Shown here: positions 1 to 64,000 of the stretch, in pieces
How positions within the stretch are numbered: position 1 is the first letter of the stretch
Layout: every line of letters begins with the position of its first letter
Source of the DNA: Phlegmacium glaucopus
Lineage: Eukaryota; Basidiomycota; Agaricomycetes; Agaricales; Cortinariaceae
Assembly (NCBI GenBank): GCA_015039465.1
Contig: MU130714.1
Location: forward strand, 62,001 to 126,000
Reading direction: 5' to 3'
Length of the DNA stretch: 64,000 bases
Program-made: the position numbers and the translations under genes
Notes under the pieces: model-generated
The model's database searches: none
Seen by the model: the letters and a program-made list of their open reading frames with translations, nothing else
Told to the model about the DNA's origin: nothing

Positions 1-293
1 CTCATCGCTATTTATTCATACTGTCAACGATCCGTAGTCAACATATCCAATCACGAAAAGGTCTTTTAGAGGGGCAGAGCCAAGTTATAAGCAATGGTAG
101 AGCAAGCGAACTCGACATGGGACCCTATTTAATACCGCAGGTCTAATTCTGTCCAATTTATGACAAGGTGTACTCGTTTTTCGAAGCGCGATAACAGGGT
201 AGTGTGATGATCAATGACTCGTCAAAGGCATAAAAGCCGACCTTATTCCAGCGTCTATCGTTCTATCCCCTTTCTTGCTGCACCCCATTTGCA

Positions 294-3017
294 ATGCGTC
301 GCTTTTCTGCGTTTGGCAAGAGCTCTAGCTCTTCTGGGACATCTTATGTTCACGAAAAGCCAATTGAAGATGAAAACGATTCAAATGCGTCGACCATTCT
401 TCGAGGCGAACCCCTCCCTGTTCCCTCTTTGAAGGTCAAACATGTCGACCACTATTACAGCCGATGGTCCAAGTCATGGAAGTACAGGGTGAGTTGCTAC
501 GGTGACATCATCATGTATGGCGTTCAACTGATGGATTACTCTCGATATCTGCGTAGACCACTAGCTCCAAGTACACAGTTGAGACTATCCCAATCATGCA
601 AAGTAATAGTAATGATGTGTGGAAAGACTTCAGCTTCGTGTAAGCCGGCTCTTCTTTCGTTACTGTGGTTGGATTCCTCGTACTGAGATACTTTTCTGGC
701 TATCAGAATCGTTCGAAAGCTCAACAAGGTGGAGGGCATCGAGCCGACTTTCAAGGTCGTTATCAAGAGCGAGTACATCCTCAAGGCATGTAAAGATGTA
801 ATCGTATCATGGCCTGGCGTTTCTTGGAACTCAGATCCTTTGGAGGTAAGATTTACTCTCGAAGGTTCGAGAGTATCTCTGACTACTCTTGGAACGTTTA
901 GCTCGACCCAGAAGTTTTCATCACTTTCCATCATCTCTTCTTAGAGTATGCCGAGAATCTGCAAGCACAGAAGCGTCGCTCAGAGGAGGACACACACATA
1001 CTTAATTCAGTCAATCTGCTCACCTCAACCATTGCCAGCGATTACTGTGTCACGCTCGCCACCATCAATAGGCTTGTCTCTCACTCTGAAATCACTTTCG
1101 ATCTCATCCATGCAATCTTGATACCTCGTTCCATCATGGTTGCTCGTTGTGTTATCACAGGCCTCCCACGTCTGTTCAGGCTGACCGATTGGAAACGCAC
1201 ATGCATCGATGGAATGTCTGTGTATCAACTTAACATGGAGAGTGTTGATTTGGTCGATCGACCGATGACACATAGTGTAGTGGTTGGAAAGGTACAGACG
1301 GTTGTGTTCCTTAGGTTTGTGAGCGGCACGGTCAAAATCGACAGTTTGGATGCATATCCACTCAAGTACCACCCTGACGAGAAAGGGTTGCGTGAGATGA
1401 TCACCGAACGAGGGAAGAAATGGGTCAGTTTGATCGGAGTTCATCATAAACAATTCGATGGGATCGCAGCAGTGAAATGCGGCAATACCTTATCGAAACA
1501 TAATGTTGGTGTTTCAAGTTTCGTCTACTTTGTTGATGAAATGAACTTATACTTTGTTAGGTTCGGAGCAGGATAATGATTGATCGCGGTAGGCTCTTCT
1601 CATATTTGATTTTCTCACTTATCTCATTGATATTGTTCCAGCTGGTTTTCATCGCCTAAACTCCAATTACCAGCTTCCTACTCCGGTACAACCCAAGATC
1701 GAGAACAATACTAGTACTACACCCCATCGATTTGTACCTGAAGATTATGATAGCTACTCGATGCCACCTCAGCCAGTTCGCATGGCGAGCTCTATCGGTA
1801 CGAAATAACTCGAGAGCCAGATTATTCATTTCTCACTTGGTTTTGGTTATAGTCAATTTCGATATCGTTCGAACTGATACAGCTAACGACACTCCGGACG
1901 TAGAATTGACGGATGATGATTTATTGCTCACTCCAACTGTCGTTTTCGGCTTTAGTCTCAACGATAAAGTTTGGTGTACGTTTTTGACTTTTTATTCCAC
2001 CCTCGAGCATCTTGTTGATATAAGCATTTATTCTTCTTCAGTGGAATTCAATGTCGAGAAGATCCAGGACGTTGAATGGAATGAAGACGCTTTCGATAAT
2101 CTCGTACTGGCCAATGGACATAAATATCTTCTGCAATCCCTCGTCGAAGCTCATCACAAAGAGATTGGATTTGATGATTTCATCAAGGGTAAAGGACAAG
2201 GTCTCGTTGTTAACCTTTTCGGACCCCCAGGTGTTGGTGAGCAGCCTTCATACAAAGCTAAATATTTCCTCAGGGCTCATTTCAGTCTTCCGTTTTGTCA
2301 TTAAGGGAAAACGTTCTCGGCTGAGGCTACGAGTGAGCTCCTTCGTAGGCCTTTGTATGTCGTAGGTGGTGGAGATCTCGGGACGAGAGCTTCAACTTTA
2401 GACCATGCGCTGGAAAGGATCTTTGATGTTGCAACGGCTTGGAAAGCTATTGTCTTAATCGATGAGGTTAAGAACACTTTCTCAATGAAATACTGTTTGC
2501 TGACAATTCGTATCCTTCAGGCTGATGTTTTCCTTGAGCAGAGATCGATGCATGATTTAGAGAGGAACGCTATGGTGGCCGTCTTGTAAGTCGAAACGCT
2601 CAATACGCTATCACAAATTCATGATTTATTCTGATTCTTTTTCCTATTAGTCTCCGTCACGTCGAGTACTACCGCGGCATCCTATTTCTCACCACCAATC
2701 GTGTGAAAACATTTGACGAAGCCTTCCTCTCCCGTATCCACGTTGCGCTCCATTTCCACGAGCTTTCTCACGAATCCAAAGTACAAGTCTGGAAGGCTTT
2801 CATCTCGAAGATCGGTGCTTCTGCTTCAATCACGCCGGAGCAGATTTCCAAGTTGGCGATGAGGGACATTAATGGTCGGCAGATCAAGAATGCGGCGAGG
2901 ACTGCGCAGTCGCTAGCTTTTGGAAAAGGGGAGCAGGTGACATTTGAGCATTTGAATCAGACGCTGGATGTGATGCAGGAGTTTATGCAGGAGTTTGAGA
3001 AGAGGAATGAAGAATGA
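294..3017 (+). CDS. DUF7025-AAA+ ATPase, intron-rich, apparently complete
   Basis: A predicted ATP-driven remodelling protein of the fungal DUF7025/AAA family; the substrate is unknown. The N-terminal half contains the DUF7025-like stretch (EITFDLIHAI, DAYPLKYHPD, WVSLIGVHH). The C-terminal half has Walker A GPPGVG, completed as GKT after an intron that starts at about 2237, Walker B (IVLIDE then ADVFLE, split by an intron), a sensor motif FLTTNR and an AAA lid ending FEKRNEE. I chose the ATG at 294 because it opens a frame that runs into a GTGAGT donor at 489. The next exon, after the acceptor GCGTAG at about 555, continues the same protein. About nine short GT-AG introns are needed. Stop is at 3015-3017, followed by GAAGAATGA repeats. 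No frameshift or nonsense change was seen, unlike everything downstream. Exact splice sites are inferred. Confidence 0.85.
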
Positions 3018-4418
3018 AGAATGAAGAATGAATGTAAGTAGCTGAGGATGTTTGCAAGAATCTTCTTTCTCTTTTTGTATTTGTATCTGTATTCAAATAT
3101 CCAAACTCATGAAAGTGATGAAACCAATGTATTCACTTAACCAATGATTACTATCTGACTTTTGTACTCTGTAGTCTTTGTCTCTTCTCTTAAGTACTCT
3201 GGAGGGTTTTTGGGCCCTGGGGTTACAACCATATTAACCAAAACTTGGCCATTATAATGGACAAGTTTCATTTAATATCTTTTTCAGCTATACAATGTAC
3301 TAATATATTCATTTCACTTGAGTCTTCATAGCTACAACAAGTCTCTTTTATATATAGGGACTAGGAGTTCAGAAAGATAAGAACAAGTAATTGTGTAAAG
3401 GGTATTTATGGACCAGCAACCAACCAGGTTATGCTACACACCAGTATGTACCACTATATACCCTTGTACTGCCATAGTGTGGGTCCCTCAGTTCATAACA
3501 CATTATGATAAATATAATGTTAAAAGCAGTACAGAATGGTATGGATCCTGGATCCCAGTATGTTGGATATATTGTGGGGAAGACAAGCCGGCTACACAAG
3601 GCCATAGTTTCTGATATATTTTCTTTCTTTCTTCTCTCTTTCTTTCTTATCATTCTTTCTTTGTTTTACTTAATTACTAAACCCGGACAATGCATAGGTA
3701 GTTGTAGATTATGGACCAAGTGAGGTGGCCTGCAGCCTCCTTCCCTTTCCATATCATAGACTTTGTGGCACCATTATACTAGGTGGGCCACCATGCCACA
3801 CTTTGATAGTATAAAAAGCTCTTAGAATTACAAACCAAATATTATTATCTTTTACTCGATATTTCTTCTATCTAAGTCTAAAGCTTCTATCCCCTTTGAA
3901 CTCTCATATAATCACTACAGTAAGTAGTGATGGGAAAGCTGGGCTTTGAAGGCTCTAGGGTTACCAAAATTCAGTTCAGTTTAGTTCTTAACCTCCTCAG
4001 CCTGAACAGAACTGAACCATTTACAGGGTTTCTTGAGAATTGACTTCAATTGAGAGTCGGTTCAGTATCCATATTCAGTTTGAATATGAATAATGAATAT
4101 GAGTTTTGATGGATCATTGGCATCTGGGCAATTCCTGGTAATTTACAGTCCCCCAGGGATTCTGAGCAGTCCAAGCAGATCCCAGCAGATTCTGAGTGGA
4201 TCCAAGCATATTCTGAGTGGATCCAAGAAAATAAGACACAAATTGGTTGGGAGAATACTTCTGTTAAGGTTTTGTTGAGGTTTTGTTAAGGTTTTTGTTA
4301 AGGTTGTGTTAAGCTTAGGGAGGTGTTGTGGCGACTATAAGCTTGCACTTGTGTTTGGTGCTGGGCAAATAGACCAGATAACTAGAAGTCGTATATACAG
4401 GTGCAGTTGTTACTATCC
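3018..4418. other. AT-rich intergenic stretch, no gene recognised
   Basis: Only short open frames without recognisable domains are present. A pyrimidine-rich stretch lies at about 3615-3670. The segment around 4060-4150 (GAATATGAATAATGAATATG followed by a GGGCAATTC word) matches, in inverted orientation, the end of the dispersed repeat seen at 10384-10735 and 57885-58425, so it is a fragment of that family. Confidence 0.5.
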
Positions 4419-5066
4419 CACAGGGCCACACAAGGGGGCACCGGGATCAAAAAAAAATACCCGGGGTCGATTTATTTTTTAAGCCAACTTTGGGTGGACT
4501 AACTAACTTATGTAATCAGGCACACATCTATATATGGCAATATGACGTCATCCTATCCTCACCTCCGTGCTCACTTGCCTCCCCTTGCCTCAGAAGACAC
4601 CTCGCAAGCAGTGCAAACCTAATTCTGGGGCTCCAACTCTAGGTATTAGAGGTGATACTAACATCTCAGGTAAGTAATGCAGCACAATCCTACTTGATAA
4701 TGTGGTACTTACCCATTGAGTTTCACAGCCAGACTGATTACATTTGATTGTGCCACTTGATCAACCATCAAGTACCTGGGTGAAGGGATATTCAGTGCAT
4801 TTCAAATTGCCTATAGATACTGGTTGTAAATAGTGTGATCACCCATAAAATATGAATATTACAGTCTTACCTACACCAGACCTATGCTACTAGAGAAACT
4901 CATTTCTGCACATCTTATGCATGTAGTAAGGCCTTAATAGCTTCAAATTGATGTTTTAAACCCTTGTTCTGGTGAAGTCCTTTTTTTTTTTTCAGGGCCT
5001 CCGGCTGGACTAACTAACCAGGTACTGGTCTGGCATTTCGATCCCAGTGCCCCCTTGGGGCCACAG
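4419..5066. mobile_element. Probable non-autonomous DNA element (MITE) with terminal inverted repeats
   Basis: The left end at 4419-4450 contains AAGGGGGCACCGGGATCAAA. The right end at 5036-5066, reverse-complemented, reads AAGGGGGCACTGGGATCGAA, an inverted match with only two differences over about 22 bases. The interior (about 650 bp in all) has no coding potential. The word GGACTAACTAAC also occurs just inside both ends. I could not identify a clear target-site duplication, so the exact ends are approximate. Confidence 0.5.
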
Positions 5067-5564
5067 GTAAGACTGAGGTGATAGGCTCTGAGCAAGCAGG
5101 TATAGATTAAGACCATAGTAGATACAATAGGTTTAAACTAAGGAAGGCCTAGCTGTTGGAATATTTTTAGTGCAAGCTACAACATTTCAATGATGGACCT
5201 GAGTAGATAGCTGGAATATTGACCAATAGCAGTAAAGGCTCATAGATATGTAATTATGCATAGCCACAGTCTGAGTTGTATAAGTAGTAGACTGTTGAGG
5301 GTGGAATCCCTCATTGGTTTGAACCAATACAGTGCATATTCCCCCTCCATCTAAGTGACCACCTGTGTTAGCTCCCTAGTTGGACTGCTGTGCTTCAACC
5401 TGATCCCCAAAATTTCAACACTAGCTAGAGGAGAAGTTCTTATATAGGTAAAGGTAAGGGTACCATAGCAGTCCGCAGTCATTGGTCTGTGCTAGTATAA
5501 TGAGTCAGATATATTGGTAGCAAGTCAGACACAGGGAACTGTAGGGTCGAGGGTAGGGACTAGC

Positions 5565-6137
5565 TGTTAAGTTTAAAACAAAAGGAAGTCACGTCGGAGT
5601 TACTCCGGAACGGAACCGGAACAGTAACCCGGAAAGGACGTTGGCCTCAGTGTGTGTGCTGTGCCGCCCAGCTCCTAAGGTGTCCTGATTTCGGAACGGA
5701 AGAGGACAGTAACAAGTCGGAAGACCTCAGTGACTTAGAGGAAAAACAAGAGGAGGAACTAAGTTGATATTCGAACTGAGGGAAAACATACAAGTTTCGG
5801 GTACTTAAATAAATAAGAGAATAGCAACCGAAATATAAAAGATAAATATAAGTGCTGCGTTCTGCTCCTGGAAAGGTCCTGCATTCTTGGGTGAATAATC
5901 CATGGCGGGTATGATGACTGATGGTGGGAAGGATGATGACAAAGAATAGTGGTAGTGGTGAAGAAGTGGTAACAGGTTTGGAGGATAGACGGAGAAACCG
6001 GAATGACACGGAGAAGTCTCGGAGTTGAACATAAGAAGAGTAGTTCGGGAAATAAGGGAAGGCACTGTATGGAGTATGGACTACCGGAGACAGCTCCAAC
6101 AGAGCTGGACCGGAGTAACGTAAGATGGAATGTAACA
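5565..6137 (+). repeat. Solo LTR (gypsy-like family S), TSD CTAGC
   Basis: A 573-bp unit begins TGTTAAGTTTA and ends GGAATGTAACA. It is flanked by the 5-bp direct repeat CTAGC at 5560-5564 and 6138-6142. A second copy at 60796-61373 shares the same ends and has its own 5-bp duplication, and a third, reversed and broken copy lies at 58426-58664 plus 59604-59661. No internal retroelement sequence is attached, so these are solo LTRs left by LTR-LTR recombination. Confidence 0.85.
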
Positions 6138-6484
6138 CTAGCATGGTCACAACTGGTAGCAACTGGTGTGACAACCGCGGTTCAACCAAATATGGTATGG
6201 TACGGTACGGTTTCCACAGTTCCTGGAACTACCATACTAATTTAGGTAGGCAACTTTGTTGCCCTCATTGTGGACCCAATACTGGACCAATTTCTTTAAT
6301 ATTAGGTGCATTAGAGAGTGTTTGATCAGGACAACACATAAATTGAGAATGAAATGTGAAATAGAATTTCAATGACCATAAACAAGTTAGAGTTGTACAA
6401 ATTTGTGTGAACTACTTCATTTTTCTACATTACTTTGAGTGATGTTGATCAGCAATAATTCTGGAAATTTTGGAGAGGCCAGGG

Positions 6485-9400
6485 TTCAGGGGTGTTTTAA
6501 CCCATGAACCAACAGCCATTCATGATTGGAAGGTCTGAGAACTCATATTATGTTGCATGAAGTTTACTTGGTGACGACCTGTTGAAAATGCATGTTCTGC
6601 ATCCACAGATGTTGCTGTATATATGGTTAGATAAAATAATGAAGATAAAATTAGAAATACCAGGTGCAGAGATGTAGTCCAGTGCCATCTGAGCAACTGA
6701 AGGGCGTGTCTTGAGAGCAGTGGCCCAGTAATTGAGATAACCACCAGCTGCAGTAATGGATTCTTTGGTAGGTGTGGGCTCACTGAGGTAGGTTTCAATA
6801 TGATCATATCCATGTTTCTTCTGTGCTTGATCAGGGTTGGTTGCCCACTTTGAAAACTCCTAGGTGATGTGAGTTAAAGGTAACAATATGATCAAGAGCT
6901 GAAATATACCAATTTCCCTTTGCGACTCTTGTCCTTCTTCTGAACCTGTGAGCTCTCTGGCTGATCCTGGGGTGCATATTTTGACTTCCATGCCTTAACA
7001 ACTATTGTTTTGATCCTCTTGATTTCTGCAGCTGAATATTTCAAATGCTCCTTGAACCATCCTGTTTTGCGATCAGGACACATAACTATGACATTCAAAT
7101 TTGAGAAATGAAAATATAGAGATGATATAAATTACATACCAATTGCAATGATATATATATCACAGTCCTGCAACTGGACTTCCAAACACTATATATATAT
7201 CATAGTCACACAGTAAATCAAGATATTTTTCAATCAACAGAACAGCTGCTTGTGAAGCAATGCGGATAACAGCTGGAGTGGAATGATCAAGACCATTTTC
7301 CTCACTGTCTGTGTCCTGCCCATCTGAATCAGAGTCATCACAACCAGCACTACTTTCCATTGGAGTGTCTTCAATAACCAACACCAATCTGCTGCAAAGT
7401 AGAAGGAGCATAGGAACAGCTTCAACCAAAAGAGGGATATCAGCCAATGACAAAGAGCTCTGTAAGATCTTATGAAAAGCTAAACATCAAGTATTATGTA
7501 ATGCTAAATGAAAACAGGAAACAAAGAACCTACCACTAAAGACTGCCTGAAGACCATCTGCAAGGTCCCATTGATCAACATCTGAGGCAACAGGCTATCA
7601 GTAAGATTTTCTGTCACACCCGCCATCACCTGAACAACTGTCTAGAAATGAGAGATGGGAATAAACACAGTCAAACCCAGAATTCCATTGGCTTGGAACA
7701 CGCCGAGCAAGAGAATCTCCTCACCCCAGCCTCAACTACAATTGTCTACGGAACACTATTCATCGATGTTACCTTCTTCTCATTGTCAGAGTTCTGAAGA
7801 ATCCATAGAATACAATTAGCAATATGCACTAGCAACTCTAATGACAGGATTCTTTAATAGATTAAAAGACAACATAGAAATAAATAAACTCACCTTGGGA
7901 AATAAGTTCAGAGCTAATTCCTCCTCATTCACTGTCATTTCAACCCTCTGTTCTCTCATAAGTTCAATAGCTTGATCATGAATAGACCGAACTGTTGGCT
8001 CATCATGTGCAATTTGCCCTTCATCATCCTGTTCTACCTGGGCATCATACTCTGCCTCCTCAACAGCTGCTATATCATCATCAACAATTGGGTCATCAGA
8101 TGGAATGGGAGTTGTTGATTTCTTGCGCTTGGGTTTCTTGAAGAAAAATGATAAAAATATCTAACCAGACAATATAAATCAAAGTAGCTAGCAGGTAAAA
8201 ATAAAATAAAACTTGCTTTTGCAATAAGATTGATGATATGGGCAAGACAACGAAGCCTTGCATGTGTTCCTCCAAAGTGTGGGATACGAGTTGAGAGAAT
8301 ACTAGCAAGGCGATTACAATTGCTAGCATTGTCCATACATAATCCCAAAATCTATTATATATTAGCAATAGCAAGCATAACTCAGAAATGTCTCTTACCA
8401 ATTTATCCAAACCATAGCGTTTGAGACATTTGGCTGTAACTTCTGCCAAATATTCTCCTGTATGACTACAGGTAAGACTAAAAAAAAATTAGAATAATAT
8501 ATATGTATTAATGAAATACATGCCAAATAAATTCCAAGACTGCATGATTTATTGTACCATTTGCATACCAGATAACAACAAGCCCAAGGTAGGAAGTAAC
8601 AAGGGGACTTGTCCATCCATCAAGTGCAATATGAATAGCAGTACCAAGTGTCTGGGAATATTTCTCAGCATCTTGAAAAAGGAGTGGAGAAATATTAATG
8701 TTACCATAAAATAATTTTATGACAAAGGTTGACATATGGATATATATACTGACAAGGTCATGTTGTACAGTTGTTGGATGAGGTATAGGAGTCCCAGGAT
8801 GAAGCATTCCAACTTCAGTTTGGTAGTTGTCATCAAGAATTGAATTGATTGGGTGGGAATGCTTTGCACAGTGCAAAGCAATAAGAGCACAGTGGGTTTC
8901 AGGGGTATAAGGGATAGATCTGGATGCAGGTTGTTGCTGATAGATACCCTGCTTCTCCTCACACATCCTAACATCCTTCAAAAACTTGGTAGTTCCATCT
9001 CCAGTCTTATTCCGATCACAGCGCAGCGGTTGTTGGTGGTTCTCAGGGTGGGTCTTACAGGTAAATACAAATTCAATCTTTAGAGGCTAGTGAGAGAAGG
9101 GGTCGCATATGCGGTTGACAGTGGTGATATAATGATCATACACATTTGATCGCCAGATTTTTCATGCAGCATCTATGTTCATAATATTAGTACATTGATT
9201 ATATTACCAAGGACAATCACGTACTTATTATATCCTCATCACTTTCATCCCAAACCTCAAGATCTCCTTTCCGATGAAGGCTCTCCTGATTTCCCCCCAC
9301 AGCACGTGCATGATTTACAGGTGACCCCAAAGCACCAGCTGCTGGAGAGGCAGTGATTGGAATGGCATCTGCTTCATAAAAATCAAACTCCTCCTCATCT

Positions 9401-9612
9401 GGAGATGAGGGTTGGGCTGGGATAGGGCATGGATTATATGGAGGCACATGAAACAGTGCTGTGTAATGAATAGGAGTTACAGGGTCTGGGGGAGTAGGAA
9501 CAGCAGCCTGAGCACTGGTATCAGGCTCTGTGGCTGGCTGCAGTTGCTGGTGTTGAGTGGATGGCTGGCCACGATGGCCTCGAGAGCTTCCACCCCTGGT
9601 TTTAGGTGCCAT
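6485..9612 (-). pseudogene. hAT transposase pseudogene
   Basis: Exons on the minus strand read in order. There is a Pro/Gln-rich N-terminus starting at 9612 (MAPKTRGGSS), then a BED-like region around 8990-9180. The catalytic part has ALDGWTSPLVTSYLG near 8600 and CMDNASNCNRLA near 8320. The C-terminal hAT dimerisation segment near 6560-6640 contains TSVDAEHAFSTGR. In-frame stops break it: a TGA after DAA near 9170, a TAG near 9090, and a TGA after NMSSQTFQS near 6520. The order of motifs and the dimerisation signature identify the superfamily. The introns are inferred and the gene is not expected to be functional. Confidence 0.75.
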
Positions 9613-9823
9613 GGTAGCAGGAGCAGAGGGGGGAACAGCTTTTTTACCGCTCAATATGCAGTACAAGGCTTGAGCGCTGAGCACTCCCAATTTAGATTAA
9701 AAATCACACAATGTCATTAATAATGAGCCGGCAGTGCCGGAAAACCATGGAACCATACCGAATGCTACCAGTAACTAAACTATGGTAAATATTATGGAAA
9801 TAACCAGACCGTGCTAGTCCCTG

Positions 9824-10383
9824 GTGTATCAGATGGGATTTGAGGGAGATGCATGTCTTTGTCCATGGTCAATAACACATAATTCTCAAGGGCAGCGGTG
9901 AGCAATGCAAAGCCCAAATATTGCAGGCAGAATTGCACTGGTCTGGCTATCATTTTCACCCATGCTTAATCTTAGTCTACTTAAATTGTGTATTTTGCTT
10001 TCTTTTAGCCTGGTACTTTACACTACAAAGGCTGGAACAGCTGGTGGTGGCCAGTGTAATGTCTGCTCCATGATCCACACAGAGTTACCTTACCTGCTGA
10101 AAAAGCAATGTCATGGCAGGATCAGCAACCTGCTGAAATCAAAAATTTGGCAGGCTGGTAATGCATCACAGGGCCTGCCAAATTGAATGAAATGGTATAG
10201 TAATGTAAGGTATCACCCTAGGTGTGTTTAGCTGAAGAGAGAGCCATATAAATGGCTTGTGCAGCTTCCAGAGGGATTGGAGAAACAGGAAGAGAAAAGC
10301 ACCAACCTCAATAATGTCATAATTCCTTATATAGATATGTGCCTGATTACATAGTCCAGCCAAAATGGTTGAAAAACATAATT
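9824..10383. other. Intergenic, no gene recognised
   Basis: There are short open frames only, with no domain similarity that I can see. The segment separates the hAT right terminus from the dispersed repeat that begins at about 10384. Confidence 0.4.
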
Positions 10384-10735
10384 TGACCCTAGGTTGTATT
10401 TTTTTTTTCATGAACCCCCTTGACAAAGAATTTTAAAATTAAAATATTTTTGATGTCTAAATGATTAATTTGTAAAAAAATATAAATTGTATTCCAATGC
10501 CAATTAAGATTTATGTCACAGCCAGTGTAGCTGTCATATTCCTTGTAGAAGAGGGATAATGAGAGGTATAATACACAATGATAAGATTGACTGATAAGGA
10601 TGTGTAGTCCTGCTGCTCAATTAGGCAACTGACAGAATTGCCCATATGGCAATGATGCCATCAAACTCATATTCATTATTCATATTCAAACCAAATATGA
10701 ATACTGAACAGACTCTGATAAATTTGTCACATACA
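10384..10735. repeat. Dispersed non-coding repeat R1
   Basis: This AT-rich segment (TGTCACAGCCAGTGTAGCTG, GATTGACTGATAAGGATGTG, ATTCATTATTCATATTC) recurs at 58239-58425 in the same orientation and at 57885-58070 in inverted orientation. A fragment of its end occurs at about 4060-4150. It is non-coding and probably a decayed MITE or LTR family; no terminal structure was resolved. Confidence 0.65.
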
Positions 10736-11297
10736 TTTTATTTTTAAGAATTTTGAATGTTGTTGCCCAAATAAGGTAATTTTGGGTTGATTGCCTTACA
10801 TTGCAATTCTTCACACCTATGGTTTAGTTCAGCATCTTCCTGATCCTCTTTGTGGACACCCTCATCTTATTGGGCTCCTGGCTCTGACTGTGATAAAGAA
10901 TATCTATTTTAGGCACCCTGACATATAGTGTATACCTTGATGAGCTGCAGTGATTTCTGGCAATCCATTATGACTTAGCAATCTCAAAATCACTATTACT
11001 AGTGCTTGAAATTCTGGTCTTAAAACTGCAAAAAAACTGTTGACTGGAACAGACGAGGTCTTTACAGTCCCCCACCCTTTCCAATTGGAATCCTTTGGAA
11101 TTCCAAGGACTCCTGAGGATTCCTTGGAATTCCTGGAATTCCAATTGGAAGGATTTAGTACTGTCTCTCACCAGAAAGTCATGTATTTTCGGAATTTCAT
11201 TCCAATCCCATTCCAACAATTCCAAGGATTCCAAGAATTCCAATTGCCAATTTCCTAATTAAGTAATTAATCACCTGATTTGTGGCATATGACAAAT

Positions 11298-11394
11298 AAA
11301 AGAATACCAGTAAGGAGGATTAAACCAAAGACCTTGAGAAAGGTCATGTGACATAATTCCCACACTGCATCAGTGGTCTACTAACTGCACCATC
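11298..11394 (-). ncRNA. tRNA-like pol III unit, left arm of foldback element
   Basis: Read on the minus strand: an A-box-like TGGTGCAGTTAGTAG (about 11380-11394), a B-box-like GGTTTAATCCT (11317-11327), and a TTTT run (11298-11301) at a typical pol III terminator distance. It reads outward, toward the left terminus. The A-to-B spacing is long and no full cloverleaf was derived, so it is tRNA-derived rather than a working tRNA. Confidence 0.45.
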
Positions 11395-12083
11395 ATTGCT
11401 TGTATATATATAAAAACTAATGGTTATATATACCCTTCCCACCTGACTAAATAATATATTCTGGCACTTGCTGAGGGGCTACTACCATGTATTATATACC
11501 AAAATGTTCATAAAAATGAGGGGAATCCATTGGTAATAGAATCGCGATGTGATACGCACTTTTATATGCAGTTATATGCGAAATACTGCAGAATATACAG
11601 TAAAATAATGCGCTCTATGCTTATAAATGAGTCGAACATGACGCACCATATACCGATAGAAGGCTACACTGCTAGGGAATCTAACCATACTATGAGCGTG
11701 GGAATATAAGCCCTTTTTCAATATTAAAACATATAAAATGTGTAAAACACGCACCAGACATGGCGCATGCACGTGATTTATATATATTCTGGACGCTGTT
11801 ATTAGCACGATTCTATCGGTATATTGTGCGTCATGTTCGGCTCATTTATAAGCACAGAGCGCATTATTTTACTGTATATTCTGCAGTATTTCGCATATAA
11901 CTGCATATAAAAGTGCGTATCACATCGCGATTCTATTACCAATGGATTCCCCTCATTTTTATGAACATTTTGGTATATAATACATGGTAGTAGCCCTTCA
12001 GCAAGTGCCAGAATATATTATTTAGTCAGGTGGGAGGGGTATATATAACCATTAGTTTATATATATATATATACAAGCAATGA

Positions 12084-12178
12084 TGGTGCAGTTAGTAGAT
12101 CACTGATGCAGTGTGGGAATTATGTCACATGACCTTTCTCAAGGTCTTTGGTTCAATCCTCCTTACTGGTATTCTTTT
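12084..12178 (+). ncRNA. tRNA-like pol III unit, right arm of foldback element
   Basis: This is the inverted partner of the left-arm unit. The A-box-like TGGTGCAGTTAGTAG is at 12084-12098, the B box GGTTCAATCCT at 12150-12160, and a TTTT run at 12175-12178. The B box is closer to consensus than in the left arm. It reads outward, toward the right terminus. Confidence 0.5.
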
Positions 12179-12372
12179 ATTTGTCATATGCTACAAGTCA
12201 GGTGATTAATTACTTAATTAGGAAGTTGGCAATTGGAATCCTTGGAATTCCTTGGAAGCATTTGGAAACATTTGGAATTCCTTGGAAACAGTTGGAATGA
12301 AATTGGAAATAATCTTGGAAACAATTGGAATTACTTGGAAAGGGTGGGGGACTGTAAAGTATTGGAACAGAC

Positions 12373-14060
12373 TGGACCAGCAGTCCAGTTTTGAGAATCA
12401 AAGACCAAAAAAAGACCAGTTGGAATCAGCAGAAATGTAGCACTAATTTACCACTTTCCAACAAGTCCAACATGATAAAAACAGATAAAAGCTGGACGAG
12501 AAATGAATAAAACTGTGAAATATTTGATAAAATTGGACATTTTACTAAAATTATCATAGAAATTTGAAATCCTAACAGAATTCAACATTCTTAGGCTCTT
12601 TTGAAGCTCTTATTTAAATGAACAAACATCTGTGATACCAAAATGTATATTTCTGTGCAGAAAACTGGTTAAAGACTAGTTAAAATCAGTTAAGACTGGG
12701 CCTGAAAGGGGACACCTCTCAGGTATATACCCTATTTACTGTGTGTATTTTACTTTCATTTCAACTTGCTTACATACTTATTTGCTACTGTTTGGCTACC
12801 ACCTTATTTCGAGTAGTAGTCAGTAATTACTGTCCTTATCTCATTATTCACTAGATTCCCCCTGCATTTACTAGTTTTTGGCTATACTACTTAGTCTTTA
12901 TAGGCTACCCACTCTCCCTAGAGTCCTGTCTCCTCTTATATGTAGGTTGCCCTAACAGGGCCATGACTGCAAAAAACTGATGTGGACTGGTCTTGAGTGG
13001 TCCAGTCTGGTCTTAGGACTTAGGTGGACTGGTCTTGGTCTCTGATGTCCCTGGGGCTCAAAAGACTGGACCAGACTGGACTTTCAAGCACTAACCATTA
13101 CAAGAAAACCTCAAAGCGCTGGTCTTCACAAAATTCTCTATACCATTGCCTCAGAACCAGATGAAGTGCAATGTCAGGCATTACTGCACTCTGTTCAACA
13201 TGAACCACAGATGAGTTTGTCACTATCAAAAAATCTAGCAAAAATGAACACATGTACAACAGATGTTACAGCCAAACTCCTTGTGACCAGGATGTCAATA
13301 TTATAGCCTCTTTCATAGGTTAGTCTTTGAGATATTAAACCTCTACAACAAATAATAATCACAACACAAACTAGGACTTTTTAAGTGTGCTTAGGTTTCA
13401 TGGAAAGTATAACTGTTTCCATGCTTAAAGAACTTTGTAATCACTCAAATAAAGTGTGCAATATATTTTTATATCTGCAGATAATGATTCTGAAAGAATT
13501 GAAATCATTGGCTTGCACCAAAAATTCAGCAAGGAGCTCCTTGAACCTCCTGATTGATTTGTTAAGAATATGTTCTGATTGCATAATCAACTATGACTAT
13601 GAGCTTGATAGCAGCCAGGTTTCCAGTCCAAATAGGGAATACTGTGAGGGGATATCCAGTTTCTTGTCAGACCAGCCTAACAAAATCATCCCAAAACCTG
13701 AACCAAACCCCAAATTTGAAGTTGTATATTTTGCCCCACAGACAAGTTTAAGCCCCTTCTTATTTTCACTTATTTTCCTTCATTTTAAAATTCCCATTGA
13801 TTGGCTGAACCAGTCCTGAATCAGCACCCAAATTGGCACACAAACCCAACTCCAAACCCAAATATAATCATCTTTTATTTTATTATCATCCACAAGTCTG
13901 TTTTCACTCATTTTCCTTCATTTTAAAATTCTTGTTGATTGGCTGAACTGGTCCCAAATTAGCACCAACATTGGTGGCCAAACATGACTCCAGACCTGGA
14001 CATAACCACCCTCATTTATTTTTAATCTTGTACCACTTTTATTTTATTATTTTCCATAAC
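12373..14060. other. Non-coding repeat-derived region with a two-copy tandem duplication
   Basis: No gene was recognised. ACTGGACCAG-type words at 12370-12400 and 12985-13085 suggest a decayed palindromic-array element. Two tandem copies of a roughly 150-bp unit lie at about 13751-13890 and 13900-14055, both carrying TTTTCCTTCATTTTAAAATT and GATTGGCTGAAC. The open frame at 13385-13819 has no recognisable domain and overlaps the first duplicated unit. Confidence 0.5.
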
Positions 14061-14703
14061 TGTTAGAGGATGTTAAGACCTGGGACTCAAGTAGAATTCT
14101 AAGGTGCTTATCTTCAATAAGCACCTTGCACCTATATACTACAAGCATGTGACGCTACAACTAAATACAGCTAGTATGGATAGAAGGCATGAGGTGTGTT
14201 CTGATAACAAGAATAGACATTGGCATGTGACCGCAGTTAGGGATGTCTGTTAGGGCAACTGCAATGCCAACTTAGTCAAGCTAGCAGGGGATCCTAAAAT
14301 TAATATATTATAAATGTGACTATGACTAACTCACCTAGCAGGGGATCCTAAAAGGAAAAGATAGGGATCCCTGCTAAGGTGAGGAGCTATTTAAGTACAG
14401 ATATGGACATAACAGACATATGAAAACAAATAAATAAATGACATGAGAATAAAATAATAAAAGTGGTGTCATGTGAAATAATAATTACAAAGTTGTAAGT
14501 TGGACTCAGGTCAGGTCTGATTGGGGGTTGTGCTAGAGTCGGGCCCAATCGGTTGGACAAGCAATCAAGTTTGCTGATGAAGTGGAATGTAGATGTTTAG
14601 GAGTTGAATTGGGTTTGGGAGTGAGATCAGGTTTGGGAGTGAGATTGGGTTTGGGCCTGATTGGGAGTTGGGAGTTAGGTTTGAAATTGGGTGTCCCCTA
14701 ACA
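14061..14703 (-). repeat. 3' LTR of the gypsy element
   Basis: On the minus strand the unit begins TGTTAGGGGACACCC and ends CCTCTAACA (643 bp). It follows directly on a purine tract (GAAGGGGGGGATG) at the end of the gypsy pol, which is where the polypurine tract and 3' LTR belong. The matching 5' LTR was not found in the window. Confidence 0.7.
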
Positions 14704-16836
14704 TCCATCCCCCCCTTCAAAAGGTGACGTCCCAGCACAAAAGGGACCCATTCAAAATCAGCTCTTCTAATGTGTTGAGGGGCTCCTGTGTTCTTTCTGT
14801 GAAATTCTGTGACAAGTTTGAGAGCATGTACATTCTCACAAGGTTCCCAGGTGTTGTGTTCAATCCTGAAACCTTGCCATTTCACGAGGTACTGAAATTT
14901 CCTGTTCATAACTTTGCTGTCGAGGATTTCTTCAATGACCTATTCTTGTTCCCCATTGATGATTTCTGGAAGTGAGGGAGGCATAACACATCTACCAGGG
15001 ATTGGGTCAATCGGGGCCGGGGTTAACTTGACAACATTGAATACTGGGTGTAGTTGTTTCATGGACAAGGGAAGTTGGAGTTGGTATGCATTATTGCCTA
15101 CCCGTCTTTTGATCAGAAAAGGACCTAAGTGCCGATGGGACAATTTCTTAGATGGCTGTGTGGTTTGTATGTCACTAGCATCAAAGTACACTTTGTCTCC
15201 TGGTTTATATTCGGGTGCTGGAGTCCTCTTCTGGTTGTAATACCTCATCATGTCATCTTTAGATTTGACCAATGCCGCTTTTGCCTCATCCAGAGTATTC
15301 TGCATCTGTTTGGTAAATTCATTGACTGATTCCATTCAGGACTTGGGTTGGTTTGGCTCAAAGCCTATTCAGGGGAGCCAACCCAAATCCAAAAGGAAGG
15401 GTGGTTGTTGGGTAGAGGAATGAATGTGGTTGTTGTATTGAAATTCAGCAAGGGGAAGGAGTTTAGCCCAGTTGTTCTGTCATTGATTTATGAAGATCCG
15501 GAGGTATTGTTCCAATTCCTGATTCACCTGTTCAGTCTAGCCGTCTCCTTGTGGGTGGTAAGCAGTGGTGGCAGCTAGTTTGATCCTGAGAATTCAGTAA
15601 AGCTCCTGAGTGAACTCAGCCATGAATTGTGGACCTTGATCAGATACAACCTTGTGGGACAACCCATGATGTCTCCAAACATGCTGGAGGTATAGACAAG
15701 CTGTCCCAGCTGCAGTGATAGTGGTAAGAGTAGGTACAAAGTGTGCTCGTTTTGTGACTGAGTCAACCACTACCATTACTGTGTCATATCCTGACAATTC
15801 AGGAAGTTCAACTATGAAGTCAACACTGATTGTTTCCCAAGGGGCATTTGGGATTGGGATTGGGTGAAGTTCCCCAATTGGGTGGTGTCTTTGGGTCTTG
15901 GTCTGAAGGCACAGATCACAAGTAGAGATGTATCTTCTGATATACCAGGACATCTGTGGCCACCAGTAGTTGCAGGATACCAGCTTGAGTGTTTTTCATC
16001 GTCCAGCATGCCCAGCAACAAGGGTGTTGTGACAAAGGGATACAATTCATCTTCGCAAATTGAAAGTATCTGGGACATAGATTTTGCCTCAGAAAGAGAG
16101 GATGTCATTGGTTTGAGACCATTCAGCTGATCAGACAGATCAGGTGTGAGTGGTTTTCAGCTCTTTGACTATCTTAGAAATGGCGTCCTCCTTTTCACTG
16201 TCTTGGGTGTCCTTCCAAATGTCTCTCAAGATATCTCATTCTTCACCAACTACTTCTAATCCTTCTAAAGCCCAAATTGCATAGAAGCTGGGAGTTAGGA
16301 GTGTGATGTTGTCATTATCACTGGCACCAGTCCCATGGTCAGCTCATCTGGATAAAGCATCTGGCTTCCCCATTCTTTTGCCTGGCCTGCGGTGCATGAG
16401 GAAGTTGAATTGGGTGAGGAACAATGACCAACAGGTTTGTCTCCAATTGAGTTTCTTAGCTGACATGAAATACTCCAGATTTTGTGATTGGTCTGGATTT
16501 CACATTTATGTTCAGCTCCCTCAATGAAATGCCTCCAGTCCTCGAGGGCACAAATGATTGCCAACACTTCTTTGTCATGGATCTCATAGTTCCGTTTTGA
16601 CCAGGGAGAGAGATGTAGATAAGAATGTGACCGGGTGCCATTTCTCATCAACAAGAGATTGTTGAGAAAGTATGGCACCAATTGCAAAATCTGAACTGTC
16701 AGCTTCGATTTGGAACAGTTGGGAGTTATCGGGAGATGCTAAAATTGGGGCCAAGGTGATCAGACTCTTGAGTGAGTCAAACGCTGATTGTTCATCTGAA
16801 GTCCATTTCCATTTGACATCACCTTTGGTAAGGTCA
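14704..16836 (-). pseudogene. Ty3/gypsy pol, RNase H to chromodomain part
   Basis: Minus-strand fragments read in order. RNase H lies near 16500-16690 (SPWSKRNYEIHDKEVLAI). The integrase zinc finger and core lie at 15594-15953 (CDLCLQTKTQ, VDFIVELPE, VVSDQGPQF). An integrase C-terminal segment lies at 14940-15335 (YKPGDKVYFDASDIQT), and a chromodomain near 14780-14909 (YLVKWQGF, WEPCENV). Several frame changes break it. The RT side is cut at 16836 by the copia element and resumes at 37547. Confidence 0.8.
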
Positions 16837-17078
16837 TGTTGAATAGGTATTTGCAGCTAGAACTAGATAGAGTAAGATATCTAGGAAATATTAGTGAGGA
16901 ATTTTTGTATGTAAAATGTACTACTCACTGTCTCAACTTCGTATAAGAAGTTGAGACTCCTAACTAAAATGATGATACGTATAAGGGAACACAATTACAT
17001 AATGCGTTCAGGAGACAAGACAAAAGAAGATAAGATGTATACTATGATAAGCGAGTTAAAACTTGGAATACTCCAACA
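16837..17078 (-). repeat. Copia 3' LTR
   Basis: Same 242-bp unit as 37300-37541. By eye the two LTRs differ at about 11 positions, all transitions, several at CpG (for example TACGTATAAG here versus TACATATAAG there). Confidence 0.9.
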
Positions 17079-17200
17079 CTCCCCCTCGAGTTAAACAAGT
17101 GCACATGGACACAACACGGTGATCAGGTGATATGAAACGTGCTGTTTTGTTTATCATCAGATTGATTAAACAATAAGAGCCGGGTGTTGTTGACTGGGTT

Positions 17201-17999
17201 TCAAATGCCCATTGTTCCCATCTTCTTCAATCCAAGCGATTTGACGAACATTTGGAATTTCTGCTTCGATAATGCCTTCGTGAAGATATCCGCTACATTT
17301 TTGTTTGATGGTATGTATTTGACCTTGATTCTTTCATCCTCGACGGCCTTGCAGATAAAGTGATATTGTAAGTTGATATGCTTAGATCTTGCGTGAAACT
17401 TGTTGTCTTTCGCTAACGCAATCGCTCCCTGGTTGTCACAGTTAATCTTCAACGCTCGATCTTTTGGATGACCAATTTCTTCAAGAAAGGCATGAAGCCA
17501 AAGTGCTTCTTTGGCTGTGTGAGTTTGCGCAATGTATTTGGCTTTGGTGCTTGATAATGCAATAATATTTTGTTTCTTTGAGCTCCAGGATACAGCCCCA
17601 CATCTGATATGGAAAGAATAACCAGAGATCGAGTGCCTATCCTTTTGACTGGCCCAATCAGGATCACTATACCCTTCTGCTATACCATTTACTCCACCCA
17701 TGGTAAGCCATAGATCTTTAGTGTGTCCGAGATAACTGATGACCTGTTTTAGAGCTTCCCAGAATTTTTCCAGGGTTTTGAATGAATTGCGACAGGGTAC
17801 CAACTACGAAGGCTGCATCCGGTCTTGAAACAACAACTGGCCACAATACACAACCTATTGCTTCAGCATAAGGTATGCCTCGCACTTGTAATACCTGATT
17901 AGGTGTTGAAGGTGACTGATCCTGTGTATATTGAGCTCCAGGTTCCATAGGGGTTGAAACCGGCTTGGTGTTGGTAAGTTGGAATTTTTCTACCATTGC
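17201..17999 (-). pseudogene. Copia pol C-terminus (RT end and RNase H)
   Basis: The minus strand reads VEKFQLTNTKPVSTPM and GIPYAEAIGCVLW (connection domain). After a frame change near 17800 it gives an RNase H with DPDWASQKDRHSISGYSF, STKAKYIAQ and HINLQYHFI, ending GLKKMGTMGI at 17201. The upstream half of the RT is displaced to 33772 onward by the KDZ insertion. Confidence 0.85.
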
Positions 18000-18007
18000 C
18001 TTGATAT

Positions 18008-18290
18008 CAGGTAGGGACACTACAGTGTCCCGAATGATACGATTCCCGGAACAGACACACTGTGTTGAAAGATACGGGTTCACGGGGCCCCGTGAATCCG
18101 TGAATACAGCAGGGCTTATTAAGACATACACACTGTGTCGAATGATACGGATTCACAGAATGCGGGCGGCACCATCAGGTGCCGGGTATTTATCGGCAGG
18201 GCCAGTGGCAACCGGCAGATGCCTCGACCAGCACTGCTTGAAGGATATAGTAGTGAACCTAGTGGCACTGTTCGTTCGTATGACCAGTAA
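18008..18290. repeat. Left TIR of the KDZ element
   Basis: It is inverted relative to 33470-33764. It contains repeated ATGATACGATTC-like words and the perfect palindrome CACGGGGCCCCGTG (18081-18094), also present in the right TIR. Confidence 0.85.
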
Positions 18291-18359
18291 TGCTAGTATG
18301 CCTTGGCATTGATGGCAAGAAGTGTCAGGCAGTGCTCCCATGAACCAACAGTGGCGGTG

Positions 18360-19140
18360 GTCACGGCTGGCATTGCTAGTGAGGTGTCCAGGCCTGCCGG
18401 GTGAGACCTAACATGGCGGTTGATATTGAGGATGCCGGATCATACCAAGCATGCCGGTTGATAGACTTCAATGACGCCGGGTGATACCAAGCATGCCGGG
18501 TTGATGAGCAGAATGCCGGTTGATAGAAATCATGCCGGTTAATATCGACCATGCCGGTGGGGGTTGCCCAAGAATGCCGGGTGATAACAAGAATGCCGGT
18601 GAATAGCAAGAATGCGAGTGGGTAGCAAGAATGCCGGTGAATATCGACCTTGCCGATGCCTACCAAGGATGCCAGGTGATGACAAGAATGCCGGTTGGTA
18701 GCAATCATGCCGGTTAATATCGATGCCGGTGACAATTGCCCAAGAATGCCGGAGGATCACAAGAATGCCGGTTGATAGTAAGAATGCCGGTGAAGAGCAA
18801 GCTTGCCGGTGAATATCGAGCCTGCCGGTGCCCAACATGGATGCCGGATGATCCCAAGCATGCCGGTGAATATCACGCAAGAATGCCGGAGGATCACAAG
18901 AATACTGGTTGATAGCAAGATTGGCGGTGACTATCGAGCCTGCTGGTGCCTACCAAGAATGCCGGGTGATACCAAGAATGCCGGGTGATACCAAGAATGC
19001 CGGGTGATCTGGAGAATGCCGGTTGATATTGAGCATGCTGGGTGGTACCAAGCACGCCGGTGAATATTGAGTATGCCGGTTGTTATTGAGCATGCCGGTT
19101 AGTACACATCCAACAATGCCAGTAGGCATTCATGTTATCA
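18360..19140. repeat. Left subterminal TGCCGG minisatellite
   Basis: Irregular tandem units of about 20 bp share ATGCCGGTTGATA followed by variable GCAAG, CCAAG or TTGAG. The right end holds the same units as CCGGCAT, so the arrays are inverted relative to each other. Open frames through it are repeat artefacts. Its location suits transposase-binding subterminal repeats, but binding is inferred. Confidence 0.85.
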
Positions 19141-19187
19141 TTCATGTAGAGTAATGTAACAAAAGGTGTATATGAAAGTCAAGAGGA

Positions 19188-20069
19188 TCATTCATCCTCA
19201 TCGGATGAGACCTCATCAAACATGTGATCTTGAAGGTAGGAAAAATGTTCGGGACCAAATCTACGAGCTGGCGAGGAGACCGGCATATCACTGGGAGCGA
19301 GATTGTCCGATGATGGAAAATGGTTGTCAGTGTCAATGAAGATAGTCTCTGAATGGTCAAGAGTTATTCGGGATGGTGAAACGGCCAATTGAGATCCATA
19401 GGTGTATTGGCTGGAAGCAGCTTCATCATCCATCGTGCTTGAAGTATCGCTCTCAGCGCTGCCGGAAGACCACCTGTCTGCGAGACTGAGTGCCGGGTCC
19501 AGAGCTGCCATCTCCGAGTTTGAAGCCTCTGTTTCGGAACCCTCGTCAGTCCAGACGTCGGCAAGCAGCAAGGCCTGTACCGGTCGTGCCAACTCGCTAT
19601 CACTCCTCGTGGCCGGCGGGCCAACTGCCGGTCCTGCAGTTGACATGTCCGGGTCTGAATCCTCAATTCCGGACACCTCGTCAGTCCAGATGTCGGCGAG
19701 CTGCAAGGCTTGTGCTGGTAGGGCCGGCTCACTATCACTGCTCGTGGCCGCCGGGCTAACTGCCGGTCCCAGAGGTGACATCGCCGGGTCTGAAGCCTCA
19801 GTTTTGGAAACCTCGTCAGTCCAGACATCGGCAAGCTGCAAGGCTTGTGCTGGTGCTGGTGCCAACTCGCCATCACTCCAAAGCTCCGCAAGACTTTGTG
19901 CCATTGCCGGTGCCGGTGTCTCGCTACCATCACTGTCAGAGCCGGAAGTCCACACATTGGCCACCCTTTGCGCACGTGGTTGCAGGACCAGCGGGCTCAT
20001 CGTGGAGATTGGCGAGTCATCAGACATATTATCTTGCCAACGAGGATGCTGCCCCACCCAGAGGGTCAT
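19188..20069 (-). CDS. KDZ-element accessory protein C with LAD(V/I)WTDE repeats
   Basis: Function not recognised. The product is an acidic, Ser/Pro/Ala-rich protein of up to 293 residues (likely start MSDDSP at about 20029, or MTLWVG at 20069). It contains five imperfect repeats of about 48 residues, each with a core such as LADVWTDEVS, LADIWTDEVS or LADVWTDEGS, degenerating to LADRWSSGS. The C-terminus is FSYLQDHMFDEVSSDEDE. The repeat core may be a short linear interaction motif (inference). It lies just downstream of gene B on the same strand and could be its last exon, since only a short gap with a plausible acceptor separates them. It is not broken. Confidence 0.55.
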   Translation of the reverse strand: MTLWVGQHPRWQDNMSDDSPISTMSPLVLQPRAQRVANVWTSGSDSDGSETPAPAMAQSLAELWSDGELAPAPAQALQLADVWTDEVSKTEASDPAMSPLGPAVSPAATSSDSEPALPAQALQLADIWTDEVSGIEDSDPDMSTAGPAVGPPATRSDSELARPVQALLLADVWTDEGSETEASNSEMAALDPALSLADRWSSGSAESDTSSTMDDEAASSQYTYGSQLAVSPSRITLDHSETIFIDTDNHFPSSDNLAPSDMPVSSPARRFGPEHFSYLQDHMFDEVSSDEDE

Positions 20070-20108
20070 AAGAAAGCCGGTCCTGTCTTGACAAATAAGG
20101 TGGGAGTG

Positions 20109-21310
20109 CTAAATGAGTTGTGGTGCGAATGATGCTTCTGCCGGAAGAGCTTCATGTCGTCCATAGGCGGTTTGGACTGTCGGTGGATCAACCGTGTAGT
20201 CTCCGAACATCTTCCCCTCCACCAATGAAACATCGTATCCGGAGTGGGCCCCACGGCCAGGTCGTGTGCCAGTTCTCCGTAAAGCCAGGACTTCTCCCTC
20301 CATCAGCTTCTCACCCCAAGTCCATTTGTAAGAAGATGCCGGAAGAGCCCTGAGTCGGTTCAGTTCAGACAATGCATTGGCTGCGACTATGGCAATGTGG
20401 TCGGCAGTTGGGGCTGGTGCCGGTGTTGAAGAACTGGCGGTCTCCTTCAAGAGTGCAGCTTCATGTAGCAGATGAAAGGTAGAGGCCCGGCGTATCCACA
20501 ACTTCCACTGTGTCTCTGAGCTCGTAGACATGCCTGACGATAGATTGTACACCTTGAGGATATCCTGGAGGACCTCACTCAGGAGATCACGGTATTTGTT
20601 GCATTGTGGGCATAGTCTGCCGTCACCCGGTCCGGCCGGATGAGAGTGAGTACTAGCAGAGAGTGTGGGACCGGCACCAGGACATGCAGGACTAGATCCG
20701 GCATGGAGATTAGGAGTGTTGCCAGGAGTAGGAGTAGGACCGGCATTGGCATGGATCTCGGCACCAGCACCGGCATGTGTTGCATGAGATTGTTGTATTT
20801 GATAGTGCTCGATGCATGTTTCAAGGGTGGAGGCGTCGAGGATCTTGACGGTGTCAAGGTCCCTCGGCTTTCGCCCAGACCACCAGCAATGTTCATACGC
20901 GCTCACAACTGGGCTTTTGTGGCCTTTCTCATGCGCGCCGATATCCAAGGTAGCGAGAAAATGGGGGTCGAAAGGGAGCGGAAGCGCATTTTCATTCAAC
21001 AGTGCCATGCTGTCGGCGAGGGATCGCAAGATGATGGGGATATCGATGGTCTGCCCCACTGACACGGCAATGCCGACATATGACAATATAAAAAGCTTCA
21101 CAATCATTAGAACACTGTTAGAAAAGCAGCCATGGTGCGTACAAGTTCACGATGAAGTAGCTTTTGTGTCCACCTTTGATGATCAATTGGGGTCCTGCTG
21201 ATCTCATTCAAAATGTACCAAAATCTCAATTCTGCGTAGTAGATGACCTCTTGAATGACCTTTTGTGAGCCAGACTGTGGCAACAATGGATTAAATGGAC
21301 GAATTGACAT
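20109..21310 (-). CDS. KDZ-element accessory protein B with a CPQC motif
   Basis: Function not recognised. The likely start at 21310 (MSIRPFNPLLPQ) gives an N-terminal exon, then a short intron ending near 21056 and a long exon. That exon contains DIPIILRSLADSMALLNE, AYEHCWWSGRKPRDLD, an Ala/Gly/Pro-rich linker encoded by TGCCGG-like words, then LCPQCNKYRDLLSEVLQDI and WIRRASTFHLLHEAALL, ending FAPQLI. A helical, Cys-containing segment suggests a nucleic-acid or partner-binding role, but this is not established. It lies 60 bp downstream of the transposase stop on the same strand. It may splice onward into gene C. Confidence 0.55.
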
Positions 21311-21369
21311 TGTAGATGGTACAGATAACAGCAAAGAGAATGGTTCATAATCCACAAATGGCAATAAGT

Positions 21370-24300
21370 TTATAAAGGAGATTGGTAAGCAAGATTGAAT
21401 CTGGCAAAGGTACGGTCTGCTCTTATCATAAGGTCTTCCCACACTGCCTGTTTCTGTTGGCCGTATGCAACTGCGCCGGCACTTTGTGGTTGAGTGCCGG
21501 ACACGGCCCCGGTATTGATGCCAGTGTCAGTGCCGGGGTCGGAGACCACCCAGCTGCAACTCTGATACTGGAAATACCGGACAGTCCATTGCATTTCATA
21601 GCTCGTAAGGGTGACTTGTTCTTGCCACCTCATAACTTGGGCACGAGCACGTAGCCAATGCACTCGACGAACTATGAAGTCTCAGTGTGGTGAAAGATAC
21701 CAGCAAGTGCACTTACATTCAAAAATATTGGCGTCTGAAGTAACTCCGGCCCCGGCCCCGGCACCAGCACCAGCACCGGGGGTCCTGCCACTAGCCAACC
21801 CCCAACGGTGACCACCAGCTGTTTGCCAGATCCAGGAAAGCGTCAGCCGCGTGGACCCCGGTTCGTTAGGATTCACGATGGCAGTGCTAGCTTTCACATC
21901 GTCAGCAGTCAGGATGTTAAATCGAGATACAGTGACCGCATCGGCACCCAGTTTGATCAAGCGAGCCCGGCATTGTGTGTACAGCCGGCAGTGTACGGAG
22001 ATTTTTAGGTTCAACTTTTTCACCGCAGCTCTTGAGTGTGTGTTAACGCCTTTTCGTGGTGAAACACGAATCACATGTGAAAATTGGAAGCTCTTCTCGG
22101 CAATGAGGTCCCGGATTCGATTCAAGTGGTGATCCGCATGTGAAATGCAATGGGACAGTTCTAATTCACGGTATACTGGTCCTACATTACCGTTCGATGG
22201 CAGTGGTATGGCCTGGTCTTCGACTGGTGTGGGGCCGATCGATGCTGCAGGAATATTGATGGGTGCCGGGGGGGTGGCCGGTGCCAGCAATGCGTCAGGG
22301 CCAGTGGGCACCGGCTCATTGGCAATCTGATCCCAAGCTGCAAGAGTCTCATTTGGGACGATTTCTGGCGCATTAATTTCTGGAACGCCTGCAAGATTCC
22401 TGGCATTTTTCAGCTCAAATATGAGGATCGTCAATCCCCACTTCGGTATACACTCTGAGATTCCGACACCACATTAAAAGACCGCTGTTGTCTCCTCTAT
22501 TTCCTGTTACGACTTGTCCTTGTCAACGTGGCCAGCTCCGTCTGTGGCCACGGCCTGCACCCGGACCGTAGATTGAAACTGCTGCTGCCACCTTATTATC
22601 TAGAACTGCTTCTGACACTGTTGCCACGTCCTCTGCTACTACTGCTACTTTAACTTCTTCTCCTCCTTTACCTGTTACTTTGTTAGGGTTTAGGTATGGA
22701 ACGTGGGCCCCGGCCCGTGTGACGGCCCGGTGTACGACCGTACGGCCCATCAATGGAGGCTCAGCAGGTGAGTTTACCGGAAGTGGTGTAACGTTACTAG
22801 TCGACACTTACGGCTCCAGTGCTACAAGATGGTAACCTAGAAAAGCGACGAGTTAACGACGGTCGATCGAAATTTGCCTAGTTTTGAAACAAGTGTCGCG
22901 TCCATGACCTGTACATAGCAAACACGTTGAACCTCGAGTTCCGAAGCCGTATAGTTAAAATAGTTGACAATGCGGCCGACTGCGCTGGTTACCGTGGCCG
23001 TCTCCATTAGTTGAATATGTCTCTTAAAGCGTCTTACTCGGCCCATACCGCAACCTACTTCTTTAACTTCACCCGGTCTATACGGCCGTGGTTGTTTTTC
23101 CAGTTACTTCAATTTCGGCCACTCGACCGTTAAATGACGGGCCGTACAGGGGTTGGACCATAGTTATAGGGTCTCCTAACCTTCCTACTAGGACGAGCCG
23201 TACAAGTACACCAGGTTCAATGTATAACACTTTGACTGTTCAACCTCGTCTACCCAGATGTTTGTATAAAAGCACCGGCTACCATTAAAGTTTCGACTAG
23301 TGCAAGCCGTCGTCTTAGGCCGTCCACTGCAGACCGAGAGCCTTCCTTGACCGTACTACGGTCCTTCTGTCCTTATGTACAGTAAGGAACGTAGCCGTTA
23401 ACTCTCTGACTGTCACTCACACACTATGACGACCACGGTCACGGTCACGGTCACGGCCACGGTCAGAGTCAAAGGATAGTACGGGTAAGTTCTAACTGGT
23501 AAGTAATGGAATGAAACGTCTTCCGTGGTACACTTTTGTGTAAGTCTCGGTAGTACTTACGGGATGTCCGTAGCTTCGATACACTACAGTGGCCAGACCA
23601 GTCATAACGGACGCCGGCCGTACCGACGATACGGGGAGTTCGGGAGCAGCTGGAGAAATTTCCTCTTGTCGTCTTTTTACACCTGAAACGGAACGAGTCA
23701 CGAGAATGTAGTTGGGTACAACTTGGACTTGTCCCACACGAGGACTAAATACTGTAACGTACGGTTATAAAACAGGTAAATGTCCTGGCGTAGCCGAGGG
23801 CCGAGGGAAAGCCGGAACTAGAACTGCGACGGTAGCCAGATAAGGTACAGGTGCGGGTATTTCTAGTTACAAAGAAAGTTATACGTTGTAGTAAATAAGG
23901 ACCCCGTCGGTAGCACCGACCACTCTAAAACCTTAGAGATACCAGTAGGGAGTTACGGTAAAGGGGGTGCCGTGCCTGTCGTTGTGATCTTGTAGCCCGT
24001 CTTTACAACCTACTAGTGCGATGACTAAGTTTAGTATTCTTTTGAGAGCCGTAGTAGAGGTCGGACACGGCCAGAGTAGCCTGTCGACATCTATACGACC
24101 TAGTACGGGTTTGTATAATGGTCTTAGAGTGGCTGGTCCGGCCGTAGTGTCGCCATCTGTTTACCTGCGTTCTATAACTCGCCCGGCTTCGGTACGCGTT
24201 TATACTGTAATGGCGGTACCTACATATACGGCGGTTTCACCTAGTATGGTGTGGTCTACAGGCCGTTGGCCGTGGCCCGTACGGGTCCAGCCGTGACCGG

Positions 24301-25276
24301 TGTACCTACCTTGACAGTGACCGTCACCTCCTCTTTGTCACTCACTGTAAGGTCTATAAATAAATTGCTATAACACTGTACAGTTCCGAACTCTATGTCC
24401 GTTGTCACGCAGTTGACCCAGCTTTAGGGTCACCATCGCTGGCCGTCTGGTAGCTCTGTCTCGCACTTGNNNNNNNNNNNNNNNNNNNNNNNNNNNNNNN
24501 NNNNNNNNNNNNNNNNNNNNNNNNNNNNNNNNNNNNNNNNNNNNNNNNNNNNNNNNNNNNNNNNNNNNNGACCGGTGCAACTGTTCCTGTTCAGCATTGT
24601 CCTTTATCTCCTCTGTTGTCGCCAGAAAATTACACCACAGCCTTAGAGTCTCACATATGGCTTCACCCTCATGATGCCGGACCAACAGGTATGTACCAAC
24701 CTCCCATAGTTCAGCAGTACGAAAGTAACTGCCGTTCCATTGCTCGATACGATGAAACGGATTGTCTCTGTGAGATAGTCTCATACATGCCCGGCACATA
24801 GGGGTAGCCAGCAGGCAATCCTTACATCTCCACACGGCAAAGAGAGCCTTGTCACAATGCCGGCATATGCCGGTGACACCTGGGAGTGCCTCCCGGCTGA
24901 GAAGAGCTTCTAACAAGTTATCTATACGGTCGACGTATTGCTGTATGTAATCTTTTTGTGTCTGACCATAAAGAGATTAGTACCCATGGGATGCTTCTTT
25001 CAGTTGAATGCCTACTCGATGTGGATGCGTTCTCTCTGGTGGAGGGGACACATTCGCCGGCTCGCAGTCCATCCGAGGCATGTCTGCTGGTTTCTCAACG
25101 GTGGTTATCTTCTCACTCGGTGAATCTATTGGTATCCAGACTCGTTTCGAAACTGTACGGCCGTCATTCCTTGTTTCTAAAATTGTTTTGTGTGTGACTG
25201 CCTCCGCCAAGTCGGTATCTCCATCGACCATAGGTTGCTTCCCCCGCTTGCGTTTGTTGATTGTTCGTGAATTCAT
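21370..25276 (-). CDS. KDZ transposase with CxC2 domain; middle part written in mirror orientation
   Basis: Start at 25276 (MNSRTINKRKRG), with a Lys/Arg-rich N-terminus. After a short intron comes the CxC2 cluster: CRHCDKALFAVWRCKDC, CRAC and FHRIEQWNGSYF. The sequence enters the N gap at 24569. The missing middle is found by taking the plain complement of 22536-24469 left to right. It gives the CxC2 end (VVHSNGLHHI), GNFKADHVRQQNP, the KDZ core CDVTGLVSIACGRHGCY and VDLFKGEQQKNVDF, the catalytic-type YDIACQY, GLFHVHAH, SFIPGAAIVAGEILESLW and LEHRAEMLDDH. The C-terminus returns in normal minus orientation from 22436: NTHSRAAVKKLNLKISVH and, after an intron, HWLRARAQVMRWQEQV, ending at 21370. 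No nonsense change was seen in the parts I read. As deposited the gene is unreadable because of the assembly error. Confidence 0.85.
22437..24469. other. Mirror-image block: sequence reversed without complementing (assembly error)
   Basis: Read left to right, the complement of this block is transposase coding sequence with proper introns (for example an acceptor TACTTTGCAG before KAPCENTFRA). Neither strand of the block as written encodes anything. Its first 99 bases (22437-22535) equal 24668 down to 24570 read backwards, base for base, right up to the N run. A chromosomal inversion would give the reverse complement, never the plain reverse, so this is a data-processing error. The true position of its low-coordinate end is against 24570. 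Confidence 0.95.
24470..24569. other. Assembly gap (100 N)
   Basis: One hundred N abut the mirror block. Because the mirror block overlaps the right flank by 99 bases, the true missing sequence is probably only a few bases at the other join (between complement-24469 and 22436). There the transposase frame does not quite connect. Confidence 0.95.
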
Positions 25277-25425
25277 GGTCGTGGTCAGGAAGGAAATATA
25301 AGATATAAATATGTGTATCTGTGTTAGAAAACAAGCAACACATGGCAGCCTCATGTTTGCAATGAGGCACAAAGCAGTATCATGGTTCTCTTCTCAAACT
25401 CTCACATCTTGGTTCTGAAATTCTC

Positions 25426-27737
25426 ATGGATGCCAATTTACCTCGCAATCCATCTGGTCATCCATCTGGCCGACTGACTCGGATTTATAATACCCAAGAA
25501 CGTGCTGCGATCAATACATTCAAGACTCAATACCTGGAGGCAACTTCGCCGGTAGCAAGAAAGACAATCGCCCAGGTCCATATATTCCCAGCACTTTTCA
25601 ACCATTGGATCAGCATTGGGCAAGTCATAGATGATAGAGAAATGAAATTACGGACAGTGGTATGTTAAAGGGTCCAATGAAGATTGCGTTGGAATATTAA
25701 CGGTGGTATTAATGTAGGAACTGATTAGTTGGCTTCGGAATGTATGGCGCCCTACAAAAAAGTTTGCCTTGACAAAAGGGAATCGATACCGGCTTACCGA
25801 TGTCCTTTGGTGGACTAGGGAGGCCGATGTATTCAAGGAGATTGCGTCGATGATGGACCTCGAGTCAGCCGATACCAACACTCCGGGTTGGTTCCCGCTT
25901 CGCACGAGAGCTGCAAAGAACCTTCTTGAAGAAATGCCAGAGGTGGAGAAGAAGAAGCTCAGAGACGAGGCCGATAGATGGGTCATTGAGGGTGTGCCGC
26001 CCGATCTTCAGAGGAAGTGAGTGTGCCAGAGCCGGTGCCGGTGCCAAAAGTCACTAAGATGTCCTAGATTTGCAGAAGAAAAATGGCTTTCGCGCTTCAG
26101 CAAGACAGCAAAAGAGGTCTACAATGAGATGGGATTACTCTCGGTCTCTGTAGTTGTGTACACACGGAAGAATGGTCAGACGGCGATTGATATGTACGTG
26201 CTGGCTTGTCCTCTGCCGGGCACACTCACTGACAATTGTCAGCCATGATGACATTGCCAATCTTCTTGGTGTGCCAGCAAAGTCATTTGAAGATACACAG
26301 AGTGAAAAGGCCTTAGATATGAAGCGAACAGTCTTGGAATACATCAAAACACTCCGGGCTGCTGGTGCCGGTGCCGGTGCCGGTACTAGTCCTGTATCCG
26401 GCACTGACCCCCTGGCAATTCAACTAGATGCTGACGGTTTTCCCATTGCTCCATCGCCGGCATCATGGGATAAGGTTACAAAAAGTGATCTGGAGCGACT
26501 GTATCGCGGGTATATCACAACACATTATCGTATGTACCTGTCTCCTCTGCCGGGGTCTAGGTGTTGATCACCTGCAGGGCTTGCATCTAGAGACGCGAAG
26601 CGTCAGGCCCCATTTAGCCGGGTGTCAGTAAAGCAATCGGACTTTATTGCAGCGAAATATCTACCGCGTGGTATCACCCTGAACGACCCCCGAGCAATGA
26701 AACGTGAAGCAATGATACAATTCTTTGAACATATTGGAGCACGGCAGGCATCACACGGCGTACAAGATGCATTTAGATTCAAGTCTGTGCTATCCAGTCG
26801 TAAAAAGGGTTCCCTGCGTGAGGCGAGGTACTTCGATGCAGCTGCCGGAGACCCGGCGCCGGCGCTCCCATTGACGACAACGACAGCCGGCCAGAGAGCC
26901 ATAGCGGATACCCGGGTTAACAGTCAACCAATTTTACAAGATGCCCCTTATGCCTTGAATGCGATTCAGCCAGTTATGTTCTCGCAGGATGTCCCGTATT
27001 CCTTCAATACTTTCGAGCCAGTCATGTTCTCGCAGGCCCCAGATGTTCAACACCCGGGCCCAACATCTATGCCGACTCTGACACTGGACCCGGCATACAA
27101 CATTGATCCATTTGTGAATCTGGATCCATCTTTGGAGCCGGCTCAAGATATCTACCTCTCACTTACAAGTCTATTCACAAATCCTGTGTCGGCATCTACT
27201 TCCACCATAGTGCCGGCCATGGGACCGGCACACAATGCAGATGTCTTACCGGCATCGAGAGCAGCATTATTGGAACCAGCTGTAATGGTCTCATGCGTCG
27301 ATCCGGCGGTATTGAATCCGGCATCCTGTGACCGGGCATTACTGAATCCGGCATCCTGTGACCAGGCATTATTGAATCCGGCATGCTGTGACCGAGCATC
27401 ATTCACTCCGGCATCCGGTGACCAGGCATCATTGAATCTGGCATGCTGTGACTGAGCATCATTCACTCCGGCATCCGGTGACCAGGCATCATTGAATCCG
27501 GCATCCGGTGACCAGGCATTCTGCCTTCCAGCATCCGGTGACCAGGCAACATACAATCCGGCGTCTTCTTTGGCACTGGCACTGACCGCCCAGCACGAGT
27601 TGGCAACGATATCAACACTGGCACAAGCGGCAGTATCACCCCGGCATCCAGTGAAAAATGCTGAAAGATTAGCAATTGAGGAGGCGAAGAAATATGGGGC
27701 AACAGGCAAGCGTCGGCGTGGAGCTGTGCGGCGCTAG
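25426..27737 (+). CDS. KDZ-element accessory protein A with a C-terminal NPASCDQA repeat; one nonsense copy
   Basis: Function not recognised. It is divergently transcribed from the transposase with a 149-bp gap between the ATGs, so the promoter is shared. Exons: MDANLPRNPSG-TRIYNTQERAAINTFK (25426-25664); ELISWLRNVWRPTKKFAL to GVPPDLQRK (to 26019); KWLSRFSKTAKEVYNEMG to NGQTAID; DDIANLLGVPAKSFEDTQ to YRGYITTHY; and from about 26569 RQAPFSRVSVKQSDFIAA with HIGARQASHGVQDAFRFK. The last three introns contain GCCGG words. The tail is a 30-bp tandem repeat (27300-27560, NPASCDRALL-like). One unit carries TGA (27453-27455) where its neighbour has CGA; the frame stays open beyond it to 27737. The gene may therefore end early in this copy. 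Confidence 0.6.
27300..27560 (+). repeat. 30-bp coding tandem repeat in gene A
   Basis: Units such as GAATCCGGCATCCTGTGACC encode NPASCD-like peptides. A 60-bp double unit (27391-27450) is duplicated nearly exactly at 27451-27510, with one CGA-to-TGA difference. Confidence 0.85.
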
Positions 27738-27960
27738 TAGAGTGAGCCAGGCCATGCCGGTCACTGGTTCCCACTCCCATCAGGTGATACCAGGCACTCA
27801 CTGTCCAATTCAGAATATAAACATTTATTTTGCAATTAAAAAGACAAGGGTGTATAAGTCAATGAGGCAAGAAACAACAAGGCGACCAAAAGAACACGTA
27901 AACTGGGATGCGTAGTAGGATGAAGATATGGATAGGAACCAAAAATGACCGGCAACCCCC

Positions 27961-30580
27961 TCACTGCTGCCTGTGCTTCTTGGGAGCTGGCTCTTCAAGG
28001 GTGTCATCGGCAAGTCGTTTGGTGGAGGCTGGGCCGGGTGATGAGGCCAGACGTGGAGACCGGCGCAGGTCAGTTGCTTCGGCAGCTGGTGATTTGGACC
28101 GGGCACGAGACCGACTGCCAGACGGAGTCTGTGGAGGCAAAGGCGTAACAGCGGGACCCGGCACTTGCAGAAGGGTGGTCCGGGTATAATTTATGGCTTC
28201 CTGCGATGTGTTTGGAGTTGGAGGGAGTAGGTGGACACTTGGCATGTCCACTATGGGTTCCGATGTGGATGGCAAGGCAGGTGGGGGCATGTCAGCGGGA
28301 TCAGCTGCCATCGGAGGGGCAGTAGGCACATCATCAGGGATCGGCACTGTGTGAGGCGCAGTCGCCGATTGGACAGCTTCGGCGGCCGGCATTGGCATAG
28401 ACACAGGGGGGTTCACATCCGGCATTGGCTGAGACGCCGGCAATGGGAGATCTACCGGCATCTCGTTCCCTACCGCCAGGAGGTCGACAGTTGGTGCCGG
28501 ACATGGAGCGGGTACGGTGTGAGGCGCAGCCGCCGGTTGGACAGCCTCGCCATCTGGCATTGGCACAGTGCGAGGGGCTGGGTTCACGTGCGGCATTGGC
28601 TAAGACGCCAGCAGTGGGAGAGCCACCGGCATTTCATTCCCTACCGGCAGTGGGTCGACAATGGACACCGGACATGGAGCCGGCATCTGCTGTACAGACG
28701 GATGGAAGTCCGGCATCTGGTGTGGAGCCGGCAGTGCTGCTGGTGGAGGAGGTCCCGGCATTGTTCTTCCTTGGTCAGGAACAGGGAGTGTAGGTGCCGG
28801 TCTTGATGATCCCGGGGTCGGCGACCCCAGCACTAGTATTGGGGCAGGAGTGGCCGGTACCATTGCATGGTCTTGCTGAGGTGGTTTCTCGCTGAGGGTC
28901 TTCAGCAGCTCCTCAGCGCGGGCAAGCCGTTCCCTCATCTCTTCCATCTCCGTATTCTGAGCCTCTACTCGCTGACCCAAAAACCGGACCTCCCCTTCAG
29001 CCGCCACATTCTTCATCAGCCATGTCTCCACCAGGATGAACGCATTGTCCATCCTCTCCTCCAGCGTGTTCACGTCTTGCAGACACGCGACCAGTTCGTT
29101 GCGGAAGTCAGTGACCATGGACGTCAAATGTTCAATATCTAGAAATGTCATGGATAAATATATTGGAAAATGAAACATGAAACTTACCACCGTCCCGGTC
29201 CAAATCTGCAAAGGTCTGTGTCTGTGGGCGCCGGTTGGCAGCACCGGCATCAGAAGCCTCTGCGTCACTGGAAATGATCATGGCAGGACTCTTGACCACC
29301 TTCTTCTTAGCGCTGGCAGCCGGGGCACGTCGAGATTTGGGTGCCGGTACTCCTTTCTTCGCCGGTGCCGGTTTCTGTTCGGGTGGTGGCTTGTTGGACG
29401 TAGCCGGCTTTGCCGGGGCCGGTTTCTTACTGGATGACTGTTTCTTGCTGGGTGCTGGTTGAATGACCCATGCTGTTCCTTGCTCACAATCTTCCTCCTC
29501 CTCACTGGCCGGATCACATCTCATCTTGATTGTGGCGCAGAAAACACACGCCGTTGCGAAACCCGCCTGTTCCAAACAAGTCCTCTTCGATTTGACGCAA
29601 TGCCGGCATGCCGGTGTTCGGAGCCAGCCATTGGTCTTTGGGGCCGGACACTTCTTCTCTCCCTGGCTTGCTGGGGGCCAGACTTTAATCGTTGGTTGTT
29701 GCGGTTGCTCCTCATCCCCCTCCTCCGTGTCCTCCATTTCATCAACTGGCACAACCATTTTTTGTTTCCCCTTCTCCTGACGGGGAGGTTCAGGGTGTCC
29801 CCCATGTGCTACAGGCCGGACGTTAGCCCTTGGCTCCTCCTGAGTCTCCTCATCCTTGTCATCCTTGTCATCCTTGTCATCCTTGTCATCCTTGTCATCC
29901 TCGTCGTCTGTTTCCTCCACCGGTGCCACCATCTTTCCCTTGCCTTTGTCTTGTCGTGCCGGTTGAGGGATTGAAGGACCGGCAGACGGCATATGCCGGG
30001 TATTTGGGGCTACTGCCGGTACCACCTGTGCCGGTGATGAACCTGCAACCGGCACTTTCAGCTTTCCTGATGCCGGCTCTCGTGCTACTGCCGTAGATGT
30101 CAACTGAGCCGGGGAAGGAGCCTTGCGTCCTGAGGGTCCACTCGCTACCATCACTTGCAGACGTCGCACCGGGGCTTTGGGTACTGCAGCCGGTGCCATG
30201 CCGGCTTGACGATGCTGGTCTGGGTGCTCCTGGTCAAAATCCTGCAAGACAGCGACTTGCCGGGTCCAAAACTGGTCGTCGAGCTGTCCCTGTGTCTTTG
30301 CCCTGAGCCAGCCTTCGGTAAATGGCCAGATAAACCGCGGCGCCTTGAATTCCTGTTGAATTTCAGGGCTGTCGCGTGTGTCGTGAGCCGCTTGCATCAA
30401 GGTATTCTATAGGCTCGATGAACATGTCTGTATGTGTTTTGATGATGGCGGAGGACTTACCATGGTGGGGCGTTCCTTCTGGAACACTTTTCGAATCGTG
30501 CCGTCGAGGACGGCAGCCCGGAAAATGACATCGAGGTCGTCGACGAGGTCTCGGATAATGGTTGGAGTGTAGGCAGACAT
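27961..30580 (-). CDS. KDZ-element accessory protein D with a Cys cluster and coiled coil; one nonsense codon
   Basis: Three exons: from 30580 MSAYTPTIIRDLVDDLD; after a GTAAGT intron (about 30471-30414) AAHDTRDSPEIQQEFKAP with FIWPFTEGWLRAKTQ; then a long acidic/basic low-complexity stretch (a KDD repeat from a CATCCTTGT minisatellite at 29840-29890). A cysteine cluster CRHCVKSKRTC...CVFCATIKMRC near 29500-29600 resembles a Zn2Cys6-like binuclear cluster. The third exon (from about 29138) has a coiled coil MEEMRERLARAEELLKTL. It then has a Pro-rich tail of two long repeats, ending in a basic, NLS-like APKKHRQQ. TAG at 28600-28602 replaces CAG of the sister repeat, truncating this copy. A role as an element-encoded DNA-binding partner is inference. 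Confidence 0.6.
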
Positions 30581-30814
30581 TGATAGATTGTTGGTAGTGG
30601 GTTGCTGGAAAGAAACTACATAGACAATCAGTAAATACCCGGCATTGGTGCCATCGGCACTCACCTTAGCGTGTGGTGGGGACTGGTGAGGGGAAAAAAG
30701 GCAGGATCAACAACATACACGTGGGAACATTCAACAATCAACATACACGTGACCTTCTTCGCTTGCTCGAGCCACGGCACATATACTGGCTGTTATCTCA
30801 AACATTCACCACCA

Positions 30815-31731
30815 ATGGCATCCAGCACACATCCCAACCCCTTTACCTCCGACAACGTACAAAACAGTGAGAACCCATGGATCCCGGAAGGATGTGTTAC
30901 CGTTGTTGGCCCCAATGATCAGAGATACTTGGTACCGGCATTCATGTTACCGGCAATGCATCAACTGTTCGACGGACATCGAAAGAAGGAAGAGTTGAAG
31001 GCTTTCGGTGCTTCAGGAACGGTAAGTACTTACTTGTCCTAGTTTATCGGGCATCAGTCTGGCTGCTCGCAACCGGCTCAGCTAGTACCGGCTCAGCTAG
31101 TACCGGCATAGCTAGTACCGGCATAGCTAGTACCGGCATAGCTCGTACCGGCATACATTGTACCGGCATACATTGTACCGGCTTCCTCCCTACTCTCATC
31201 CTTGCTATCATGCTGTGCTAGCTCGCAGACTAGTCGGCGGTATACCTCCAGGGGTGACTGCCGGCATACTTTGTCTCGGCATACTTTGGACCGGCATGCT
31301 CTGGGCTGATATCGCCCACTGCATATGCTAACCATGATTTTGAAGGTCCATCAATTTGCCAGCCAGCTCTTTGACATTATTGGAGAGGGCAAAATCATGA
31401 TGCCAACCGTTCCCGTGAGTGAAAGTGGAATTTTATGCCGGTTTCGCTGAGCCCCCATTTCTAGGGATCTAGTGATCGTGAACGTTTAGCAGCACATAGC
31501 GAGGTCCTGGCACTTCAAGAAAGGCTCGGCATATCATACAAAGATGCTGCACATCGGTTGTACATGGCGGAACTGGAGGGGATCAAGGCAGAGCAAAAGA
31601 TGTACAAGGCCTTTACGAGTTTGCAATCATCAACGGAGACGACCCTTCAAATGGCTTATCAGTCTATAAAAGTCATTGAATCCACTGGCCCATGTGCCGA
31701 GGCCGGCAGTAATGTTGCAGGCATGCAGTAA
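30815..31731 (+). CDS. KDZ-element accessory protein E, small helical protein
   Basis: Function not recognised. It has three exons: 30815-31021 (MASSTHPNPFTSDN, WIPEGCVTVVGPNDQRYL, MLPAMHQLFDGHRKKEEL), about 31346-31409 (FASQLFDIIGEGKIMMP) and about 31465-31731 (SSDRERLAAHSEVLALQE, GISYKDAAHRLYMAELE, stop TAA). The first intron (about 325 bp) contains a 15-bp TACCGGCATAGCTAG minisatellite. The VTVVGPNDQRYLVPAFML segment recalls short basidiomycete transposon-associated proteins. It is divergent from gene D (about 235 bp between starts) and shows no broken codon. Confidence 0.6.
31078..31180. repeat. 15-bp minisatellite in the intron of gene E
   Basis: About seven tandem 15-bp units of the form CTCAGCTAGTACCGG, CATAGCTAGTACCGG and CATACATTGTACCGG. 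They lie wholly inside the first intron of gene E, and each carries the ACCGGC variant of the element-wide word. Confidence 0.85.
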
Positions 31732-31759
31732 TATATTTGATATTGCACATTTATGTTAT

Positions 31760-33430
31760 TATTTACTATCCTTGGAATACGACACCGGCGGGTGGAAGGT
31801 GATTGGATCATGATGCCGAATGATATCCAACCCGGCAATGTGTGACAAATATGCTCCGGCATGTGGGGATCAACCGGCATGCTTGGGATCACAGTAATCT
31901 TGATATTAACTCACTATCTGCTTGTTATCAACTAGCATGCCCGGGATCAACCAGCATTCTTGCTGTCAAACGGCAGGCCTCCTGTCAACCGGCATGCCTA
32001 CCATAACCCGGCATTCTTGCTATTACCGGGCATTCTTTCTATCAACCGGCATTCTCACTATGAACCGGTGATGTACCAGCAGTGGGATCAGACCGCAAGT
32101 AGTAACGTAGTTCGGAGGGGTTAATGTAGATTTCCTCGATAGAATTTAAAGGGAAGTTCGCGGTATTGAAATACGCTAGACGAGTAGACCGCGAAGATAG
32201 CGAAGTCCGCGAACGATAACGCAGTACGCGAAGTAACTTAAAGGATGAGACTATTGACTTAGAACGTTGCTGCAAAGTTTATGGGATCAAAACTCTGGCC
32301 GTCTCTTGTTCACCTTCCCTCCTACTTGCTACAAGTACTTAATACAAGAGCAACAAGCTAGCCAGGTGCGGATATGCGAAACAGTAATGTAAAAATTGAG
32401 CTAGTGCGAAGTCACATGGGCCCAGTAGTTTGGTAACAAAGAAATAGGAGATAGAATAATAATAGAAGTGATGAGTAAGGAGGTCAGTTGAATGACCTCC
32501 TGTTTCGAAGGAGATGATAAAATAATAATATATATAGAAAGTTAAAAGAAAGTAAGTTGAAAACAACACGGACCATGATCAAACCGGTGAAAGGGATGTG
32601 TATGCGAGCCGTGAAAGACCGCGAGATCAAAGGGAAGCTGTGGAAAGGTGTGGTTGCGAAGGAAGGAAATGGCTAAGTCCAGTATTGATAGAGAGAGTTG
32701 AAGATATGTCTAAGTATGAAGTGCGAAGACGAATGAGGGTGCGTTGGATAGTTAGAAAGGTCGTAGAAGTGACGTGCGAAGGTTATGCGAGGATTATAGT
32801 ATGTTGTGCGAGATGCGAAGGATGTGCGAGAATTGCGAATGATGGTGCAAACGAAACTGGTACCCGCGAGGTATCCGCGTATGCTGCGAAGTTGTTAAAA
32901 CGCAAAAATAACCAGTTTACGAACCTAGAGGTTATATGGGTCCTATCACCGGCAGGCCTGCTATCGCCCGGCATGCTCAGTGTCACCCGGCATGCCTATG
33001 CACCAGCATTCTTGTTATCAACCAGCATGCATGCTCTCAACCGGCGTGCTCGCTATCCACCGGCATGCTTGCAATTACCCGGCATTCTTGCTATTACCCG
33101 GCATTCGTTCTATCAACCGGCATACTCGCTATCAACCGGCAGGCCTGCTATCAACCGGCATGCCTGGCATCCACCGGCATTCTTGTGATCAACCGGCATG
33201 CATGGTCTCAACCGGCGTGCTCGCTATCCACCGGCATTCCTGTCATCAAGCGGCAGGCCTGGCATCAACCGGCATGCATACAATCACCCGGCATCATTGA
33301 GGTCTATCAACTGGCATGCTTGCTCTCATGCGGCATCCTTGGTATTCACCGGCATCCTCGAGATCAACCGGTATGTTTGTTTGGCCTCACCCGGCAGGCC
33401 TGGACACCTCACTACTAGCAATGCCGGCCA
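31760..33430. repeat. Right subterminal CCGGCAT minisatellite, split by an insert
   Basis: Units such as CTATCAACCGGCATTCTTG (about 20 bp) lie at 31760-32085 and 32940-33430. The stretch 32090-32935 lacks the motif and is annotated separately. Confidence 0.85.
32090..32935. other. Motif-free insert inside the right subterminal array
   Basis: About 850 bp without TGCCGG, but rich in GCGA words (for example GCGAAGTCCGCGAACG). It contains a hairpin GGAGGTCA-N6-TGACCTCC near 32490-32511. It is probably a separate insertion (LTR or MITE remnant). CCGGTGAT at the left junction and ATCACCGG at the right are inverted, but they may simply be array units. The open frame at 32598-33188 has no recognisable domain and runs into the minisatellite. 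Confidence 0.45.
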
Positions 33431-33469
33431 TGACCACTGCGAAGTGTTGGCATCAAAGCCGACGCATGC

Positions 33470-33764
33470 TAGCACTGGTCATACCAACAGACAGTGCCAC
33501 TAGGTCCACTACTCTATCCTACAAGCAGTGCTGGTCGAGACCAGAGGCATCTGCCGGTTGACACCGGCCCTGCCTATAAGTATACCCGGCACCTAATGGT
33601 GCCGTCCGTATTCTGTGAATCTGTATCATTCGACACAGTGTGTATGTCTTAATAAGCCCTGCTGTATTCGCGGATTCACGGGGCCCCGTGAACCTGTATC
33701 TTTCAACACAGTGTGTCTGTTCCGGGAATCGTATCATTTGGTACACTGTAGTGTCCCTATGTGT
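33470..33764. repeat. Right TIR of the KDZ element
   Basis: Inverted copy of 18008-18290, including CACGGGGCCCCGTG and ACACTGTAGTGTCCCT at the tip. A small number of mismatches and indels separate the two. Confidence 0.85.
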
Positions 33765-33771
33765 TGATATA

Positions 33772-36700
33772 GGCTTGCTGATTTATGGATATAGTTTGTT
33801 GTTTTCGATTGCGTTTGATTTCATAGCCTAGGAACCACCATATTTCACCATGATCTGTGATTTCCCATCACCTACGAATTTCAGATTTGAATTTTTCAGC
33901 ATCAATTTTTCATTTTGAGGTTACTGCCATGTCGTCAGTCGCTACCACTAGAATGGTATGTTCCTCGCCTGATCGTCGATAGAAAACTGAATGATTAATA
34001 GCTGATTTCTTGAATCCCATCTCGTTTATGAAGATATTGCTCATTTCTTGGTACCACCCTCTACCCGCTTGTTTTAGACCGTATAGACCCTTCAACAAAC
34101 AGCACACTTTGCCCTCTTGCCCCGGTTTTAGGACTCCTCATGGAGGTTTCATATATATAGTTTTCTTTAGTGAAGCATTGAGGTAAGCGCTTTGACATCT
34201 ACATGTTTGATTTCCCAATCCTGAACTGCTGCATTTGTTAGGACAACTCGAACAGTAGGCATCTTTGCAGCAGCTGAAAATGTTTTGGTGTAATTTACAC
34301 CTTCAATTTGTTTGTGACCGCCGGCTACAATTCGAACTCGGTAACTCTGGATCTTCCCATCTGGGCCACATTTATGATGAAGTACCTCTCGGCAAGGTAT
34401 AGCGGTATGGCCTTTAGGTAAATCCTCAATTACCCATGTACCTAGCTTTTTGAGTTGACTGATTTCATAGTCAAGGGCTGCTTGCCACTCTTTGGCATCA
34501 GGACCATGAAGCGCTTCATCCATAGATGGTGGTTCATTTCCCATATTTCTAATTATTGTGAAATTGGGAGGTAAATCACTGAGTAAGTCCTCGTTATCCT
34601 CTGTGATGTAATTTCTGATGTTTTCTTCATTGTCTAGGTCTGTATAAGCTGCCATTGCTGCCAACGCTCCTTTGTTCATAGCCTTATAGGCTCCACGAGG
34701 TTTTTGTGGTCGCTGGCCTCGTCCATAGTCCAAATGTTCACTGGAATTGTCAACACTATTGGGTTGTGGCTCATATGATGTTTCAGTCATTTGTGGGAAT
34801 GGTACCAAATTTGAGGGTTCATTTTTGTCATTTGATTCATCTTGATCCATTTGTTGATGATTTATTTCAGCTTTGTTTTGTGGATCATCAACATCTTTTG
34901 GCTGATTGACGTTTACTGGAGCCTGGATGACCTTATCCCTCTCCCCCTCAGCCAGATAGTTCCTGGAAGTAATGGTGATATCTTGTTCAATGAGTATGTC
35001 TTTTCATTGAACACAACATTCCTCTCCACTGAGATTGAGTGCTTGCTAGGCCAATAGATATGATAACTTTGGATTCGGAATCATGTCCAACGAATCTGCC
35101 AAGATTTGCGCGAGCATCTAGCTTTCCGGCCTTTAGATCTTTGACGTAGGCAGTTGCTCCGAATTCTTGTAACCCATTTAGGTAAGGTTTCTTTTTGTGT
35201 ATCATTTTGTATGGTGTTTTACCATCAAGTGCACGAGCCGGTGTTCGGTTTTGGAGCCACATAGTGTGCTTCATTGCCTCTTCCCACAGGAATCTTGGCA
35301 AACCCGAGGCCAGTAGAAGAGCTCTAGCTCTTTCAGCTCTCGTTTGCATGCCACATTTGGATATGCCATTTTGAGGAGGTGAGTCATGAACAGTGAATTC
35401 ACAAACTGTTCCTTTCCTTTTACAATGACTAGTGAACTCATTTGACATAAATTCTCCCCCTCAATCGCAATGCATGACCTTTATTCAGTTTCCGGTTTGT
35501 GTTTCTATCAAGGCTTCATCTTCTCTGTATGAATTGAGGGTCTCACTTTTCTTTTGTTGAAAGTATAGAGCTGTTTCGTGAGTTGCATCATCGATCCTGG
35601 CAGCTACATAATGATTTCCGCTAAGGCTTCTAACTGTAGCTGGCCCCCAGAGGTCCCAGTGGACTCTTTCACCAAATTTTGTAGCCCTGGTAAGTGACTC
35701 TTTTGGGAAAGGTTGGTTTGCTGACTTCGCTTTCGCACAGGCTTCACAGAATTCTGGTTTAGATTTGTGATCAAGATCTATTCCGGCAATATGCCCCTTT
35801 GATATCGCATGTTTGATAGCTGAGTGGGAAATATGACCTAATTTTTGATGTGCTTCGCTGATGGACATCTTCACAGAAGCGGAATTGGCTTGATTTGGTT
35901 CTTTCACCCCTTCAGGTTTCCCAATCCTGTACAGCCCTTTGGAATGTGGAATGGTGGCTATGGTTTTTCCGGTAGGATTTTTAATTAAGCACATCCTTTT
36001 GGCAAATGTGACAGTATAGTCAGCTTTGTCAAGTTTCAAGACCGAAATTAGGGTGAAGGCCATATCATGTGCGTATATAGCATCATTGAGCATGAAATCA
36101 GTTTGTTTTGACCCATTTGGTAGCTCTATATGTAAATCCCCAGTTCCGAGTGCCTTCAAGGTTCGACCATCGGCTGTGGTTATATCCTCATTGATAGGGC
36201 AGTAATTTTGGAATTTGGAACAATCTGGGCAGTAAACGGTGCTTGCGCCGCTGTCAACACATCCACCTAGCCTCAATTTTGGGATTTTTAGGTCATTCGT
36301 GAGGGCTGTGTAGTTGGAGGTACAAGTGAACATGAATAGCTTGTCTTTTTCCTGGGTTGCTACCACTGCTGACTCATTCCTTTTAGGTTTCCTCTGTCAC
36401 GGTCCCTGTCCTTCTTTGCCACCACCCTTAGACCAGCAGTTTGGCTGAGTGTGGCCAGGTTTTCTGCAATTACTGCAGCACACATTGGGATCTGCATTTT
36501 GCAACCTTTCAGGTTTGTTTCCTGGCCTACGACGACCCTTTCCTGACATTTTTGAGTTGACTGTGAGAGCTGATTCAGCATATTTTGACCATTCATCTTT
36601 AATTACTTGATGTTGGGCTTCTTCAATAAAGAAAGCAATCAGGTTGTCGGCTTTCATTCGATTGGATGAAGTACCAAGAGCAGAATTTGTTTGTTTGGCT

Positions 36701-37277
36701 GCAGTGATAGTCTGGAGGGTTGGATGATATGATTCAGGTAAGGAAGTCATGATGATTGTGTTAAATCATGGCATTGTAGCATGAGTTGGAAGTGCTGTTT
36801 CAGCTCAGTAAGATGGATTTTTGGATCGTCATTTTCACTGAGTTTCATGCTGGCAATCTGATCTTCGGCATCCAGTAAGTACAAGGTACTTTTTGTTGTA
36901 GCATCCGCTTTGACCACATCCCACATCTCTTTTGCAGTCGTTAAGTCCTTTATTTTGGCTCCAAGATGTGTTGATGTTGTTGAAAGGATGATGTGCTGTG
37001 CAAGGTATTCTCATTTTTTGAATTCAACCATTCTAACCTCTTTTGTTTCAATCTGTTCTTCTGTAGCTTTTGTTTTGCCATCTTCCAAGACAGGTACTCT
37101 ATTAAGAAACATGTATGGCACAGGTGCGACTGCTTTTCCTTCCACGTGTTTCCAGAGTCCCTTTGAACCCATAGCCCTTTGAATCCTGGGTAGGTAGTCA
37201 GACCAATTGCTTCCATCATCGTGGATCTTAGGCACTGTGAGGCTTGAAGAGTCAGGAATGGAGTCATTGGTGGACAT
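33772..37277 (-). pseudogene. Copia gag-protease-integrase-RT part
   Basis: In minus-strand order: gag from 37277 (MSTNDSIPDS), with an in-frame TGA after EFKK near 37011; a zinc knuckle CSNCRKPGHTQPNC near 36470; protease GGCVDSGAST near 36260; integrase with HWDLWGPATV, ARIDDATHET and GGEFMSNEF; and RT with LKGLYGLKQAGRGWYQE and TDDMAV. The breaks are a TGA just after ALIETQTGN (35482-35484) and another after MHCD, a one-base frameshift after DVK near 34185, TGA for R in KPP-GVL, and TGA after AVTSK. Most fit CGA or TGG to TGA changes. The element is not functional. Confidence 0.85.
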
Positions 37278-37299
37278 AGCAGTGCCGGGGCCCATAACC

Positions 37300-37541
37300 T
37301 GTTGAATAGGTATTTGCAGCTAGAACTAGATAGAGTAAGATATCTAGGAAATATTAGTGAGGAATTTTTGTATGTAAAATGTACTACTCACTGTCTCAAC
37401 TTTGCATAAGAAGTTGAGACTCCTAACTAAAATGATGATACATATAAGGGAATGTGATTACATAATGCGTTCAGGAGACGAGACAAAAGAAGATAAGATG
37501 TATACTATGATAAGTGAGTTAAAACTCAGAATACTCCAACA
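37300..37541 (-). repeat. Copia 5' LTR
   Basis: Partner of 16837-17078, flanked outside by the GGTCA duplication and inside by the putative primer binding site. Confidence 0.9.
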
Positions 37542-37546
37542 GGTCA

Positions 37547-37612
37547 AAGAGGGGTTGGGCATGGTGGGAGAAGTCCTGAATAAACCGCTGATAGAAGTTG
37601 GTGAAGCCAAGA
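37547..37612 (-). pseudogene. Ty3/gypsy RT connection fragment on the far side of the copia insertion
   Basis: The minus strand reads FLGFTNFYQRFI then DFSHHAQPLFDLT. This joins in frame, across the single target copy GGTCA, to KGDVKWKWTSDEQSAF at about 16836. It is the typical gypsy RT connection region. The rest of the gypsy element upstream (RT core, protease, gag, 5' LTR) is missing. The fragment stops at about 37612, next to the Ngaro element. Confidence 0.75.
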
Positions 37613-37779
37613 AACAACTATACTTCCTTCTTATTTGTCTGTACTTTACTCTTCGTAAGTCGCTAGGGCCTGTCTAAGTAGTCCTGAGCATTCCTGAGAA
37701 TGAACTGGAATGCTCGTTTTGAAGTTGCTGTGATGTGGGCAAAAGCCGAAGGCTTTTCGATCCGCCAGGAATTCCTAAT

Positions 37780-38990
37780 CTATGAGAAAAACAGATGAGC
37801 TGAGATTCCCAACGTTTTAGGAGTGACGCGATGCATCAAGCGAATCTCAAATCCCACTAAGCTATAGGCGCGAAAGGACTTACTATGCTGCTGAACAGGT
37901 GGCATGGTTAACCGAACAAATCCTTCGTGGTTTGTCAGCGTTGCCTGCATGTATGGCACTAACACTTGGGCATGCTTCTGTAGATATATCAGGAAAGCAT
38001 CGCTTGCCCATCTACCCTTCGCCTTCATGACATCAAATGGGACTCCTCTCAGGAGATACTCGAGCGTGGACCCTATTCGTATGCCGTGACCCTGCAGCGG
38101 GTCTAAGCCTGCTCTCTTCGCAGCCTGCTGAACGACTTCGAGGAACTTTGCCTTCGTCAAAGGCTTATGACGTCCGTTGTCTAAGCGATAAGCAAAGAGC
38201 GGCCCCTGCCGAGGCGGACTGTTGATTACTAAATGATTGTCCAAAGCAGCCTGGGGATCGGTGTCCCCATTTTGGGCTGACCAGGACACGTCCTCTCCAT
38301 TGGGCTGCGTCTTGGTGCAAGGGAGATGAAACACGACCAAGACCAGCAAGTGCCGGTCCGTCTCTGTCCTCATGTCTGAAGGTTTTACGTGCAGCTCTGG
38401 GTCAAAGGCCTTGAGGGTCTTGACTGTGAATTCTCCCAGACGCACAGCTGCGAAGAAGGTCATTGTCAGGCAAGCAAAGGCTGCCGCGTGCAACGGAAAG
38501 TCCAAGTTGAGCTGAGCCCTTAGATCGGACATGTATTTTAACGTGAACGGCTTTCTCTTTGTTTTCTTGGAGGCGAGTGGTGCTGCTTTGTCTGCTGCTT
38601 TCAGCAACGCTTCAATCTCCCCGTCGTTCATCTCCCATCTAAGCCCATGAAGGATGTGCCAAGCCCTGATCCCAAATACGTAGTTGTAAATCGTAGATCC
38701 TGCATACATGCCTGCTATTGTGGCAATGAATGAAGCAATAAGAACAGGGCTGCTTGGGCCCGTTGGTCCTCTGCGATCATTTTCTGGTCGCAGAACACAT
38801 GAAAGACCAGGAGACCTGATCCGTAAGACTCCCTCGTCCCTTCCTCCCAAGCGCCTGCTATGACCCCAGTTATCTCTGCTAAGTCCTCTACTGTGAGGTT
38901 GGTGGGAAGCCCATTGCCGTCCAACGTGTTGCGAGCTGTCGTCGGAACCCATAGCCTGAGACGATCTCTTGCGAAAACATGAGGTCAAAG
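37780..38990 (-). pseudogene. Ngaro tyrosine recombinase, one frameshift
   Basis: It mediates integration of the circular cDNA in this class. The catalytic set is visible on the minus strand: Arg in FFAAVRLGEFT (near 38440), His-x-x-Arg as GHGIRIGSTLEYLL (near 38070), Trp in KGRWASDAF and the Tyr nucleophile in IYLQKHAQVLVPY. The N-terminal SAM-like part (LTVEDLAEITGVIAGAWE, GLLVFHVFCDQKMIAEDQ) is in another frame, so a frameshift near 38745 separates it from VLIASFIATIAGMYAGS. Apart from that single break the core is intact. Confidence 0.8.
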
Positions 38991-39066
38991 AACAGATGGC
39001 AGTGGCTTTAAACCCTCCGCGTATGGGGCTGGCTTTGGAGGTCTTACTGGACCTATAACCCACGTA

Positions 39067-41378
39067 TCAACGCGAGGCACACGCATAGTCTGAGAACTCT
39101 CGATCTTGTGCTGCTTGGCTGCTCTCAAAAGACTGTCGCTGGGAGATAACTCTGACTGGTTTCTGGACTGGATTAGGTGCTTTTCCTTCGTAAGCAAGAC
39201 GCTGCTCAGCTGGGCTGAGAGGTGCATTGTAGACTGCGATGAAGGGTGTGAGCCCTTTGGGGATAACAATCTCGGGAAGGACATAGCTAGCGGGCCCGTA
39301 TTCACCTCGTGAGACGCTGTCTGCTGGGTTCCTCTTGCTAGCAACGTAGCGAGTGTGGAATGTAAGGTTAGCTTCTCTCAAAATTGAGTGAATTTCTCTG
39401 AAGACGAGGTTGGTCGCAATGTTCCTACTTCGCCCTTTCCACCAACCCTCGACAATGCCTTTGTTGTCCCCATACACTTTGAAATGGACATTTGCCTCTG
39501 AGCTAATGTCGCAGATAGTGAGGACGAGAAAGAGGAACCCAACCACTTCTGCCCAGCCGATATCTCTCCCGTCTGCCTTCCGCCCAGGTAAGAGCCTCCA
39601 AGCTTGCCATTGGTCTCCGATTGTGATGCCAATGCCAACTTCTGAGCTAGCATCTGAGTAAGCTGCGAGGTCTTTGATGGGAGTGGGACCCGGTATGGGA
39701 CGCGAGAGGTGATGAGTTTCGAAGAGGGCCCTCCACCAGAGAAGATCGCCTTGCGATTGTCGAGGGGGGGTACGTGGCATGAAAGGACTGTCGTTACACA
39801 GTCCCATGAAGGTCTCCAAGCTGGCCAGATATGCTCTTCCTTCAGGAATAACGAGCGTAGCATGGAGTAACTTTCCGTAAAGTTTTTGCGTCTCATCCAG
39901 CAAGTGTCTGGGAGAATCGCTCGATAGCCAGTCCTGTACGGCTTGGTGATATTTGAGCCTCTTGAGGTCTGAAATACTAACTGTTCGAGACTCCAAGTTC
40001 CAAAGAAAGCCGATGAATGGCACTTCGACTTGGAACTGGATGTCTTTTTCCTTCTCCCAGGGAATACCGAGTTCATTAGATATAGCATCGATATCGTCCA
40101 TGCAATACGTGTAAGGAAGATCCAAACTAGATCTAAAAATGAAGTATTAAGCGCTGATGGCTTGCTACGACTCTTCGATGCTACTTACCGATGCGAGCGA
40201 TTTGAGAGATCTTGCAAGACCACCGAGACATCCTCGTCGAATTCTTCCGGTTTGTCATTCGGCATGGTTTTTCCTTTGAACCACAATCTACCTCGATCCT
40301 GATGCTGACCCCCATTACCATCAATTTCCTCAGCCCACTGCCTACGCTGGAGGTTATAGGCCTGAAGGGACGCTCTGAGAATACGAAAGAATACATGGTC
40401 GTCGACCCATTTGGAGAGTGGGCCGACACCTTCAGCGCACATGACTTGTGCTCCCGCATCTGCGATCCTACCATAGGTGCCCAAGCCTGAAGCAAGTCCG
40501 AAACAATCACATGTGTCGATTCCAAATATGTCGTTACCTTGAAGTCGAATCGCAATGCCTGGCCATTGTGATGGAAGGAGAGGGACTGTGCGGTAAGCTT
40601 CTTTAACGTCTCTGACTGCTGCTTGAGATCCGGGAGGCAGAGGAAAAATGAGAAGAGAAACGACGTTAAATGTACCCCACGTGGATGGGAAACGATCAGA
40701 ATCGATGGCACTATTAATCGAGGTGATGCCTGACTGTGTGGGGTTATGGGGGTGTGACAAATTCTGTAGTAAACAGAATTTCCCTGGTTTCCCTGGTTTT
40801 GGGAGGAGACTAAGTGGGGATGTCTGAAACGGGCCGAGCAATTGCTCTGCTTCAAATTGTGAAACTGGGCCCAGATATCTGCCCCTCTTGAATTCAATAT
40901 CGATAATTTCATCAAACTTATCACTGAGCTCTGCGATGGAAGGTTTATTGAGTGGAACATAAGTCCTTGTGATCCTCGGTATCCCTGCATCGAAGCCATG
41001 CTTGATTCCATACAGAATGTTATGATATTTATCAGCAATCCCTGATTTTTCCAACAACCTTTCCCAAGCCTCATGCTTGTACGGAGACCCTGAATTAAGC
41101 TTTTTGTGCTCGAGAGCACTTCTGAGCTCCGTGAGATGCTTTTCCGCATCCTGAGCACTCGTGTTTGGAATCGTGCGTAGTGATGGAACATCCGTTTGGC
41201 GTCTGCCAGTCGGAGCAGAGGATGGTTCCGGCTGGGTTGACGAGTCGACCCTTGTCCTCCTTTCTGCAGTGTGCTGGAGAGCCATCCCACAGGGTTTGGA
41301 CCGCACAGGCCCAGACGTTGTGTCAATGACGACCGAGGCAGATGGTGCAGGCGGACAAGGTCGCCGAAGAGCCTGCAC
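39067..41378 (-). CDS. Ngaro reverse transcriptase-RNase H
   Basis: The first exon (41378-40188) has FKRGRYLGPVSQFEAEQL, LLPKPGKPGKFCLLQNLS, AVRDVKEAYRTVPLLPSQ and the RT active-site region KWVDDHVFFRI. A 57-bp intron (GTAAGT...TTTTTAG, about 40187-40131) leads to DLPYTYCMDDIDAISNE, VPFIGFLWNLESRTVSIS and the RNase H part (AAYSDASSEVGIGITIGD, KVYGDNKGIVEGWW, RYVASKRNPADSVSRGEY), ending at 39067. No nonsense codon was seen. The stop lies next to the recombinase frame, and the relation between the two (fusion, frameshift or separate gene) is not clear. Confidence 0.8.
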
Positions 41379-42147
41379 CTGAGTGAAAAGACTGAGTGGA
41401 CTTCGAAAAGCGCCTTCTCTTCAAGTCCTGGGCTACTACCCTGACCGGCGATTTTTGCCTAGGTTCATGAGCCCTCCTAACGGGTCTGTAACTCGCACTC
41501 GGATCTGACGTCGGCGAGACAGACCTACCCCTTTTGTACCTTCCTCGGTGGTTTGGACTAGCCATAGACGCTCTGGAGAGCTGCTCCTCTAGCCTAGTGT
41601 GACGTGAAAAAAGATGATCGAGTGCGATAATTAAGTACAAAGAATAAGTAATAAAATTTTGGGACGAAGCAGAGCCGAAAATTGAAAACCAAGAGATCCG
41701 AAATTACTTTTTTTTTTTTTTTTCTTTTTTTTTATCACGAAAGATAGAGCAGACAGGCCAAAAGGGAGAGAGAAATACAATAAAGTAGAACAGGGTGGTT
41801 ACAACGTAAATATAAGACATGATGCAAATTTTTTGATGAAGCCAGAGGCGGTAGAAGCGGGCGAATATAAATATCTGAGGCCGTGATGCAACAGAGGCAG
41901 TCCCAAAGAGGGGTATAAGTTATGATGCAATGAAGCGGAAGATGATGCAGCGAGTTGTCAAGGACGAGACGAAGGGAGAGACAGCGAGAGAAATTTATTA
42001 GTACTTATGAAACAAATTCTTAATGACTAAAGAAACTCACCGTAGAACTCCCTCAGTCTGCCTCGCGATAAGCAGACGACTGTGTATCGCATCTATTCTT
42101 ATATCGTTAATGACGCTGATATCAAACGCCTCTTCTTCAGAGCCGCC
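41323..42147 (-). pseudogene. Ngaro gag, 3' part beyond the transposon insertion
   Basis: After the inserted transposon the minus strand continues SEEEAFDISVINDIRIDA and HSRLLIARQTEGVLR. An intron of about 440 bp with an A/T run follows (about 42036-41600). Then come the basic MASPNHRGRYKRGRSVSP and ACTICLGRHPHD, a CxxC-type nucleic-acid-binding end. It overlaps the start of the RT frame. Confidence 0.65.
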
Positions 42148-42173
42148 GAGGTCTTTACGGTCCCCCACCCTTT

Positions 42174-42600
42174 CCAATTGGAATTCCTTGGAATCCTCTG
42201 GAATTCCTTGGAATCCTCTGGAATTCCTTGGAATTCCTTAGGATTCCTTGGAATTTCTTGGATTCCTCGGAATTCCTCGGAATTCCAATTGGAAGAATTT
42301 AGTACTGTGTCTCACTGTAAAGTCATGTATTCTCGGAATTTCTTTCCAATCCCATTCCAATTCCATTCCAACAAATTCCAAGCTTTCCAGTAGAAATCCA
42401 GTTTCCAATTGGAATCCTTGGAATTCCAATGAAACTTTCCAATTGGAATTCCTTGGAATTCCTAGGAATTCCAAGGAGTCCAATTATTCCAATTGGATTC
42501 CTGGAATTCCAGAGCATTCCAATCATTCCAATTGGAATTATTGGACTTTCCGTGAATTCCAACAATTTGGAATCCATGGAAAAGTCCAATAATTCCGATT
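42174..42600. repeat. Left subterminal GGAATTCC array of element 1
   Basis: Tandem, largely self-complementary words (TTGGAATTCC, CCAATTGG) start directly inside the CCCCCACCC terminus. Confidence 0.9.
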
Positions 42601-42633
42601 GGAATAATTGGAATGTTGACTGGAAAGCTCAAC

Positions 42634-42716
42634 AAAAATTCAGTCCCCTGGAATCGAACGCAGAGCCTTACAGACATAGCTTACATAAGAATGCTGCGCA
42701 GAACCGTTACACCACA
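42634..42716 (-). ncRNA. tRNA-like pol III unit of element 1, pointing outward
   Basis: Minus strand: an A-box-like TGGTGTAACGGTTC (about 42701-42715), a B box CGTTCGATTCC (42650-42660) and a TTTTT run (42634-42638), 11 bases after the B box. It lies between the left array and the transposase ATG (about 135 bp away) and is directed away from the gene. Stem pairing is poor by eye, so it is a tRNA-derived promoter unit rather than a functional tRNA. Confidence 0.5.
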
Positions 42717-42850
42717 AAGGCTTTATTTACCGTAGATATAATAGTCAGTATAATATGTAATATTTGTGGCTGTGCTTGGCATCTCGGCATCTCAACTTTA
42801 GCACGCATTCGTCTAACCCTCTGCCCTCACCACATCCTACCACAACCACC

Positions 42851-45800
42851 ATGCCCAACACTCGTACCCAAAGTTCAAGCAACCGCAGCGGCTTCATCCG
42901 CGACAAACCACCCTCGAGACCCAATACCAGAAAACGTGGCGACAGTGGCCCAACCGTTCCCAACAAGAAACCCAAGATGGACGACGATGGGAACGAGTCA
43001 GAGGAAGAGCCGGCAGCAGGTAAAACACGCACTAAGGGCAAAGGACGGCGTCAAAAGACCAGGTAAGTGCTGCTCACTGTCTGTTCAAAACATACTAACA
43101 TGGCTTTGTATTCGAATAGGAAAACCTCAGCCCAAAAGGCTGCCGAAGATGCAGCAGCATCAACAGCGCGAACAACGCTTCCCAGGTGAGTAAAACCCAC
43201 AAAAAATATATTAGTGGCTAACAACGTATACTACAGGACCGAACGTATGCTTGAGAGCAGCGGCATTGCCGTTGCCCCTCCTCGTCGCTCTGTTTCCACT
43301 GGGGGTGCGCACGGACCACCCCTTTCTACCCACGAACACCTTTCTGCCCACGGACCACCCCCTTCCACCCAGCCAACAACTCGTCGTCGAGCAAGCAACC
43401 GAGAGGTTGCTTGTGACAGTGACGATGACTCTACCAACAACAACAACCACGACAATAGTGGTAACGAAAACGACAACAATAGTATAAACAACCGCAGTAA
43501 TGACGGTGAACACAGCAGTAACGACAGCAACGACTACGGTAACGACTACAGTAACGACTACGACAACGACAGCAAACATAACAAGCGCAGCAAGCGCAGC
43601 AACAATAACACAAACAGCTACGACGAGGACGGCAGCAACAGCAAACGCAGCAGTAACGAGAACCCACGCAACAACGACCACGACATACCCAACGACCACG
43701 TCATACACAACAACAACAACGACATACACAACAACAACCACGACGTACGCAACAGCACCAACAGCACACCCAACAACGACGCACGCAACAGCAACAACAC
43801 ACGCAACAACGACAACGACGCACGCAATAACGACGAGGCACACAACAGCAACGACACACGCAACAACGACAACGACACACGCAACAACGACAATGACGCA
43901 CGCAATAACGACAACAACGCACGCAATAACGACAACAACGCACGCAATAACGACGACAACGCACGCAACAACGACGACGCACGCAACAGCAACAACGCAT
44001 GCAACAGCAACAACGACGCACGCAATACCAACAACAACAACAACAACGCACGCAATATCGACAACGCACGCAACAACAACAACGGTGAATGCAGTGGTGA
44101 CACTGCTAGTAGCCTCTCTTACAAAGGTATGTGGGGCTGAGGCCCTGGTAGTATTATCCACCTACTTTAAGTGTATATTTTCATGTAATATTAGAAGTTT
44201 TAATGGATGACCCAATTACACCACCTCGTCCCTATGGATCCTCTCGTACCACAGGAGGACTTTTTCGTGGAAATGCCTATGGAAATGCCCCAAGTCATGC
44301 TGACTTTGAGGATGTCAACATAGATTACCTTGGCCCTGTTAAGCCAGCAGTCCTTCAGGCCAAGGTTTACCTCTATGTTTCTCCACTTAATCCAGCTGAT
44401 GTTGACTTGGCTATAACTAAGCCTATGTCAACTGTAACAGTCAAAGCTGAGAAGAGCTTGGGGCCTGTTCTTGAGGAAATATCCACAAAGTGGTCTCCTA
44501 TTAAACGTAAGTTAAACCCTCTAATTATTATTATTATTATTATTAAAATATTCATAGGAGACCGGGTGTTTGTTAGAGTCCAAGATGTATGGGATGTGAA
44601 AGGCCGTTATGAACAAGCAGTAAAACAAAATGAAAGTCTTGACTGGATGATTGAGAATGGTCAAAAGATAAGCCGACTGTTAATCGTAAGCCAATTCCCT
44701 TCTATATTAATTTCACTGTTGAATATTAGCATAGAGTTCTTTTGGAAACTCTCTTCAATCCTATGTTCCAGAATCTCCTGCTCCTTCCAATTCTGTTCCT
44801 GGATCTCTTCTTGCTCCTTCCATTCCTGGCTTTGCTTCAGTTCCTACTTCAGTTCCCGCTTCACGTTCTGAAACTCCTGACCCCTCTGGCGGCTCTTTCC
44901 TCACTACCCACCAACTTGAGATGGCTAATATCTTGAAAATTGACCTTGATCTTGCCAAAAAATCAGACAATTCCTTGCGAATGAGCTGGAAACGATACAA
45001 GGCTATAAACATTGCTCTTATGAAACGTACAAAAGTCAAGTGGCCTGGGAAGACCCCACAGTCCACTGAGATTGCTGAGATCTTGATTAGCAAATCATCT
45101 TGGTATAAGCCTGTCCAACCTAACTTCAAAAAGGTTGGTCGTTATCCTCAGATGGTAGACTGGTTGGAAAGGGATACAGATGATGAAGATCCTAGTGATT
45201 TAGAGGTCTGGGGAGTGGATAAGGGTCGTTATCTTCACTCAGATCTTACTCTCTGGCTGAGTAATAGTGGGACATTAGTTCCAAACGAAGTCACTCCTTC
45301 TCCTCCTCATAAGTCTGTGACCAGATCATTGCAAAAGGGGAAGCAGAGGATGATAGATGTTGATGTGGGCAATAAGGATAGAGGTGAAGGTGGAAGTGGT
45401 TCTAATAAGAAATCACACAAAAAAGGCAGTTCCATTCAGAAGTAAGTTTTAGTAGATATTCCTGCCTCATTTTGAAAGTCAATGTAATATAGTCTCCTGT
45501 TTTATGCCACCTTCCTGCTGTCCTTCAGTCAACTGTCAATATTTTCCTGGATTTTTATTCTAGCTGCCTTTATTCCCATGGTCTCTGGATCACCAACTAG
45601 TCAACAATTCCCTGATATTACCTTCCAAACATTTAATACCTTCATTACTGCCAACTTTGACCCCCATGTCTCATTATCAACTGTTCTTCTGGTTTTATTT
45701 ACCCTGACTGAAAATTCTGATCTACTCAACCTCCATTCTCGGCAACAGCATGCTTTGCATGATTCAGAACGAGCCACCAAAGTTACAGGATGGATTAAAG

Positions 45801-47756
45801 CTTTAACAACAGCAATTTCTGATAAACTTGGAGATAGTCTTTCCGAGCTCCTTCTAGCATCAGATCTTGTATCAGAGCCTCAGAAGAAGGAATATATTCA
45901 GCCAGTTGCCCTTAAACTCAATAAACTTGCCAATATCTTAGGCCTCTTGCCTTACACAAAATCAGGAAGGTTTACAGGAAAAACAAATACAATATCTCTG
46001 GATAAGATTCAGCCAATCACTGTCATTTGTCCTCAAGTTTTTTCCTGCCAAACAGCCATGTGCAATCCACGATCTCTCCTGCAGTCAACAAGGGACCGTG
46101 ATATACCACGAGTTACATTTATCAAGGGGAATGATGTATTCCACAATGTTCAGGTTTTGACTGGACGGTGCCCCACATGCAAAACAGCATATTCTGCTGA
46201 CCATGAACGGTTTCAGACTAATGAAACCACATGGAGCAGAGTTTATATAAATTCTGCAAAACATCTCAAAATTGGCCAAAGTATATGGGTGGACCGTACC
46301 TTCTCCAAATCTATACTTAATAGCATTTACAGTTTTCATGCTTCAGTTTCTGCATTTGCTGAATACTGGAATAACACCTATGGCTTGGTAACTTCATCTC
46401 AGTCAACCAATATTACTCGTCGTCAAGTTTGGCATGCCTTTGTACAGGAATCCCTCCGAATAGTTGCAGATGCATCTGATATGGAGTTAGAGCTTAATGA
46501 TGCTCTCAACATTGAGGAAGTCACTCATGATGCCTTTGAAATTTTGGGAAACCAAGGGTGCATTCAAGCAGCACACCAACATTCATGTTCTGAATGTACT
46601 CAACCATATCGCATTGCATCTGATATTATTGATGATGCATCTTCTGAACACTCCAGCAATATGAATGTTGATTCAAATGCTTCTCCTGTTAAAATGGTTG
46701 TCTTAGATGGAATTGTTATGGGCCCTACAGTAAGTTAATTTATATAATTTATTATTTACTAACATTATTCAAAAATAGCACTGTGCATATGATGACTGTG
46801 TCAATGAACTTTCAAATGCACGTGGTGGTGCATTATGTGCTCACCATAACACTATACTTGGATCACGATGCCGTGTATTTGACTGTCAAAATCAAAGAGT
46901 CAATCCTACTGAGGCTTGTGATGAACATCAACCTATATGGAAGAAGCATTCAGAAAAGCATAGCCAGCAACACTTATCTGGTGTATGACACATGCTTAGG
47001 CAACCTATGGAAAACATGGCATGGCAGATCCAGGATCACCACGATGCTGGACCACATGATCAAGAGGCACCAGAGAATCCACAAGGGCCTCACTACTTTA
47101 GCCCAGCTCAATATTATTGTGTTAAAACAATTTGTGCTCCTTGTGGTGTTGTCATTGCTTGGACCAAATTTGACAAGTCTGAATCACCAACTAATATTCT
47201 AAACTTCTTGGGTTCAGTATATCCCACTCAAGACTCACGACCTCAATATGTTTGCATTGACAAGGCTTGCATGCTCCTTCAGACAGCCAATAGCAATGGT
47301 AGTTGGGATTCTTGGCAGCAAAGTACTCGGTTTATTGTTGACTCTTACCACTACACCAATCATCAGGCTTCTGACATCCTCTGTTGAAAATGGTGTAATC
47401 CTGCACCTACAGATGGAAGTGCACCTAATTTGGTTGTTGTAGCAAGAGATAAGACTAGGAAGCTTTACTATAAAAGAGCTTTTAATACACAGGTATGTTT
47501 TTGTGAGTTAATTTAATTTTTTACTAATCTAGTGTCAAAGGCATGTGAACAATTAAATGCATGGCTTGGTGGTTTTGAGTCTGCCCTCAAACATATGACC
47601 CCTGGAAACTTTAATTGGTTTTTGAACTCTCTGTTATTTCTTCACACACAGTATGTTCTAAAAAAACAAAATATGGACAAAAGCCAGGATGATGAGGATG
47701 AGGCTAGTAGTGGAATAAGTAGTGATGATGGGTGTGATAGTGAAATTGACAATTAA
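42851..47756 (+). pseudogene. CxC5/CxC6 KDZ-associated transposase of element 1, one nonsense codon
   Basis: A spliced gene from ATG 42851 (MPNTRTQSSSNRSG, basic) to TAA 47754-47756. Order: basic N-terminus; ESSGIAVAPPRRS; an Asn/Asp/Arg low-complexity region of about 230 residues (43430-44110); MDDPITPPRPYGSSRTTG; HQLEMANILKIDLDLAKK; FIPMVSGSPTSQQFPD; CxC5 with LTGRCPTCKTAYSADHER (near 46155-46210); HSCSECTQPY; CxC6 with HCAYDDCVNEL, GGALCAHHN and CRVFDCQNQ (from 46781). The likely catalytic region has CAPCGVVIAWTKFDKSES, YVCIDKACML and FIVDSYHYTNH, then CEQLNAWLGGFES in the last exon. TGA at 47385-47387 (LC-stop-KWCNP; the other copy has Ala) removes the last part. Introns have GT-AG borders. 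The DDE assignment is inference. Confidence 0.8.
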
Positions 47757-47845
47757 AGAGTAAATACAAACATGTATTGTTAGCTATAGGAAATTGGACA
47801 CATAAAAATATCATGAGTTAGAGAAATACTAAGATTAATAGCATT

Positions 47846-48260
47846 GAAAGTCCCAGGAATTCCAAGGAATTCCTTGGAAGTCTCTGGAAGTCTCCAGAAT
47901 TCCTTGGAGATTTCTGGAATTCCTTGGAATTATTTGGAAACATCTTGGAAACATGTGGAATTCCTTGGAATCCTTTGGAAACATTTGGAAACATCTTGGA
48001 AATGATTGGAATTCCTTGGAATTCCTTGGAATCCTTTGGAAACATTTGGAAACATCTTGGAAATGATTGGAATTCCTTGGAATTCCTTGGAAACATCTGG
48101 AAACATCTTGGAAACATTTGGAATTCCTTGGAAACATCTTGGAAACATTTGGAAACATTTGGAAACATTTGGAATTCCTAGGAATTCCGAGGATTCCAAA
48201 GGATTCCAAATGTTTCCAAATGTTTCCAAAGGATTCCAAGGAATTCCAATTGGAAAGGGT
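47846..48260. repeat. Right subterminal GGAATTCC array of element 1
   Basis: Units alternate TTGGAATTCC with TTGGAAACAT. The array ends with CCAATTGG next to the GGGTGGGGG terminus. Open frames here (METFGNIWNS repeats) are artefacts. Confidence 0.9.
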
Positions 48261-48279
48261 GGGGGACCGTAAAGTATTG

Positions 48280-49055
48280 GAGCCGCCCCTCAACGCACTA
48301 TGCCACTCTCTACGAACCTCTGCTTGATAGATCAGGAGGGTATTATCCCCGCCTGGGATGAGCCTAACCCGATGGCTGTCTAGCTCCAGGAAAAAGGTTC
48401 CTAGGGCCAGAATGTGCGAGTGGGGCCATCCCTCCTTCGTCATGTGCTGCAGTAGACTCGTCTTGGCAATCGACATTTGCTTCCACGTCAATTCTTCGTC
48501 TTGAAGAGCCTTGGAGGACGGTTTGTGAGCCGCTATAGGCCTGAGTAACATCTGATCCTCGTGTTGAGTGAATGTAAACGCTTCACTTGGGATGGATCTC
48601 TCATGTCGGAACGCTTTGTCACAGCCTTCTGCTGTGAAATAATACAATTCCACGTACTCCAGCGCTTTAAGTTTGTTGAGAGCAAAGGCCGAGGGCCTAG
48701 GGATGACCATATTTTTGACGAGTTTATTGGGAATGAAATCCTTTAGCTTGGGTTTCTTCTTCTCTTTCTCTAGGGTGTCTGCCTCTGCCTGCTTCTGTAT
48801 TAATGCTTGCTGAGCAAGCTCCTCCGCATCTCTTTCTTGTCTAGCTTGCTCGTCTGCGACGACATCTTCTTCCTGTTGGGCGACCCAAGCCGCTACTCGA
48901 ACATCGTGGTCAAGAGTCCACGCATTATTAAACTGCTGAATGACAGCCGCCAGAGGATTCAAAGCACTGACTAGTGGATTGAATATGAGTAGGAAGGCTG
49001 GGGAATTAAAGTCTGGGGATAGCTCCAGATTCGGGTCTTCAGTTATACGGGGCAT
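48280..49055 (-). pseudogene. Ngaro gag, 5' part, cut by the transposon
   Basis: Starts at 49055 (MPRITEDPNLELSPDFNS) with a coiled coil (DEQARQERDAEELAQQAL). It continues KKKPKLKDFIPNKLV, YVELYYFTAEGCDKAFRH and YQAEVRREWHSALRGG, where the transposon end is met at 48279. Across a single 8-bp target copy it joins in frame with SEEEAFDISV at 42147. The YYFTAEGC segment matches the gag-like proteins of basidiomycete Ngaro elements. Confidence 0.75.
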
Positions 49056-49290
49056 GGGAAACTCGAAAGAATTTTGAAAAAGGTTCTAACGAAAGTACTT
49101 CTTTTGTCTTTAAGAAAAGGTCTATAAAATAAACAAGCGAAGGACGACTCGGACTGGCTCTAGCAGTTCTAAGAGTATGACAGTCGAGAAGAAAGAGAAA
49201 GCTAGGAGCGTGAGAATTCCGACTGCCATCACTTATACGAAGACTACACCCTTTCCCTTTTCTCGTGCCTCGTTGCGTACTAGGCTCAAA

Positions 49291-49550
49291 AGTCCCCCAC
49301 ATACTCCACCAGACTCCAGTGGACTCCACATAATCCACCAGACTCCACCCGGACTCCACTGGAGTCTGGTATGTCACATCCTGTCACATACTGGACTCCA
49401 GTGGAGTCTGGGTGGAGTCTGGTGGACTATGTGGGGTCCACTGGAGTCTAGCAGAGTCCATTGGAGTCCAGTGGAGTCTTGTGGAGTCCAGTGGACTCTG
49501 GCAGAGTCTGGCAGAGTCTGATGGAGTCTGATGGAGTCTGGCAGACTCTA
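49291..49550. repeat. Left AGTCCACTGG array of element 2
   Basis: Tandem short words (CCAGTGGACT, GGAGTCTGGTGGA, GCAGAGTCTG), many self-complementary, between the terminus and the 3' end of the transposase gene. Confidence 0.85.
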
Positions 49551-52500
49551 TTTCATTTATGCTGGAATACCATCAAAATTGGGCCTTTACATTGTTATAT
49601 GTGATCAACTAGAAAAGAAGTTTTTACAAAGAATATCTAAACATCACCACCATCACCACCAACATCATCTGCATCATCATTGTCTTCAGGCTCTTCTACT
49701 ACCAGTCTTGATGCTTTCTCCTGCTTATTTAGAACATATTGAGTTTGAAGGAAAAGCATGGTATGCAAGAACCAATTGAACTTTCCAGGAGTCATCCATT
49801 TAAGAATTGACTCAAAACCTCCAATCCACCCATTTAATTGTTCACAAACCTATTAAGTCAAGTTAGTTTCAAAATATTCAATTAAAAGTAAAAACTCACC
49901 TGTGTGTTAAATGCTCTTTGCATCTGAAGCACACCATGCCTATCTTTAACAAATTTCACCAAGTTAGGAGCTGATCCATCCAATGGTGAAGGGTTACAGT
50001 ATTTGGCACATAGAGCATCTGCAGCTTTGTGGTTGGTATAATGGTAGGAGTCAACAATAAAACAAGTTGTCTTCTTCCATTCTTCCCAGGATCCATTGGC
50101 AATGCTGGTCCACAGAACTAGGCATGCTTTATCAATGCAGACATATGAAGGTTGAGATTCAGTAGTGGGATAAATGGTCCTGAGGAAATTAAGGATCTTG
50201 GTAGGAGATTCAGATTTGTCAAACTTTGTCCATGCAATTACCACACCACAAGGAGCAACAATAGTTTCAACACAATAATAGTGAGCAGGGCTGAAATAAT
50301 GGGTAAGGACATGATCTGGGGTCTCTTCATCATGAGGTTGGTGTGGGTGATTCTGCTGATATTGCCAAGGCTGGAGTTCCTGAGGTCGTTGAAGCATTCT
50401 TCGCACTCCCATGAGATGATCATGAGTATGTGTTAGCTTATGCTTCTCCCACAAGTCTTGGTGAATTCCACAAGCCTCTGTATGCTGAATTTTAGAGTTT
50501 GGGCAATCACGAACACAGCATTGATTGCCTAAGACAATTTCATGATGTGGACAGAGGGAGCCCCCACGTGCATTAGCCAATGCAGCTTTACAGTCATCAA
50601 ATGCACAATGCTATACTTCATGTATTAGTAATGTATTTAATTATAATTTTAGACTTACTGTAGGTCCCATAACAATTCCATCAAGTACAACCATCTTAAC
50701 TGGAGCCTCATCAACATCCATATCATCCATGGAGGCAGCTGTTGGATTGACATTATGTTTGTAGGGATGGGAGCACTCTGAACATGAATGATGAGTGGCA
50801 GCATGAATGGTTCCATTATGACCAAGGATATCAAATGCCTTTCCAGCAACCTCAGATATTGGTAGATTGTCAAGTAGTTCAAAGGAGTGAGATGATGCAG
50901 CTGCAATGGTTCGAATGGATTCCTGAACAAAGGCCTGCCAAACATGTCGCAATGTGATGGTGGTGGTGGTGGATCCAAAGCTGTTATTCCAAAACTGGGT
51001 ATATGCTTGGCTAGAGGCATGGAAGCTGAACATTCCATTCATAACAGCCTTGGAGAAGGAACAGTCAACCCAAAGATTGTGGCCTAATTTGAGATATCGA
51101 GCATTATTGGTGTAGAGTCGCTTCCAGGTGGTATCATCAGGATCAAGAAAACGCTCACGATCAGCAGCATAACGAGTGTCACATGTTGGACATCTGCCAG
51201 TCAAGACAGGGACTTCATCATGAATAGTAGTGCCAATAATAAGTTTGGTGTGGGGTATATCACGATCTCTGGTGAATTGGAGGAGTGAGCGGGGATTACA
51301 GGTAGCTGTTGTGCAGGTAAAGGTTGATGGACAAAGAAGATGGATAGCTTTGATTCAATTATGGGATATGGGTTGAACACGCTTGGATTTAAATTGATTA
51401 GACTTTGTGTATGGCAACAGTTTGAGTTTCTGAGCCATAGCATCAAGTTTGTAACCAAGAATCCTATTGTGATCATCTTTTGGTTCAGATTCTAGAAACA
51501 AATGAGATGCTGTTTCTTCATCAAGTTGGTCAAAAAGAGCAGTAACCAAAGCGCTCATCCAGCCAGTATGTTTGGTGATCTTTTCTGAAGGGTATATCTG
51601 CTGTTGTTGGCGAGAATGGAGATTAAGTAAATCAGTATTTTCTGTTGAAGAAAATAGCAAAAAAAGGACAGTTGCTAGGGAGATGTCGGAGTGAAAAGTG
51701 GAAGATATGAAGTGACTGAAGGATCGAAATGAGATGTTGGGAAAGTCATGCTGAGATGCATAGACTGGAGGTATGAGAGCCATCCAAAAGAGTAGCTGAA
51801 CAATAGATGGCAGCTGGGTGATGGATAAAAGACATATCCAAATTGCTTCAAAACTGGAATTGTTTTAAAACAAATAGCTAAGATTTATTTTACATAATCC
51901 TGCTCACTGTTTACGACCACCAGCAGACTTCTTATGTGTTTTGGTTTTTTTCTGAGGTGAAGAGCTTGAAGATTCTTCAATGGTTACCTTCTTCTTCTTC
52001 CCCTTCTGATCATTCTGAGCTTCCTCATTCTTCCCAGCAAACCACTTCTCCAGGTCCTTGAGTGTATACATTGGTTTATAAAACCCCCAAAGGTTAGTGG
52101 TTGCATTTGCATCAGAATTGGATTGTTCAAGCCACTCTACCATGTCGGGGTAAAGTTTGACATGCTGGAGAACCTTGGATTGTTCATAGAAAGTTGATCT
52201 TCCACCATAAACTGATATGATTTCACTGTCGACAGGTTTTTTGGAGCCGAATACCCAGTCAACATCACCAACCTTAGAGATGGCTTTGGTGATAGTCACA
52301 TATTGCTTCCAGATGGTTTCAATGGAAGAACAAGAGCCCTTGGTACCAACTAGACCCTGGTCCATATCAAGAGCAGTCATGATTTTGAGTTGGCAAGGAG
52401 ATATAGAGCTGTCATGAGGAATAGATGGGATAAAGATAGGAGTGTGAACAGTGGAAGCCCTAGAAGCAGTTGAAGGAACATAATGCGACCCAGTAACAGG

Positions 52501-52567
52501 ACCATTGTATGAACTCTGTATATTATTTATATTAAATCCTGGAATATAAATTCAGAATTTGAACTTA

Positions 52568-53450
52568 NNNNNNNNNNNNNNNNNNNNNNNNNNNNNNNNN
52601 NNNNNNNNNNNNNNNNNNNNNNNNNNNNNNNNNNNNNNNNNNNNNNNNNNNNNNNNNNNNNNNNNNNNNNNNNNNNNNNNNNNNNNNNNNNNNNNNNNNN
52701 NNNNNNNNNNNNNNNNNNNNNNNNNNNNNNNNNNNNNNNNNNNNNNNNNNNNNNNNNNNNNNNNNNNNNNNNNNNNNNNNNNNNNNNNNNNNNNNNNNNN
52801 NNNNNNNNNNNNNNNNNNNNNNNNNNNNNNNNNNNNNNNNNNNNNNNNNNNNNNNNNNNNNNNNNNNNNNNNNNNNNNNNNNNNNNNNNNNNNNNNNNNN
52901 NNNNNNNNNNNNNNNNNNNNNNNNNNNNNNNNNNNNNNNNNNNNNNNNNNNNNNNNNNNNNNNNNNNNNNNNNNNNNNNNNNNNNNNNNNNNNNNNNNNN
53001 NNNNNNNNNNNNNNNNNNNNNNNNNNNNNNNNNNNNNNNNNNNNNNNNNNNNNNNNNNNNNNNNNNNNNNNNNNNNNNNNNNNNNNNNNNNNNNNNNNNN
53101 NNNNNNNNNNNNNNNNNNNNNNNNNNNNNNNNNNNNNNNNNNNNNNNNNNNNNNNNNNNNNNNNNNNNNNNNNNNNNNNNNNNNNNNNNNNNNNNNNNNN
53201 NNNNNNNNNNNNNNNNNNNNNNNNNNNNNNNNNNNNNNNNNNNNNNNNNNNNNNNNNNNNNNNNNNNNNNNNNNNNNNNNNNNNNNNNNNNNNNNNNNNN
53301 NNNNNNNNNNNNNNNNNNNNNNNNNNNNNNNNNNNNNNNNNNNNNNNNNNNNNNNNNNNNNNNNNNNNNNNNNNNNNNNNNNNNNNNNNNNNNNNNNNNN
53401 NNNNNNNNNNNNNNNNNNNNNNNNNNNNNNNNNNNNNNNNNNNNNNNNNN
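52568..53450. other. Assembly gap (883 N)
   Basis: The sequence is unknown. It lies inside element 2 between transposase exons. Frames drawn across it are meaningless. Confidence 0.95.
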
Positions 53451-53715
53451 TAAGATAAAAGTCGCATGGAGAATAACTGGTAGCTAGGTAACAGTAAAAT
53501 GATGCGAACATGATTTTGGCACGGTGAGGGGATGCATAAAAGTAGGAATGATAGGAAATCAAAAGAAGCGAAGTGATGCGCAGCATGGGCGACTTTTAGG
53601 AAAATAGGTAATGATGAAGATGGTGAACAGGGTGGAAAGGGCGATGTAGCAACAAGAGGGGTGATGTAGGACTGAAAGGTGTGACATAGTGACAAGGGCA
53701 ATGTGGCAATGAGAG

Positions 53716-53968
53716 GGGCGATATGGCGACTAGAGGGGCGACATGGCGACTAGAGGGGCGACGTAGCGATGAGAGGGGCGACGTAGCGATGAGAGGGGCG
53801 ACGTAGCGATGAGAGGGGCGACGTAGCGATGAGAGGGGCGACGTAGCGACTAGAGGGGTGACGTAGCGACTAGAGGGGCGACGTAGCGACTAGAGGGGCG
53901 ACGTAGCGATGAGAGGGGCGACGTAGCGATGAGAGGGGCGACGTAGCGATGAGAGGGGCGACATGGCG
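53716..53968. repeat. 20-bp minisatellite
   Basis: About a dozen units of GACGTAGCGATGAGAGGGGC, with variants GACGTAGCGACTAGAGGGGC and GACATGGCGACTAGAGGGGC. The collapsed or unassembled neighbour is probably the reason for the nearby gap. Confidence 0.9.
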
Positions 53969-54093
53969 ACAAAAGGGCAATTCCAGTTGGTAGAGCATAG
54001 CCATGTTCATCACCGTGCGGAGTCCAAGCTGTCCGCACAAAATTTACACCCTAAACCTTAAAATTTAAAACTTTTGTAATATATATATATACC

Positions 54094-54146
54094 TATCCTA
54101 ATTCTAACCCTAACCTTAACACTAACTTTAACCCAACCCTAACCAA
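54094..54146. repeat. Degenerate telomere-like CCCTAA stretch
   Basis: TAACCCTAACCTTAACAC and TAACCCAACCCTAACCAA resemble fungal telomeric CCCTAA repeats but are interrupted and internal to the inserted element. Confidence 0.6.
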
Positions 54147-55243
54147 TTCCTGTGCGGAATGCTAAGAGTCCGGACAGACAGCTCGGACAGCTCGGACTCT
54201 GCATGGACTCCGCGTGGAGTAGGTGGGGGAGTGTAAAGTACAGAATATATGTGATACTTTTGATCTAAAATTTTGTTTGACTTAATATAAATGAATAAAA
54301 GTTTAAAAAAATACCCACCTTGAATAATAGAAAATTTACGAGCAACCGTGTTCAGGATTGGGACTATGTTTTCTATCACATTTACCAGGACAACTAACTC
54401 AGAATCACCTTATAAGAATTCAAAGTTTATGTGACCAGGATACTGATCTGTCAAGTAAAGATAGACTTCACCCTTGACCGGGCCTTCGAGTTCAAGGTTG
54501 GTGATCGTGAAATCAGCATGATTAGGGAAATTACCACGTGCATGACCACAAAGGATACCCCCAGAGGTTCGTGATGAACCCATGAGAGGTTGAATAGGTG
54601 AAGACATATGAACATCTACAAAATAATTTTAATATCATGAAATATTCTAAGTAACATGCTTACCAGTGATTCCATCATGGGCAGCAGGAATTACTACATC
54701 ATTCAAGGCAGGGGCTGCCACATCATTCTTTGAGGCAGAGGGGGCAGTGGCAGTGGCAGCTGTGTTGTTGTTGGAGGCAGAGGTGGTAGCAGAGGTTGCT
54801 GCATTGTTGTTGGAGGCAGAGGGGGCAGTGGCAGTGGCAGCTGTGTTGTTGTTGGAGGCAGAGGTGGTAGCGGAGGTTGCTGCATTGTTGTTCGAGGCAG
54901 AGGGGGCAGCTGTGGAAGTGGCTGTGTTGTTGTTCAGGGCAGAGGGGGCAGCTGTGGAAGTGGCTGTGTCATTGTTCAAGGTAGAGGGGGCAGCTGTGGA
55001 AGTGGCTGTGTCATTGTTCAAGGCAGAGGGGGCGGCCGTGGAAGCGGCCACATTGTTGTTCGAGGCAGAGGGGGCAGCCATGTTGCTGTTCGAGGCAGAG
55101 GGGGCAGTGGTGGGGGCAGCCGCATTGCTGTTGGTGATGGCGGTGGCCACATCTCCTGTGTCGTTGTCTACCCCGTCATTGTTGTCTGTGTCATCACCTA
55201 CATGCGCCGTTATAAAATCGTCGTTTGTGTTGTTATAAAACAC

Positions 55244-56573
55244 CAACCAGAGGGAACTGGACCAGACTTTAGGTCAGAATATCCCCCTGTGTTCGTTTAG
55301 GGAAGGTATAACCAGAGACTAGTAAGCACACTTGGTTAAGAGAGAGTAGAGGAGGATGAGGATGAATATGAAAGGTGACTGAGGGAGAGGACAGGATAAG
55401 GACTGAAAAAGCGAACTCAGAGGGGTTAAGGAAGAGGATGAGGAAGAATAAGAGGGAGTCTTCAGCAAGACTATAGTAATTGACAGTGGGGATAGATTGA
55501 CAGTTAAAGGCAGAAAAAGCGAACTTGAGGAAGGAATTCACTGGAATTCCACTGAGATGATGAATGTTGGGAGTAAGAATGAATTGAACTGAACTACCTA
55601 TCCTGGTACAAAAGAGCAGTATTTATACCCTAAGGATGAGGCTATGTAAAACAATAAAAAGAAAGAAGTACGCGCTGTCAAAGGAAGAATGATGAAGAGA
55701 GGACAGCTGCGAGAAGAAAAGAACAATGGAAAAGAAAAAGGAACAATAAAAAAATCTGTAAAGTGTCAAAGTGCGAGAGAAAAGAAGAGAAGGCAGTGTA
55801 CATAGTCCAATAGCAAAAATATATCGACTCCATAGGCGTGTGGTCATGTCAAAAATGTGAAAGGTCCTGAGTCAACACTTGAAAGGCGCAGCCTTGTTCC
55901 CGAGAAAAATACTACTTGCCCATGATCCCATGTCGCGCAGCCTTGATAACACTTGACACACTGCGAGAATAATCCTCTGCTGCTGATTCATCTGCAATTC
56001 CTGCTTAGTCGTGATCCTCCTGGACTTCCTAAATTGTCATAAAGAGGGTGGGAAGGCTTCAGGTACCGCGTGAATGATGGTTTTGGCAGTGAATGATAAG
56101 ATAAGAGGTAGATGAGTGAGGATAGGGGACTGAGTGAGATCCAGGAGCGAGGGATGGCAAGATAGATGGCTGAGGGGAAGACTTGTGGGTCCATAGCCAC
56201 AACAACAATGACAAAGCCTTGTACATAATGGGAGATGTAGTTGATGCGTCCATAAAGGGGCCGTTCTTGAAATGATGGACCAAAGATACGATCAAACGCG
56301 AGCTGATGACCGATGCAAATAGTAGATGGATCGCTTTGCTGGATCACTAGCCAAGGAACAAATGGATGGTATATGCTTAGGAGCATGTCAATAGTGAAAA
56401 CGATGGAGAGCATAGTGTGAGACATTGAGAGTATGATGAGCGATGGGGATGTTATTGTTGAACGAATGATTTTGTTGACCAGGAACACGATTCAGGGCTG
56501 CTTCCAAAATAGGTAAGTGAATTTGAAGTCCGCTTATTTTCAAGATGGCGACTTTTGGGCTTTCTTCTCACGC
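55244..56573. other. Probable insertion in element 2, type unknown
   Basis: About 1.3 kb separates two low-complexity coding exons that are contiguous in element 1. ACCAA occurs at both putative junctions (about 55239 and 56569). The minus-strand frame at 55988-56488 contains no domain I recognise. No terminal repeats were resolved. Confidence 0.4.
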
Positions 56574-57455
56574 TACCAATCAGTATTGGTGCGCGATACC
56601 GTTATTGTGGCCTATGTGGTTATTGTCATCGTCTACATGGTCGTCATGGTCATCTATGTCGTGGTCGTCTTCATCTGTGTTGCTAGCCATGTTGCTATCC
56701 ATGTTACTATCTGTGTCGCTATCTGTATCGTCGTCATCGCAGTCGTTGCTGTCCTCATGCCCAACCCTATGTTTGATTCGCTGGCGGGTGGATCCTCAGA
56801 TGGCTGGGGGCCCGGCTGCAGTGGCAGAGCAAGTGCGTTGAGGTGGGGCAACGGATGTGCCATCGTCCTTGAGCTTGCGCTCGGTCCTAGGTATGTCGTC
56901 AGATGGGAGGGCCAAGGCGTATGGGACTGCCCACTTACCTTGGGAGTTGGCGGTTACTAGCCCCAAGGGCAGCTACCTCTGCATTTTTGGCAGTGGAAGT
57001 TTTCCTGTAGTTGTAGATTAGTCAATTAATAACAAAAGAACAAAAGAAAAGAAAAAATAAATAAAACTTTGGCACTGACGCACCTGCCAGCCTTCTTGGC
57101 TCATCTAGCAGACTTCCCGGCCCTGCGTTTGTTGTTGACCTTGCCTGATTTGTTGTCAACCTTGCCTGATTTGTTGTCGTTGATGTGGCGGGTCTTGCGT
57201 CTTTTTGGGCGTTTGTTGGGGTCCAATTCCCCATGTTTGCATGTTGTCTGTTGGGTGTTAGACCCACGGGTGATTGGGCCGTGGTTGGTATTGTTGCAGT
57301 TGTGCAATCGTGTGGTTTGAGGTGCCATGGGTGGTGGTTGGAACAAAAGTGGGCAGAGGGTTGGATATTGAAACCCAGCCAGGGATGACTGATAAGGAAA
57401 TAGGGCCAGCCAGTCTATATAATGTACTTACTTTCTTGAAAAAACAATGGTCGTA

Positions 57456-57530
57456 TGGTGTAGTTGGTTAGAGTGCTGCCTTAGGAGTTGCGCAGGGTTG
57501 CTGGTTCAATCCTCCACATTGCACAATTTT
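57456..57530 (+). ncRNA. tRNA-like pol III unit of element 2, pointing outward
   Basis: The best of the tRNA-like units. It has an A box TGGTGTAGTTGGTTAGAG (57455-57472), a B box GGTTCAATCCTCC (57503-57515), A-B spacing normal for a tRNA, and TTTT at 57527-57530. A candidate anticodon arm contains CTTAGGA. It lies about 130 bp upstream of the transposase ATG, on the opposite strand, reading toward the terminus, which is the same arrangement as in element 1. Acceptor and T stems pair poorly, so a working tRNA is doubtful. Confidence 0.55.
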
Positions 57531-57587
57531 ACATCATACTAATATATATATATATTTAATTAGATAATCAGTGTTTGACTTAGACTG

Positions 57588-57872
57588 TAGAGTCTGGTAG
57601 AGTCTGGAGTCTGCTGGACTCTGGCAGACTCTGCTCAAATCTGGCAGGACTCTGGCAGACTCTGCTGGACTCTGCTGCAGTCCAGTAGAGTTGCTGGAGT
57701 CCAGCAGAGTCCACTGGACAAGTCTGGTGGAATTCACCAGATTAAGTCTGGTAAGAGTCCACCAGAGTCTGGAGACTCTGGTGGACTCTGATGGACTGGA
57801 CTGGCAAATTTGGCCCATGTCACACTACAACAGTCCAGAACCAGAGTCCACCGGATTCTGGTGGAGTATGTG
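57588..57872. repeat. Right AGTCTGG/CCAGAGTC array of element 2
   Basis: Same word family as 49291-49550 (GGACTCTGGCAGACTCTG, CTGGAGTCCAGCAG), lying between the tRNA-like unit and the right terminus. Confidence 0.85.
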
Positions 57873-57884
57873 GGGGAGTGTACA

Positions 57885-58425
57885 GTCCTCATTAATATCA
57901 TTATCAGTCAATCTTATCATTGCATATTATACCTCTCATTATCCCTCCTCTATGAGGAATATGACAGCTACAGGCTGTGACATATATTATAAATATTATT
58001 GGCATTAGAATACAATTTACAAATTAATTGTTTAGACATGAAAAATATTTTAATTTTAAAATTTTAATCTATGGGTTTGATGACAGACCATCACCACTGA
58101 TTAGATCTGGCCTTGAATGGTCATGTGTAATAATCATGTGATGTGATATGTACAAATACAAACAGATGTCAGAGGCATAAAGGGTGGGATAGACTACAAA
58201 CTCACTCATAAATATTTTAATAAAACTTATAATATATGTCACAGCCAGTGTTACTGTCATATTCCTTGTAGAGGAGAGGTATACACAACAGGTAGGATTG
58301 ACTGATAAGGATGTGTGACAGTCCTGCTCAATTAGGCAACTGACAGAATTGCCCAAATGCCAATGATGCCATCAAACTCATATTCATTATTCATATTCAA
58401 ACTGAATATGGATACCAAACAAACT
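57885..58425. repeat. R1 repeat, partly inverted copies
   Basis: 57885-58070 is the reverse complement of 10400-10600, and 58239-58425 is a direct copy of 10516-10720. A spacer of about 170 bp lies between. The pair therefore forms a loose palindrome of the R1 family, immediately next to the right end of element 2. Confidence 0.65.
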
Positions 58426-58664
58426 CTTATATTTATCTTTTATATTTTGGTTGCTATTCCTTTTATTATTTAAGTACCCGAAGCTTGTATGTTTTCCTTA
58501 GTTTTGAATATCAACCTAGTTTCCTCCTCTTGTTCATCCTCTAAGTCACTGAGGCTTCCGTCTTGTTTCTTTCTCTTCCAGTTCCAAAATAAGGACACTA
58601 TAGGAGCTGGGCAGCACAGCACATACACTAAGACCAAAGTCCTTTCCGTTACTTGTTCCGGTTC

Positions 58665-59603
58665 ATCAGGAAAAACACTTTTGCCCTAGGACAGGCTAAG
58701 GACAGTCTAAAATACTCTGAGACACCCCCAGAGCTCTTAGAGCCTTAGAGCTCCAAGAGTGCTCTAAGAAGGTACTATTCCAATGTCTTTTTTTTTTGAA
58801 AACTCAGAGGGTGTCCTAGGTATGTCCTGGGTATGTCCTGGGGCAACCTAAGAGTGTCCTGAGGCAACCTGAGAGCATCCCTGAGGCAGCCTTAGTCCCT
58901 TTAGATCTGATGCTAGAACCAGATATTTGAATAGTCTCACACAACGGAATAATAATAATATAATAAAATCATATTCAATTATTTTAAACATCATATATAC
59001 TGGGGGAAGTAGGAAATAAGAATACAAAATTGTGGGTGGTTTATATATCTTTTGGATGGCACACAGACCATTGGTCACATGATCACAGATAAGCATGATT
59101 TCGAGCATATGGTGCTGGGTCAGGGTAGATTACATAAAATTCAAAAAAAGGAAATTTTTTAAAGGTGGTAGAGAATTGTTTTAGGACCCTGAATATGTTT
59201 AAATTATATTAATAGCAGCTCTCCTTATTGAGAAAATTGCAAAATACTTTTCTGGATGCAGTGGTTGAATATTGTCTAGCAAAATTCATAAATTCTAAGG
59301 GACTCCCAGGGCCTCTTGATGTGATTTAATCCAGATGGTCAATACACCAGAATACACTAAAGTTGTCCTGAGCAAATGTGTGACACTCAAAATTTTATCT
59401 ATGCTGTCCTAGGTTGTCCTGAGGTGTCCTTGGATAGCATCAGGAAAAACACTTTAGCTCTAAGACACTCTAGCTACTCTGGGAGTCTCTCAGACCAACC
59501 TCAAAAAATAAATATGTTTCAAATGCATTTTTTTAGTGATTTGTACACTTAAAATTTTGAGGTTGCTCTGAGAGACTCTTAGAGCCAAAGTGTTTTTCCT
59601 GAT
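58665..59603. mobile_element. MITE-like DNA element inserted in the LTR
   Basis: Ends ATCAGGAAAAACACTTT and AAAGTGTTTTTCCTGAT are perfect inverted repeats of 17 bp. The flanking GGTTC and GCTTC may be a 5-bp duplication with one mismatch. There is no coding capacity. A second copy of the left end at 59439 shows that a shorter MITE forms the right part. Confidence 0.75.
59439..59603. repeat. 165-bp MITE with long inverted repeats
   Basis: The left arm ATCAGGAAAAACACTTTAGC and its extension (CTCTAAGA, AGTCTCTCAGA, CAACCTCAAAA) pair with the right arm almost to the centre. The unit can fold into one long hairpin. Confidence 0.75.
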
Positions 59604-60795
59604 GCTTCTGTTCCATCTGTTCTGGAATTACTCTGACATTATCCCTTTGTTTAAACTTAACAGTATATTCAAAAATTTTCACCCACTTCTTCTATGCTAA
59701 CTCGTTCCATATTAAAATCCAAAACTCTGTTACCAATACAAGATATATCCCAAGAACACACCCCTACCAGGCAGACTCCCATACCCAATGTAGTTGAAGA
59801 GGCTAGTCAGATTGACAAACCTTGGAGTGCTACAGAAGAAGTTGAGTCTCCTTCTATTCCTATCAATGAACTCATTTCTGCTTTGAATTCCCTAGGGAAA
59901 TCTTCAGCCAAGTCTGATTTGGCTGGCAGACTTAGAGAGCCTGAACCCTTCACGGGTAAGGACCCTAAGAAATTGAAAGCTTTTCTTTTCCAGTGTAGGC
60001 TTTATTTCTGGAGCTCTTCTGACACATTCCAAGATGACTCCAAGTGAGTAACATTTGCTCTGTCCTATCTCTGGGATGTTGCTCAGGAATGGTTCAAACC
60101 TGGAATTTCTGGACTCACCGACGATCCTCCATTGTGGCTTGAAGATTGGGATCTCTTTGTCAATGAGCTACAGTCCAACTTTGGTCCTTTCCATGAATCC
60201 ACCAACGTAGAACACAAACTCATGACTCTCCAAATGAAGGGTAGCAGTCCACTGCTCTTGGGGCGAGTCCACTCTGAGGTATAGGTTTTACGAAGGTTTA
60301 CCTTCCCAACTCAAGGATGAAAATACCAAAGGTGATGGCAAGCCTCAGACCATGGCTGCGATATGAAAAAAAGCTCAAAATGCTGATGCTTGACACTGGG
60401 AACATATGCAAGAACATTCTCAGGAACCAGCCCCGCAACAACACCAAAACCCTCCAAAGGCTTCTACTCCTTCTTCATCCTCCTCCATACCCCCTCCCAA
60501 CCCTCCTTCCAATTCTGGAAAACAGTCTCAGCCTTTGGATCAAACATCCACTAAGCCCACAGGATCTGGTAAGACTGCCACTTCCACTCTTCCAAAACCT
60601 AATCTAGTTGGTAAGCTGGACTTGTGGGGTAGATTTACCTAGCAAGAAAGGCAATGCCAAATGGATAATAATCTCTGTCTTTTTTGTGGCAAGGCCAGTC
60701 ATCATGTTCCTGACTGTGCCCTAGCCAAGGCAAGCTCCGCTAAAGGCCAAGCCTCTACCATTTCTGATCCCACTTCTGAGTCCATTCTGGCTAAG

Positions 60796-61373
60796 TGTTA
60801 AGTTTAGAACAAAGGGGAAACATCGGAGTAAAACCAGATCAGATGGAACAGAACCGGAACAAGTAACGGAAAGGACTTTGGCCTCGGTGTATGTGCTGTG
60901 CCACCCAGCTCCTATAATGTCCTGATTTCGGAACTGGAAGAGAACGGAAAGTTGGAAGACCTCAGTGACTTAGAGGAAGAACCAGAAGAGGAAACTATGT
61001 TGATATTCCAACTGAGGAAAAACATACAAGTTCGAGTACTTAAATATAAAAGGAATTGCAACCAAAATATAGAATATAAATATAAGTGCTGCGTTCTGCT
61101 CCCAGAAAAGGTCCTGCATTCTTGGGTGAATAATCCATGGCTGGTGTGCAGACTGATAGTGGGAAAGTGATGACAAAGGAATAGTTGTTATGACGAAGGT
61201 GTGGTAATGGGTTTGGAGTATCGTCAGAAGAGTCGGAATGATAAGGAGAAGTCTTGGAGTTGGATGTAGGAGGAGTAGAGTTGGAGACAAGGGAAAGTAC
61301 TGGAATGGAGTACAGACTACCGGAAACAACTCCAACAGAGTTGGACCAGAGTAACATATGATGGAATGTAACA
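60796..61373 (+). repeat. Solo LTR (family S), TSD CTAAG
   Basis: A 578-bp copy of the 5565-6137 LTR (TGTTAAGTTTAG to GGAATGTAACA), flanked by CTAAG at 60791-60795 and 61374-61378, inserted between gag and protease of the gypsy remnant. Confidence 0.9.
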
Positions 61374-61857
61374 CTAAGCCAAAGGACTCCGGTTTGGAGA
61401 AGAAAAAAGACTAAGCAATTCACTGGACTCAGCACAGACGGTGAATTGCGAGAGCCCCTGTGCTGAACTTGTTGCAGTCCTAAATGCAATAGTTTCTCCA
61501 GATACCCATGCAGTTTTTGTTTCTCTTCTTTGTCTTCAATTTCCAAATGTCAATTTTTCTGCTTTCATTGACAGTGGTTCCACTCACTGTTTCATGGACA
61601 AGCATTATGCAAATTCCAATCATTTTCCTATTTTTCTGATTTATCCGATGAGACTCTGGCTTATTGATGGCTCATCTCCAGGCATGATTACCCATGCTAC
61701 CATTGTTTCTCTTCAGTTCTCTTGTGGTACCATCCAAAAATCCGGTTTTTATTAACCAAGCTGGATAACCTCTTGTTTCCAATTTACTTGATGCTCCCTG
61801 CAAATCTGGGATTTTTACTATGATTGACTTAAAGCAAACCTACCATCTTGTCTGGAT

Positions 61858-62434
61858 TAGTGATTGTCAGGGGTAACCCTGGGGTAAAACTTCTGTACCC
61901 TTACCCTTACCCCCCAAACCCCTACCCCTGTCCAAGGGTAGGGGTTTTGGAGGGTAAGGGTAAGGGTAAGGGTTTTGAGGGGTATGAAGGGTACAGGGGT
62001 ATGGTCAAGGGTATTACTCTAAGGCTTTATATACATATAAATCTGATTACCTACCATGTTTTATTTACCTTATCAAGCATTAATAGCTCTATTACATGTA
62101 ATTTAGAATAGATAACTGCCTCAATATGTCAAATTCACATATTTTTGCCTTCTTAAACAAGGAAATATTGCAATATTTAGTTTATTGTACAGTTTTATAC
62201 TTATTAAATCCAATAATGTAGAATTTATATAACTTGGAAGTAGAAAAGCTAAGATTTTGACAAAAAATCTTATGTTAAAAACAGAAATTGAAACCCTTGA
62301 AAAACCCTTGAAAACCCTTGAACCCTTGTTAAGGGTAAGGGTTTTCCAAGGGTACAAAATGCCAACCCTTACCCCTACCCTCCATACCCTTACCCCAGAC
62401 CCTCCAGGGGTTTTGAAACCCTTGACAATCACTA
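61858..62434. mobile_element. hAT-type MITE with telomere-like arrays, TSD GTCTGGAT
   Basis: Perfect 11-bp ends TAGTGATTGTC and GACAATCACTA are flanked by the 8-bp repeat GTCTGGAT (61850-61857, 62435-62442). Removing the element restores the gypsy RT reading HLVWIAARDEWKT. Both subtermini consist of AAGGGTAAGGGT / CCCTTACCCC words in both orientations, and the centre is AT-rich and non-coding. The 8-bp duplication fits hAT-type insertion. Confidence 0.85.
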
Positions 62435-62470
62435 GTCTGGATTGCTGCCAGAGATGAATGGAAGACAATA

Positions 62471-63778
62471 CAGTTTTTATAGGTAGAGGATGAGTTGCAT
62501 ATTGGTATGAGTCATCTGCATGTAAGTAATGAGTCATGAGTAAAAATAAGAATGACTCATACAATGAGTTGTATGCATGTAGATGAAACATAAAGTGAAA
62601 CAATGAAAAAGGTAAGGTAAACATGTGTAAATGGAAATGAAAGAAGGGATAAAGCATAAATGAGTGAAATGGCATTGTGTTTGGTGGAGTTTAGAAAAGA
62701 AAAAGAAAAGTTTGTAACATATATTCCACAATTAGATGCTCCCCAAGCATCCATAGTTTCATAATCAAAAAATAATACATCCCTGTCAAGTAGTAAGGCT
62801 TATAAATTATTGTTTTTTCTGTAAGTGTCTAAATGCTCAGGACATCTTTTCCACATGCTTGTGAGGTTTTTGGTTTGTTGAGCTCTCAACCTTTGGCCAC
62901 TTATATAAGCATTATATAAGCCACATGTGACCTCATAACATGGAGCTGACTTAGCTGAGCACACCCATCAGACTTCCACAAATCCCTACAAGTCCTGATA
63001 TTGTCAAGATATTGTATACAATTTAATAGTATTCATGGATCTCATCATCAAGCATTGATAACTCTATTTCAATGGTATATTAAGTGCACTACTATGAAAA
63101 TATATCCCCCCTCAACCTCAAATCCCTTAGTTATTTTGCTTTCAAAATTCTGACTCCAAAATTTGGCTGCTCTTGGTGCTTAGTAATATGCTTACATAAG
63201 GTGCTGGATTAAAATGTCACCTATCTTAGTTTGACTAAGTCAGTACTGCAGTTGCCCTAACAAATACATCACAATCATCAGAGCTACTAAAAAATATGTT
63301 TTCCCAGAAAAACAGGCTGAATGTATGTTTGCAACATTATAAACTTATTTATTTCCATTTTAATAACTTGTACTTCTGCTGGTAACCCTATCACCCTCAC
63401 TATGACTCTGGCCATGTATCAACATGTTAACCCATGCTTCCCACTCAACTTTGAGGTATGATAACCTTATTTTCAGTAAAACGGGGAGGCATATAGAATG
63501 TAGTAGCAACAGGGATAACATTGGCAATGTATGCGGCAGCTATTACTAACTGCTGAATGAAGGGAACTGTGAGCAAGAATAAGATACACAGGAAATTATG
63601 TGATAATGCATGTGTGACAAGATTGCTCAATTTTGCAAATAGGAGAATTTTATAGTTTGCTGGTGAAAATTTGGACTTTAAGTATTGATTCCAGAACATA
63701 ATATAATTGAAAGTTAACAAAGTAGAGTACAAACACTATCATACTTGGATAATTAGGCACTTCAGTCTCTTCCTGTTC
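62471..63778. other. AT-rich intergenic stretch, no gene recognised
   Basis: Nothing with a recognisable domain. Around 63226-63268, GTTTGACTAAGTC...CAGTTGCCCTAACA resembles, in reverse, the gypsy LTR interior at 14243-14283, so a decayed LTR fragment is likely. The minus-strand frame at 63445-63732 is hydrophobic and unrecognised. Confidence 0.4.
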
Positions 63779-64000
63779 TCATCCCTGTATTGCCTCATTG
63801 AACCTTCCCTGATGCCTGTATATTCTTGCTAGATTTCCCATACTATTGAGGGTGTCTGGATGGTCTGCACCAAACAGCTTCTTCCTCATGTTCATAACTT
63901 GAACTTCCAACTGCTCTGCCTCATTCCACCTTCCTTGATGCCTGTATGTGCTTGCTAGACGTGCTATACTGTGGAGGGTGTCTGGATGTTCTGCACCAAA
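63779..64000 (-). CDS. TPR-repeat protein, 3' end (gene continues beyond the window)
   Basis: The minus strand from 64000 encodes two 42-residue kinesin-light-chain-like TPR units: FGAEHPDTLHSIARLAST with YRHQGRWNEAEQLEVQ, and FGADHPDTLNSMGNLARI with YRHQGRFNEAIQG, ending at TGA 63779-63781. In basidiomycetes such units commonly form the C-terminal array of NB-ARC/NTPase-TPR (NLR-like) proteins or P-loop TPR proteins, but the N-terminal part is outside the window. The stop cuts the last unit after NEAIQG, so truncation or an unseen intron is possible. Short identical repeats at the DNA level suggest recent unit duplication. Confidence 0.7.
   Translation of the reverse strand, partial: FGAEHPDTLHSIARLASTYRHQGRWNEAEQLEVQVMNMRKKLFGADHPDTLNSMGNLARIYRHQGRFNEAIQG

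Follow-up and report, generated by a model that had tools for sequence, protein, structure and literature searches.

Architecture of the locus

The window, a stretch of 64,000 nucleotides (C247:62001-126000 in a Phlegmacium glaucopus genome assembly of 60.5 Mb on 259 contigs), contains a minus-strand KDZ transposase locus, the middle of which is written in reversed string order without complementing and is followed by a run of 100 Ns. The parts of the locus, in window coordinates, are as follows:

20042-22436, minus strand: left flank, normally oriented and homologous to the left-hand portion of other KDZ loci (blastn)
22437-24469, no strand assigned: block in reversed string order, uncomplemented, with a KDZ transposase on the minus strand as its true content (blastn, Pfam, k-mer)
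22437-22535, no strand assigned: 99 bases mirroring 24668-24570 (99 of 99 exact), where the fill would enter the right contig
24470-24569, no strand assigned: run of 100 Ns, with apparently no sequence missing if the block is read in its true order (both junctions)
24570-24668, plus strand: normal copy of the 99-base overlap, the first bases past the N run (mirror match)
24572-24976, minus strand: right-flank open frame in normal orientation, probably an exon of the block's gene (ORF; the flank aligns with KDZ loci)

A mirror search of the whole window with seeds of 16 recovered the identity between 22437-22535 and 24668-24570 read backwards, beside the N run, at all 99 bases claimed by the first-pass annotation; the second-longest mirror in the window spans 24 bases of a simple AAT repeat. 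The proposed placement of the block against the right flank at 24570 with a 99-base overlap likewise stands, and to it can be added that the left flank is also flush: at 22436 the reversed block joins the left flank with no base missing relative to L009 and L012, the two loci compared at this junction. The left flank itself is ordinary KDZ sequence, with 19001-22436 matching eight loci elsewhere in the genome by blastn (L009, L010, L012, L013, L014, L015, L017 and L018). The open frame at 24572-24976, taken alone, has no Pfam match at E<=0.01. The inserted sequence thus looks as if it fits both flanks and bridges the whole gap and, given the flush left junction and the right-hand overlap, the 100 Ns would stand for nothing. 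An earlier view of the block as an extension of the right contig, drawn from the 99-base overlap, is superseded by the gap-free left junction, with which the block fits both sides.

Coding content and homology of the reversed string

When the plain complement of the block is read from left to right, the following coding features emerge, with domain coordinates derived from the frame offset:

22438-23283, no strand assigned: stop-free frame of 282 codons with a CxC2 domain at about 22747-22986 (PF18803, E 7.2e-19)
23404-24339, no strand assigned: stop-free frame of 312 codons with a KDZ domain at about 23521-24033 (PF18758, E 8.4e-41)
23414-23520, no strand assigned: GT-AG intron of 107 nt (GTGAGT...TTGCAG), whose spliced product is as in P0122

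The profile comparison envisaged in the first-pass annotation thus yields both families (E 8e-41 and 7e-19): the KDZ match scores 140.5 bits against a cut-off of 26.6 and covers profile positions 50-217 of 217, and the adjacent CxC2 match scores 68.4 bits against a cut-off of 27. All five peptides that had been named from the plain complement, including CGRHGCY, YDIACQY, GEILESLW and LEHRAEMLDDH, are present there from left to right, and they occur in none of the six frames of the block as written. The four longest as-written frames, those that were searched, lack any Pfam match at E<=10, in keeping with the claim that neither written strand encodes a similar protein; the longest stop-free frame of the block is 312 aa in the reversed string versus 102 aa as written. 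GT-AG introns had also been reported in the complement, and the one checked (23414-23520) is borne out: its removal joins ERLT to KAPCEN, and the same join occurs in the P. glaucopus protein P0122 (BYT27DRAFT_7016783), which matches the reversed string at 97.5-98.5% identity in three segments. Moreover, the main exon of the reversed block is identical at 262 of 262 residues to the predicted protein P0121, encoded on a separate contig of 2,662 bases (source tag jgi) that is presumably of metagenomic origin. A second P. glaucopus protein corresponds to locus L012, with 100% identity over 199 residues and 79% and 97.5% in later segments.

The DNA comparisons run in the same direction. The reversed block was compared by blastn with a panel of 20 fetched loci, ten of them picked for matching the right flank. 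It gave 11 matches in nine loci, all normally oriented KDZ loci, at 80% and 79% identity over nearly the full length in the best two and 71-78% in the seven others. The block as written matched one of the 20, on C190, which is itself another backward block, and genome-wide it matches only itself and four places, all of which proved to be reversed. Hence, profile, homology and k-mer results bear out the view that 22437-24469 is reversed but uncomplemented and conceals a KDZ core, and they support taking the reversed, uncomplemented string as the meaningful sequence. With PF18758 and PF18803 side by side, the reversed block has the same constitution as the KDZ (Kyakuja-Dileera-Zisupton) DNA transposons with CxC2, whose relatives are plentiful in the same genome and present in Phlegmacium glaucopus. 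In its true order, the element appears to be a KDZ transposon of a known kind, in which we see nothing unusual or biologically new.

Statistical test of reading order

We also compared the two reading orders using a k-mer model with both strands pooled, trained on 152 kb of C247 outside window positions 19001-31000; this contig has no KDZ match among the best candidates listed in our genome scan for the domain. At order 4, 125 control segments of 2,033 bases, left out of the training, favored the written order by a mean of 0.034 bits per base (sd 0.017, minimum 0.0006), and the window block had an LLR of -0.068 bits per base between flanks at 0.045 and 0.039. All six blocks tested in this way (that of the window, two on C190 and one each on C120, C171 and C200; 1.1-2.2 kb) were negative, as against none of the 125 controls, and the four intact KDZ copies and both flanks were positive. 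The outcome for the six blocks and the four intact copies was the same at orders 3, 4 and 5, with controls falling below zero in 3 of 125 cases at order 3 (lowest -0.0025) and in 1 of 125 at order 5 (lowest -0.0039). The profiles of further blocks on C128, C99 and C29 were negative across those blocks.

An earlier version of the test, with KDZ loci in its training set, was negative in 44 of 49 block-centered stretches, leaving five that were not; 47 of 1238 outside stretches of 600 bases, including window 43001-44000 and 53601-54400, were weakly negative and are not counted as blocks. In a 1000-base scan of the window and L009-L028, with a model trained partly on the sequence that it scored, values below -0.013 bits per base were confined to the window block and the two C190 blocks.

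Further backward blocks in the assembly

The suspicion that other gaps of the assembly might be affected proved well founded: nine further blocks, some in KDZ repeats and some in other repeats, lie on seven other contigs, for a total with the window of ten blocks on eight contigs. This total is a lower bound biased toward repeats, which are all that the search can detect. The nine, none with an assigned strand, are:

C190:64097-65237: directly after a run of 3,773 Ns
C190, about 67784-69089: N-free; matches window 27070-28256 backwards in four collinear segments
C120, about 95705-97910: preceded by an N run; edge flush within about 8-14 bases
C171, about 55030-57250: N-free
C200, from 116335: preceded by an N run
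C128:307177-308568: after an N run
C128:310308-312362: no N
C99, about 17095-19020: N-free over the 3.5 kb read; non-KDZ repeat; edge flush within about 8-14 bases
C29, at least 50623-51262: when read backwards, 99% identity to 640 bases of C228

Five of the ten adjoin an N run and four are free of Ns as far as they were read; for C29, the stretch read is 800 bases. In all eight blocks compared, reversing the string lengthens the longest stop-free frame, the narrowest case being 135 versus 130.

Reversal of contig-edge sequence in place can be followed to the base at three points: the left edge of the window block, the first C190 block and the first C128 block. After C190:64097-65237, the normal sequence resumes L017 at base 523, to the base (5238 of L011). 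The first C128 block contains a 97% backward copy of 1,091 bases situated 5 kb away, and base 308569, the next after the block, continues that copy forwards; the mirror differs by 20 substitutions and one 12-base deletion, with no single-base indels. The edge on C171 is unclean, with about 420 unmatched reversed bases separating the homology of the left contig from that of the block, and the second C190 block is identified by composition together with four short backward matches, whose E values range from 9e-16 to 2e-5. A common reversed stretch at 98-100% identity links L035, L034 and L045 (C171, C120 and C128, respectively), which suggests that one repeat sequence was used in filling several gaps.

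As a side observation, two KDZ copies of about 97% identity lie within 5 kb in C128:307177-313866 (L045 with L039 and L040), and one is written partly backwards. DNA queries also pointed to candidate backward places at C154:22549 and C225:270606, with the same signal as C29; queries run without a control gave a weaker signal at C189:98740 and C224:346214 and short matches at C148:213603 and C46:11380.

Origin of the blocks

We consider it almost certain that the blocks are an assembly artefact, in which a fault in gap filling wrote correct contig-edge sequence in reversed, uncomplemented form. What is observed is the reversal, its recurrence on seven other contigs and, in the window, a flush left edge and an overlap of 99 bases; from the positions of the blocks, we infer that the responsible step was gap filling, with a strand-handling routine that reverses without complementing. 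Such a step would correctly extend a contig edge into a scaffold gap and would then write the fill in reversed string order, omitting the complement. In the window, the fill would continue the left contig from 22436 without overlap, span the whole 1,934-base gap and enter the right contig by 99 bases; it would then have been pasted backwards after 22436, with 100 Ns left, presumably as the join went unrecognized. Where a fill did not cross its gap, the N run would stay (the first blocks of C190 and C128, C120 and C200), and where it did cross, no N would remain (C171, C99 and the second blocks of C128 and C190), the window being the case with a 100-N spacer and an untrimmed 99-base overlap.

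As to the tool, PacBio patching in the style of PBJelly is the leading candidate, a guess to which we give somewhat less than an even chance. JGI hybrid assemblies were produced with ALLPATHS-LG followed by PBJelly in a study that includes Cortinarius glaucopus, treated there among the ectomycorrhizal Agaricales; the available part of its text does not specify which genomes were hybrid (PMC7550596). PBJelly outcomes comprise gaps closed, shortened by extension of the flanks, or overfilled (PMC3504050), and its products are like the present blocks in that fills start from contig edges and gaps end up closed, shortened or, although filled, with a residual N run. In contrast, proper PBJelly fills keep their orientation, and string reversal is unmentioned in the available part of that description (PMC3504050).

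A variant of the same explanation, in which the step was something other than PBJelly, such as a scaffolder, a short-read gap closer or a custom finishing script, seems to us about as probable as its opposite. It has in its favor the 100-N spacer and a fill free of single-base indels, and against it the JGI practice for hybrid assemblies noted above (PMC7550596) and the resemblance of the closed, reduced and overfilled classes of PBJelly to the three kinds of place seen here (PMC3504050). Since the C128 mirror has no single-base indels, it points to fill sequence that was accurate or had been polished. The idea that the fill came from raw long reads was considered and is unsupported, the 1,091 bases of that mirror being unlike raw long reads in this respect.

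Corruption during later copying or re-formatting of the record, downstream of the original assembly pipeline, is improbable. All the observations come from one copy of the assembly, as such a fault would allow, but the blocks end where a gap-filling step would leave their edges: at N runs, at contig edges within repeats and at an overlap of 99 bases that was left untrimmed.

Natural inversion, or some other rearrangement of a KDZ element, is more improbable still. KDZ elements are repetitive and often broken, with at least 76 domain matches in the genome, many with stops. However, a natural inversion yields a reverse complement, and BLAST covers both strands, yet the as-written block matched only reversed places on either; the named motifs are on neither written strand, the four longest written frames lack Pfam matches, and strand-averaged k-mer statistics still score the block as reversed. 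The exclusion of natural inversion in the first-pass annotation therefore holds up. Ordinary inversion misassemblies are similar in placing a wrongly oriented segment between correct flanks, but they too are reverse complements and still code on the other strand, unlike the block. Finally, chance mirror symmetry or low-complexity sequence, which does produce mirrors of up to 24-25 bases in simple or palindrome-like sequence, has a negligible probability in the face of 99 exact complex bases and of 2 kb that, once reversed, is homologous to two loci at about 80% and to seven more at 71-78%.

Consequences for genome surveys

The warning that surveys of this locus would go wrong is borne out by a six-frame scan for the KDZ domain: among the 76 best matches listed, none lies on C247, C190, C171 or C128 or at the C120 block, and the reversed KDZ cores are therefore invisible to family searches. 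One 112-aa as-written frame of the C171 block, used as a query for database proteins derived from such sequence, returned four candidates, none at E<=1. Backward sequence keeps its length and GC content, has almost no match on either strand and resembles orphan DNA. As a data fault, the reversal is real, recurrent and easy to test for, with ten or more stretches of this assembly affected; it is not biology, but it hides genes.

In any genome, the fault can be screened for cheaply by a BLAST search of the assembly with every contig in plain reverse order, or by a strand-symmetric k-mer score of each stretch in both reading orders. We found no description of this kind of error among the open-access papers listed by our searches or in the available parts of PMC6191289, PMC8081667 and PMC8848313. 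Should a common tool prove to be at fault, many draft assemblies would need screening. It is conceivable, though we would not put it at an even chance, that the strand fault of a widely used gap filler has seeded many public draft genomes, preferentially destroying repeats and transposons at gaps, evading two-strand checks and maybe entering repeat libraries and orphan-gene sets.

Other features of the window

A second N run, at 52568-53450 (883 Ns), has no mirror match at its edges; to its right, 53601-54400 was mildly negative in the first k-mer test and not in the later 1000-base scan. On the minus strand at 37783-41458 lies a tyrosine-recombinase-like frame, with a Phage_integrase match (E 0.0016) below the cut-off; adjoining frames resemble reverse transcriptase by eye, and the region is possibly a DIRS-like element. 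Two genes of KDZ-associated type are also present: one on the plus strand at 45488-46738 with a CxC5 domain, and one on the minus strand at 49640-51864 with CxC5 and CxC6 domains, whose best named relative is in Phlegmacium glaucopus, at 95% and 100% identity in two segments.
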